Below are positions 1 through 64,000 of a stretch of 64,000 bases of DNA, piece by piece. Both the position numbers and the translations under genes were made by a program. The first letter of the stretch is position 1. Each line of letters starts with the position of its first letter. A model generated the notes under the pieces. The model was not told the origin of the DNA, ran no database searches, and saw only the letters and a program-made list of their open reading frames with translations. The DNA comes from Branchiostoma floridae (lineage: Eukaryota > Chordata > Leptocardii > Amphioxiformes > Branchiostomatidae): the NCBI RefSeq assembly GCF_000003815.2, contig NC_049982.1, forward strand, positions 9,118,717 through 9,182,716, in the 5' to 3' direction.

Positions 1-619
1 ACGACAATTGGCAAATTATGTATTGAAAATTGGATCGTAGCTATAGAGTATATCTATTTATTGCTAATGACCTAAAGGTCATCAACCCGTTGGAGACACT
101 TCGAAAGTACCTACACCTCATCAAATGAATACCCCTTCGGAGGTGACTATTCATATCATACTCCGTTACTAACAACAAACAGGATTTTGCCGGGGCCGCA
201 TGTATGTACTAAGTTTTACCCTAACGGCCAGTGACCCCTTCGTCCCCTTGAAGCTCTTCAGTCCGGCAGAGCTATTGCACGGACGAAATGACTCGTGGTG
301 AACAACAAAGGCTAGTTAACCATAATGGAACAGTACAGCACCTGTACATAGACATAAACGCTCATATTTCTTACGCCACTGTAAAAATGAAATAGATACA
401 TCGTAGCGAACGTCAGGCCATACGGCGCCGATAACAACCCATCCAAACGAATCCTAATATTAACTTTTCCGTCGTGAGTAAACTGTATCTTAGTGTCGTG
501 AGGTACTATGGACGCTGTTGCCACTCAACAGACACGCCTCGTATAGTCTGGATGTCACTCGAGGACAAAGGCTATATTTGTACAAGACTGCGCCTTTATT
601 CTCACACGTCATCCTCCCC
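1..619. other. intergenic sequence upstream of tetraspanin T1
   Basis: I see no exon, RNA gene or clear repeat here. The only open frame of note is a 70-codon minus-strand frame at 312-524 with no recognisable family, codon pattern or splice context, so I do not call it a gene. The last part should contain the distal promoter of T1, since a TATA box follows at 620. Confidence 0.6.
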
Positions 620-627
620 TATATAAG
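620..627 (+). promoter_or_regulatory. TATA box of T1
   Basis: TATATAAG, with a TCA initiator-like sequence at 648-650, gives the usual spacing of about 30 bases from TATA to start site. The predicted 5' UTR would then be about 100 bases, ending at the ATG at 750. It is one of only two genes in the array where I see a well-placed TATA box. Confidence 0.65.
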
Positions 628-749
628 TCCCAGCCAACCGTACACCATCAGCACAATTAGGAGGAACGTTGTAGAAGCGCGTGATTGAGGATTACAGCAA
701 AGTTTGGATTTAAAGCTCTGTATAGTCTAGTCTACAGGTTTACTTCACA

Positions 750-3700
750 ATGGCGGATGGAGGCTGTGCCAACTGCAGCAAGGTTTTGCTGTTCATTTTC
801 AACTTCTTGTTTTTCGTAAGTACCTTTTTTGTATCGTATCATCACTGCTTAAATCGCCTTTGCTATGGTAGGAAAATGAGAAAAAATCAGACGATAGTAT
901 TATTACATTAATAAAACAGACCAAATTAACGAAAACAGGTACTTATTTTTCATATGATGATCATATACATGTTAATATGTTTGCTGTGGTTTCGATCGCC
1001 TACGTCCTGTTCAGTCCGTATTTCAGGCATCAACTTTAACACTAGTTACTGCTTCATATATCAGCAGTACAAAATGAGTAAGTTAAAATCCATTTTCACT
1101 AAAATCTCTCAAAATATGGCCATAAACCCGATAATGTGCGTGATAAGAATAGATACTTACCGTAGACATTGTTTTTGCGCTAAGCCGTACGTATCCATAG
1201 CATCCCACAAAACGCTTCGTCATTCATTATGTCGACGAAAATACAATAAAGCAATGGAAACCGCTGCTTTATCAAAGGCACCAGGGACATGTAGAACATA
1301 TAATTTTTGAACACCGACCAATCAAATAGCTTAAGTAGAAATAGATTTAGATAAGACATTATTCCCCCTTTGATTTATCTATTCCTTCTCTGTTAAGTAC
1401 ACAATTATGTATAGCACTACTTTACTTTGTTTGCAATTAGCCCTCGGTTATGAACTTGCAATAAAGATTATTACTGTTATCATTATAAGCTGCTTCAATA
1501 CCCGTTATGTTATGCTTCTGAGAAGTACAATTCACCAGATCCTTCCTCGCAGTTCTCAGGTCTGGGCCTGCTGGGTGTGGGTGTGTGGGGCCTGGTGGAC
1601 CCCTCCATACGGTACCTGCTCCTGCTGGACCTCAGCTTCTTCAACACCGTGGCCATCATGAGTATCGTCGGCGGCAGCCTGGCTCTGATCGTCTCCTTCC
1701 TGGGCTGCGTCGGCGCCATGAAGGAGAGCAAGTGCATGCTCATCACGGTAAGGGCTCAGTCACATATAGGTCGTACGATCGTCGTACGATCGCTAACTTC
1801 GGGCATTTTGGAGGACAAAAAACTGTACCTCTCCTGCAATGTTCAACTTTCTTGGTACACAAAATGCTGTTTTGGATCCATGTCGGTAGTTGGTTCTGTC
1901 ACAGCCTGCCTGAAAATCCTATGGCATCAACATCGTACGACGATCACATGACCTATGTGACCGCACCCTAAGGAACAAGAATCAGTTTTAACCAGATTCC
2001 TCCGAAATATCGAACTGAAAGATATTTGAATGTAAGTTCATCTGTGACGGTAGTTAACATAATGATACAATTTTTAAGATTTTATATCCGTACACAAAAT
2101 AAAGCGCTTGAAAGAAAGCTTGTTGGTAAGAGCTTTATTTTGTGTACGGATATAAAGTCTTAAAAATTGTATCAGAACTGAAAGATATTTTGTTCTGATG
2201 AAAAACACTAATAGCATATGCAAATGCATGTTTATTGAGATACCCTTAATCCCTCACAAATTCTCCTAACGGTGTTACATGAACACTTCAAGAAGTCGAA
2301 AGTTCAATTTTCTTGTATCGCTCTGCCAAACATGTCTTTACCTTCAATGACGTGCTGTTCGCTTCTTCTTTTCCAGTTTGCTGTGTGCCAATTCATCATC
2401 TTTGGCCTGATGCTCTCTGCAGGAATTGTGGGGCTTGTTTACAAGGATAGGGTGAGTTGCCGCGTTCTTTTTTTCCAGCATAGTGAGTCCTAAAATATTC
2501 TCGGGGTATCCCTGAATTTTGATATCCGTTGGGCCTAAAATATTGATTTCTCACATTTGCATACCCACAAAACAGCGGTTCTGGGCCTCTAAATTGAACC
2601 ACGATGACACAGACCCTGTTCTAACGCGATGTTTTGTCCTGTTTTGTTGGATGTTTACTCAGGTTGTTACGGAGATGTCATCTTCGATGTCCACCATCAT
2701 TGACGGCACAGAAAAGTTTGAAGACAGGACAACTGAATTCCAGAACTCCATGAAGAGCCTACAGATAATCGTACGTTTAATCATTTTATTGTTACAGCGG
2801 TTAATCTACTCCTTGTGACAAAACATTTGTACACAAAAGGTTCCTGTACTTTAGAACTAGCCATGGTCACAGTTTTGTGGCATTTTATGAAGACACCCAC
2901 GGTTTTGTGATAGGAGGCCGGGAAAGGTTACTAGATGGCTTTTTAGTCTAATATTTATTTACAGACGTCATAAAGTTTAGACTCATGAGTTAGAATAAAT
3001 CATTTTCCAACAATATTCTGCGCGTCAAGTATTAAGAATCCATTTTTCGAAGGAATTTGACTGCTTGTTATTTCTACAGGAAAACTAAAAGCACACGAGA
3101 AGAATTAGATATATACGGAAACAAATTTATGTTGGGTGTCATTGGATAACCTGTGCGTCACATGTATTTTCTGACCTTTTTCCCATCCTAACAGTTCAAG
3201 TGCTGTGGCTACAGCAGCTACAACAACTGGAGAAGCCCAGGATCTGTGACGTCATGTGACTGTAGCGGGGAGTCGGACACAGCCACGTACTGTGACGGTA
3301 CTACGCCTGCGTACTACAGGGTGAGTTGGACATGCGCCTTGTCTAGCAATAGGCATCATTGAAGGGTTTAATTCTGTTCACTTTCTTAGCGGTTATCGAG
3401 AAAGGATAAAAACATTTTTCTAATTTTCAGTCCATACGGAGTCCTGCGAAACGGATTTATTTTGTGTGTTCAAATACTAATTCATAGCCAAAACCTGTTT
3501 TTCCTTCCTTGTGAAGTTGGTACGAACTGCAGCTGAAACGATTGTGTTAAACTTTGTTTTCTCCAGGCTTGTGAGAGCCAGTTCACCGATTACCTGTCCT
3601 GGGGCGTGCAGACCGTGGCTATCGTAACCATTTGTCTCTCCAGCATTCCGGTAGGTGGCATTCAGTACGCCAAGTGGATGAATACGCTATAAATTTCAAG

Positions 3701-4180
3701 ATTGTTTTTGTTGTTAAATAATGATGACATGGAACAGACCATCGTATGCGACAGTACTAAGACTCGCAGTTTTGTAAAGCTTTGGCCATTCATCCGTTAG
3801 TGAGCATTAACCATATCCAGACTGGGCTTTTATTGGCATTCCTGGGACGGGGGTGTCTCATTGGTCATTAAGTTGATTTTATTGGCTGAAACAGTCTAAA
3901 TAGGGAATTTCCATATATTAATACAAAAATTAAAACCAAACCGTTAACAATAAAGGGTTTAAATATTTATATATAAATATTTAAGTCTTCTAAGACTTTT
4001 GTTGTCAATAGCAAACGCAATGACGTCAAAATGACGTCATATACAGTCTTCAATTATCTGTTTGATTATCAGGACTACTTGTTACTAACTAAATTTATTG
4101 ACCCTTTCCAGCTGATCGGATTCTTCATGGCTCTTTGTCTGGTCAACGGCATCGGCAAAAACGACGTCGGGCCTGTGTAA
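750..4180 (+). CDS. tetraspanin T1 (7 exons, 240 aa)
   Basis: Four-pass membrane protein of the tetraspanin family, expected at the plasma membrane or in vesicles as an organiser of tetraspanin-enriched microdomains. Exons: 750-815, 1553-1747, 2377-2451, 2663-2770, 3195-3320, 3567-3650, 4112-4180. All introns are phase 0 with GT..AG ends. The N-terminus is MADGGCANCSK followed by TM1. GFLGCCGA at the end of TM2 appears here as SFLGCVGA. EC2 holds CCG plus four more cysteines, six in all. The tail ends GIGKNDVGPV. TM3 lacks the usual Glu and TM4 lacks the usual Glu/Gln (it has a Pro at the exon junction), as in T2. The start is the first ATG after a plausible TATA/initiator and matches the position in all paralogues. 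Resemblance is to the CD9/CD81-type branch, but I do not assign orthology. Confidence 0.93.
1759..1961. repeat. MITE-like inverted-repeat element in T1 intron 2
   Basis: The ends GTCACATATAGGTCGTACGA and CGATCACATGACCTATGTGAC form an imperfect inverted repeat around about 150 bases of non-coding sequence. The left arm also has a tandem TCGTACGATCG motif. The element begins about 10 bases after the exon 2 donor. I see no clear target-site duplication. Confidence 0.55.
2063..2174. repeat. fold-back element in T1 intron 2
   Basis: Two long near-complementary arms begin TGATACAATTTTTAAGA and end TCTTAAAAATTGTATCA; they include a matching TATATCCGTACACAAAATAAA block. They can fold into a long hairpin of about 112 bases. 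A perfect 16-bp direct repeat, GAACTGAAAGATATTT, lies at 2012-2027 and 2175-2190. The right copy touches the hairpin; the left is 35 bases away. Confidence 0.7.
3959..3984. repeat. 26-bp perfect AT palindrome in T1 intron 6
   Basis: The palindrome is built on AAATATTTATATATAAATAT and is directly followed by a second small palindrome, AAGTCTTCTAAGACTT. This could extrude as a cruciform. Two CRE palindromes lie about 40 bases downstream. Confidence 0.6.
4021..4039. promoter_or_regulatory. twin CRE palindromes in T1 intron 6
   Basis: Two perfect TGACGTCA sites lie at 4021-4028 and 4032-4039, 11 bases apart and so on the same helix face. In animals this octamer is the full CREB/ATF site. They are 73 bases from the last exon of T1 and about 1 kb upstream of T2. 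They could be an enhancer for either gene; function is not shown. Confidence 0.55.
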
Positions 4181-5061
4181 CCATAGCAAGGGTTGCCGTG
4201 GATACATCAAACAACAGTGAATCAATGTCAACTTGTCATGACAACCAGCGTCAATTTCAGGGATTTTGTTTGTGCATTTCTGTTGTTGTGTACTTATTTC
4301 TTAATTCAGTAACGTTTCCGTTCCGTACTTTTCTTTGATCTAAAATGTTTGGAGTGCAGGGGTATCCTTTGCAATCGATGTTTGCATGATTTGTAAAAAG
4401 ACAAGGGCAAATGATATGTCGCTTTAATGTTGTTTTTATAAGTCAGTAAAAGTAATGTTGTCTATATTGCGATAGTTGCTGGCAACGCCATATCAATGCA
4501 GTGTGTACATAGTAGACATTATCGTGATTGTTGTGAAGTGAATGCCTCGTCGCTTCTATGATATTGCAAACGAATAAATTCAAGTTGAAGTGTATTTTGC
4601 AAATGATATTGTTTACCTACGTCACGTTCAAGGGTGACTAGGAGAATATGTGACCATCTGTATGAACGTTGACCTCAGTACAGGGCGCGGTACTATTAGA
4701 TCTGCTAGCCACAGGAAAGGAAGTTTGGGGAAATTTGGCAACTAATTAGCAACCTATCACCTGTAGAATCCTTCCTAGGGACAAACTTTACTCTTGTGAG
4801 AATTATCAGTTGTTTAGCCTCGCAGAGCAAACTGTCGTCATGGCGTCGCCATAACAGTGTCCCGTCAGAAGGCCATACATTGGTCAATATTACCGGTCAC
4901 TTGGAGATAGAGGCACATGACCACCACCTCTCCCCTCAACCCGGTTACAGGGTATTCAGAAGGGCACAGTCGAGCCAGGCTGCCTGCTGGACATAGGCTT
5001 AGATTAATAATAGTAATATATTAGAAGTTCGCGATCGGTTGTCCTTATATTTTACTTCATC
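4181..5061. other. T1 3' UTR and short spacer to T2
   Basis: Holds the T1 3' UTR up to the poly(A) signal near 4573, then about 480 bases of spacer with the T2 promoter and 5' UTR. I see no TATA box for T2 and no other gene. Confidence 0.6.
4573..4578 (+). terminator. polyadenylation signal of T1
   Basis: AATAAA 393 bases after the T1 stop codon, followed by a TG/T-rich stretch. It is the first canonical signal downstream. Confidence 0.6.
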
Positions 5062-8000
5062 ATGGCGGATGGATGCTGCGCCAGCTGTAGCAAGGTTCTC
5101 TTGTTCATTTTCAACACGTTCTTCTGGGTAAGTTCAGCTAGCTAGCCTCGACGTTTGTAAATGCGTAAGTGTTCGTTATGCCAATACGAGATTACGTCCA
5201 GTTTCCCCGTATAATTTCTGTAGACCGATTCACAACACTTTGTACAAGTACAATATAAACAGATGGATGGACGAAAAAATGCCTTGTGTTACATGTTCAG
5301 GGCTCAGGACAGATCGTTTGCTACACTTCAACAGATAATCCCCATTTAATGTTTCAACATTCGTTAAAAAGTGGTGTTCCGGTGCCTTGTATACCCATTG
5401 CAGCCATTGTAGGTACAAAAGCACTGGTTTCAAACTTAAAGAAATGCGTTGCTGTGATGCAAATATCCTCAGAAATCGTAAAATAATGGTGACCTTATCA
5501 ACCCTCATCGTTGCAGCACGGTTACCTAGGAACAGTAGATATTCAATAGTAAATAGGGTTAGTTAAGTACATCAGGCAGCGATCACAAACAAGCCTAACA
5601 GCCGACCAATAAAACCATATTTCATTGATTTAAAAGAACCTATACGTTTTGTTATAATGCAAGTACCTTCTGAACTGCAAAACTACAGTATCGGCCACTC
5701 TGTTAAGGATGTTGTTTGCTGTATACATATTAATGTTGCCCTAATTAAATGTTTGGTTAGCGTCGAGATTCCGATTACGATATTGTGTCGTTCTGGTGCG
5801 GCGTGTTCGAGGTGATAAAGGTCGACCGGTCGGAAAAATGAAGACAGGTCGACTTGGTTATATCCAGCTCCTCAGTATTTCTGATTATTTTCATACTTAA
5901 CCTTATGTGTCGAACTTTCTCATCTAACGTTAGCGTTTGTCATAACCATCTTCAAAACAAAAAATGATATCACGCAGCGTGCTAGAGGAGTGACGTCATG
6001 TGCATAACAGGTTCCAGTTGCCATGTTGACGTTTCCCCACCAGTTTGTTATGACGACATCGTTTTGCATGAGGACATTTATTTAGTTCTTCCTGACGTGG
6101 CAACCATTTCGAGTTCTGTATTTAGGTGGTTTGTTTAACAACACTCCGATGAAAATCTCGTTAAATACTTTTAAATGGCATTTGTTTGTAATTTCAGAGA
6201 TTATGATTGTATAAACACCACAGGATTACATATTAACGTTAAGAACATGTTGTGCAGAATAGATGTCGTCGTGTTACGGACCAATATACGTATAATTCAA
6301 TTGCAATAACTTTTTTGAATATAAAGAAAATTGTATTTTTCATCTGAATGTGAGGTAAATGGATTGCGCTTACAAAATTCCGAAATATAATATTATATAT
6401 TTATCAATAAAAAAGAGAAAAATCGATAACATGTACTAAATGATGAAAGAGGAACCTTCAGACGTTAGTCTCATCAATCATCAAACCTGTGCACGTAAAA
6501 TAACCCTGATCAGCAGCAGGGGGGGTCAGCAGGGGTGGCCCGGTGTGCTTGGCTGAACACGAGGCCGTATTGCACTACATGCATGACTCCTGAAAAACCA
6601 TCATACCTCGCCTCAATTGACGATGACAAAGGGGAGACGTAAAATGTGCACATCTTTCAAACAGGACATCTTTAAACATCCTGTGTATGTCTAGTTACTA
6701 GCTAGTTGATGGGAGCCGGGCTCCTCGCTGTGGGGATCTGTCCTCGAAATCTCCTCGATCCCGGCTTGAAGAACTTGACCGTACTCGTTCTCTCCTTACT
6801 ATTTAGTATTATCCTTAAAACGCACCATACTTTGCCTCATTGAGGATAAAGCGGAAGAGCTAAAAGGCATAAGGTGTCCATGAGAAACTATGATATCGAC
6901 ATGAGGTAGTAACAAGACATCTTTAAACATCCTGTCTATGTCTAGTTGATGGGAGCCGGGCTCCTGGCTGTGGGGATCTGGTCTCTCGTCGACCCAGGCT
7001 TGAAGAACTTGACCTTACTCGACCTCTCCTACTTCAACGCGGTGTCGTACATGTGCATCGCGGCAGGGGGCGTGATTATGGTGGTGGGCTTCCTGGGCTG
7101 CTGCGGCGCCATCACGGAAAACAAGTGCATGCTCATCACGGTAGGGATCTTAACCATGTACAAAATAGAATCCAAATGTTTTACTTTGAAGCAAATGTCA
7201 TTGCTAATTAAACGGCACATTTTATGTCAGTATGAATTTAACGCGTATACAGCAATGTTACTATCACAGGCGACAATCGTTGTCGTCCGTGATATTATAA
7301 TGTCTGACAATGAGACAAATGAACCTCTTGAAATGACCGCAAATCCTGATTTTTTTTATTTATTCCACGTTGGTATCAGAAATGTCGAACAATTTACGTA
7401 TTGGTAGCGATGGCAACAGAAGAGTAACGGTTACCGTTACCCCAAACTGGTTCTAGAGTTTTGTCATTTATTAATTAATCCAAACCCTTCTTCTCTTAAG
7501 TTCGCGATTTGCCAGTTCCTCATAATCGGCCTGATGCTGTCCGCTGGTGTCGTCGGTCTGGTCTACAGGAACAGGGTACGTGGACTAGCATCTACACATA
7601 CGCGATTGTAATTAACTTCACTACCCATTAAGATCAGACTGGTATTATGATATGAATATATGTCAGACAAAACGCCATACGATTAGTGTAATGATTGTAT
7701 CACAAGCCATGAATTACACTACACTACATTTGTTCTTTCCCTTTAGGTGTCCGAAGAGTTGACGTCTGTTGTGAATGATGTTGTCGACAGTTCTACAAAA
7801 ATCGACCAAAAACCAGCATACTTCCTCGATGCTACAGTGGCACTACAGGAAACCGTAAATATCATACGTTGGTTATTAGAAAACAGATATTTGTGTTTTC
7901 GTAAGCAGACGTACTTCATTTATATTCGTTGCTATAACAATCATACCATCGTGCATTTGTGCTTTTCCCCTTCCCCTAAAGATTTTCCCCTTCTTCTGCG

Positions 8001-8937
8001 TTGAAATTATGTGTGCTCATTTTTTTTGCAGCAAGCAATTTTGAGACAGATTGCTTTCGTTGTACGTTTGTAATTAGACACTTGTACTGTGTTTGTTTGT
8101 GATCACAGTTCAAATGTTGCGGTTACGACAGCTACAACAACTGGCAGAACCCAGGTAACGTGCGCTCATGTGACTGCAGCGGAGAAACGGACAAAGACGA
8201 GTACTGTAATGACAACAACCGACGTTACTACAGGGTATGTGGCGATTATATTCACGAAACTGGCCGAAAAAGTACAGGGAGTCAAAAATATCAGCATTTC
8301 CTTGATTTACTTCTTTATTGTACATGCATACGTCAACGTGGCCAACGTTTTTTTCTGATGGTTACCATTGTTAACCGTCTCCTTTCGGAATTGAACTGAA
8401 GTGCAGCCAGGGAAGCTGACCATGATTGACGTCTCTCCATGTTTTCCAGCCTTGCCTGGACCTTTTCGATGAGTACCTATCCTGGGGTGTGCAGCTGGCT
8501 GCTATCACTGTCATGGCGCTCTCCGTCCTACCGGTACGTTTTAATTACGTTGTCGATATCTTTTTTTTCGAATTTAACATTGCTGCATGATGAAGAATAT
8601 TTCAGGAAAGCCACAGCTCTAGCATGGAAAAAACATACCATAGTTATTGATAAGAGTGATCTGTGATTGTTTGAGTGGATCCAACTTCTCAGTCCGGTCT
8701 TCCACATGTCTGGAGCAGCTTATGATAACTATATTATAGTGTATAGAACTGATCATGTGTTATCCAGATCCATGTATCCATTAGATATTGCTTGTCTCAT
8801 TTCTTTAAACAATGATTAACATCATCATTTTCAACTTACAATTCCAACTAACCCCTTTTGTTAATATACAGCTGATCGGCCTGTGTATGACCATCTGTCT
8901 CATCAAAGGAATAGGCACCGACGTGGGAGTGGTATAA
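5062..8937 (+). CDS. tetraspanin T2 (7 exons, 239 aa)
   Basis: Exons: 5062-5127, 6946-7140, 7501-7575, 7747-7854, 8109-8234, 8450-8533, 8872-8937, all phase 0. The N-terminus is MADGCCASCSKVLLFIFNTF; TM2 ends GFLGCCGAITENK; the CCG exon reads FKCCGYDSYNNW with SCDC and one further Cys before PC, so six cysteines in EC2. The tail is KGIGTDVGVV. Exon lengths match T1 exactly and the sequence is closest to T1, so the two are likely a recent tandem pair. Like T1 it lacks the polar residues usual in TM3 and TM4. Exon 2 is preceded by a damaged second copy of itself in intron 1 (6706-6803). The ATG sits in CATCATGGCGG, the same start context as its neighbours. Confidence 0.93.
6662..6803 (+). pseudogene. 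broken duplicate of T2 exon 2 in intron 1
   Basis: This stretch repeats 6912-7035, which includes the acceptor and first half of the real exon 2. The shared part includes TGATGGGAGCCGGGCTCCT and GGCTTGAAGAACTTGACC. The copy has a 6-base change/insertion after ATCTG and diverges after the LDLS codons. It lacks the small-loop end, TM2 and GFLGCCGA, so it cannot work as an exon. The flanking intron is also duplicated with a period near 245-250 bases. Confidence 0.8.
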
Positions 8938-10060
8938 CTATGGTACACAATGTTACAGGAGCATGGAGTATGAGTAGGGCGTTTCGGATTGTCTAGTATC
9001 ATTTTTAAACGCTTCATACATTAGAATATGATCTTGATTTCCTATTTACAAAGTGGTGAAATGATACAATTTGTAAAAAGTCCCATGAAATAGCAGCTTT
9101 GATCATATTTTCGGAATTTTCTATTCAATTAATCCTACTTTTCACTATCGCAAGGAGGTATCTCATATATCCACGATATTTCCAAAGTCTCATACTTTCT
9201 TAACATAATGCTTAAATATAATCATAAGGCTGCGGGAACCGCAGAAATGTTTGAATAACATCACTTGCTAAGAAATTTAGATGTCCAGTATCTATGCAAA
9301 TAACAGTCAGGAAGTGTTAGGAACTTTAATTTGTTAAAACACAGTTAGGAAGTGTGACGTAGGACATTTGTATATCTTTTGTGGGCAAAAGATCGCTCGT
9401 AGACGTCATAGGCCACAGAAGTTTAGCACGTAAACGCGATGTGCATATAGAGACAGATAAAGAGAAGATATGTGTTATACAGAATGAACATGTAGCAATG
9501 TATTCTATATTTGCCTAAGGTTTTATGTCGGTTAGTCCCCAACACGTGTAGCTTTGTTGCATCGTGCATTCGTAGTTTTCCAACATATCTGTAAAAATTC
9601 TGCTTCTTAATTTAAAATATGTGGCTTATAGATATTGTGTCAAACATGTTGAGGTATATGGCAAACAAGAGATTTAATTAAACATCGTGTTTAAGCTTTA
9701 GACTGTGTTTGTGTCGGTTGATACCCTGTGTACCTGGATACCGAGTGTTGGAGTGCTGTTTCCGCGGTGTAGAAGGTATGTCCAAACGTTCGTGGCTGCC
9801 CTTTGTCCGGTCATCAAGATAACAACTGCCAACACCTTTTATTCCAAAATGGCGTCATCCAACCAGTTTCTCCTCCTTCTTGTTCTAACAAGAATTCTAG
9901 GACACTTAGGAGATATTTTCGTGTATATACTTGTCACTTTGTAATAACAATGATAAGAATATTCTCACCAATAAGATTTGACGTTTTAATGGTGTTTTGT
10001 ATACTAAGTAGAACGGAAGTTGAAGATAAGCATTGCGCAATCCTGCATAAAGTTGGTGGT

Positions 10061-10118
10061 AAAGATTGTTCATTTTCCAATAAATGTCAAAACCCTTGTA
10101 TCAATACTATTTGTGCGT
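10061..10118 (+). repeat. 5' edge of T3/T4 segmental duplication, copy 1
   Basis: Matches 15901-15960, sharing GATTGTTCATTTTCCAATAA and, further on, similar CTTGTA..CAATAC..TTGTGCG blocks. It lies the same distance upstream of T3 as its partner does of T4, so it is part of the ancestral duplicated unit. Confidence 0.7.
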
Positions 10119-10217
10119 TACCACCAACGTAACGCATACTAGATAATGCCTGTTTTTGCCACGCGCAAACTCAGTAACCACCTTTATCATAAAACAAACA
10201 CATCAAGTAGTGTCACC

Positions 10218-10247
10218 ATGGATATCTGTAAACAAATTGACCCGTGA
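10218..10247 (+). other. upstream ORF of T3 (9 codons)
   Basis: Opens with GTCACCATGG, a strong start context, and reads MDICKQIDP then TGA, 118 bases before the T3 start. The same start and peptide beginning (MEICKQLD) exist upstream of T4, where the frame is not closed. If it lies in the mRNA it could reduce translation of T3. Whether it is transcribed is not shown. Confidence 0.5.
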
Positions 10248-10364
10248 CTTAAAATAGAGACCGCCGTTTCTTCACAACGTTTCCTTGTGCCTAGAGAGGA
10301 CACCGGCTGTCGTACGTTTTGTGAACTTTTGAGTTACGATCTTGGTCAAGTCTATTTCCACAAC

Positions 10365-13300
10365 ATGGGCTGCTGTTCGGGTATCATCAGAGTGCTTCTC
10401 TTCATCTTCAACTTCGTGTTCTGGGTGAGTGCGACTACTTTATGGGGTCCCTTTAACATCAACGATCCGTCAGCAATGGTGGAAGGTTGTGGAAGTCCGA
10501 ATGTTCATTTGTCCAATTCACATACTTTTATTACTGTTAGTTTCGTCAGTTACTGTTAATTTGTTGTGACATATTGTTGCATGTTGTGTTGATTTTACAC
10601 AACTGCAATAAGCAAGGATAGATATTTAAGGGGAGTATGCTTGTCCTTTTCACTCTATTCCAAGAGAATGTTCCTGATTTTGGGATGTCGAAAGTCGAAC
10701 AGCATTTAAAGAATTTATAACATTGTAGTCGTCTGGTTATACATCGATGTTATCATCGTGTTTACGACATGAAATAATGAACGTATGATTCTCGTCATCG
10801 ATCCTACCAAGGTCCCATGAAGCTGTAACGACAGTAGCGCAGTGGGGATGTAAACGTTTTGCGGTATCTGCGCAACCCTGCAATGTTTACCTACCTGAGC
10901 CGTGGACAAAGTGATACCATGTGATTCTGCCAGTAGGATTATTTATCAACTGAGTCCTCTTTGTCGACGCTAGATGTTCGTTGAAATAGTTTTGAATTGG
11001 TTGGTCGCTGCGGAGGCCAACTGGAAGTGAAAACTGATTGTGTTGGTTTCAATTGGCCGAAATTATCTCAACGTTTATCATGACGTATGTCCGCCATGCA
11101 TGAAGCAGTGAACCCCCCTCCAACCCTCCACGAAAAACCAACGGTAAAAGAGCTCCACATGTAATAAATAGTAAGACAAGCTGGCATGTTTTATAAAGAT
11201 GGAAATATGTCTATATGCCTTTGAAAACAATCATTCTATTGTTGTTGTTTTTACTTTTCTATACCTGTTGCAGTAATTTGCATACATAACAGTAGCAACC
11301 GTTATTGTTTCGCAAGCACCTAACGATGAATTTGTTTGTATGAATGGATTGAAGTTCAAACATCGCTGATGGAACTTGGTCTAACTAGTTCCTATTTGTT
11401 TCTCAGCTGATAGGCCTTGCCCTGCTGGGTATCGGGATCTGGCTGCTGGTGGACCCTGCCAGTAAAGCTATCCAGAGTGTCCTGTCGTTCTATGGCATCG
11501 CGGTGTACATCATCATCGCGGCGGGGGCCATCACCACCGTGGTCGGCTTCCTGGGCTGCTGCGGGGCCTGCAAGGAGAGCAAGTGTCTACTCATCATGGT
11601 TAGTTATGTTTCAATACATCAAAATATATTCATTAGTCAGCTGGTGACAATGGATGATTTGAATAATATAGTATCAATCGCACCCAATGCAATGTAAATT
11701 TAGATAAAGGTTGTTTGTTCTTGGTACAGATTTGGTTATCACTAATATTAGAACTAATACTTTTATTAAGTGTCTCAAATTTTGTTTGATGTGATATCAA
11801 TACTAATTGAAACCTTACTGTTAAAGCTTTTCGATATGTTGACATTATTATACCTTGTACTTATTGGTACGTTTCTTAACCAATTGCAATAGACTACTTT
11901 ATCCACATATTCATTAGCATTGTGAAAGGGACCGTATGGTCAAACCCGATTGTTATAATGCACATGCTCATGGCGAAAGGATTTCACTAAAAATTAATGT
12001 TAAACGGCGTCCGACACAAAGCTTAAAAATCTTAAGAAACTGACTCAAACATTCAAACATTGGACATGCTATCGGTGTCAGACCACATTCATGACGGTTG
12101 TTTTTCTACTCTACAGTTCTCGATATTCCTCGGGATCATCTTCGCTGTGGAGGTCGCTGCTGGCATCGTGGCCATCGTCCAAAGAGGTTTGCTGTCGGAC
12201 CTGATTACTGACAGTTTTGCCGACATCTTAAATCAAGAGCCTGACTTGGAAAGCTTGACCGGAGCGGTCAAAGTCGGTGTCGTTGCCATGCAGGCCGGGG
12301 TAAGATATCATTCCAGTCATCGTTCTCTGGTCTGGCAGCATAGAATCACAGAAATATTTTGTACGTTACATGGTTAACGTCAACGAAGAGTCAAATATTA
12401 TTATTTTTACTTATACAATCTCAAACTTAGCACTTAGTTTTATGTGCACCCTCTATTGCAGGATAGTTCACTTTTGATAATCAACAATGGTATAGACATT
12501 CTATTATTATCTATACAACACCAGAAAATATTGTCATCTCTGAATTTGATCGAACTAGTTTACCATGTCACTGGATAGTGTTCTTTCCAAGCCTGATAAA
12601 ACAACTTGATAGCTTGCATATGACGCTACTGTTTTCGCTTGCTTCTGAAAGGTGTGTATCATACGATTGTCTGTGATGTTTTCAGCTCCAATGCTGTGGA
12701 CTTAATGCCACGAGTAACTGGGCAAACCCGCAACTTGAAGACAGCTGCAAATGCACCGGGCCTACGCAAGGTGAGTGCTTCTAGAAGAGACATGTACAGC
12801 TTGAGGTCAAAATATTTTAATGTTACGTACGTGGATAGAACGACCTACGTTCATGCGCAACGATTCAATCGATGGCAATGATAACCATGTAATTGATTGA
12901 ACAATGAATAAATATGAAAATCATATGAACATCGGAAGGATTTATCGGTAGGGATTTTGTGGTAGAATGGTAATGATTTTCACGAGTAAGGTTTAGACAC
13001 AATTTTTTTCTTCAAAGTGATTGGAAGGTGGTGAGGCAACGTTGTTTGGTAAGCAGTACGTACAAGAAAACAACAAGAAGTCCGCTGTCAATCATCATCG
13101 ACACAATGTGTCAAGGGATCAGTGGCAGTGACAATGCCATAAATGGACGATCAAAGTTTTCAACCACCATGTAACTATACATTGGTATCAAACTATACAT
13201 TTCACTTCACTTGTTTATTCAGGCGTTCCCACGGTTCCACCCGGCATCACGACTGGACCTACTACCGCAGCTCCGTCAACAACAAGCGTGGTGATGACAA

Positions 13301-14399
13301 CTTCTAACGGCTCCGTCCCTGTCGGACCTGGCGGTGGCGGTACAGGCGGTGGGAGTCAGGATCCGGACGCGTGTGTAGGAGGGCTGTACCAAGTAAGTGT
13401 GGCATACGTGTAGCATATGCGGATGTTACTTAGTCTCAAATCGAATCATTGACATTATTAATGTCATTTTCCCTCCACCTGTGCCGGTTTTGTCATGTTT
13501 TGTTGTTATTTAAGGCTAAAAAATTGCCTAAAATAAAAGATCAATTAAAATTTATAAATGAGAATTAAGTGCAGAAACACCGCAAGCCGTCTAATAACAA
13601 TATTATTTTTGATAGATATAACGAATGTAATAGCTTTAATTTAATTCAATCAATCATGACAACAATCAACCATGCAATACATGATAAATCATGCGATAAA
13701 TTGAATGGTATACCTTAATAAGATATACCATTTATCGTTCAAGCATGCTTATCACTGAAACTGTATGAGAAAGTGTTTGAAAAAGATATGATGTTTTAGC
13801 AGTTCATGGCCAAGACATCACAGTCAGATGAAATCGTGTAGACACCTTTGTACTGTTTGCTGTACACTGCTTACAATTTTGTTTCCTTCGTACTCCCTCA
13901 CAGCCATGCGAAGGCAAGCTGCAGACGTTCCTTGAAGACAACTTCCTGATTGTTGGCGTGGCGGCTCTGGTCTTCTCTGTTGTCCAGGTACGTAACTATG
14001 GCAACACTTAAAACGATATGGGAAATCATAAGATTAGATTTTAAATTGGTCATGTTTGATAATCATTTACGTGCGGCTACGATATGTAACTCATGCGTCA
14101 GCTGTCAACAGACAGCACCATGTACAAGCATTGTAAGCATTCCTTGATTCCTGTCAATAGGAATTCTGGAAAGTAGCCTAAGGCTATGAAGAAACAAAAT
14201 ATTGTTCTTTTTGAGGTATAAAATACCTGTCACTACCTGATAGATTAATAATTGTATATACATTTTGTGATTAAGCATGCATAGAAGCTCATCAAATAAA
14301 ACCCCTATAACTCTTCTTTTTTTACTCTTTCAGATCATTGGAATCTGCTTCTCCTGCATTGTTATTAAGAACGCAAACACCGACGTGGGGCCAGTTTAG
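10365..14399 (+). CDS. tetraspanin T3 with mucin-like EC2 insert (279 aa)
   Basis: Exons: 10365-10424, 11407-11598, 12117-12299, 12686-12770, 13223-13392, 13904-13987, 14334-14399. The start gives MGCCSGIIRV. TM2 ends GFLGCCGACKESK, and TM3 carries the usual Glu (AVEVAAG). The TM3 exon and EC2-start exon are fused (61 codons, exactly the 25+36 of T1/T2), an exact intron loss or absence. The CCG exon LQCCGLNATSNW has an N-glycosylation sequon and ends in phase 1. It joins an extra exon, about 57 codons including the split one, rich in Thr, Ser and Pro, then a GPGGGGTGGGS run before DACVGGLYQ. EC2 has six cysteines. The tail is KNANTDVGPV. The insert looks O-glycosylated and makes this the longest protein of the array. 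Confidence 0.93.
13223..13392 (+). other. mucin-like EC2 exon of T3
   Basis: Phase 1 at the start, phase 0 at the end. The peptide runs from a Thr/Pro/Ser-rich half (PTVPPGITTGPTTAAPSTTS and on) to a Gly-rich flexible half with an NGS sequon, then DPDACVG, which supplies an EC2 cysteine. Ordinary tetraspanins of the array have no such exon. The T4 equivalent is shortened to about 22 residues (19281-19345). Confidence 0.85.
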
Positions 14400-14990
14400 A
14401 GGCTGCCGGACGCAAGGATTTTACACCCAGGCTCTTCATTGAACAGGATATCTCCATTCTTCCATACGCTTTGTATAATATGTAACATTGATATTACTTA
14501 ACTTGCTATTTTTCTACCCAGAGATCTACTTCCGGTCATGTCTTACCGTTCTTTTACCTCTGGGAATTCGGAACTGATGATAATCAGTCAAAATAGTTTG
14601 GATTGATTTAGAATGGTTTGGATAATAATTGGATTGAATGTTACAAGTTGTGAATCTAGTATTTAATTTAGGTCATGGTAGAATTAACACATTAGTTTTA
14701 TGTACAAAAGCAATGTAGCTATGTAATTAGTATGTAAACTACGAGCTCTAGATTACCATCCTCTGCATTTATGATCACCTTCTCATGTTGTCATGTTCAG
14801 GGTTGTGATATACGTTATTTCATAGGTACATTATTTTTATCAATGTTGTTCCCCTAATGTCTGCTTGTTCACATTTGGACATAAAAAGTTGTCTTACAAG
14901 AGTTGAAATATGAGTGTACACTTTGTTGGTGTTATTTCTAATAAACAATAACAATTGAACATACATTTGTACTTGCTCTGTGCTCTGTTC

Positions 14991-15000
14991 AATAAATAAA
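14991..15000 (+). terminator. possible polyadenylation signals of T3
   Basis: AATAAATAAA gives two overlapping signals about 590 bases after the T3 stop. They are the nearest canonical signals I see, but the length of the 3' UTR makes the assignment uncertain. Confidence 0.4.
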
Positions 15001-15221
15001 TGATGGTTAAAACAAGACTTATATTTGACACGGGCATGAAGCGTTGGCCATGTCTGATCTGCTTAATATGGAAACAGGCACATTTTATGGTAACATATAC
15101 ATACGTTATTGTTCTGTTATTGCCCAACTTTGCACATATCGATTTCTTCAATTAAGGATAGCACAAAAAACATGCCACCGTGTGTCGGTATCACTTGGAC
15201 TTTGTTTTGAGAACTGGTGAT

Positions 15222-15346
15222 CACCGTTCAGCTGCCGGGTCGTCTATAGGTCGACCTGGAGAACGATTTATCTTTTGTGACCGTGTCACTGATTAACTCG
15301 TGAATAAGTAAGGTACCGCTGTGTTTGTCATGACTGCCGGGCATCG
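15222..15346 (+). repeat. 3' flank of T3, shared with T4 (copy 1)
   Basis: Closely matches 20722-20856, including TAAGTAAGGTACCGCTGTGT and CACTGATTAAC. It sits about 820 bases after T3, while its partner sits about 460 bases after T4, so the duplicated unit includes downstream non-coding DNA. Confidence 0.8.
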
Positions 15347-15413
15347 TAATCTCCAAGCAGATTTTAAGGGCCTAAATCGTGACGGTTTTTAACGGGCAAT
15401 AAAGAAGATACTA

Positions 15414-15710
15414 ATGATTATCCGTATAATTTTGGCAATCATTTTTCTGTTACACGTTGTCCTCGCTTTCCGCAAAGTTCTGAGGAAGATGACTGACAGA
15501 CATCGAAACGTCAGCAGGTACGAGGAAGACTGGTTGTGTAAAAGATGTCCCATGATCTACAAACTTGACGAAATTATTTTCGGATCATGTTCGCATGTTC
15601 TAGAAGACAAACAACAGGTTTGTGAATATGGTGAATTGATTGCTGGAGTTCAAATGAGGACCGCTAGGAGAAACGTTCCGTCACCTCTACTTCATTTTGT
15701 ATTCACATAA
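15414..15710 (+). other. 98-codon open frame of unknown status
   Basis: Starts ATG with a hydrophobic stretch (IIRIILAIIFLLHVVLAF) that looks like a signal peptide or anchor, then a basic segment and six cysteines. I recognise no family. Its 3' part (15637-15693) is also found at 22207-22265 outside any open frame, so at least that end is duplicated non-coding DNA. It also spans a hammerhead-like CTGAGGA...CGAAAC motif at 15480-15509. More likely chance or repeat than a gene. Confidence 0.2.
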
Positions 15711-15900
15711 TGCACATGTGACCCACCTTTGGGGCTTTTTTAAATCTCTTTCCTGAGGTTGTTAATTGGGCAATTAAAATACTACCATTAATGGCATAGA
15801 AATGAGTAAGAATGAAGATATGTGAAAGTAGATTTATATCTAGCAAGTTCGAAAGTAACTACATGAAATTAAAGAAGTGCACCTGTATAACATTGATGTA

Positions 15901-15960
15901 AATGATTGTTCATTTTCCAATAAATGTTGAAACCTTTGTACCAATACCCCTTGTGCGTCG
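15901..15960 (+). repeat. 5' edge of T3/T4 segmental duplication, copy 2
   Basis: Partner of 10061-10118; see that entry. Sequence between here and 16175 keeps scattered matches to the T3 upstream region, such as CAAACACATC and GTCACCATGG. Confidence 0.7.
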
Positions 15961-16030
15961 TCTCCTAATAAATCCTAGATGATACTCTGACCGAAGTTAA
16001 CGCAAATCAAACACATCTAGTAGAGTCACC

Positions 16031-16174
16031 ATGGAAATCTGCAAACAACTTGACCTGTGGCGTCGGCTTGGAACAGAGGATGTTTGCTATTTTTCACAAG
16101 GTTCCTTTGGCCTAGTGAGGAACAACGTTGCATTTCTGTCACAATCTTTGTCGAGTCTACTTTATATACACAAC
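16031..16174 (+). other. in-frame upstream extension of T4
   Basis: A TCACCATGG start opens a frame that runs 48 codons without a stop straight into the T4 ATG at 16175. The first residues, MEICKQLD, correspond to the closed T3 upstream ORF MDICKQIDP. If used it would add a hydrophilic N-terminus before TM1. I favour an opened upstream ORF over a real extension, because all other paralogues start at the MGCC/MAEG/MADG position. Confidence 0.4.
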
Positions 16175-17689
16175 ATGGGCTGCTGTTCTGGTATCATCAG
16201 ATTACTGCTCTTTATCTTCAACTTTGTGTTCTGGGTGAGTTTTACTTCATGTAATCGTTTCTAACATCTGTCAGCAGTTATGGAAAGGTTGAGTCACACA
16301 CACATATTTATATCCCTGTACTAACTCAAAATAGATTGACAAAAAAAGACAAAACCGTGAGGCTTGCATCCTACCTTTTCAATTTCATCCAAAGAGTATT
16401 TAAATTTGACAAAGATTATTTAGGACGAAAAGATTTTTAACTGTTTAGTACGCTCTAACATGCTGTTCTAATTTCGGGTCTTGGGCTGCCGAACTCAACA
16501 GTGACGTCAGCTCAGCCAGCAGTTGCCCAATAGGAGACTTGAACTTGGTACCTTTTACCTACTAGTTGATAGGCCTTGCCCTGCTGGGCATCGGGATCTG
16601 GCTGCTGGTGGACCCTGTCAGTAAGGCTATCCAGGGTGTCCTGTCGTTCTATGGCATCGCGGTGTACATCATCATCGCGGCGGGGGCCATCACCACCGTG
16701 GTCGGCTTCCTGGGCTGCTGCGGGGCCTGCAAGGAGAGCAAGTGTCTACTCATCATGGAAAATATATAAATAATATGTAGATAGATATATGAATTCATAA
16801 ACGTTTATAATTTTTGAAACGCATTGTATACATGTAACGTTATAGTAGTATTATTGCACGTGATCCGAGAAAAGACACTATTCTATTCGTACCATATATC
16901 ACAAAGGCAAAAACACAAGGACATTCTTAATAGATTGCACATTGACACTTTTTTCATTGGAATGATTTGGATATTACAAAAGGAAACACCTTGTCCTAGA
17001 TAAAATTCTGGTTAACGTTGGCACCACGGTCACTTTGTCAGCATATGTCCCAAGCCTTTGAAGTTGGAAATGGACAAAGTTACTAAACTATTTTCACCAA
17101 ATACGCCATATTTAGCATCAAAGTCGTTTTCTCCCTTCGCAGTTTTCGATATTCCTCGGGATCATCTTTGCCATAGAGGTCGCTGCTGGCATCGTGGCCA
17201 TCGTCCAAAGGCGTTCGCTGAAAGAACTGATGACGGAAAGTTTTACAGACATCTTGACAAAGTCGCCAGCACTGGAAAACACACCGCGACGGATCCGGAG
17301 GGGACTCGAAGCCATGCAGATCGGGGTCAGCTGTTTTAGTTGTTGTTGTGATACCCCGCTGTCACATTACATACGTATTTCGCGATCGCAGGAAGGTCGG
17401 CAAATTTTAAGATCTTCAGAGGGTCTTGCGTATTTGTCGCCCCAACACTGTCCCTGTCACATTTAAGCGAGGCTCGTGCGATGGACGGTGAATACATCTA
17501 TGATAATGAACCTCGCATGACCTCTTGCACGCGGACAAGGTAACACAAAACGTGAAATTTTAACCAATGAATGGAATGCGCGGGCATAATAGAAATGTTA
17601 CAAGAAAGGAAAGTGTGTCACAAAGCCAGCCTACATACTATCACAGGGGCCACAATGTCAGAATTGCCCTCACATTTCCAGAAATTCAA

Positions 17690-18100
17690 TATTTGTAAAC
17701 GAACGGAAGTCGAGCGAACGTCGCCCAAACGTCGGCCGAATGACGGGCGTTCGCCATCCGATTTGCGCTCGATGATTAATAAGTAGGTCTGTGCTCGCCT
17801 ATCGGTCTTCAATTGTTGGATTGACGCACGACTATCAATCGAATGTCGACCGATACCCTTGCGAGGTACGCACGATTTGCACGCACGATCTGCGACTCGG
17901 TAACGAGCTCTGCTATCTCAGAAATCTCCTGCGACTTGTCGCTAATGTTAAGAACATGTTTCGCTGTACCGCGACCATCGTACGACCCCTGAAAATCGCC
18001 GGCGATCCCTAAAAATCGCAAAATGATCGTGAGTACACCGGACGTCTTACTCACGAAAATGTCATTTAGAGCTCGTAGACTAGTCTTCCGATCGATTTTC
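17690..18100. repeat. CG-rich insert in T4 intron 3
   Basis: This stretch is richer in CG dinucleotides than its surroundings and full of short inverted motifs (ATCGTACGAC, GTCGACCGATA, CTATCGGTC). T3 intron 3 has nothing like it and is much shorter (386 bases against 1430), so this looks like an insertion after duplication. I cannot define its ends or class. Confidence 0.4.
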
Positions 18101-18469
18101 GCCTAATGTGAGGGGGGGTATAACCACGCTTCAATGTAACTAAGCAGTGCGCTAATGAAATATCGCAATAACCCGCTCTTAATGACGTATCCACCATGTC
18201 AATAGAAACAAACAACAATGTATGTAAGTTGAATTAAGTTAGCCAGTGTACCATTATGTGGATTTTTATGTACATGTACGTTGTATAAGATTCGAGTGAA
18301 ACGTGTTCACAGACAATTGATTTTCAAGGTCGTCGGTAACAGTTTTGCCTTTTCACCCCGGTTGATTCCTGTCCTAAAAAGATTTCACCTTCACTTTTTT
18401 TGTTTTCCAGCACAGGACACTCAGGTCCTTGAGCATGTCATTCAGTCAAGCCTGTGATATTGTACCAAC

Positions 18470-18600
18470 ACATGTAATTATACAACATCAAACACATAAC
18501 AACATCACACATATAGACAATTGCACAATATTTGTACAAACACACTACAATGTCACATATATACACGATTACATAATATATAAGCAAATAAAGACGCACT
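18470..18600. repeat. degenerate tandem repeat in T4 intron 3
   Basis: Two to three diverged copies of a unit near 48 bases, built on ACAACATCACACATATA..ACAATTGCACAATAT, within an A/C-rich run. Not present in T3. Confidence 0.4.
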
Positions 18601-20721
18601 AACTAATAGCAAAGGAAAGTACAATGGTGAGGTTGTTGAAACACCGTGTTTAAAGGCTTCCAGACCAATGTTTTTCCAAGTTAAGGGTGCACATTTTGTA
18701 TGGAAGTCCTCAATTTGTGATGGAAATGTAATCGTGTCACTCTAGCTTGCTTAAGCTTAAATGCTGTGGACTCAATGCCGCATCGAACTGGCAATTCCCA
18801 GAATCGGCCCAGGGATGCCTCTGCACCGGAACGAGAGGTTTGTGCATTTTATTAGGAAACATATGATTTATCGTACACTATGTTTACGAGTAAGAACTGG
18901 ATGTAAGAGAAAAATAGCGAGAAATTGAACGGAGCGGTGGAGTTCATTATGACAGATCACTATGTAATGAAGAACTTTGTACATTTTATTTTACTAATCA
19001 TGGATTTACAACTAACGCAAGTCTTTTCATATTGTCTCATTACACAATTTTCACAAAACTTATCCCTAGTTATGTATATCAGGAAGCGAGCAAAGAAATG
19101 ATTGCGACAACATATTGTCACATGTACGTGTGAAACAACGAGAAAAAGATTGTTTGATCATCACACGGTTAGGGGTGGATACAAAATTGACACAATTGTA
19201 AATCGCAGAAATGGGTTAGGATCGACTTGGCTATTGTGATAACTGATACGGCCCAGTCTCCAACAGTTTCTTCTAAACAGGTGACCATGGTGGTGTCTCG
19301 ACTGGAACTCTGGATCCGGATTCCTGTGTAGGGCTTTTTTACCAGGTATGGGTCCGATTTTCAGTGATTTCTTGTGGATAAATTTGAGTGTTCAATTCTT
19401 GCCTCAAGGTGACATTTCTACTTCTTTCTAGTTATCACCCAAAGCACAATCTCAGAATCATATGTACAGTTGTCTTTACTAAAATGTCTTCTTAACACGG
19501 AAACTGAACAATGTATGATATAAAGATGAAGATACATTAGCATTAGAATATTTTAATCAGCCATGGGCCTCCTTGGTTCTACTCATTGCTTTCTTGTTGT
19601 ACTTCAATTATATATGTTTGACTAAAATAATGCCTTTAATAAATGCTTCGATGGTTTAAAACCAATCTGATGTGCCGTACATGTTGAAGTCACGACGTCT
19701 GAGTCAATTCGTAACTTAAGGTATGTAACAAATGTAACATTGTTTTTTGCGACAGTTTGCTGATGAGCACTTATCTTATTTTGCCGCAGCCATGCAGCAT
19801 CAAGCTTATACGTTTCCTTAAAAGAAAACTCCTGATTGTTGGTGTGTCGGCTCTGGCATTCTCCGTCGTTCAGGTTCGTAAATATGGCAACACACTGTAT
19901 ACTTTTCAGAAATGACATACCGCATTTTGAATAAGTAGAAATTGAGATTTTAAAATGAGATTATAACGCCAAAGTCCTCTGGGGTAGTGAATAGAAAATC
20001 TATCTAATCACGGATAACAGCACGGATAGACAACGTGGCCAAAGGTAGTCTGACCGTCTGTGTATCTTTATCCATTTCTTTCGTCCTCTTCAAGTTAGGT
20101 TTTGAATTTCAATGGTGGAGACAAAACGTTTCCATATGAACATGCGCACTTTGCAACCTAACGATGCTTACTGTTTATTTATCACTATTTCGCAGATCAT
20201 TGGAATCTGCTTCTCCTGTATTGTCATCAAGAACAGAAACGATGTGGATCCAGTTTAGAGGAACACCATACACACTACTACTCTGACAGCTAGCAACAAC
20301 CATGTACATTAAAGAGAATGTATTCTATTCGCCCATAAACATGGTGCATGTAACATTGATCTTACTTATACTTGCTATTTTTCTACTGTGAGATTTACTT
20401 CGAAATTCTTGTTTTGGCTTACATTTCTTGAACTCTAAGAACTGATAATATAATGTTTTATTGCAATAACAATGAATTTGATAATAACAAATGATTGTTG
20501 ACTTGAATTTGGAATCACGAGATGGAAATCCATGTGGTCATGCTATTCTATAGACGTATATGATCAGAGCATCCTTCTCAAGCGTTATAATCGTTTTCAT
20601 AAATGCTAACATAAAGTGGGAAGAAAGCAACTTTCCTTGTGAATGATTTGTGAGTTGTGACAGTGGTAACTTATTGTAAATATCCAATTCAGTTTTCTTT
20701 GATACATTTCCTCTGTACGAA

Positions 20722-20856
20722 CACCGTTCAGCTGTCGAGTCGTCTGTAGTTCGGTCTCACCGCTGACCTAAAGAACAATTTATCTTTTGTGACACTGTCA
20801 CTGATTAACGCGTGGATAAGTAAGGTACCGCTGTGTTTGTCACGACTGCCGGGCAA
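20722..20856 (+). repeat. 3' flank of T4, shared with T3 (copy 2)
   Basis: Partner of 15222-15346. It contains a short additional segment after GTCTGTAG relative to copy 1. Confidence 0.8.
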
Positions 20857-21499
20857 CGTTCATTTGAAGTGGAGCCACCAGACGTTACCATGCTCACTGT
20901 TCCAGGATGCATTCATACATGGATATACTTGACAATCGTACATGGTACAATGCATGGCAACTAATACTAAAAGGCAAGTCTATCCTACATTTAAAAGTCC
21001 AAAACATTGTATATGAGTTACAGACACGGAATTAGAGTTACATCTTATTCTTAGCCATGCATGGATAATTTGGTCTCGCTTCACACAGTACAATGGGCCG
21101 GAATATGTAGCTGTATATATAGTGCGTTGGTATCACCTTCTTTCAGTGATCTTTCGCAAATACGTGACAAAATGTTTAGTAAAATGTTGCTCGTGCGGCA
21201 ACACTACAGCTACATTCCCTATCGTGCAATTAAGTCAATCTTCAAGCAGATGTAGAGAAGGGAATTTGTGAAGTCTTCTCCCAGAACAGCCGCCAGGTTT
21301 GAAAACTTTACAATTCCCACACAACATGTCTTTTGGGATTACAATAACGTTACGCATATGATACCACTACATCTTTACAATGTGTAAACAACATACATTT
21401 TGCGTGCTGTATACGCAACTAGCTAACACGTTTACATGCAGACGAGAATAATGATAAAACACTTCCTTGCTGCAGTCTTTAAAACAACCGCTTGGTGCT

Positions 21500-22200
21500 G
21501 CTATTGTTGGGAGACCAAATAGCATGAAAATCCGTTCTCAGATTCTCAAGTTATATGCTGTTGGCATGGATTTATGAACTTTCCTCATTAATTATGCAAA
21601 TTAGCTGTTTATTTGCATAATTAGTATTACATTATGTAAGTCATCACTCATTCCATCTACATACAAAAAATCATAATGATCCATCAAGGCGTTATCGAAT
21701 TATTCTCGTCCAAAGTTTGAAAGGAAATCGGTAACTGCAGTTCCAATAAAGCCGCTAGGGGGCCCAAATTCACAGCACTTACTCTCTGCCCCAAGGGCTA
21801 TCTACCGCTCAAAAACAAGAACTGTGCAAGAACAAGAAGTGTCAAAATTAAAAGTTTTGCTGCAGTACCTTAGGCAGCCACTAGGGGGCCCATTATCGAA
21901 GTTGACCTTCGTTTTCCTGACCACCACCCACATACCAAATACCATCAGGATCCATTGAAGGGTTCTTGAGTTATGCTGTTTACAAGAAAGCGGAGCACAC
22001 GTTTGGCCTGCTATCTCCCTGACGGAAAAAGGCTACGCCAACCATTTTCAAACACGACCTTCGTGTTCGCAACCGCTACTCATATACCAAATATCATTAA
22101 CATCCATGCTCAGCTTCTCGAGTAATATGCTGTTGACCTACATATAGGGACACAAGATGAGACCTTAACCAAAAATATAACCTTCTAGGCGAAGGTAAAA
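21500..22200. repeat. decayed interspersed repeat with internal units
   Basis: Three or four diverged units each read roughly ACCAAATATCAT..GATCCAT..TTCTCGAGTTATGCTGTT, some with GCCRCTAGGGGGCCC between them. It splits the two T4 3'-flank blocks that are only about 300 bases apart after T3, so it looks inserted after the T3/T4 duplication. Confidence 0.5.
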
Positions 22201-23114
22201 ATCGATCGGATCGTTGGAGTTAACGTGAGGACCGCTAGGAGAAACGCTCCGTCACCTGCACTTCTAATAAAATAAGTTCTATTGAAAAACATGTACAGGG
22301 CCAGGGCTACACGTAAAGTTGAAATGTTCGCGGTGGTTTTATGATCGCAGTTTTGCAGTGATCTCTTCCATTTTCTGGGAAATTAGATCCCCGCAAACAT
22401 GTCGACCTTTACAGTGTACTGCCTCCCACATCTGCTTTGAGAATAGATTTGCGTACACACACACTTTGTCCGTCAAGCTGGGCCTCGCTTTTAGTTTTAG
22501 TTTTTTAAACTTTTGCACGTCAATGGAGACAGCCGTTAAAAATTGTGACCATGCAGTTATCCCCCCGACCGAAACTTCGTCTTGAAGAATAAGTGTAGCC
22601 TGGAGTCCAATCATGTTAGTTTTCGTTGCTCCGAAAGGCGCTACTCCCCCAACATGGGGTAGTAGCGACCCTTTGGGGCGGACAAGGCTGAATTCGAGGC
22701 TAGAAAAGCTGCCTTCTCGAGTCCCGCCTATTCAAGCTATAAAAATATTTTCGGGAACAACACTTGTCCTCTGCTGGAGACGTGAGGTCTGGGCAGCAAA
22801 CATTAATGGATTGGGGTACAGAATCTTTTTCTCAAAATGAAAATGTGAGATGTAAATCATAACCACGAGAAGAATAATGATCATAATGACGATAGTAATG
22901 AGAATATTTATGAAATATGACTAAGCACGGGTAAGTGGATGAATGAACGAAACTTCCTTTCCTGCAATTCCCTCTAGGTTTTAGCACACTCTTCCCATCG
23001 GTCCGGTAAAGTGAAATGGGGTCAGTAGAACATCATAAATAAATGATTAATCACGTAAAATGAATAGGTAGAAAACAGAGTGTCCATAATGCAAGGGTAA
23101 TTTCTTCTTGTGGG

Positions 23115-23310
23115 GTCGATCGGCGCAATCTGCAGGATGTTCGCTTCACAACCCAGAGGTTCTGGGTTCGAATCCATTGATATGCCACCGATCTTGTGCC
23201 CGTCAATGGGAAATGCACTTAACACGACTTTCCTCACTTCATTCAGGTTAAAAAGAGTATCTAGCTTCGGTTAGGGCCGTCCCTCGGATAAGACGGAAGT
23301 TCTGTGTTTG
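23115..23310 (+). mobile_element. tRNA-derived SINE
   Basis: A pol III B box, GGTTCGAATCC (23165-23175), follows a degenerate A box near 23120. The body reads GATCTTGTGCCC..CACTTAACACGACTTTCCTCACTTCA..CCCTCGGATAAGACG. A related minus-strand copy in T8 intron 4 shares the CCCAGAGGT and CCCTCGGATA parts. No A-rich tail or target duplication is obvious. Confidence 0.65.
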
Positions 23311-25165
23311 AGGAGAGCCAGCCGTATTATAGCTCCCGAGTCTCTTCTGTCCTCTTCGCAAATATCTGTTTTGTGTTTATTTTTGTAGTCAGCAGTTGGA
23401 CGTACAAACTGAGTCACTGTACTTGTTGTTGTGGCAATACCAAATCTTCTTCATCTTTAAATGAACTTCCCGATGCTACTTCTGGCCTACTCAGCACTAT
23501 GCCGTTCCTGTTCTTATTGCTCTCGTCATACACAGATCGCAACTCATGCTGAGTCACTGATGATATAGTGGCCGGGGTTGCAGGTTCAGCACACAGGGCA
23601 AGTATCTGAGCCGCTGGAAGTCTACTGTATATCACAGAGCAGAACGCCAACATCAGGGCTGGGCACATTTACTTACCCTTGACTCGGATAAACCCCCATG
23701 AGGGGAAGTGTTTATCTTGGTTTCGACAAACTGCACATGGTGATGCTGAAACTAAACACGATACAGTGACACTGATAACTCCTCTATTCCTCCATAGCAC
23801 CAAGGACGTTGATAGAACCAAGACGTTACATAAGACGTCCTTGATATAGAACGTATACAGCTCAGAGGAGAAACCAATGGCATGTATTTTCACCCACGGT
23901 TTATGGTTCTTAACGATGTATTTACGTTATGTGCAGCTAGGACAGCGTTTGGTGTTGATAAAGCCATGTTCACATCCGTACTGGTGTTTCTACTCCCCGC
24001 CTTTTCGATGATATTCGTGGCATCATGTTTCTATCATGTGCATCGAAAGTGGAACTGCAAGTTATACACGTAAAAAAAGACGATGAGTCACAAAACAAAA
24101 CAAAGAACTATCAAAGAAGTGGTTTCACATTCGGGAATAGAGAGACTCCTCCTATGTATACCCCCGAGACCGATAGATCATAGATCACATAAAAATCAAA
24201 AGAAGACGTGTGGGCTATCTGAAATCCAAGAATGAGTGGACAATCTCCAACAGAAAAGAACTAGACTTGTTAACGGTGTTGAATATTGTTAGAAAGCAAG
24301 CACTCCGACTGTAAGGCGCTCTACAAGACAGAGAGGTCGAATTTACATTGATATTGGCTAAAGCATGGCTTATCTTTGCTTACATGTGCCCCCCCCCCTC
24401 CCCTCCCCGAAAAAGACAACGCTAATAGTGCATTTGTAGAACGTTGTGTTTAATTAATGTTACAGTTTAAATCCATTGACTTGAGAACAATGCCCCCATT
24501 TTTCTACTCCGCTAAGGACTTTTTACTCTTGTAAAGAAAAGTGAGACATCGTGATGGTAAATCATGGTTTGAATAAACTATACGTTATATTGAACAGTCG
24601 TATCCTACCGATATCGTCTTTCATTGCTAGAATACGTTACATCTCGCATTCAAACCATGCAGGACCAACCCTGATTTGTCCCTAGGCCCTGAAGCCAAAT
24701 AGAGTTCCTCCGATACCTAAAAGATTTACCTCTTTGTTTTGAAAACCTTGACCTTCTAATCCGGCATATGACGGGCGCTTCGTTAGTGTGTACTGTTCAA
24801 ACTTAGGATCCTCTGTAGTTTTAGTAATTCTTAGAGGATAACCAACGCTTTCGGTCTGTGATTATCCATGGGAAAATTCAAAGAAACAAAATATGAATTG
24901 CTCACACCCGTAGCGCCTAGCGTGTACTAGTAGGCTCGAATTTTAGGGCAATACGTGAACGTTCTACCTTACTGTCATCAGAAAAAGTCCAGGTATTAGA
25001 AAGTTAACGACTTGTATTTGCTCTGCCGTCTGCGCAATTACATGTAATGGGTTCGGGTGCCAGGCTATGCGTTAAAACTCTATTGCAACTCGCTCCAAGA
25101 AATAATTTGAATCGGCCAGGTTTCGGACAGACGACCCCCGACATCCTCTATGTTGGGGGCGTTGA

Positions 25166-25173
25166 TGACGTTA
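25166..25173. promoter_or_regulatory. CRE-like site upstream of T5
   Basis: TGACGTTA, one mismatch from the full CRE, 154 bases before the T5 ATG. It resembles the sites at similar distance before T6, T8, T9 and T10. Confidence 0.4.
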
Positions 25174-25319
25174 TAGTTTCCCGCCCTCTTGTTCCTCTGA
25201 CCCAACAGGAAAGGTTTCAGTCAGTGACGACCAGAGCTGAGGAGCAACAAGACGTCCAACTGTTACTCTCCCGCCTTTCTTACCCCAGTTCTTCAAGTTC
25301 GAGCCAAGAAATCTTCAAC

Positions 25320-28300
25320 ATGGCGGAAGGCTGCTGTGCGTCGATCATTAAGACGTGTCTGTTCATCTTCAACTTCATATTCTGGGTGAGTTTTGGTAGC
25401 GTATCAGCGTGTTGTTGACAAGCGATGCCCAAGCTTGTAAGGGTGTGGTCACGACAGCATGCTTCTTATCTCTGCCATACAGAAACTCCGAGTCTCTCCT
25501 TGATATTTGTAGGACGGGCATGTACGCAAAGAATCCAAGCTTCGCTCTCTGTTTGTGGTTGCATTATCCTTACAGAATTGTTGGTTAGGACCACCATGTT
25601 CACGTACAAGTTCACGCAACATGAGACAAACTCAAGACTGTTATGGCGGGTAACAGCTGCGATGACTGCCCGCTTCACTTATCGCAGACACAGCGGGTCC
25701 CTCTTGTTATTCTTTTCATCCAATATGCAAATCGGTGGCCGCCAGCGTTATTTTCCCATCATGGTCGAAAGTGCATGGAAGTTTTCTGTCACGGGATGTT
25801 GTGTGAAACTTGAAAGAATGGACATGAGTAAGGTCCGTGGGCGGAGAGGGAATTAGTCAGAGCTGATCTGCTTTCTCTTCAGCCCTTTGGCAAACGTTCA
25901 AATCCCGGCCTGGGGATGGTGCTTACCCACACCGTTAGGGGGAGGGGAACAGCCAACGTAAACAAGGCGGACAGAAGACCTCACTGTAAGCGCATGTGAA
26001 ATCTCCTGACATCGTCGCCATATGTCGCCTGCGATAATTTTGGTGTTCTGTTTCTCCGCAACGGGCATGTCCAATTCAAAGCCTTGTTGTACGTAGCATT
26101 AACGTTACATCTGTATGTGTGCTGATGACGGATCACCTTCTACCAGCATGGGGTAAAACAAAGTTTCAATTATTTATGATTGTTCAGTCAACACGTCCAT
26201 TCCATTTTTGTCAGCACATGGAATAAAGTAACTCCTTGTCTTCCAACAGTACGCTTTACAATGTACAAATTGAACACTGAAGTTCATATTCTAACTATTG
26301 TTGAAATTTGAAAAGGAAAAATAAGGTTAGACCCAAGTGAAATTTATTCTAGACGGAACAACGACGATGAATTTGAAAGGGCCCGTCGCTCTGCGCCGTA
26401 ATCACATAGTTGGAAATCTCTGCCGGGAGGAAACCACCCTGAACCCAATCAGTCATGACATGTGTGCTGCCCCACTTCTTGTCACACGACTCAAAGCTTA
26501 TTTCAAATATCCGGACATGTTGGGACACATTTCACATCATAAATAAACTGCATTTGACTTGTATAGGTGCCCCGCCCTCACCAGCAAACAATATTTTTCG
26601 TTTTTTTTTTTTTTTTGGTGTGTGGATCGTTTCGATGACCTCTTATTTTGATCAGATCAAATGAATGGATAAATAAATGAAATCATAATGTACAAAATCG
26701 ATCCCCGTTTTATTATAGAATATTCCGTTACATCTAGGGTCAGGTATCCCTGGTGAATAATGGACTCCATGTGATGCCCTGATGGCCCTCAGCTCATTAA
26801 ATATGCAGGACATTGTGATATCCAGGGCCATGGGTCCTGGATCTAAAACCTGTTGATATCGATCGTACCACGCAATTCAGCACATCTTGCTGTTACTTCA
26901 TAGACCAGACATCCTCAGGTAAAAGTGATTACACGAAAAAATGTAGCAGCGATCATTCAGGTTTCATACAATGGTGTTTGAATCAAGGGCGTAGAAACTA
27001 AAAGATAGATATTTGACTTCCCTGTTTTAAGACAAGGACAAGGCCTAGGGCATGTTTGAACATGGAGGTTATACGGTTTAAACAAAGGGTGAATGGACTT
27101 GAATTATGGGAAAGAATATGCAATACGGTGCAGCTTGTAGCGTTACAATTATTGTGAAACAAAGTTGGTACCATAAAGCTTTTTTGTTTAGCATGTTCAA
27201 GGGTCTTTGAACGTGGAGATGCTGTGACCCATGTTTACCGTGGGTGGGGAGCTGTGGTAGGTATACAGACGTGATTTCTGACATGGTCATGTGAAGGACC
27301 TGTCACTGTGTCAGACCCTTGTGTACAAGACGTCAGTTTGTACTCCTCCATGCAAGTCGTCACGGGGAGGTGCACGAAGACATCTTAATACTTCGCTGAC
27401 TGAAAAGGAAACACAAACAAGAATTTAAAGAAATGCTTGTAGTAAATAACAGTGTTACCTGAAATGCGAGCGCGTAACGTTATATGAAAGAAAGCTTACA
27501 GTTACACTTGAAATAAATCGTAAAGGTAAACATGTGGGTGGATGGTAAGTATTTCAGAAGGTTTTGTTAGGTCTCTCCAAGGAGAGGGGCGAATCATTTA
27601 TTGTTGCGTGGTGTGGTGTTGTCAAGTAATAGGTCATGTTCCTTTACTCTCCAAGCAGAGGTAGAGTCACGTAGATATAGTAGTCGTCGCTCTTAGAGGA
27701 ATGCCGGTGTAATTTTTCCGACTACTACTATATCTAAGCAACTTAACCTCTACTTGGAGAGTAATGTTCCTTCGCGGTACGAATGTTTTCCTTTCAGAAA
27801 CGATATCTGAATCATCTGCAGATGATGATTACATGTGGATGTTATCCGACGAATGACAGTGAACAGCTATACAGACGCTTCGTATTTCCAGTCATGGTGC
27901 AACGTTATCGTGGGACGTTTTAATAGGAGATGGCAGTTTACCTTTTTCAAGAACATTCTAGACTGAACGGTAGTGATAGAATAAATCCATACACAACTGA
28001 CAAGTGGTCTCGCATGGACGTTTCTATGATGATGAATTCTATGAAACTTTGTTGACTTGCCACTAGTGGCAGCGGTTGACAAGGGACCGTCGGAGATACG
28101 CGCGCTGGAATTTGGGAAATGTAAACATGTGGGGCTGTGGGATTCACTATGACCCATTGTCGCTTATAAATACGTTTGTTGCATTCAGCCAAGAAGTTTA
28201 TATACATACATACATCGTCAGAGATCCGCCGTGTTGTGCTTCGGTCTGCAATTAACAATTTCCCCCTTCCGACTCAGCAAGATTATAATAGTTAAAAGCG

Positions 28301-31300
28301 GAACTAGACCGGATATTGATATTAGTAAGCGTCTTCAGCCAAAAATGATATCATTTTCACAAGGAACAAGATATACAAAATGTAGCACAGCTGGGACAAT
28401 GAAGATTATATAGGTGCAATTACAACATTAAATATCACATACAGAAACGTTTAGTTTTAATAATACTAGTATTCGTTCCCCTCCTTCAATGATGTTTATC
28501 ACAGTTCATGGACGTATTCTAAGACTAATAAGATACACCTTCGCATTTATATGAAAAATTAACTCCGATGATTACATCTGGTGGCATTTCAGGGATTTTT
28601 GACTCGCATAATTTCTGCGGCCTGTCCGCCTACGCAATTTGTTGCGTTGATTGCTCGAATTCTTCAGATTTAGTTATCAGGGAAGGAATGCACCGCGTCT
28701 GTGTGACGTAGTTAACATGATTCAGGTCTCTGAAATGGGGCGGGGTAGATCCATGCGTCAACTTCATTTCCTTCCAGTTAATATGTAGATAAGCTGACGT
28801 CATTACCATTTTCTCAAACTTGACATCGTTCTTCCGGGTTCTTCCATGCGGAATCACATGTCTTTCTCGTGCTTGCTAATCATGCACGCTCGACAAATCA
28901 CGTTATAGGCACAGTTATTTTATTTCCAAGCAATGCTAAGAATTGCTGGAAAGGTGTATGCTATCGATAGTATCGTCTGTAAAACCTTTTAAATTACACA
29001 TGTGGCGTTGCACGTGTATATGTGACCTGGACATGACTTATGGAAGACCGCAACAAACTGAGCATTAGTGTCAGGCTGGGCGGAGCGTGTTTTTTATCAA
29101 AAAGATTTATGGTGACTTGGCACAGCCAAGTCAGAAGTACAGAATGTCTTCAGTCCACTGTGAGTCCGCGCGAACTTCCGCTTTGACTGGGCGTGACTAG
29201 AGCAACGGGAAGAGGATGGGCGGACCCATAAAAGGGGTCGGTCATATATCTTCGTTTGTTTCCTTTTAGGAATATATATTCAAATAAAGTACAATTTTAC
29301 CAATTTTAGCATTTTTTCGGTTAATGTGGCAATGGGATATTCCTCCCGTCAGCCCTGATTGACATACTGATCCAAGTCCACGGTCAAATAAAAGCTTGAA
29401 TTTCTCCTCTTGGCAACCGTTAACGAATATATAACGAAAAGTCCTTCGCTAAACAAGACCAATGTAAACACTGTTAGTATGCTAGTCGTGAATGTCTTGG
29501 CAGATTAGCCTGTAAACACATAACAAAAGACCGGGCTGTGGGGACCGATCATACATGATTGCATTGCGGTGGGAATCTGTGGGGTCATGTAGAAATTAGG
29601 ACTGACAGTAAAAAAAGGAAATATGCATAACACAATGGATCATGCACAAACACAAACGCTGTAACTGCCTGAAACAACAAATAGAAGTACTTAAAACATG
29701 CCATTTAGAATTCCCTTTCAACCAGAGGTCTCGGGGTCGCAAATTAGCCCCCACCCCGCCATTGTGGCGTTGATTGTGTCCAGAGGCATGTGGAGGTGAA
29801 AATACCGACGGTTAAGAAGAATGCCACGGTGCTTAATCAGCAATTAAGGTACAGGGCTGCGTCAAGTCAAGGGCGGCCCAAATTCACGTGTCCTTTTCCC
29901 CGGGCACAATTGGACTGTTCTTCATTATTACTCTCTAGAGTTTCACTAATACAATATACAGTCGTCGTCTTACGGTTACATCAGGAGGAAGAAATGCGTT
30001 TGTGAAGTTGCCCTGGCAAATTGAGTTTCTATCCTAGCAACAAAGCCACAACACAAGGTGGTGTAGTGAATATGCGAACACGACCTGAGTGGCAGGGATG
30101 TTTATTGTACACAGTGAGTGACGTGGGAAAGTACTTTGTAGTTAACACATGCCAGTTGGGCACCATTCCATGCAAATTCCCTGAAAGTACATGTACTTCT
30201 AATGGAACCCGCTAGGGTTCCCCAAACTACTCTTGATTCCTTTGAACGAGACATTTAAAAACTTAAAAAGGTAGGAATTCACTACCTTTTCGACTGCCCT
30301 AGCTCGCTGTTCAGAATGGATTTAAGCGTCTAATAAAGCGTGTTTCCAATCAAAGTGACTTATAGCTTTGTTCCTATTCTAGCAGGTGTAACGTGTAGCG
30401 TGCATAGTCCAGTGGTTAGCGACATTTGGAACTAGAAGCCACGAGTTCGATAAGCGCTGTGTCACTCACAAGACATGCACGCTACTGGAAAGGGTCGTAG
30501 TCCTTAGGATAGGACGTAATGCCATGGTCCATTGTTCATTATGCTGGTCGAAAATTTAGGAGAATTTTCCCGTACAACAAACCTATAAATATTGCACTTT
30601 CTGTCTTCTCTGTCTACTGTAGCGGACCGCAATCCTTTGATAGCACAGGACGTTAAGCCACGGTCCACTGTTCTTTGTGCTGATCGAAACTAGGGCATCT
30701 CCCCGGATAACGCCCTTGGTACAATGTGCTATACTGCAGTAAATACTGCAAACTGTAAATGCTGCTCTGTTCGTCTTCTCTGTCACGGCCAGTGGAAGAA
30801 TATCTATCAAGTGAGCTAAATTCGTTCGATATCACTTTCCCCAGGTCGCCGGGGCCGTCCTGCTGGGGGTGGGGATCTGGCTGCGTGTGGACCCGAGGGT
30901 GGCCCAGGTGGTGTCCGGAGAGCTCAACATGATGTGGTTCTACAACGCCTGCTACGTGCTGATCGCCGCCGGCGTCATCACCATGATCGTGGGCTTCCTG
31001 GGCTGCTGCGGAGCCATCAAGGAGAGCAAGTGCATGCTGATGACGGTGCGTGATTGGTCAATGAAAAAAGTGACGTCAGAACTTCAATGTGACGTCAAAA
31101 CTTCATGTTTTTTAAATTTCATTTAGACTATTGGCAGACTTTGCTTAATAGCATTTACTCAAGCACCTAGATTATTTGGGAAACGGTCAGACGTTTCATC
31201 CACTTTTTTTCGCCTGACTACATGTCTAACCTTCATGCTTTGCATTGATATATTTGGTGTGACAGCGATGTAATAAGATACATTACTTACAGATTATCAT

Positions 31301-33004
31301 TTTTCAAAAGGATGAATGTTGCAATATGTGAATAAAATTTCTCAGTAACATATCTACTATGCTGGATGTTGCGACCTTTCGTACTTGACCTAACGGGTGT
31401 TCTATTCTGTGTGCAGTTCGCCATCTTGCTTGGTCTGCTTTTCGTTATCGAACTGGCTGCTGGGATACTGGCCATCGTGTACAAGGACAAGGTCAGTACG
31501 GGTGTCTCTCAGTGACGTCATGGCGGACTTTTCACGGCTTCGTTATGAAATAAGTTAATTCCTGAAGATCCTGAATTGATATCGCACCTATGAAATGTAT
31601 AGTTACGCTTACAAGTCTGTTGATTTAGGCGTGACTAATACGTTAGCCATAGCTAAATAGATGTAATAGGAAGAGATATTCGTGTACTGCCTACTGTAAT
31701 CAACTCCTCAATTTTACGCATGCTTAAAAAAATTCTGTATTGTATTGTAAGTATGTTTCAAAGTATGCTAAATCGGAATTGAGTTGAGTTAAGTTTACTC
31801 AGATCCACAATTAAGGGAGGAATTATCATCGTCAACGAAATAAAGCCCAAGAATGCATTTGTAAGCGTTGCACGTCTTGTCAATTTGTTTGCGTTAGGTC
31901 GGAGAATACGCCAGACAATCCTTCACTGATGCCCTCGCTGGAGAGACGATCGAAAGCAAGAACGACGACTTCCAGAGCGCCGTGAGAGGTATCCAGAGCA
32001 AGGTAAGACTCCCTGCACTCATATCTCGTCTTTGTGCATTTTGCGCACTTGTTTCTGTATCTCAAAAGGATGAGGTATAATAACTACGTGACTGTTGCCA
32101 ATTTTCAAAGACTACACACACAAAAGCGTTATAGTTGAATAAAGATATCACAAGACCATATTTTCCTTCATTCATCATCGTAAGGTGTTTGTAATGTCTG
32201 TAAACCAGTTAATTTGTTTTGAATTGCATACAGTTGAGAAAGAAGAAATGTCGCCATAAAACATTTTTTTTCACCCTTAGTTCACCTGTTGCGGTTTGAC
32301 GGCCACGAACAACTGGGCCCTCCCGTGTCTGGAGTCCACGTGTGTGTGCAACATCATCACCCAGACGGGCTGCAAGGCTGTCATCTCCGTCCCGCCATGC
32401 GCCGTGCACCAGGTATGGCTAGGGAACTCACTTGTTTAAAGCGTCCCCTTACAGGATACATTGGTACTGCACTATTTTTCAAGACCCTACATATGTGGTA
32501 CACGTATTCTGGTACATTTGTATATGTATTGAACCATATTGTGTTTGCTTCTTCTTGCAGCCGTGTCTTACGGAGTTTGAGTCCTTCCTGGCTAACAACA
32601 TTGTCATCGTGGCGGGAGTAGCACTGGCCATCGCCATAGTCCAGGTAGGCAATCCATACTACTGTCAGAAGTTAGAAAGCAAGAAGAGGTTAATGCGAGG
32701 ACGGAGTAAATTGGACAACCTTTTTTGTCATGTATGTCGTCCCCACTCGTCCGATCGGTCTTTTTCTGTGGTTATTTTTATGAACCAGTATATTGGTAAG
32801 AATACGAATAAGATAAGGTGTCAACTGACTCAACGTACAAACATTCAATCGACTTCTGCAGTGTACAATGAACCAGTAACCAGTAATCTATTTTTATGAG
32901 TTTGAAGGGCTAACATAACGTTCAACTCTCTCATCCCACAGATCATCGGCATTTGCTGCGCATGCGTCTTGATGAGGAACATCTACGGCGAAACCATCGC
33001 ATAG
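25320..33004 (+). CDS. tetraspanin T5, eight-cysteine EC2 (7 exons, 241 aa)
   Basis: Exons: 25320-25385, 30845-31045, 31417-31491, 31898-32002, 32281-32412, 32561-32644, 32942-33004, all phase 0. Intron 1 is 5.5 kb, the longest in the array. N-terminus MAEGCCASIIKTCLFIFNFI; TM2 ends GFLGCCGAIKESK; TM3 has the conserved Glu (FVIELAAG) and TM4 the usual Gln (IAIVQIIGI). EC2 reads FTCCGLTATNNWALPCLEST and carries eight cysteines including the final PC, a pattern shared with T6 and T8. The tail is RNIYGETIA. The frame upstream of the ATG stays open for 91 codons back to an ATG at 25047; I keep 25320 because every paralogue starts there. Confidence 0.93.
27645..27763. mobile_element. MITE with 9-bp target duplication (T5 intron 1)
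   Basis: Ends are TACTCTCCAAGCAGAGGT and ACCTCTACTTGGAGAGTA. The arms also pair further in (GATATAGTAGTCG with CGACTACTACTATATC). A perfect 9-bp direct repeat, ATGTTCCTT, flanks it at 27636-27644 and 27764-27772. It has no coding capacity. The 9-bp duplication suggests a Mutator-like family, but this is inference. Confidence 0.85.
29218..29235 (+). promoter_or_regulatory. possible internal promoter in T5 intron 1
   Basis: GGGCGG is followed by CATAAAAGG, in the only locally GC-rich part of this intron. It could be an alternative T5 promoter or a remnant of a mobile element. No matching first exon is visible downstream. Confidence 0.25.
30398..30800 (+). mobile_element. SINE-like repeat with duplicated tail
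   Basis: The head has a tRNA-like A box (TAGTCCAGTGGTTAG) and a weak B box (GAGTTCGATAA). The tail motif, GGACGTTAAGCCACGGTCCA..GTGCTGATCGAAA..GTCTTCTCTGTC, occurs twice, at about 30505-30612 and 30648-30783, the first more diverged. It ends about 60 bases before T5 exon 2. Confidence 0.5.
31071..31097. promoter_or_regulatory. twin CREs at the start of T5 intron 2
   Basis: TGACGTCA at 31071-31078 and 31090-31097, inside a 19-base tandem repeat (GTGACGTCA.AACTTCA). A CCAAT-type ATTGG lies at 31054-31058. A further perfect CRE follows exon 3 at 31513-31520. The first bases of T9 intron 2 carry a similar GTGATTGGTCA..TGATGTCA order. Confidence 0.5.
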
Positions 33005-33431
33005 AAATCCGCCATCTTGTTTCTTGCCAGTTCGTGGATCATCGGAAATACCTATAGGAGCTGTGTGTGTACAGAAGAGGAAATTGAGGCCATAAGTTGT
33101 ATTCTACTTGTACTCAGCATTGTAAGCACTTCTCAGAGGACATCTGTGACAAGTATTGCATCAAACGCAAAGAGTTGAAATTGTATTTTGTATAACGATC
33201 AGCATTATTATGCATTCTTCATACATTGTATGAGATTTCGGAATGTTGCGTTCTTTTTAAGTCGATGTAGTTAAAAAGTTGGTTATTAGTTCAATCTTTC
33301 GTTAACATCCTTCAGTTGTTTACACGTTTGACAGACGTTAGAGTTAGTTATATCATAAGAGTGATATTTTAGTCAGTTGGGGTTTTTATATAGCAGGGAA
33401 AACAGTGGACGAGTTGTCGGACTGACCTGTT

Positions 33432-33470
33432 GTTTCTATGGCAACGGAGAGGAAACGTTACCATGGCAAC
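33432..33470. promoter_or_regulatory. pair of RFX X-box motifs
   Basis: GTTTCTATGGCAAC at 33432-33445 and the perfect palindromic GTTACCATGGCAAC at 33457-33470, 25 bases apart. Both fit the RFX-factor X-box. They lie in the presumed T5 3' UTR and about 1 kb upstream of T6, so the target gene is unclear. Confidence 0.5.
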
Positions 33471-33656
33471 AGCCTCATGTATCCTTGTTTGATAAGGTAG
33501 TCAGAAATGATGACAGCGGTACGGTATCGTACATCATGTAAAAGTGCCTATGCTAGCAGAACTCGGGTCTTGTTGTTACCGGTTAAAGTGTTATGTGGCC
33601 TTGTTGTGATCGCTTAAGAGAGGAAGGAAGATGATTTGTTACCGCCACTAAGTGAC

Positions 33657-33662
33657 AATAAA
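33657..33662 (+). terminator. polyadenylation signal of T5
   Basis: AATAAA about 650 bases after the T5 stop, followed by a T-rich stretch. Confidence 0.55.
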
Positions 33663-33944
33663 GGGGAAAATAGTTTGATTCATTTATTTTTTGATTTGTG
33701 TTCATATTAGGAACTTATCGTGGGAAAGACTTATGGGTGGAGGTGACTTATAGATGAATACTCGAATGCGACATATCGGCTTATTTAAGGCATGTATGGA
33801 CAAAAAGTGGGCGAGAACGTCCATCACAAAATCTTGGTATCATCAGTCACATATGTCGTACAAGTCGTTACTGACAGGATAACAAAATATACAGCCCGAC
33901 ATTCGTATAAAACAATTTCAATGTTGTAGTAAGTCAAAATCATA

Positions 33945-34360
33945 CAAGGCACACCTAACAATATTATTGCTTTGTTGAATTACTGATGCATTGTTGCCCC
34001 CACCGCTAACGTCAATCATAACGTAGTAGAACACCATTTCACTTACCTTATGTATCACAACATGTACGAAACGTTGCAACGGTAGGTGATGACATTTCGT
34101 CACAGGAATGCAAATGTTTATATTACTATTGTCAAATGCATCGTAGACGCAATTGATTGAACAACAAAACCATACACATCGACATAGATTTAGATCAGCC
34201 ATAAAGGTTAATGGTTATAGTCAGCCATGCCCATGGTCAAACAAAGCATACCTAACATATCGTTGCTTTGTTAAGTTATCATTGCGTTGTTTACGTTCGA
34301 ATTCCCGCCCCTGCCCTTTACGTCAATCAACATTTGTTAGACTCAACTGTAGAACACGCT
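33945..34360 (+). repeat. diverged tandem duplication upstream of T6
   Basis: A block reading CAAGGCACACCTAACA..TTGCTTTGTTGAATTA..ACGTCAATCA..GTAGAACAC (33945-34031) recurs at 34242-34355 as CAAAGCATACCTAACA..TTGCTTTGTTAAGTTA..ACGTCAATCA..GTAGAACAC. The offset is about 297 bases. The downstream copy holds the CRE-like site near the T6 start. Confidence 0.7.
34318..34325. promoter_or_regulatory. CRE-like site upstream of T6
   Basis: TTACGTCA, a recognised CREB/ATF variant, 167 bases before the T6 ATG and within the duplicated block; the older copy has TAACGTCA. Confidence 0.4.
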
Positions 34361-34484
34361 TTCAGGGACCGCGCCATAGGCAAATACACCACATGCCCAC
34401 CTGTCCAAGGGGAAAATAACCCAAGCCTCACGTACAGACGACACTTTGAGGATACCTGAGGACATAGAGAACGAAATATCCAAG

Positions 34485-37400
34485 ATGGCGGAGGGCTGTT
34501 GTGCTTCTATGATCAAGATCTTACTCTTTATTTTCAACTTCGTCTTCTGGGTAAGATTGATTAACATTTTAACAAACCGTTGTATGTTTTGACCTTTGTT
34601 CCTTACCAGATTGGGCGTGGTCGGTTAGTATAGGTTTCTGTTCGGAATACGGCAATAAAACTTCGCTTTCTTTGACCGTAGATAAATTTCTTGTCTACGA
34701 TAAGGCTTCCTAGACGTATGTATAAAGTTAGAAATCTGGTGGTGCAAGAATTGAATCAACTTCAAAAGAAATTGGCAACAGGTAAGAGGGATAAACAACA
34801 TGGCGGAGGAAGTATTGTGATAGGCGTTTGCTCAACACGATTAAAATTGTTATTACGTAGATACCCTTAAGTGCAAGAAAGATATCGTGGTTTTCAAATA
34901 GCATTTTTTTTCAGTTTCGTAACTGCTACTTCGCCTGAATGAAAACATGGGCATGTTTTTGTGGTAGTAGATTTAACACATCTGAATGTGTTTGTGTGAC
35001 CTTGAAGTACTTTGCTACACCATAGTACAATGTACTTGAAAGCTCTCTTATTTCTATACCAGAATCCTCGGTATCTAAGGTAGAGTCTACGTGCAGTCTG
35101 ACTGAAGCTTTGACGTTAGCGTAAAGATAGCAATACTTAGAAAAGAGAAAGAAAAGGGATGTCGAACAGACTGTGTACACAGGGCGTCGGCACTCAAGTT
35201 CCACATTGAAAACAGAAGGCTTACCTGAGGGGAGACAATATTTGCCAAAACGGGAGCAGCTATATTATCCTGCCGGCTTTCTTCCAAAGCCGAGTCCATT
35301 TGGGCATACAGAATTTGATAGTTCATGCCAACGTACTAGTATTAACGCAACGTCCTTGATCGGTCATTTTCGGTGAAAGAAGTGGAAGACCACACCGTTT
35401 ATTGCAATGGCGGCCATTTTTTCAAGCTTCTTTTCGTAACTTGTTCACCGTATCTTCATGAATGACTGGCCAGGACAAATGTTTGCTTTGCTCTGGCGCT
35501 TGAGTGGACAATAAAAGAATCAAACTATGGCAGCCTAGTACAACCAACTTCATAACTTCAATACTGATCTGCCACGAATGCCTTTAAGCCCCCTACGCTA
35601 CCCATTCTTGCTCTGAAAATTAGCTAACCATCACGGAAAATTGTGTCTTCGAAATTTCCTGACGGACATGACAGGTATGGGTTCTGAAGCTGTAAACAAG
35701 CCATTTATTAGGCACGTGAAGTTATGTGCTAGCATTTGGTACGTGTTGACGAGTCACAATGTAACGTGTCGTACCAAGTTAAGAACGTTTGACACGATCC
35801 AAACTATTATATTTGCTAAGGGATTAGTTCATGGTTGTAGATATGCAGTCTCCATATCTTTGAGTACATGTACAAGTATGTGTGTGACATCTCCCATGAA
35901 CCCCCGCGCCTAAGTACGTCACTCTTCGCCTGTGTGTTATTGGTCAATACGTTATGACGTCTTGTTATTTAGGAGGAGATCACTCAAAGCTCAATTGGTG
36001 CAACGTTAATCTTATGATGTGTGTAACGCTAATATGATGTGTGTAAGCATCGTGACTGGCAGTTAGCAAATATCAACAGAAATGTTTAGCAAAGAATACA
36101 TTCCCAAGATGTTATATCTGATTGTGTGTACTGATATCAACTACCATTAAAAAACGAGTCAAGTTGGTCTAAAGTTCAGGTAGTCTTCGTGGTTAACACA
36201 TACTAATAACCCCAACCTTAGAAGTTCACACGTTAGTTCCAAAAACAAGATATCTAAAGTAAATGCTGTACATTTTTGCATCACAATGAAGACCGGTTAC
36301 GTTACAAAATATATCCATCAAAGATAGATATCCAGGTCTTGAGACAATTTACCCGATGCATTGATATATGCTGTATTACCGTATCGCCATGTATTGTAGC
36401 ACGATTCTAGTTCAAATGTACGATTCTAGTCCAGGTGTATGCCAATGAAATGTACGTATTTTGTGTAGGTGACGGGAGCTGTACTGCTGGGAGTGGGGAT
36501 CTGGCTGCGTGTGGACCAGGATGTGTCCAGGTTCGTGTCAGGTGACCTGAACATGACCTGGTTCTACACGGCCTGTTACGTCATGATCGCCGCCGGAGCC
36601 ATCACCATGGTGACGGGGTTCCTGGGATGCTGCGGAGCCATGAAGGAGAACAAAATCATGCTGATGATCGTAAGGGAATGTTACATCATTACTCTGCAAA
36701 AAAAAAAAAAAAAAAAAAAAAACATTGCGCGTCAACATCAGAAACGCAGCAGAAACTTATATAAACAGCCCGTAAAGGTTTCAAAATCCAATGAAATCCA
36801 ATCTTTTTAGCAGGACTGGTGCGGGAAGTGACGATGATATTACTAGTAGCATGTGTGTAGAATCATTTATGATAGTGTTTGGGAAGTACCAATAACGAAT
36901 CTGTTGTATATGTTTCCTTCTAATCTGCCAAATTTCACGGCTTTACAAACGATTATCAGTGACTACCTGTATGGTTGAGATAAAGTCGGTAACAGTTCGT
37001 ATCGGTTGAGATCTACAGGGTACGTAATTCTTATAACATTACTAAAGCTTGTAAGTTATAATTTCTCTCCAGTTTGCTGGCCTTTTGGGACTGCTCTTCC
37101 TCATCGAGCTGATCGCGGGGATCCTGGGAGTGGTTTACCGGGACCAGGTAGGAACGGCTAGTCACAACTTCCAATCACTAACTAGTAACTTCCAATTGCT
37201 TTATGCTATTGTAGCTATTTCAATACCTCACCTCACCTCACCTCACCTCACCTCACCTATCCATTAATACCTACCCCCTGCTACTGTAAACTCCTCACAA
37301 TTCAGCCTCTGGCTGCGAAGAGAGAGTAGTCGTCCCACCAATAACCATAATAAGTCATGTCTTAATGTGCTAAGAACCAGAAAACAAACATTCCATTTTC

Positions 37401-39225
37401 ATTCCTGGACATATGCAGCTGTATAATGTTGCCTGAACATTTTGAAACGGCAAAAATTGGATACTTCACACATGAACATTGCCATAGTCGTAGGGCGGAG
37501 TACATATTTTGGTGTCGTCTTCAATGCTTCTGTGTTACCTAGGTAACGGCATGGACGCGCAGCTCTCTTCTGGAAGCCCTTGGCACGGAGAAAATTGATG
37601 CTAAGAGTGACAGTTTCAAGGAGCTAGTGACAACTCTGCAGGGTGAGGTAAGGAAAAACCTTCATCTTCAAAGGAAGTACATAGGGTATAATTATCTTAT
37701 TTTGTCATTTTAGTAAAGCAATCTGCTATGTTGTTTGTAGTCCGCAAACAATACTTTATTCAAAAATAGATAAGAAAAATGTTGGGCGGCCGGATCGGAT
37801 ATACGCGAACAGTTCGTAAAACAGTTCTGTTATGTACGACTTGGTTGAAGGTTTGTCACTCCGTTTTTCAGTACTCGTGCTGTGGCCTCGTCAACAACAC
37901 CGACTGGCAAAACCCGTGTGTCCAGGACACGTGCCTGTGCAAAGTTGCCAACCAATATTGCCGAAATTACAACCCAACTCCGCAGAGTTCATGCAGTATC
38001 TACAGGGTAGGTATGCACTCAAATGGTGAAAAAAGTACCTTAGAGTTAAGTAGGGTGTTAACAACACGCAACTGTACATAAAACCACAAAGTTGTAGGAA
38101 AGTTACACATGACACACATGGAACTGTGCTTTCCTTTTGTAACTTTGAAGTATTGAATCGTTTAAAAAAATTACATTTCATATTCTTATCTAAACGAAAG
38201 ACAAAATCTCAACTCCAATTTGAAAGGTGCACACGAAACATGGACGACATATCGAATGTTTGAAAGGGTCTTGTTGTTTCATATAGCAAATTATGTAATA
38301 CTGTAATAGTATGTATCTTTCACTTTCCTGTCGCCAGCCATGCCTGTCTGAGTTTGAGATCTTCCTGGAGAGAAACATCATCGTCGTTGGAGGGGTGGGG
38401 CTCGCCATCGCCTTCATACAGGTAGGTCAATGGTCACGCTGATGATCGAGCATACAGGTTTGACGAACATCCTGTTTTCAGAAAGTATATATTGTAAATG
38501 GTGGTTTAGAGTTGCTTGGTAATACTGGCATATATTATCAAAGAATATGTAAATGAATTAACTACTTGAACGAGATGAAAAATGATAACAGGGGCTAGGT
38601 AGTTAGCTTTTATTTGCTTATTTCTTATACTTCATAGCTTTGTTTTAACTGTACACTGGGGGTGTGGGCCTTGTAAAGGATGTATAATCCTGTTGCTCAC
38701 GACTCTCAGATCTCATTCTGTAAATCTTGATAAATAAATGAAAGAAAAATGAAATGCAAGGCCCTCGCCAAAGATCTGCGCTAAGCATTTTGAGAGTTAA
38801 AATCCAATCAGATCTTTCGGATGGCAAGAGAGTATCCTTGGGCCGTATCCAGGACAAATAGTCGGTTGGCCCTGATGGTCCGGCCCATGGACACCTATCT
38901 AGCCTGGGTACCAGCCTCCGTAGTAACCACTGCAGCTGGCTCAGTCTTTTCGCTGGATGAAAACTTTTCATATAAGCAGTAATGTCAGTAGAATGATATG
39001 ACAGGTGTACATTATAAATGCTATCGACATGCTTCTTTTGTGACATAGATTGCCATGAAATGAATAATCTAAATTATTTCATCAGTGGAGCAGTCCTGCA
39101 ATTTGTCAGAAAACGTTCATGACATGTTTTGATATCTTCCCGCCTGTTTTATTCTACAGTTGGTCGGCATTGTGTTCTCCGTCATCTTGATCAGGAACGT
39201 CAGTGGTGAAGAAAACATCGCCTAG
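34485..39225 (+). CDS. tetraspanin T6, eight-cysteine EC2 (7 exons, 243 aa)
   Basis: Exons: 34485-34550, 36469-36669, 37073-37147, 37543-37647, 37872-38006, 38338-38421, 39160-39225, all phase 0. N-terminus MAEGCCASMIKILLFIFNFV; TM2 ends GFLGCCGAMKENK; TM3 has Glu (FLIELIAG), TM4 has Gln (AFIQLVG). The CCG exon, YSCCGLVNNTDWQNPC, carries an NNT glycosylation sequon; a second sequon (NMT) lies in the small loop. EC2 has eight cysteines. The tail is RNVSGEENIA. Exon lengths match T5 except for one extra codon in the CCG exon, and exon 2 is close to that of T5, so T5 and T6 are probably sisters. Intron 2 has a 25-base A-run and intron 3 an (ACCTC)n microsatellite. Confidence 0.93.
37225..37258 (+). 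repeat. (ACCTC)n microsatellite in T6 intron 3
   Basis: Nearly seven perfect pentamer units about 75 bases after the exon 3 donor. Confidence 0.9.
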
Positions 39226-40252
39226 CCTTCAACACCGCCTCGTGCGACAGCCTTAGGAGTTGCATCCACCACACCTGCCGACTGTAGATAGAAACAAACG
39301 CTGTTTTGTACGATGTGATATGACTGAATGCATATTCGCTTAAACGCAGACATGCTGTAAGCTATATGGAAAGGCAACTAAGTATTATCAGTAAACTGCA
39401 CTTCGTATGCAAATCGCTAGACGGGACCTGCGTGCCCAGATTGTTTGAACTTCATGCAATGCTACAGAACTGCTTTCTTAGTCTGTGTAACACAAACTCC
39501 GCTGTCCGGGCTGTAACTGGCCCCTCTCTGCAAAGGCCAGCAATGTTGGGCGGGCTGTATAGAAGCGTGATTAAATCAGGCTAACTGCTGTGATATTTTC
39601 TGAAAACAAAGCTAGATCTAGTGATGAATGCACATGCAAGTGACTTCATTAACGCAAGATTATTAAAGATTTACATCTAGCGTGTTCACTAACCGAGTGA
39701 TATCTAGATTTTATCCGCCGTTGTGAACAGAAGTTCTAATCTGTGTACAACAATCTTCTGCAATATTTTTTTCTTGCTTACCTACCGCCAGTCGGCTTTT
39801 CAATTTCTAGATCTTGCTAAATAGCCGACAGCTCAACAGTTCAGGAGTGTATCTAGTTCTCGATTAAAAGAATTTGAAAATAGTCTGCTATCTAGAAGGT
39901 TATGTTTTCGATAGCGTATGCGTTTGTGTGTGTGTGTGGGGGGGGGGGGTGCGTTTATCGATGGAAAACAGAACTATAGAAGGCCTGAATGGATTGTATT
40001 AACATTTGGTGTGTGAGTAGCTCTTAATAAGACTTGATAAGAAATATAAGAAATGATAAGATGTTGCGCCTCCTAGCGGCTTACTATGGTACTTAAGTGG
40101 GACTTGCGGTTGTGATATGACTACTGGACATGATTTGGTCTCGATTTTTTAATTTGTCTTGAAGAAGGAAGGATATTCTAGTTTTTCCTAACAATTATGC
40201 AATTATGGCACCGGCAACTAATTCTACGTACGACGAAGTAGGGGACTGCTCC

Positions 40253-40358
40253 TAGCCTGGGTACCATCCGATTTCTACCGGGGCGTTACCCTAAAAGATA
40301 TTTGTTTTATGGTAGCGAGTGTAAGGAGCCCTGTAGAAATCGGATGGTACCCAGGCTA
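40253..40358. mobile_element. MITE with 26-bp perfect TIRs and 9-bp duplication
   Basis: The left end begins TAGCCTGGGTACCATCCG and the right end closes with its exact reverse complement over 26 bases. GACTGCTCC flanks both sides (40244-40252 and 40359-40367). The 106-base element has no coding capacity. The same terminal motif, TAGCCTGGGTACC or TAGCCTGGTACCATCC, occurs at 38900 and several times in T7 intron 2, so the family has several relics here. Confidence 0.88.
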
Positions 40359-41580
40359 GACTGCTCCCACTGGAATGAAACAATTAATTGACGCTTAAAA
40401 GTCGTTGCAGTTCTATTTCACATCGTTAGAGGCATGTTTGATACGCAGCTGCACCACGAGCCCGATGTTTCTTCATATAAGTACTTATTTCTTTTCAAGT
40501 GTTGCGTGTCATTTCAACCGTTGAGTGAGCAATTAAAATATACGTTACAACATCTGTTTAACTCCTCATATGTTGTGTACCATATACCACAGACTGATAG
40601 CTTTTTAAATTGACGATCAGAAGCGGAGATTGGATACATTAGGCAGAAGTGCTTTACACAAGAATCAAACAGGACACCCCCGCATCTGAAAAAAAAGTGG
40701 ACCGATCCGTGCAAAGATACAGCAGGTGTGCAGCAAACAAAGACCCAGGTAATAAACATTACACGGTGCCTAGCAAATAGAGCATGCCCCGCCAAAAATT
40801 CCTGATATATTTATTACTTGTAATGAACAAAAAACCGTTTCAAATTAAACAAAAAGGACCTAAAATGCCACGCAAGAAGTTAGTTTAGTCCAGCCGAAAT
40901 GTCATGAATTGACGATACGTCATACATTCCATTGTTACATGTCACTTTTACACGCAAAGGGCCAAGTATTTAGGCAAACAGAGGTGACTCAAAGGGCAAC
41001 ACTTGCCAACAGTAGAGGGAGGTCAAAGGTTAGGGCGGCCGTTGGACAAACAGGCACATTTGAAGTGGACCAAGGTCAAAATAATATGGTGCAGGGTTCG
41101 GTAGGGATTTGGGAATCTTTCCCGGGTGATTTTTACCACTGAGGCCAAAGACAGATTGGCATCTGAAAAAAGCAGCGGAATTAATCTCATTCACAATTTC
41201 ATAACTTAGGCTACTTAATAAAAATGTATGGATGTATGTATGCAAATAAAATCAAGAATATAGGCTTGAGCCACACCACACCGATGTTTACGTTTAAATA
41301 GTCTCACTCTATCAAATCAAAGATGTGTCCTTATTTATTATATTATTTTCCCATTATATAATATTACCTTTCCATGTTTCAAATACTAGTGATCTAAACG
41401 TTCAATGCAGTAAATGTTTTTATCAAAACGGTCTTTAGTATAATCGTAGTGGTCCACATCGATGAGCAGATCACATGGTAATATGCATGATACAGCTATA
41501 AACATCAATTTTGTTCGCAAATATCATGTACTTTTGAAACGGTGCCATTTTGAGGAGGCTGTTTACCGACCGACGACCGT

Positions 41581-41587
41581 TATAAGG
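41581..41587 (+). promoter_or_regulatory. possible TATA box of T7
   Basis: TATAAGG 128 bases before the T7 ATG, which would place the start site near 41611 and leave a 5' UTR of about 100 bases, the same arrangement as T1. Confidence 0.45.
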
Positions 41588-41708
41588 CGCAATCGTCTCG
41601 CAGCGTGGGGGTTATTGGTTACCTAGTAGGTACGCTGTGAACGACAGAGAAGCTTTGCTAACTTTGCAAGCCTCTAACGTCGAGCGATTCTGCAAAAAAG
41701 ACACCAAG

Positions 41709-44700
41709 ATGGCGACTGAAGGGATAGGAGGCGTCACTAAGACTGCCTTTCAGGTTTTCCTTTTCCTGCTATGGGTGAGTTCACACTTATTTTCCTCCGA
41801 TTCCTCAGTACAGAGGTTGTTTACACACGTTGGACAGAGGTACTTTGGACAATGTCCAACCAGCTTCAACGTCATGAAACGGTTATGAGCGGCCGTTTAC
41901 AAATTCAGTTACTACATATAACGTTATTGCTTTTTGCTACACATGCGTAAAGATATGCGACAATAAATACGAAGGTTGGAATAAACAAACATCAATCCTA
42001 ACTGAACAGCGATAGAAGATAGTCGTCTCACATGTGTTAAATTTGAGTGAAAATGCAAAGAGAACTCTTTTTCATTCATGAGAACGTCGCGTGGTTGATC
42101 TTTTATACTATAACTTCGACAAAAGTAAAGTACAAGTGCAGCACAGCATTCTAAATGCTCGCTTCGCCTGGTCTAAAGGTGGAGATGGTCAGTATTGCAT
42201 AATGGCAGCCATGATGAGGCAGTTGTTGAACCACCTAACACCGTGTGTTTGCTCACACAACGTTACACGTCAGCTGCAGACGAGCTTAGACAAAACATAT
42301 CCTATAATGACGAACCTGTAATATACTCTCATGGCATCAAGCATAGATAATTGATGCAAAAATCAAATTGAAAATATCCTTTGCTTCCATGATTCACTAA
42401 CATGTTTGGTAAAGGTCTACTCGAAAATGTACACATTTTGTAAACTTCTAAATGGCTTTGGAAAATGCTAACGGCTTAGGCCAAAACAGATTATACATTT
42501 GGTGAACAAGAAGTGCATTCTACGTTTAGTGTGAACCATGTACAATTGCTATAACTGTCTAATGCCTTTGAGAGATCGAATACTCTATTTGTCTCAAAGA
42601 CTGCTGCTAAAATGCATGTTGATGCGCTGCAGCTTGAAGCAATGCCACATGAAATAAGCTTAAAACAATACGGAAAGCTGCTTTTAGTTAGAAAAGAGTG
42701 GAAACAGCACTTTTCTCACACAGACAATTATCTAAGATCTAAGATGGCGGGCAAATCTTGGTAAATGGCGCCATTTATTTGCGTAAGCAGCACTTCAAGG
42801 ATACTAAATGACCCAACCTCTTCGTGTATCTGTAATACTATTCCATACGTACGTACGTGCAAACCAAGCTTATTCAGAGACTTTGTCCCCTAGTTTTTTT
42901 CACGTTAACTGTAACAGAAAATCAATGAGTTGGTGTTTTCCACGTGTAGGCGATTGGTTCTCTAAGGTACCTTTGGCACCACTCCGTACCAGGTGCATGG
43001 TTCAGGGTTAAATATTTACCTGAGTTATTTGCACGACTAGGACCTACTTTTGTGAGTGACCTGGCCCTGTGGCTATGTAGGTGCACTTAGTCTACGTTTT
43101 CTCCACATGTGCACAGAAGCGTAAGATTGAGGGCTTGTCTACCAAACGTGCTCACGTAAATGTCATTGAACATTTTAGGGACGTGTTAATGACTGATAAC
43201 ACTCCAGTAAAAAGACGTAACATGAGCACGAAACCTTAAACTTGATTGTACGTATGCGTCCGTGCCACAAAATACATGGCGTTTGAAAACCACCGTCCTG
43301 CTGCATTTTGAAAGCACTTATGGTGAAAACATGTCATCACATTTGAAAATCTTGGCATGGCAATGGTATGGTACTCAGTGAGGATGACGCTGATACAATG
43401 GGGAGGAAGTAGCAAACGTCAGATGCATAACTCGTGAGGGTATCATTTCACCTTTCAAATGCTGCAATCTTAAAATTCGTCCTACGGGCCAGAAACTAAA
43501 AGCAAGCTTTCGATCAATGCAAAAGTATTACATTTTTAAAAGTAACATCGCAAAAAATTGGCACTTCTGATTGAGACATTTTCGTACATACAGACAAATC
43601 TGAGGCCATTTGAGTCAAACAGCACGCCTCTTAAAGCCACTATATTTAAGCGTGTTGTTCTGAATAGCCCATGAGGTCACTAAACTTGTGCGCAGACATG
43701 TCAGCAAATATTTGAGGGAGCTGTAAAGACAGAAAATTTATTGTTGATCTTCAGTACCTGGTAGACTGCACTCCCAGCTATTTGCTAACTAGCTGTGGGC
43801 ACGTAATATGTTTCAAATAATTTTTATGTAACGTCGTTGTACTGACGGATAAATGTCATCGACAATGTTGGCTGCGTGCAACAACAAAAATACCTCCCCA
43901 TAATTGACAGTTGACGTCAGGCAGGAATGATGTCATCGGACATCCAGGCCCCTCCCCCTCTACCTGGCGCCGACGGGGTTCAAGGTCAAATCTCGACCCT
44001 GAAGGGGAAAGCCTTAGAAACAAAAGGGTGTCTACGTGCAAAGTTAATCGTAGTAAAAAATGGCAAAGTTGTTAGCAAGCATGTAAGTTGTTGAATAGTC
44101 TCTGGTGAGCATGTACACCGTCATCAACATATCACGTTGTGTATAACTATGACTATGAGATTGTTGCGATCAGTTACAGTGATTTTTCTCTTATTCATAT
44201 CATTACTCTCCGTTGTCAATTTCTTTAATTTGTTTTTAATTTTTTTCATCTGTGAAGTAAGCGTCATAGGAAAAAAAGCACATGATAAAATCTTCTAAGT
44301 TCAAACAACACCATGATTACAAATTGCAACAGATCTATAGAAAAAAAACGAGAACTTAGCTGATACATCATCAATGCCAAAAAACTTAATGAAATCACAC
44401 ATGACAGAGACTGGGATAAGCTTGTTTTTGTAACAAAGGAACACTGTGCATGTGCTCTGTCGTTTCGGCATAACTTTAACTTTTATTTCCTGTCTTCAGA
44501 TCTTGGTCTCTTGTATTGATTGTACACACTCTCCTATGTCTCCTGCAGCTGTCCAGTCTCGGTGTTCTCGGCGTGTGCATCTGGCTCATGGTGGATGACA
44601 TCGTGTCCACGGGCATGCGCGCTGAGTTCGGGCTGGGCTGGTTCTACACACCGGTCCATCTGCTGATCGCCTCCGCCGTGTTCGGGATGATCGGCGGGGT

Positions 44701-47351
44701 TCTGGCCATCATCGGGACCATGAAGGGGAACAGGCTGCTGCTGCTCATCGTACGTTCGAATTCATAGAAATATTACTAGCTTGGGTAGCCTGGTACCATC
44801 CTATATTGAAAAATGTTTAAACTTTGTTCTAACACTAAAAGAAACTCACCATAAATTTTCGGCCGAACAATCCGACCTTCTTCAGATGAAATGACTTGCT
44901 GCACTAATCCGGAAGTCGTCGGATGACGTCAGGTAGCAGCCAATCATAAATGGCGGGAAGGCGAAACTCGCCACCATTACGGTTCCACCTGGTACCATCC
45001 TAGTTCGTTTCAATGTTCAATGTTGATCCAAGTAATACATTTATGTCACAGAAATAACCATGGGCTGGGGTAGCCTGGTACTATCATAGTTCGTTTTTAT
45101 GTTCAATGTTGATGCAAGTAATACATTTATGTCACAGAAATATTACTGGATTAAACTGGGCTGGGGTAGCCTGGTTCCATTCCAATTCGCCTAAATGTTC
45201 AATGTTGATACCATACCAGTAATACATTTATGTCTGTATTCATGTATTTGGCATTTTATTCACATCCGTCTATTGAGGAGGAGGCAAAGCGCAAAATGCT
45301 TATAGACACCCTCTTCTAAAGAAATTACATTCAGTAAAACACAATTCGTCATAACAAAAAGAAAAAACGGAACAATAGAAACGTTAACAAGTTGGTGTAC
45401 AATTAATCACAATAATTTCGCTACAAGGCAATAAAGGTGTCAACAATGTCGAAAATATCAATACAGCTCTGACTCAGTGATTAAGTATAAGATTGAGCTG
45501 GATCCTCGCGGTAGTAAAGAGCATATTGTTCCGATTTACAATGCTAGAAAGAGATAATAACAGTATATGCCTTTATGACTGATATCACTTTATGCGCTGT
45601 ATATGTCAACAGTTCTGTTCGGTCCTTTTCCTCATCACCATCTTGAGTCTCACCGCTGGAGGACTGTCTTATCACTACAGAGACGAAGTGAGGCTGATAG
45701 AGGTGAGTAGTCTACATGTATTTCTACAATTTAATGTCAGTACTCCATGAAGCTCTGCACTGAGATTAGCTAATTGTCATTGACCTGTATTTCTTGTAAA
45801 TGATCCTGGTGACAAGAAGTTACCGATACTTTATACGTGTAGTAACAAGCTAGCATCTTCCGCGGTTTAACTTGTAAAGAAGGCGGGATACTTCGCTTGA
45901 ATGGCTTTGTGTTTCTAAATAGCACATATTGATAGATTTGACGTTTTACCTCTTCTGCAACCTTTAGTTCAGTGATTATGTGGATGACTCCCTGATCGGT
46001 GCTCTGGCCGGAGACAAGCTGGACAACAGGCCTGTCGAGCTGCAGGCGGCCGTCAAGAGAGCACAGGAACGGGTGAGTGTTTAAAGCAATCTTCATACAA
46101 ATCACAAACGCAGGCAACAATTACATAGATATACCTACCTACCTATTAACTAGTTCCATTGACCTTCTGGTCGCTAGGGGACAAGGCAGATATAAAGATG
46201 GAGAGTAGATATAACATCAGCCTAATTGAGATATCATTATTCCTCTGTTTACGCCAAAAGTAGTTACTCAAGCAACTGGATATGGTTAAACCATATCCAG
46301 TTGCTTGAGTAACTACTTTTTGGCGTATCTTATTGCCTACATCGACGTATTATTTCTCTGTTTGGTTTAGCTTTTTAACGTTCCATCTATCTACGTTTGT
46401 GTTTGTACAGTTCCTGTGTTGTGGCCTGACGTTTGCCGACAACTGGATCGACCCGTGCTTAGACGAAACCTGCAGAAACACCAATCTGAACTACTGCACT
46501 CCATACCCGGTACGTCTGCTAGTCGCTACTCGCAGACAGGCACACAGACAGACAGACAGATATACGGATAGATATAGACACACAATCAGATCTAGACTCA
46601 TACACGTACAGACACGCAGAGGGATGTAGAGAGAGATAACAAGAACACATAGGCACACACACACACAAACAAACACCCACCACTCACACACACACACACA
46701 AACAAACACCCACCACTCACACACACACACACACACAAACAAACAAACAGACACAATGAAAGGACAGCAAGAACATTTCTAATGTCTATGCGAACATCTT
46801 GCGCCTGAAACTCACTCCGTTCTACACCGTTAGCCCTCCATGGACGCCTTCTCCCCTTGTGTTTGAGCTAACAGCATGCCGTTTGTTGCCCTCAGCCTTG
46901 TCGCCTGAAGTTGTACGACATCGTGATTCAGTACCTGTTGTATTCGTCTGCGGTCGGCTTCGCCCACGGAGGTCTTCAGGTAAGAAAGAAATTCCAAGTT
47001 GATTGTGATTCCCAGAGAAGTCTTCGGTGGTTCACCATGACACGTTGCTTGATATGACACTGGTGATTGTATTTAGACAATTCTTCATCTTGTTGAAACA
47101 ATAATATTAATACAATATCAGCAATTTGTAATAATCATATATCAGGTCTAATCAACCCCTAACCCCTCATATCACGTCAATAAAAAGACAATAATGTTTC
47201 CATCAAATTCTGATCATTCTGATTCCGCATGTTTGTGCTGCAGTTCCTCGGCCTGCTGCTAGTGCTGTACATCGTGAGGAGGCTCGGCGGCAGCAAGAAG
47301 AAAGAGAAGCGCAAGGAGGCAGCAGAGATGGAGAAAATGCAAGCATCTTAA
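41709..47351 (+). CDS. divergent tetraspanin T7 with charged tail (7 exons, 245 aa)
   Basis: Exons: 41709-41774, 44549-44749, 45613-45687, 45968-46072, 46411-46509, 46896-46979, 47244-47351, all phase 0. The exon 3 donor could also be five codons further (45702, GTGAGT); I choose 45687 because it gives the family length of 25 codons. Family marks kept: CCG (FLCCGLTFADNW), PC before TM4, six EC2 cysteines, same exon plan. Marks lost: the TM1 Asn, the GFLGCCGA motif (here GVLAIIGTMKGNR, so no juxtamembrane cysteines for palmitoylation) and the TM3 Glu. The last exon is longer, and its tail after RRLGGS is rich in Lys and Glu with no Val or Ala end. It is likely functionally distinct from its neighbours. 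Confidence 0.92.
44786..45240 (+). repeat. tandem TAGCCTGGTACC repeats in T7 intron 2
   Basis: TAGCCTGGTACCATCC-like starts at 44786, 45071 and 45177, with a truncated one near 44988. The last three run into a shared body, AATGTTCAATGTTGAT..AAGTAATACATTTATGTC. They look like partial or nested relics of the same element family as 40253-40358. Confidence 0.65.
46251..46326. repeat. 76-base near-perfect hairpin in T7 intron 4
   Basis: Two arms of about 36 bases (ACGCCAAAAGTAGTTACTCA to CTGGATATGGTT, and the reverse complement) are separated by almost no loop, with a single length difference in the A/T run. It could form a cruciform in DNA or a very stable hairpin in the transcript. Confidence 0.85.
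46520..46755 (+). repeat. ACAG/CA microsatellite and minisatellite in T7 intron 5
   Basis: (ACAG)n and mixed CA-rich sequence begin a few bases after the exon 5 donor. A unit of about 34 bases (AAACAAACACCCACCACTCA plus a CA run) is then repeated with changes. It explains the long Cys/Val frame on the opposite strand. Confidence 0.85.
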
Positions 47352-49618
47352 TCTCCATCATGAACTTCACGATTACACTTACAATTACACACGATTCGTA
47401 ATTCAATAATGAGGAAACAACTCCATCTGAAAATTTGACTGTTATCTATATGCATCCCTTGGTATAAAAAGATGGCCATTTCTAGAATTTTTTCCTCCTG
47501 ACATGTTAAGGTTTTCATCAGTATTGAGTTACAATGCTGTATTACATGTTTAAAGAATAGGACTATAGACGTTGTATTTTGGTCTAATACTAGTATTTCG
47601 GTCTGGTCATATTGTCTAACCAAGTTTTCTCTATAGTATTTGGGTTGCTTAAGTATTATTAAATGATCATAAGCAGTGATTATATTAATTTTTATCTATG
47701 TATATTTTCGAAGAAAAAAATTCAATGAGCCAATAATGATCTGTCAACTTTGATACCATGTTTCGATATGTCTTTTTCTCTGTTTTATAATATGTGCTGT
47801 GATTGGTTGATGGCATTGATGACGTCAGCGTCTAAGTAGTTCAAATGTACAATGCATGTACACTGCAGTCGCTGCATTGATGACGTGTTTCTTTCACGTT
47901 TTTGAATGAGGGATCTTGTATTGAACAGGATGACTGCTGTTTGAAGTTAAGTGAGATATGTATTCAAATGTGTGTTATTGCCTAGCTTAGATGGTCTTCA
48001 TGTGATATTGTTGAAATGCAGATAATCATAGTCAGACTCAAACATGATAAAATTGTTATATACAATAGCAAGTGGCCGGTACATAACTCCGACCGGACAT
48101 TAGTGTATCATATTCCCAGTAGCATTGCTGTCAAATTCACAATAAATAACATCAATAGACTTTTTACTCTCTGGAAAAAAAATAGTCGGTGGTTGTGAAT
48201 GGGTATTTGTCATTCTTGCTACATATTACTCAGGTAGTATCTATTTGCATCTTATATGTCTATGCAGTTTGAAAGATCGCCTCAAGGCGAGCCTAAAGTA
48301 AATCACTTTTATCACACTGGTAAAGCTGTGCTCAACTTGAGACTTAAAAACTAAAAGCGATCCGAGAAGATTGATTGTATGTGCGAAAAGCTCACAGTGA
48401 CATTTTCCCGGTAGGGAACTCCCACCCCGCCCTTTCTTGCCCACCTGTCCCAATGACACGGACATAATTCAACGTTATGTTTGATAGGGACATTTAGGAA
48501 GAACATCTCCTAAAGTTGAACATCAGACAGTCGACGTCTGAGTCAACTTGCAGCTTCCGCCCATATGCGTACCCATTAAGTTAACATGAGGGCGTAACCG
48601 CCATATTTTGTGAAGGACAAAGGTACCTTAACCTTGGCAATCATGCCCGTTCAAAGGTTACCTCAGGTCCACGTCAATTTATCTTTATCACACCCCCTCC
48701 CTTCGGCATGCACATGTACATTGTACAGTGATGAATTAGACATATGCCCTTTGTATGACCTGGCGGTTCTCTATAGTTATTTTGGTGGAAAATAAATGCT
48801 TCTCGTCTCTTATATTCTGATACGCGAAATAGTCAACCGTGAAAATATAGGAACTTGCAATAACAATATAAAGATCAATTTCCTAAAAGCAAACGAGTGC
48901 TGGCTGTTTGCAGACATGTGTCAACATCGCAATGTAGAGCAACACGGTGTCCTCAGTTTTACAGCACTTTACCAGGCCGCAGCCTCTATGGCGTTACATT
49001 GTTATAACGGCCGTTGGGAACAGTCAAAAGCAAACATGTAGGCGTCAGGAGACGTCAGAAAAGTACAACACCAAGCCACGGTAGTTATAGTAACGCGACA
49101 ATTGCAACATGGCGCGCGGTCTAGATAAACAACTTGTCTTCTAAATTGCCTAAATCAGACCTCATCTACACAATCACATGATTACATTGTATTCTTATAA
49201 AGATGAAAAAATCATCAACATTTGCAGCAGCATCAATGGTCCGTTTACGATACTCACAGACGTTTACTCAAACTGTCAATTTAATGTTTGATGGTTCGCA
49301 TACAATCACAAAAGGCAACTTTGTTCCCTTCATATGTGATGGAGTTGTGTCGGTTAACATTGTACTGAAAAAAACAATCGCAATTATGGCAATGTCCACG
49401 CCCATGTGCAATAAGACCGTGACGTTATCACGTTACCATGACAACGCTAGCCGTGTGACTCACAATCTAGGCGTGGCGGCAGCGTACCTCATAAAGTCCG
49501 CCTGCACCTGACGGCAGCCGCCTTCTCCTTCCTCACCAGCCCAGGGCTCGCCGTGCTGACTTCACTCCTGCAAAGTTCTAACTTGGAAAAGAAAGAAAAA
49601 AAGGACCACAGATTCAAC
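47352..49618. other. spacer between T7 and T8
   Basis: Possible T7 poly(A) signals AATAAA at 48141 and 48791, neither decisive. A CRE lies at 47820-47827. The last 200 bases hold the T8 promoter with CRE-like and X-box motifs. Short open frames show no known family. Confidence 0.55.
49420..49445. promoter_or_regulatory. CRE-like plus X-box promoter motifs of T8
   Basis: TGACGTTA at 49420-49427 is followed four bases later by GTTACCATGACAAC at 49432-49445, a good RFX X-box. The pair lies about 175-200 bases before the T8 ATG. CREB/RFX motifs side by side are known from other animal promoters; activity here is inference. Confidence 0.5.
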
Positions 49619-52600
49619 ATGGCGGAAGGCTGCTGTGCTTCGATCATCAAGATTCTTCTCTTCATCTTCAACTTCGTCTTCTGGGTAAGATTTTTTCCTT
49701 CCTTTTTTTTTGTAAGAGAATTGACTAACTCAGAAATATTTCAAAATACAAAAGCTTGAGAATATAACTAGCAGTGTAGTCTAGCCTATCTTTAGGATCG
49801 ATACAGCAATATGAAATTTAAGAAAAGCCATAAAACACAAGCAAACATAACACTGTGGGTTGTATTTTGCGACCGTCATGCATATATATTCAGGTTTCTA
49901 AAGCAACATTTAGCAAAGAAATATAATCAAAGACTGTTTGTCTGTCTGTGGTACTTCTGACTGGAAACTGATTTCACCTGACCTCCTTGAATTTTAGCTT
50001 CCACATCATTAGATCAAAAACATGCATTATGTTTTTTTCACAACGTCTCGAGAAAAATCGATAGAACCCTCCCCTAATGACTCTATATGTACATTGTTTA
50101 GACAGCGGTAGAAACAGGCTGTACAGTTCACAAAGACAGTTGTTTACCACGGCCGTCTAATCTGTCCAGCTGTTTCAATGTTTAGAAAAGAACAATACTT
50201 GTAAACTTGTAAAACAAAGAGGCTTTCTCGGAAATCATGACCTAGATGAAGATGCTGAATTCGCAACATTTACAAATTTGTTACATTTTTGTATAGCATA
50301 TAGTCTTTGAAAAGGTCCGTACAAAATGCCATTGATTACAGTTAACCTTTGGTCATTCATATAGACGCCCAAAATACCAGCCTCACTAGGTGTAACCTTC
50401 TGAATATCCGTTATATCTGTGCCTATAGGGTGTGCCCGGTTAAATCCGTTTACAATCGGACAACAAAGGTAAAGGATTTAGATACCATATGTTCTGATCA
50501 CAAATTCACTGTTATGCTATACAAAGTATGGCAATTTTAGGATAGATCTATATTTTACTTCCCCGACCAGTTTCTACAACAAGGACTCACAGAGCCACTC
50601 TACATATATAATATAACCTGGTTCAAGACCATATAATATTTGCATTGACGGTAAAGTATGTGTTTCTGCCTTTTGAATTAGAGACCATAATATTTAAGCC
50701 TGTTGATGTCACCAAATATTGAAACATCTTTGTTGCCTTAGCGTCGAACAAAGACCACTTCTGTTTGTGCGAGGAACAGGGAAGGCATTTTTTCATTACA
50801 GCGCTGAGGCAAACAATACATTTGTCTTTCAAATATTTCATCCCATAACTTATAAATGTATATGCACTAATAGAGAAACATCATCTGATTAACAGTAGAT
50901 ACTGAAGATCGTAAAGTCGAGAAAATATTTGTCTATTTTATCAAACCAATTAGCATTCTAATGATGCAGTGCCATCAACAAAACTTTTTGAATTTTCACT
51001 GACAATATATTTCGACAATATCTGTATTCAGATGGAAAGGAACTACTTTAACTACACAAACAGTGACCCCCGAATGACTTCTCTACGTTAACATGTTTAG
51101 TGCAGCCAACGCAAACAATGAGTCACCACTGATAGCTGATCTGCCTGGGTCTTTACATTTGATTATTCATTAAAAGAGAAAAATGTCGTTAGCGTGGGAG
51201 GCGCTTGCTTTTGGCGCGCGTTTACTTTTTAGCGAGTAGGTTAGGCCGACAGGTGCTCTCAAAAGTGTAATGTACACTATGTCGGACTGGTTAGCGTTAT
51301 TTGGTCAGTTAGTCAGTTGGCTTAATTTCTTCCCACAAATTTCGTTTGATAAGGCGGTGTCTACAATCAAGGTGGCATTAACACACTACCCACTAGAACA
51401 TAAACAGGTCTATTTATCTATCAATAAACTACGTACTACTGAGTCTTATTTGCTTTGTGAACCAGTAGTTGTCTTATTGACATGTTCCTGATAGTACATC
51501 AGCTTCGTCAAGTGTCAAGGCGCGAATTTTCTGCGTCTAAATTTGAATAAAAAGGGTGGGGGAGAGATTTTGAATAAGTAAATACGTATGACAAGGTACA
51601 AACACACAAAAATATAATAACCGTTTGCAACGTAGAAATATCAGGCTACTATTACCTGATGTAGCTCCTTACAAACTTATCTTCAGAGAAGGCTGGCTGT
51701 CATTTCAGAGAATAAATCACATTACGCGGAAATTAAGCAAAATTAGCACAGAAGAGTACGTGCTTCAAGCCATATCTTTATATCGTCATACGTTTTCAAA
51801 GACGACAAATCTAGGCTGAGGAACTAAAATCGTACAAAATATCTACGAACAAAGACAGCAATTACAATTCTCATCCTTATTGCTTTCTGTAAAGACCACA
51901 TCGATTGTCTAAAACATTAAACGTTATTTTGCAGGTAGATGTTTTTTTTATATCTATTGATATGTTTTACCAATATGATCTATTAGATAATCGGCATCGC
52001 CATCCTGGCTGTCGGCATATGGCTCCGTGTGGATGACAGGATTTCGAAGGTAGTCGCGGGAGAGATCGACCTGGGGTTCTTCTACACGGCCTGCTATGTG
52101 CTGATCGTGGCCGGGGCCTTCACCATGGTGGTCGGCTTCCTGGGCTGCTGGGGCGCCGTCAAGGAGAACAGGCTCTTCCTGCTGTTGGTGGGTACATGTG
52201 GCTGGAGAATGACAGTTAACGGACTTAGTCACGAGGAGCCCAAATCCACACTGACAAGCTACGATTAAGCTAACTTTCCTTACCATGCTTATAATCTATT
52301 CCTTTTGTGTCAAAACTTTACATGTGAAACGAAGATACATGGTAGAGCTATGATATTCAAAACCATTCTTGAGTGCAAACTGCATCTGCAGGGGTCTATC
52401 GTTGCAGTTACCAACAGTTTTTGTACGTACTGAAAGCTCATCTCTTTCCTCTACAGTTCGCCATTTTGATCGGTCTGCTTGTGCTTCTGGAATTCATTGC
52501 CGGGATTCTTGCAGTCGTCTACAGGAACGACGTATGTTTGCTTATACCTTTTTCTCGGTATTGAACTTGTAATAGGAAGACAAGTATATCAGGATAATGA

Positions 52601-55134
52601 GTTGGATAATGGTTTCACCAACGAAATTAGAACTCATCGAGGCATGCAATTATGATTATTTCTAGGCTTATTCTTCTTTTACTGTGGAAATTTTTCCATA
52701 TCACATATAACCTACTTTTTGTATTCTTTAGTTGAATAAATGGGTCGAAGAGGCTATTGGTGATGCTCTGGATGGTAAGAAGGTGAACGAGATGGACAAC
52801 GATTTCCAGACATTCGTTCGTGACCTTCAGGGAGAGGTGAGGTATTTTAAATTTACTTTACAGCGTTATAAAGCACAGTGAAATTACACTTTTCTGCAAT
52901 GTGTCAGCTACTTTTATCACGGGGTAAGAGTAACAAACTACATTCAGTAAAATAACACCGTCAAATGCAAAGTAGGAGACCTAGTGGCAGGCGCAAAGAA
53001 GAGGTAAAGTAGAGGGAGACCAGTCTATATATATATATATAAAATATATAGGGGATATATATTAAATATTTAGGGGAGGGAATTCTTTTCCGGAGCTGCG
53101 CAGAAAGTGCAGCTTGCCTACCCATTGATTAATCTTTTAAATAATTTTCCCCTGGTAAATTTTGATCATAAAGGTCGAGGTTTCTGCAAGAAGGACTGAA
53201 GCATGTATGTTTTTAAAATCTTGCCAAAAATTGTGACCTTTGGCATGCTTTGACCTGTGATTGACCTTCATATTCTATGGGGAGACATGGACTGATCCAT
53301 TAGGATAGGGGGGTGGAATCCTGACATCATGACAATTATCTGGCTGTAGCTCGTTAAAATGCCCGAGTTGAACTCGGTCTTTTTTTAACTAAAACAAACC
53401 TGACAAATCCAGTTTTGCAGTAAAGGGTAAAGATTTGAGGTTTGAAATGTAGGTAAATGTGTTTTTAACTGATTGTTTTGCATGGTTTAATCATGTAGGG
53501 AATGAGAAATTCGAGCCCCTCCCCTGAAAGGTTTGATCCACTCACACCGGGAGGAACCCCTACTCTCCAATAAGTGCTGTGGGTCCACTTAAGGTCCTAT
53601 CCGAGGGACTCATCTCCACCTGAGTGAAGGGAGGAAAGCCGCATAAAGTTCCATTCCTATGGTCACAGATCGGTGACCTCTGGGTCCTGGGCCAAACACC
53701 CTGCCGTTACCCCCACACGACCCCAATGTAACTCTGACAGAAACTCTGTTACTGCTCGATGGTTGAGTTGTTTCATCCAAAATCCTTCAGGTTGTGTTAG
53801 ACGGACTGTTTGTCACAAACACCCAACAACGTGGAGAAACTGTGTAGGGCACGCAATGCTATTGATTCTTCTTCTTCTCAAATTCTATTGATATTAGTAT
53901 CTAACAGTACGTCATGTATTAGGACAAAGCCTTATGGAAATTGGAGCTGTCATACATTTCCTCTATCTAATCAAATGCTAAGGACATCAGATCATCCAAG
54001 ACATTTAATGCCGGTGTGTACCGGTATCCTTGAGTCCATCAGATAGACACTAGTACGTATACTATTCACCCATTCCATATCAGGATGTAATCAATTTTAA
54101 GTCTCCATGCCGTCAATAAAGAAACTCGGTCTCACTCATTTGATTTCTTTCTTGTACAGTTTACATGCTGCGGTCTGACCCAAACCAGTGACTGGTCAAA
54201 TCCGTGCACTCAAGGACAGTGTGCAGCCTGCACAGTTGGTAATGACTGTGAAGTGTCTTCGTGCGGCCGGCTGGTACACAAGGTTTGTCTTTAGCTTCAC
54301 TTCTATGTGTACAGTAGTCCACCCTGTATCTATAGAGAAGCCTTATGATGGAGCTTAAGTACCTAGCCTTAATGGCTTGGTTACTCTGTCACATTGAAGC
54401 TCATGCGAAAAGTTTGCCATTGTCAGCATTGATAAAAGACTGCATATGTTGACAATTGTGAACATATCTGAAAGATTCATCAAAATGTCTTCTAAAATGA
54501 AGCGCAAAGACTTTAAGCATGTTGATTAAATGCTTTTTATCCCTACAGCCTTGTCTGACAACACTGAACAAGTTCCTTCAGGACAACATCATCATCGTTG
54601 GAGGCGTAGGGCTGGCCTTTGCGTTTTTACAGGTAGGTGCATGCGGCCGGTTGAACATAGACATGGGGAAATTCTAATGAAAACAAAATAGAAAATTTCT
54701 TGGTAGCAGCAAGCATCGATTGTTCATGATTGTATTGTGAGTTTCAGTCACAATTGAAGAGGCTTCTTTCGTGACAACCTACGTTTAGATTTAAAACAAC
54801 TGCGCACGTGTACGTATGCATGTCAGTGATTTGTATTGCGATGTGCTGTTTTGACAGCTGGAATTCTCATGAAAGTCTCAATCAAGTTAATTATCAAAAG
54901 TACAAATTAGCAAGGGGAGGCAACATGTAGGTGAGCAATCGCCTGTTTCGCCCCCTATTGAAATGGTAAAGTTTAATAGATAAATAAATAAATAAACAAA
55001 TTATGCATGTAGAATAATATCCAATTGTTTGGATCATTTAACACAAATCCATATCTGCATTTCAGATCGTCGGGATTGTGTTCGCCTGTATCCTGCGGCG
55101 GAACCTGGACGATTCCTCGTCCAACGTGGCCTAG
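49619..55134 (+). CDS. tetraspanin T8, eight-cysteine EC2 (7 exons, 240 aa)
   Basis: Exons: 49619-49684, 51987-52187, 52457-52531, 52732-52836, 54160-54282, 54549-54632, 55066-55134, all phase 0. N-terminus MAEGCCASIIKILLFIFNFV; TM2 ends GFLGCWGAVKENR, with Trp in place of the second Cys of CCGA. TM3 has Glu (LLEFIAG) and TM4 Gln (FLQIVGI). EC2 reads FTCCGLTQTSDWSNPC, then CAAC and two further Cys, eight in all with the PC. The tail is RRNLDDSSSNVA. Closest to T5/T6 by exon length and tail type. Exon 1 is almost identical in sequence to that of T5. Intron 4 (1.3 kb) carries a minus-strand SINE remnant. Confidence 0.93.
53510..53730 (-). mobile_element. SINE remnant in T8 intron 4
   Basis: On the minus strand this reads CCCAGAGGTCACCGATCTGT..GGCTTTCCTCCCTTCACTCAGGT..GTCCCTCGGATAGGAC, aligning with the SINE at 23115-23310 but without the B-box stretch. 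Diverged and probably inactive. Confidence 0.6.
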
Positions 55135-55752
55135 AAGCACTCCGAGTCATGCAGCTGTGAAACTACTGTAGAAAACTGATTTCTAAACTTGACCAGTTCG
55201 CATTCGTAGCTTACTCTTTAAATCGGCTTTGCCTACACTAGTTGTGACTTTGTTACTCAATATCCTATACATGTATTATGGATTGCTTTATTGCTAGGAT
55301 CGATGAGAAACCTGCACTTTTTATTTCAGATGTTGCATATTCAAATTGTGAAGGTTTGATAGACAGACGTAAACTTAAAACACCTGATAGATACTTTATT
55401 TTTGTGTAATTCTGACAGCATGTAAGTACGTCACTAACTTCTGATAGCATTTAATCCACGTTTGTTTGACTAGTGTTGCAAAAGGAGAATTAATTCCGAC
55501 TTTCTTATTCTCTTTTTTGACGTGTGTGGAAAGTTTGGTTACTTTTTTGCAGAATTAGCTAACCACCAACCGTTATTCACGTGCCTTAAGTATGCGTAAG
55601 TCGCTTTGTAAAGAAACAACGATGGTTTAGTATCTCGGCAGTAGGGTCTGGTTATACAATGAACTTTAGATACCTCTTGTATTTTGATTCAAAACTTTGT
55701 AACAATGATCTAAGAGCAATGTTCGTTATATTTGTACATTCCTTTGTTCGGA

Positions 55753-55758
55753 AATAAA
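55753..55758 (+). terminator. polyadenylation signal of T8
   Basis: AATAAA about 620 bases after the T8 stop, followed within 35 bases by a TGTGTGG element. Confidence 0.6.
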
Positions 55759-56164
55759 ATTTGCAATGACTGGAAACCGTTGTGTGGTTATGAGTGTGAC
55801 ACAGAGAGTGTGACATAAACTAGTGAATGGGGAGTAAAGAAACCCCACAAATGATCTTATACAACATTTAAAAGATTATACATTATACATTTAACATTAA
55901 TGAGCATTGGTTTCATGCTCCGATTGACTGTTGATAATGTGCTTTGTTCATTTGCTCTTCTCTGATTTCTAAAAATGTATCAGAATGCTGGATTATCCCA
56001 GCAGAAATGTCACATTTACAGTAGATTGCATTCGAGTTACGTCAAAAATGACCCCCATGCGATGGTCAATTTAAGGTCGTTAATCGCCTGTATTTTGACA
56101 CAATAGTATGCAACGGTCCCTTTCTAATGCCGCAAACCCAGCATAGATAGGTCTGTTTAGATAA

Positions 56165-56278
56165 TGACGTCATGACCCTCAGCATAGATTACCCAAGGCG
56201 ATCCTTTGTGAACCACACCCAGCACTCACACACAACCGGGCTACGTTCTACCTGCGTTGCCCGGCAACAGTCACGTGA
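56165..56278. promoter_or_regulatory. T9 promoter cluster: CRE, X-box, E-box
   Basis: A perfect CRE (ATGACGTCAT) at 56164-56173, the palindromic X-box GTTGCCCGGCAAC at 56256-56268, then TCACGTGA at 56271-56278, an E-box of the USF/MITF/TFE type. They lie 150-263 bases before the T9 ATG. No TATA box is seen. Confidence 0.55.
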
Positions 56279-56427
56279 TCTGTACGTGGGCGTGGGCAGG
56301 GATTTGGACTTACACCTTTCACAGCTGTCTTTCTACTAGGACACACCTAAAGGCCGACAGCCTTTTTCGTATTTCCAAAGGACTTTCGGAAAAAATCGAG
56401 GTGGTCATAAAAGTCGTCTGATTCAAT

Positions 56428-59400
56428 ATGGCGGAAGGTTGTTGTGGGAAGTGCTCGAAGTTCATGCTGTTTGTCTTCAACCTGATATTTTGGGTAAGTT
56501 CCACATTTCACACTTGTAGGGATCATAGTACGATGTGTGTGGACACTTCAGAAATAGACAAGAGGAGAATATACAATACCTTGTAAATTCTATTTCAGTT
56601 GTAACGTGATTGAAAACATGACTGTTCAGTCATTTGGCTTCATTTGCAGGGGTGAGCACGAGTTGAAGGATTACGTACCAATGAATGTAAACACCATGGC
56701 CATCCACTCTCCGTGTGTACATACGGCACTTTACCTACCGCTAGCGTCTTTTGAATAACAACACCGGCGTTACCGGAATATATTCGTATAAATGTCTTTA
56801 GAACTGTAAATAGCAGAGTCTATAGCAACCGTTAACCGATCTCGGGAACGCACCGAATGTCCGACTTTAGAACTATTTTCTTTTTTTCGAATTCCATGTA
56901 CTGAAGAGTAAATATTTTCAGATATGTAGTAGAGTTGTTTAAACACCAATTATCTAAGGCAAATAATTGACATAGCAGAATTCGAAAAAGCCCAGGATGT
57001 GACCTGATTCAAGAAAAGGAAAGCCTTTCCCCCTTTTCGACCTGTTTAGCACGGTATGCCGAACGTGAATGGGTAACCCGGTAAGGTAAATAGGCGGTGC
57101 GAACGGTCTGATGGCGACCTAAGCTACACATGTTGTATATGAGTCCGCCTGTGTTCCACCTTTGTAAAAGTACCATTGACATTTGTGCGCCATGTGTGAA
57201 AGTGCGCTGCACAATGACGTGTAGATTGAAAACAAATTAAGATAAATCATGGACCTACCCCTTCACATATTGGTACATGTTTAACGATTCTGTCCAACAC
57301 GTTACATGAGTGTTAGGTCTTTCTTGTTTTGGTACTACACCTGTTTCCATTGGCCACCTTACACCCAATGCCGTGGTGCATTGTTAATCAGGATTTATCA
57401 GATCATGTTGTCGGTTGAGTGGCGACATCTTGTGCGGTATTATCTCTCTGTTTGTGTAACAGGTGTTGTTGATGGGGTAATAGGTGATCTTCTGATGTTT
57501 CACATGAAAGGCCTTTGGTGCAAAAATAATTATTTGGTAGTTATTATTCTAAAAATTCGTGGGCTATCACTACTCGGTATCATCTTATTCAAAACGTTTA
57601 TCAATTAACTTAGTTTAAGGTGACATCTTTGACAATCTACTAAAACTGACCATTGCAGTAAATTCATTAACATGAGTTCGCGAGGAGGGCGCAACATGAA
57701 TGGATATCCCTTCCCATGCAAACTAACTTTTATACACATCAAACACCAGAGTTTCAATACTAATCATGGGAGGGGCAACTTGACATTAATTAAACTTGAT
57801 TAGTGACCTAGATCAAACAGTGACATAGGACACCCCTTAGACAAACATGGGCGGGGATAGGCGGTAGGCGGGTCGTGTACTCATGTCAGTATGAGGGCGA
57901 TCGAGTTAATGTATGTTTATGTGTTGAATCTGTAGGTTTATAATTGGACATGAGTGTATGGGTACATGTTGTGGATAAAAGCGTTCTCATATTTAAGAGA
58001 AGAAAAAAGAGGAATAACGTTTTAAGAGGAAACGGCACGTATATAGGCGAACCCCACCGGTGTAAATATACTGTGCTTGCTGCGACCATCCACCGACGTA
58101 TTTGTCCATCCCACGCGAACTGGACATGCGTCAAGCCGGAACACTCAGTATGAACAGTTAGACACAAAACATACATGCAAATGACCTACAAGACGCAAAG
58201 CTACACTAACAATGACTCGGGTATAGAGAAAAAGAGGACTGAAAGCAAGCGCAGAGCCAAACGATGATAGCTTTATTGACATGGACACGCGAGCTTTCTT
58301 CAGTAATCTCGTTCGGTTGACCTCGCCCAAGAGAGGCATTAGTGGACATTGTGTGGCCGTGGGAGAGCGAAGAATCTTTTGAATGGACAAAGGTCATGAG
58401 ATCACATATAGAAGTCATGACTCAGTCAAGATATAGTCAAAACTTAGTCTAGTATTTGAATAGTATCTTTTTACAACAATGCCATACACTGCCCATTGTC
58501 ACATGTATGCCTGTATGCCTCCTATACCTCTTCTACCATGTACTTGCAATACGGGCATGAACTGCCAAATAAACTTTCACTCAAAGTTGTATAATGTTTG
58601 ATTTTGACAACAAAGGTATTTTGAAACGTCAGCTTTGCTTAATTGTACGTTGTTGCCTTCTTCTCGCACTGGCTTAGCTCTATTTTTCCGTCAATCAAAG
58701 CAGCTTATAAAGTTCTTGTCCTGATGATGTGTACAACTCTTACAGCTTGCCGGAATCGGTCTGCTGGCGTTTGGCATCTGGTTGCGACTGGACAATGACA
58801 TCGCTAAGATCGTGTCCCTAGACCTGCCCTGGTTCTACAACGCCACGTACGTGCTGATGGGGGTGGGGGGCTTCACCATGATCATGGGCTTCCTGGGCTG
58901 CTGCGGCGCCATGAAGGAGAACAAGTGCATGCTCACAACGGTAGGTGATTGGTCACTTCATTCGTGATGTCACGTTCATATGCTAGCACTACAGGATTGC
59001 TATATATATTTTTACTGTTATGGTATAGTAATGATATGGAATGTCCCAGGCTAGTTGAAGTTATTTCCTGGTACCTTGTGAATTTTTGGATCATCTATGA
59101 TCGATGCTAAGAGTACTATTCAATAAATTAAAACAGACCCGGGGAAATGATTTCAACATATAACGGAGTGTACATGACAAGTTGTAATACACATTGTATG
59201 GAATATAATGTTTGAGATTTTGATTATCTTATTCTTTTGTTCTTTCAGTACACCATTTGCCTTGGCCTTGTCTTCATCGCGGAGATCGCAGGCGGTGTTG
59301 TAGCCTTCGTCTATAGGAATAATGTGAGTGGCTCTGAACAAAAACAACAACAAATTGTACTTCTTCATACTTTCGACGCTCCTTTCCATTCCTTGTGTCA

Positions 59401-60980
59401 CATTGTATTGTCATCGCCACAAAGTGTTAACGCAGTAATAGGTTACTAGTATGGGGGCTATGTCATGTCTTTCCAAACTATAAAACAGTAAAACTAAANN
59501 NNNNNNNNNNNNNNNNNNNNNNNNNNNNNNNNNNNNNNNNNNNNNNNNNNNNNNNNNNNNNNNNNNNNNNNNNNNNNNNNNNNNNNNNNNNNNNNNNNAA
59601 ATCGTACATTGCCTGTCGAGTGATATTGGTAATATACATCATGTATTTATGAAAAAGAAGTCAAACCCAATAGCTCAGTTTTTGCTTTGTTTAGTTTATA
59701 TGAATTTATTACTAGATTTAATCGCTTACTACTGTATACTGTTTACCATTGTTTGTCTGTCACTTTTTGTCATTTGCAATTAGCCCTCGGATAAGAACTT
59801 GCGGTAAACATTCCTTATGAGTGATACTGACAGACCCAACCCCCCTCCGTCCCTATAGTTCACGTGCTGCGGTCTGACCTCTCCCGACAACTGGGCCGAC
59901 CCCAGTGCACAAACCGTCTGCGCATGCCCCACGGCGGATCTGGGCACCAACAAGTGCGAAGATGTAGGCGGCACAGAGTACAGGCTGGTGAGGAACTATC
60001 ACTTGTTATTCTCAATGTTTCTTGATACTCTTGTTCAGACTCTAAAATATATAGGTTGACATCGCCCGTCCAAAAGAAAGCGATATTATACAGTAGAAGC
60101 CAGATAATTGCACAACGGATTACCGCACACTTCTGTTATTTGCACGAAAACCCATTCCAAACCAGTTTGGTCCAATTGAATGACTTCGCATTGTTGCACT
60201 AGCTGTGTTAGACATTTTCAAAAGAAAGTCCTACTCCTGGCCTTGAGTTAAGGTGAAATCATCTTGAGAAAAGATGAACAGTGCTCTGGAACGTTCGTGC
60301 CGACTAATTTTTAACTTTTGATCCCACGTGTAACATTTGGCACAATAATTGTGTTTCAGTCGTGCGTGGACGAGCTGAAGTTGTACCTGGAGCAGAACAT
60401 CATCATCGTAGGAGCGGTGGCGCTGGGGGTCGCTGCTGTAGAGGTGAGTGGATGCTTTATATTCATTTTCCACTGCTTTCAAAGAAGTCCCGCATTGGTA
60501 TTTGTAACGTAGATGCAGAACCGTTTATTATAGACTAGCAACTTATAATCTATTTTTAATCGTCGCTTTATGATGGTACTTAAGGTGTATCATTCATTGC
60601 TGCCACTTACAACGAACATTCGGGAATGAATTATCAATGCTAAGGCTAAGCCACAAGTCAACGTGCATTAGTTCAGACGGTAATGGTAGCGATGTCCTAC
60701 TGTGACAAAGAACACGTAGCTTATAGAACTCCGTGTAGCAACATCATATCCAAGAACACAAACTTAAGTGCATACATAGTCATTTGTTAGTATCCGGAAC
60801 AAATTTCACCTTTTAATTTTTTTGTCAAATGATTAAGCGTAACATCAGTGATATACACATTGCTCTCTATGTGAAACAGCCTACTTACATCCTTTTTGCT
60901 TCAAACTACAGGTCTTTGGGATCATCTTCGCCTGCGTCCTATTGCGACAGGCGGACAAGGAAACCAGTGGTATCGCATAG
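56428..60980 (+). CDS. tetraspanin T9, one exon lost in assembly gap
   Basis: Exons: 56428-56493, 58746-58940, 59249-59323, [EC2-start exon not present], 59859-59987, 60360-60443, 60912-60980. The visible parts total 205 residues; the missing exon should add about 35. N-terminus MAEGCCGKCSKFMLFVFNLI; TM2 ends GFLGCCGAMKENK; TM3 has Glu (FIAEIAGG) and TM4 has Glu (VAAVEVFGI), where its neighbours have Gln. The CCG exon, FTCCGLTSPDNW, has six cysteines in all with SC in place of PC before TM4. The tail is RQADKETSGIA. The TM3 exon ends in phase 0 with GTGAGT and the CCG exon has a clean acceptor, so the gene is probably whole and only the assembly is broken. Confidence 0.9.
59499..59598. other. 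assembly gap (100 N)
   Basis: Exactly 100 N, the usual placeholder for a gap of unknown size. It lies where the EC2-start exon of T9 should be. Confidence 0.98.
60089..60205 (+). mobile_element. possible pogo/Tigger-type end in T9 intron 5
   Basis: A TA dinucleotide followed by CAGTAGAAGCCAGATAATTG resembles the terminal repeat of pogo/Tigger-class elements. The sequence then has repeated TTGCAC-type motifs. I cannot find the opposite end, so it would be a fragment at best. Confidence 0.3.
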
Positions 60981-61660
60981 CCATGTTTTTGCCTATTGAC
61001 GGAGGAATATATCTTATGACGTAGTTCTTGGACATTCCAAACAGTAAAACAATTGTTATTGAAGAAATTGCTACCACCAGAGTTGAATAATTGAAATATC
61101 AAGTCGTTTGTATCAGAGCCTGGCCAGTCAAAGTAGAAGTAGCAGAATGACCAAAACGTTCGCTATTGGCCAAAAATGAAACGTGGATATTAATATTGTT
61201 AATTTTAGTTACTTTATCATGTACTTTACTGCATTCAATACAGGTAACCATTACCTCATGTAAGAAAGTCAATTAGCTTTGAAAATAATGTTCTTTCACA
61301 TGTATTTTTCATATCACACTTAGTGCATTGGTGTACATTTTTTTTTTCAATTGATTTGATTTCCACTTTTTAACAAGTAATCAGATGTCTCATTTGGGAC
61401 AATATGATAGAGCCAGGGAACATGTTGTTAGTAACACGCACCAAGTTTTTGTATTGTTTCTGTTCCTGTTTTAGTATTTGTTATTACGTTGGTCGCGAAT
61501 CTAAAGTAAGGACGTGCTGCTATGGCAAATTGTTATTTTGGGAGTCTTGTCATGTATCGAAAAATGTCACACAACTAAGGCAAATTGATATAAAAAGACA
61601 GCTACACTGAATGATTTGCATGTTCCTGTGTATTTGGCATGTTTGTGGATTGTGTGGATG

Positions 61661-61771
61661 TGAATGTGTGTGTGTGCGTGCGCGCGCGCGCGTGTGTGTG
61701 CGTGCATGTGTGTGTGTGTGTGTGTACACCAGAGTATATTATGTATGTGTGTGTGTGAGAGGGAGAGAGAG

Positions 61772-61821
<50 letters not shown>

Positions 61822-61830
61822 CGCCTCATG
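61661..61830. repeat. alternating GT/CG microsatellite
   Basis: Long (GT)n tracts are broken by pure CGCGCGCG stretches (61680-61691, 61813-61824) and a GAGA tract. Alternating purine/pyrimidine of this kind can adopt Z-DNA. It accounts for the Cys/Val and His/Thr frames on the two strands. Confidence 0.9.
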
Positions 61831-62328
61831 AATGTGTGTGAGTATGTTTGTCAGTATGTGTATGTATGTGTGTGCGCGCCTGTTTGTACACCCCTGTATG
61901 TATGGATATATGTGCGTATGTTCGTGTGTGATTTAAGATTAAGATTTCACTGCACACTAACCAACTGGTTTGTGTAGACTATGCCTGTGTGACTGGATCA
62001 AATGTCTTAACCATAATACCATAACTGTTATTAATATTATACAACCAGTAATTGTGCATGTTAAAGTCGGCAGGGGGCGCTGCTGTGTGACGAACCGTCT
62101 CGCCAGACACCAAGCCTTCTGCTGTTATGATGGCTAGAAAATTTTGTTACATAAGCCTCACAAAATACACAGCTACACAGAAACATATTTGCAGTAGAAA
62201 GAGGATGAGTCAGTTTCACAATAATGACCGACGTAACGTACCATGGCACAGATGACACGCAAATATGTGGTGAATACTGAGTAACTTGTTTATCTTAGTT
62301 GAAAATAGTTACTTGGCCATACAAACGC

Positions 62329-62515
62329 TGACGTCAGTGACGTTATGACTCGCCCTTACTTACGTCTAGTTTTATGTAAGAACCTAAAAAAATACCATCC
62401 CGCACGATCACTATTGTTTACGACGTGTGTTTACCGTTTGTCTTCTTCCCCCTATTTACAACCTGCTCCTGTTACAGTCTGGTACAGCCCAGGTACTAGA
62501 AATGGTCACGTGACC
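62329..62515. promoter_or_regulatory. T10 promoter motifs: CRE and E-box palindrome
   Basis: CTGACGTCAG (CRE core 62329-62336) is directly followed by TGACGTTA (62338-62345). The 12-bp palindrome GGTCACGTGACC lies at 62504-62515, 143 bases before the T10 ATG. This repeats the CRE-then-E-box order and spacing seen before T9. Confidence 0.55.
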
Positions 62516-62657
62516 TCGCCCCAGTTCTCTGTTTGTCAACCGTGTTGACAGAAAAGGTGATGTCACAGCGAAGTTGGTTAAACTTTAACTCATCAACCGT
62601 TAGCGTCCCGCCATTTTGCTCACCTGCAAAGAAGAGAAAAAAGTCGTTTGAAACAAG

Positions 62658-62714
62658 ATGGCGGCCAGCAATATGATTAGGTATTTCTTGTTCGCGTTCA
62701 ACTTCTTCTGCTGG
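62658..62714 (+). CDS. first exon of tetraspanin T10 (partial)
   Basis: The exon reads MAASNMIRYFLFAFNFFCW and ends with GTAAGT in phase 0, the exact position of intron 1 in the other genes. The TM1 Asn and the aromatic end are conserved; the N-terminal Cys pair is missing. The start lies in CAAGATGGCGGCC. No exon 2 with its GFLGCCGA motif is found in the remaining 1.3 kb, and several paralogues have first introns longer than that, so the gene continues beyond the window. Confidence 0.8.
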
Positions 62715-64000
62715 GTAAGTTCGTCTGATTATGTGTGCATGTCTGAACTTCTGTGTGTGTTGGATGCTCTATTCATTAGCAAGGCTAGGTGACTGTGAGT
62801 TTGTACATCCATGCAGGCGTGGAGGCCTTGAGCAAATAATGATCGTACACTTTTCTGGCGATGAATCTATTCCAAAGAAGCTTTCAACAACCTGCTCTGG
62901 TGCTGACATAATGGTCTTCTTGTGGTCCTAAAACTTTGCGCTGCTTCTTAACATGATTTATATATATCATTGTGATAAACCAGACGATCTTAAACGATCG
63001 TTTGAGCTGTAGTTTGAATATTACGCAAGGTAATTCTGGGGTGGGGGGCGTTATAGCTTGCTACATTGGTTGCGTCGCCTCAGTAGCTCGACGTAAACAG
63101 TTCTGCCTTTTTGAAACCCCATCAATGAAGTAGCTATTGGATATACGTTAAGAGTGTCTGGAATATTTGGTTACAAAGAATACAAAACGACTCGGGAATG
63201 GCATATTTGAAATAATCTTTAGCGCAAACGGTTTTAGTAGATAGCGCGTAGTGCAGTGTACAGAGAGTATTATTCTGAAACAACTTGATGGTCCTTGATT
63301 TTTTCCTCAGTATTGTTGGTCTGTGCTGTATATTTTATGAGAGACGATGACAAACAATGAACTATAATAGTGAAAATATCGTCGTTGGGAAGATGATTAA
63401 GTTCTACAAAATCTATATTTGTGTTGAATAATTCACTAGTGAAAGTCGCCTCATCTTAGAAATCAGAATATAGTGAAAATTTTACACTCAAATTTTTGCA
63501 TTGGCAGCGTATAGTACAGCACATGATGTGCCTTCCTTTGTCCGTTAGTTAATACCAAAGTCAAATATATAGGCGGCTAGACGTCTTACACGAGGACCAA
63601 TAATGTCTACCTATAACTCAATCTGTGTCCAGATATACGTTAATGTATATAGATCACGACGTGTTAGACTAACTGGTCGACCATGCAACGTTTTCTTGTT
63701 TTCTAAAGTTAAGAGTAGGTACACAGCGCCCCTTAATTTGGATTAATTGGTACTTTTGAACCCGTCTGTGAGAAAAAAAAGAGTAAGCGTTAATATTGGT
63801 CTTAACTCTTATCACAGCACATTTTGCAGACCTGTGTCTTTTTTTATATTCTTAAGAATTATATTGAAAGTATTGATACCCCTTGATTCAGGGCATTACA
63901 CTAGAGGCCATAAATGTTGAATTACAACTGGGCTGTACTGTTGGTGAAAGGTCATTAGAGGCAGACAGGTCAAAGGTCATAAACGAACTGTAGTAAGGAC
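62715..64000 (+). other. intron 1 of T10, running off the window
   Basis: No exon, RNA gene or clear repeat is visible. A short palindrome (AACGATCG..CGATCGTT) lies near 62992-63002. Confidence 0.5.

Follow-up and report, generated by a model that had tools for sequence, protein, structure and literature searches.

A long Thr/Ser/Pro- then Gly-rich loop in EC2 of a lancelet tetraspanin encoded in a tandem gene array

The large extracellular loop (EC2) of tetraspanins has been described as compact, with one part that is conserved and another that is variable and to which partner specificity is tied; CD81 molecules from which segments of the loop have been deleted are cited there as still reaching the plasma membrane (PMC6773723). 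According to the available text of PMC2650405, the nine ancestral introns of tetraspanin genes are all in phase 0, and 7 of 10 derived introns are frame-breaking, including the large-loop introns 4d (ROM, RDS) and 4e (Tsp10). The same source places 36.7% of 79 new introns in the small loop, followed by the variable part of the large loop with 24.0% of new introns in a region given as 25.3% of the sequence. As derived introns in the variable part are already published, a new phase-1 intron accompanied by a change in length fits the known behaviour of this region. The original prediction had held that a flexible insert is unusual because EC2 is a compact fold; the compactness is indeed described, but so is a variable part with derived introns of its own.

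The closest described proteins come from the survey of Huang et al. 2010 (PMC2965184), which lists 39 Branchiostoma floridae tetraspanins and counts 25 as species-specific. Its TSPAN4 cluster has 23 members, among them seven TSPAN8-like-A and five TSPAN8-like-B genes. Table 1 of that paper records a CXC pattern in some amphioxus TSPAN8-like proteins, and its class 6-cys-b1, comprising TSPAN8 and some amphioxus and ascidian TSPAN8-like proteins, is defined as CCG--[DN][WY]--[P]XXCXC--C--GC. A tetraspanin has also been reported as expressed in the lancelet gut diverticulum (PMC6015868), which we do not equate with any of the genes considered here.

The 64-kb stretch of lancelet DNA analysed here (the window) contains a same-strand tandem array of nine modelled tetraspanin genes, numbered T1 to T9, and the start of a tenth (Table 1). 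The subject of this report, T3, carries CCG, NW and CKC motifs and six EC2 cysteines, and has P where the 6-cys-b1 pattern has G before the last cysteine. The TSPAN8-like genes of the amphioxus TSPAN4 cluster are likewise clustered and have an EC2 pattern (CCG, NW, CXC, C, C) close to that of T3, and to judge from these sequence features the array is probably part of the published TSPAN8-like cluster. Two differences should be noted. The available text of PMC2965184 does not mention a Thr/Ser-rich EC2 insert like that of T3, and the published cluster is interspersed with 69 to 223 non-tetraspanin genes, whereas our window was modelled for tetraspanins only. The RDS/ROM and Tsp10 genes resemble T3 and T4 in possessing derived, frame-breaking introns in the large loop, a likeness at the level of the loop as a whole; unlike T3, they are not described as having a low-complexity insert in the text of PMC2650405 available to us.

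The Pfam tetraspanin family (PF00335) was matched by T4 at 151.8 bits and by T1 at 140.7 bits in a scan that took in T3, T4 and T1, and the remaining six models align with these three. A scan of the window against Rfam at gathering scores gave no matches. Within the array, T7 is the most divergent model, with a long branch of 3.71 in the tree; it lacks a cysteine pair near its start, has no CXC in EC2 and ends in a Lys/Glu-rich C-terminal tail (KKKEKRKEAAEMEKMQAS). The expected T9 exon between TM3 and CCG is absent (59324-59858), and since a 100-base run of N (59499-59598) falls at this place, the absence probably reflects an assembly gap. A partial second copy of T2 exon 2, 84% identical over its first 85 bases, lies at 6706-6801, with the genuine exon 2 about 150 bp downstream, and is read as a decayed exon duplication. 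Five inverted repeats were found in the window, four of which (2063-2174, 27644-27764, 46256-46320 and 40252-40359) are hairpin-like, intronic or intergenic, and have arms of 31-47 nt that are 85-100% complementary; these four are perhaps small non-autonomous transposons.

Table 1. Positions in the window of the tetraspanin genes and of the exons of T3
Feature	Position	Strand	Remarks
T1	750-4180	+	
T2	5062-8937	+	
T3	10365-14399	+	complete, 7 exons
T3 exon 1	10365..10424	+	start, TM1; phase 0 end; ATG context CACAACATGG; donor score 10.6
T3 exon 2	11407..11598	+	TM1 end, small loop, TM2; 97% identity with T4 exon 2
T3 exon 3	12117..12299	+	TM3 and EC2 start; equals T1/T2 exons 3+4 (75+108)
T3 exon 4	12686..12770	+	CCG motif to Cys4 (C148, C149, C166, C168); phase 1 end
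T3 phase-1 intron inside EC2	12771..13222	+	T4 counterpart 18838-19280; absent in T1, T2, T5-T9
T3 exon 5	13223..13392	+	insert of 46 residues, T/S/P-rich and further on G-rich, followed by DPDACVGGLYQ, which holds Cys5 (C224)
T3 exon 6	13904..13987	+	Cys6 (C232) and TM4 start
T3 exon 7	14334..14399	+	TM4 end, tail, TAG stop
T4	16175-20258	+	tandem sister of T3, same intron layout
T5	25320-33004	+	
T6	34485-39225	+	
T7	41709-47351	+	
T8	49619-55134	+	
T9	56428-60980	+	6 exons modelled; one expected exon missing at N run
Tenth gene, exon 1 only	62658	+	

T3 consists of seven GT-AG exons encoding a tetraspanin of 279 amino acids, in which we found no stop, frame break or missing GT/AG. The protein matches PF00335 at 150.6 bits (cut-off 32.1; E 6.8e-44) over residues 8-270 and positions 1-224 of the 225 in the profile. 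Four transmembrane helices are present in its AlphaFold model, and between TM3 and TM4 it contains the CCG motif and, with C148 and C149 (followed by G150), C166, C168, C224 and C232, more than the at least four EC2 cysteines expected of a tetraspanin. Seven PDB sequences are matched, from CD9, CD81, CD53, tetraspanin-7, tetraspanin-15 and UPK1B, with E values of 3.2e-28 for CD9 and 6.5e-26 for CD81. The alignments with the solved CD9 and CD81 structures run from TM1 to the CCG region and resume in a weak TM4 stretch, leaving T3 residues 158-226 uncovered. No tetraspanin with a Thr/Ser-rich EC2 insert was recognised among the matches listed in a search of literature titles and the starts of abstracts.

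The region originally singled out, from 12686 to 13392, begins exactly with T3 exon 4 and ends exactly with exon 5, and our analysis confirms that exon 5 and its odd composition are real. The exon is 170 bp long with GT-AG flanks, and the assigned frame is the only one of the three forward frames free of stops. The insert spans residues 174-219 (GVPTVPPGITTGPTTAAPSTTSVVMTTSNGSVPVGPGGGGTGGGSQ), of which 34 of 46 are T, S, P or G. This count was reached by none of 7044 overlapping stop-free 46-codon stretches taken from both strands outside the modelled exons (best 23), nor anywhere in the other eight gene models (best 20). The GC content is 0.624 in exon 5 but 0.374 and 0.329 in the introns on either side, and a GC content as high as that of the insert occurred in 0 of 9728 overlapping 137-nt segments outside modelled exons. 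Codon scores favour the assigned frame both for the exon (+9.3 bits, against -0.8 and -4.7 in the others) and for the insert alone (+5.3, against -5.6 and -3.8). Splice matrices were trained on 41 acceptors and 41 donors from genes of the array other than T3 and T4. They give 9.1 for the acceptor at 13223, where the training set runs from 0.3 to 15.0, and 5.5 for the donor at 13392, where it runs from 4.0 to 11.7. The open frame, GC content, codon usage and splice scores together lead us to reject the insert as a misread intron. Skipping of exon 5 would not yield a normal tetraspanin, as it shifts the frame and brings an early stop before TM4, and joint skipping of exons 4 and 5 keeps the frame but loses the CCG motif. 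A simple tandem-repeat expansion was also rejected, as Tandem Repeats Finder detected no repeat inside exon 5. The matching T4 exon ends in DPDSCVGLFYQ, against DPDACVGGLYQ in T3; over its 21 whole codons it scores -1.3 bits in the assigned frame and +4.0 in a frame containing a stop, so that it backs the T3 exon by its ending and not by its codon usage.

About 50 Thr/Ser/Pro- then Gly-rich residues had been predicted to follow the CCG region. The composition holds, for 46 residues, and their place can be given more precisely as the interval between Cys4 (C168) and Cys5 (C224). A CXC motif is present in seven of the nine models (T1-T6 and T9) and absent in T7 and T8; EC2 of T5, T6 and T8 contains eight cysteines instead of six. 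The distance from the motif's second cysteine to the one that follows is 55 residues in T3, 19 in T4, 9 in T1, T2 and T9, 7 in T5 and 6 in T6. The loop is thus longer in both T3 and T4, compared with at most 9 residues in the other paralogs that have a CXC.

Mucin-like domains consist of long Thr/Ser/Pro-rich tandem repeats. The T/S/P part of the T3 insert amounts to about 34 residues with 13 T/S and 7 P, in which no tandem repeat was detected, and the term mucin-like, used of it originally, is overstated. The likeness to mucin-type O-glycosylated membrane proteins lies in the extracellular Thr/Ser/Pro-rich stretch, which in T3 is much shorter, shows no detected tandem repeats and is enclosed by two cysteines; with a cysteine on each side it is a loop rather than the stalk that had been envisaged. 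O-glycosylation of the loop is plausible on composition alone, and the sequon N202-G-S within the insert possibly carries an N-glycan. Another sequon, at N152, is not part of the insert.

The description of T3 exon 5 as an extra exon does not stand, since T3, T4, T1, T2 and T5-T8 all have seven exons. T1, T2 and T5-T8 contain six introns, all in phase 0, and T9 agrees with them on either side of its gap. Six introns are likewise present in T3 and T4, but the third of the common layout is absent, so that their 183-bp exon 3 corresponds to the 75-bp and 108-bp exons 3 and 4 of T1 and T2; in its stead they have the phase-1 intron inside EC2, which among the nine modelled genes is, as predicted, limited to this pair. 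The EC2 exon is accordingly split into 85+170 bp in T3 and 82+65 bp in T4, and is a single exon of 99 to 135 bp elsewhere. T3 and T4 do not conform to the class that PMC2650405 calls CD63-like, which has introns 1-6 in phase 0 throughout; intron numbers are assigned here by order in the gene and not by alignment with the genes of that study. The two genes are sisters in the tree with support of 100/99, and together with their common intron layout this indicates that the architecture belongs to the T3/T4 pair. As T4 possesses a matching 65-bp exon (19281-19345), and exon 5 accounts for 35 gap codons in the alignment of the two genes, the T3-specific feature is a part of about 35 residues and not the exon itself. 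The T3 insert has no reliable alignment to T4, and hence gives no sign of selection on its sequence. A match of the insert to intron sequence of T4 is unsupported: the intron-exon stretches of the two genes aligned weakly when forced, and no hit was obtained there by local blastn at E 1e-3.

AlphaFold predicts helices at residues 3-35, 47-76, 79-105 and 232-271 of T3, the last of which takes in the end of EC2, and the ten-residue pLDDT blocks of the membrane helices are mostly at least 80. Residues 167-229 have pLDDT below 50 and are assigned to neither helix nor strand. This stretch extends past the insert on both sides, and the EC2 core ahead of the insert is also weak, the ten-residue blocks between 111 and 170 having values of 51 to 69. 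The model is shallow (8 window sequences, without a control; mean pLDDT 66.6, pTM 0.54), and such a weak model neither proves disorder of the insert nor demonstrates folding of the EC2 core. The prediction of a flexible Thr/Ser/Pro- then Gly-rich stretch in EC2 is nevertheless borne out to the extent that the stretch is coding-like and has pLDDT below 50 at 167-229 in this shallow model.

The sister gene has features of its own that bear on how the T3 loop should be read. Exon 2 of T4 (16566-16757) differs from that of T3 at 5 of 192 positions (97% identity, dS 0.063), and the other six exons have dS of 0.46 to 1.34. In the spliced alignment the longest identical run between the two genes measures 124 nt, beginning at codon 44 and extending just into exon 3. 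When the codon columns were shuffled 10000 times, no run of this length arose (maximum 78), and blastn found no similarity between the introns adjoining exon 2; gene conversion limited to the exon is probable from this pattern. T4 exon 2 also lacks a GT donor, ATCATG being followed by gaaaat at 16758, with an in-frame stop after three codons (16752-16780), and owing to this damaged donor T4 may be non-functional, polymorphic or misassembled. It could therefore be asked whether T3 and T4 are a decaying or misassembled pair of which the odd EC2 exon is a by-product. Along with the lost donor and the uneven divergence of the exons, the run of N in T9, which shows the assembly to be imperfect, and the tree branch lengths (0 for T3, 0.41 for T4) would agree with this. 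Against it, T3 is intact, the seven exons of T4 are open apart from the exon 2 donor, and relative-rate counts do not bear out the decay of T4 suggested by the branch lengths: 18 against 12 sites when pooled (p 0.36), a difference that is not significant, and 6:5, 6:6, 10:4, 9:6, 5:4 and 5:0 with T1, T2, T5, T6, T8 and T9 as single outgroups (p 0.06 to 1). We consider decay or misassembly very improbable as the source of the exon. Scarcely less improbable is that the main transcript is spliced to a weak acceptor within the exon and in phase, at 13271 or 13346, so that the loop is mostly shorter and T4-like and the insert is seldom included or is intronic. The frame is preserved at either site, both of which lie upstream of the cysteine, and the second would give GGGSQDPDAC, near the length found in T4, but they score 0.3 and -0.4 against 9.1 at 13223, where the worst of the 41 training acceptors scores 0.3, and the part of the exon upstream of them is open, GC-rich and coding-like.

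A more serious contender accepts the exon as real and regards the extra codons as a tolerated, near-neutral expansion in a permissive loop, without a specific function. The low-complexity composition, the lack of a reliably alignable T4 counterpart and the variable loop length among paralogs all suit such an expansion, as does the dN/dS ratio of 0.44 between T3 and T4 (dN 0.188, dS 0.428), which suggests weaker constraint than in T1/T2 (0.26), T5/T6 (0.32) or T5/T8 (0.37), with the qualification that dS is lowered by exon 2. It is opposed by the maintenance of the frame across 170 bp, by splice sites within the normal range and by the failure of Tandem Repeats Finder to reveal a slippage origin. 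A near-neutral expansion accounts for the same data almost as well as the explanation that we prefer, and we hold it to be quite possible, if somewhat short of an even chance.

Our preferred explanation, to which we would give roughly even odds, is that an ancestral EC2 exon was split and that about 35 codons were then added in T3, producing a disordered, glycan-bearing variable loop. In the ancestor of T3 and T4 a phase-1 intron would have divided the EC2 exon just past Cys4, so that the variable loop, which runs from Cys4 to Cys5, would have come to occupy a separate exon; in T3 this loop exon is about 35 codons longer than that of T4 and would encode a 55-residue Thr/Ser/Pro- then Gly-rich loop, whose disorder is a prediction of the structural model. 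We infer that the direction of change was a gain of the intron, and a gain of the insert in T3 rather than its loss in T4. As T3 retains its four membrane helices and the full set of six cysteines, its core should still fold, and from what is known of the family EC2 would do so normally, with the segment from Cys4 to Cys5 left floppy. On passage through the secretory pathway the loop would probably be O-glycosylated, possibly with one N-glycan at N202, and might act as a flexible glycan-bearing spacer that alters which partners reach EC2. A stronger version, in which the intron gain freed the loop exon to change in length (from 65 to 170 bp) and T3 thereby acquired a loop with mucin-type glycosylation that screens EC2 from partners or keeps them at a distance, seems to us unlikely.

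The T3 loop is a real but modest variation of the known variable part of EC2. If the preferred explanation is true, a partner-binding tetraspanin loop has been lengthened, and probably glycosylated, following the gain of an intron in a lineage-specific array, and T3 would represent a natural case in which to study the tolerance of EC2 to insertions and the influence of glycans on partner choice.
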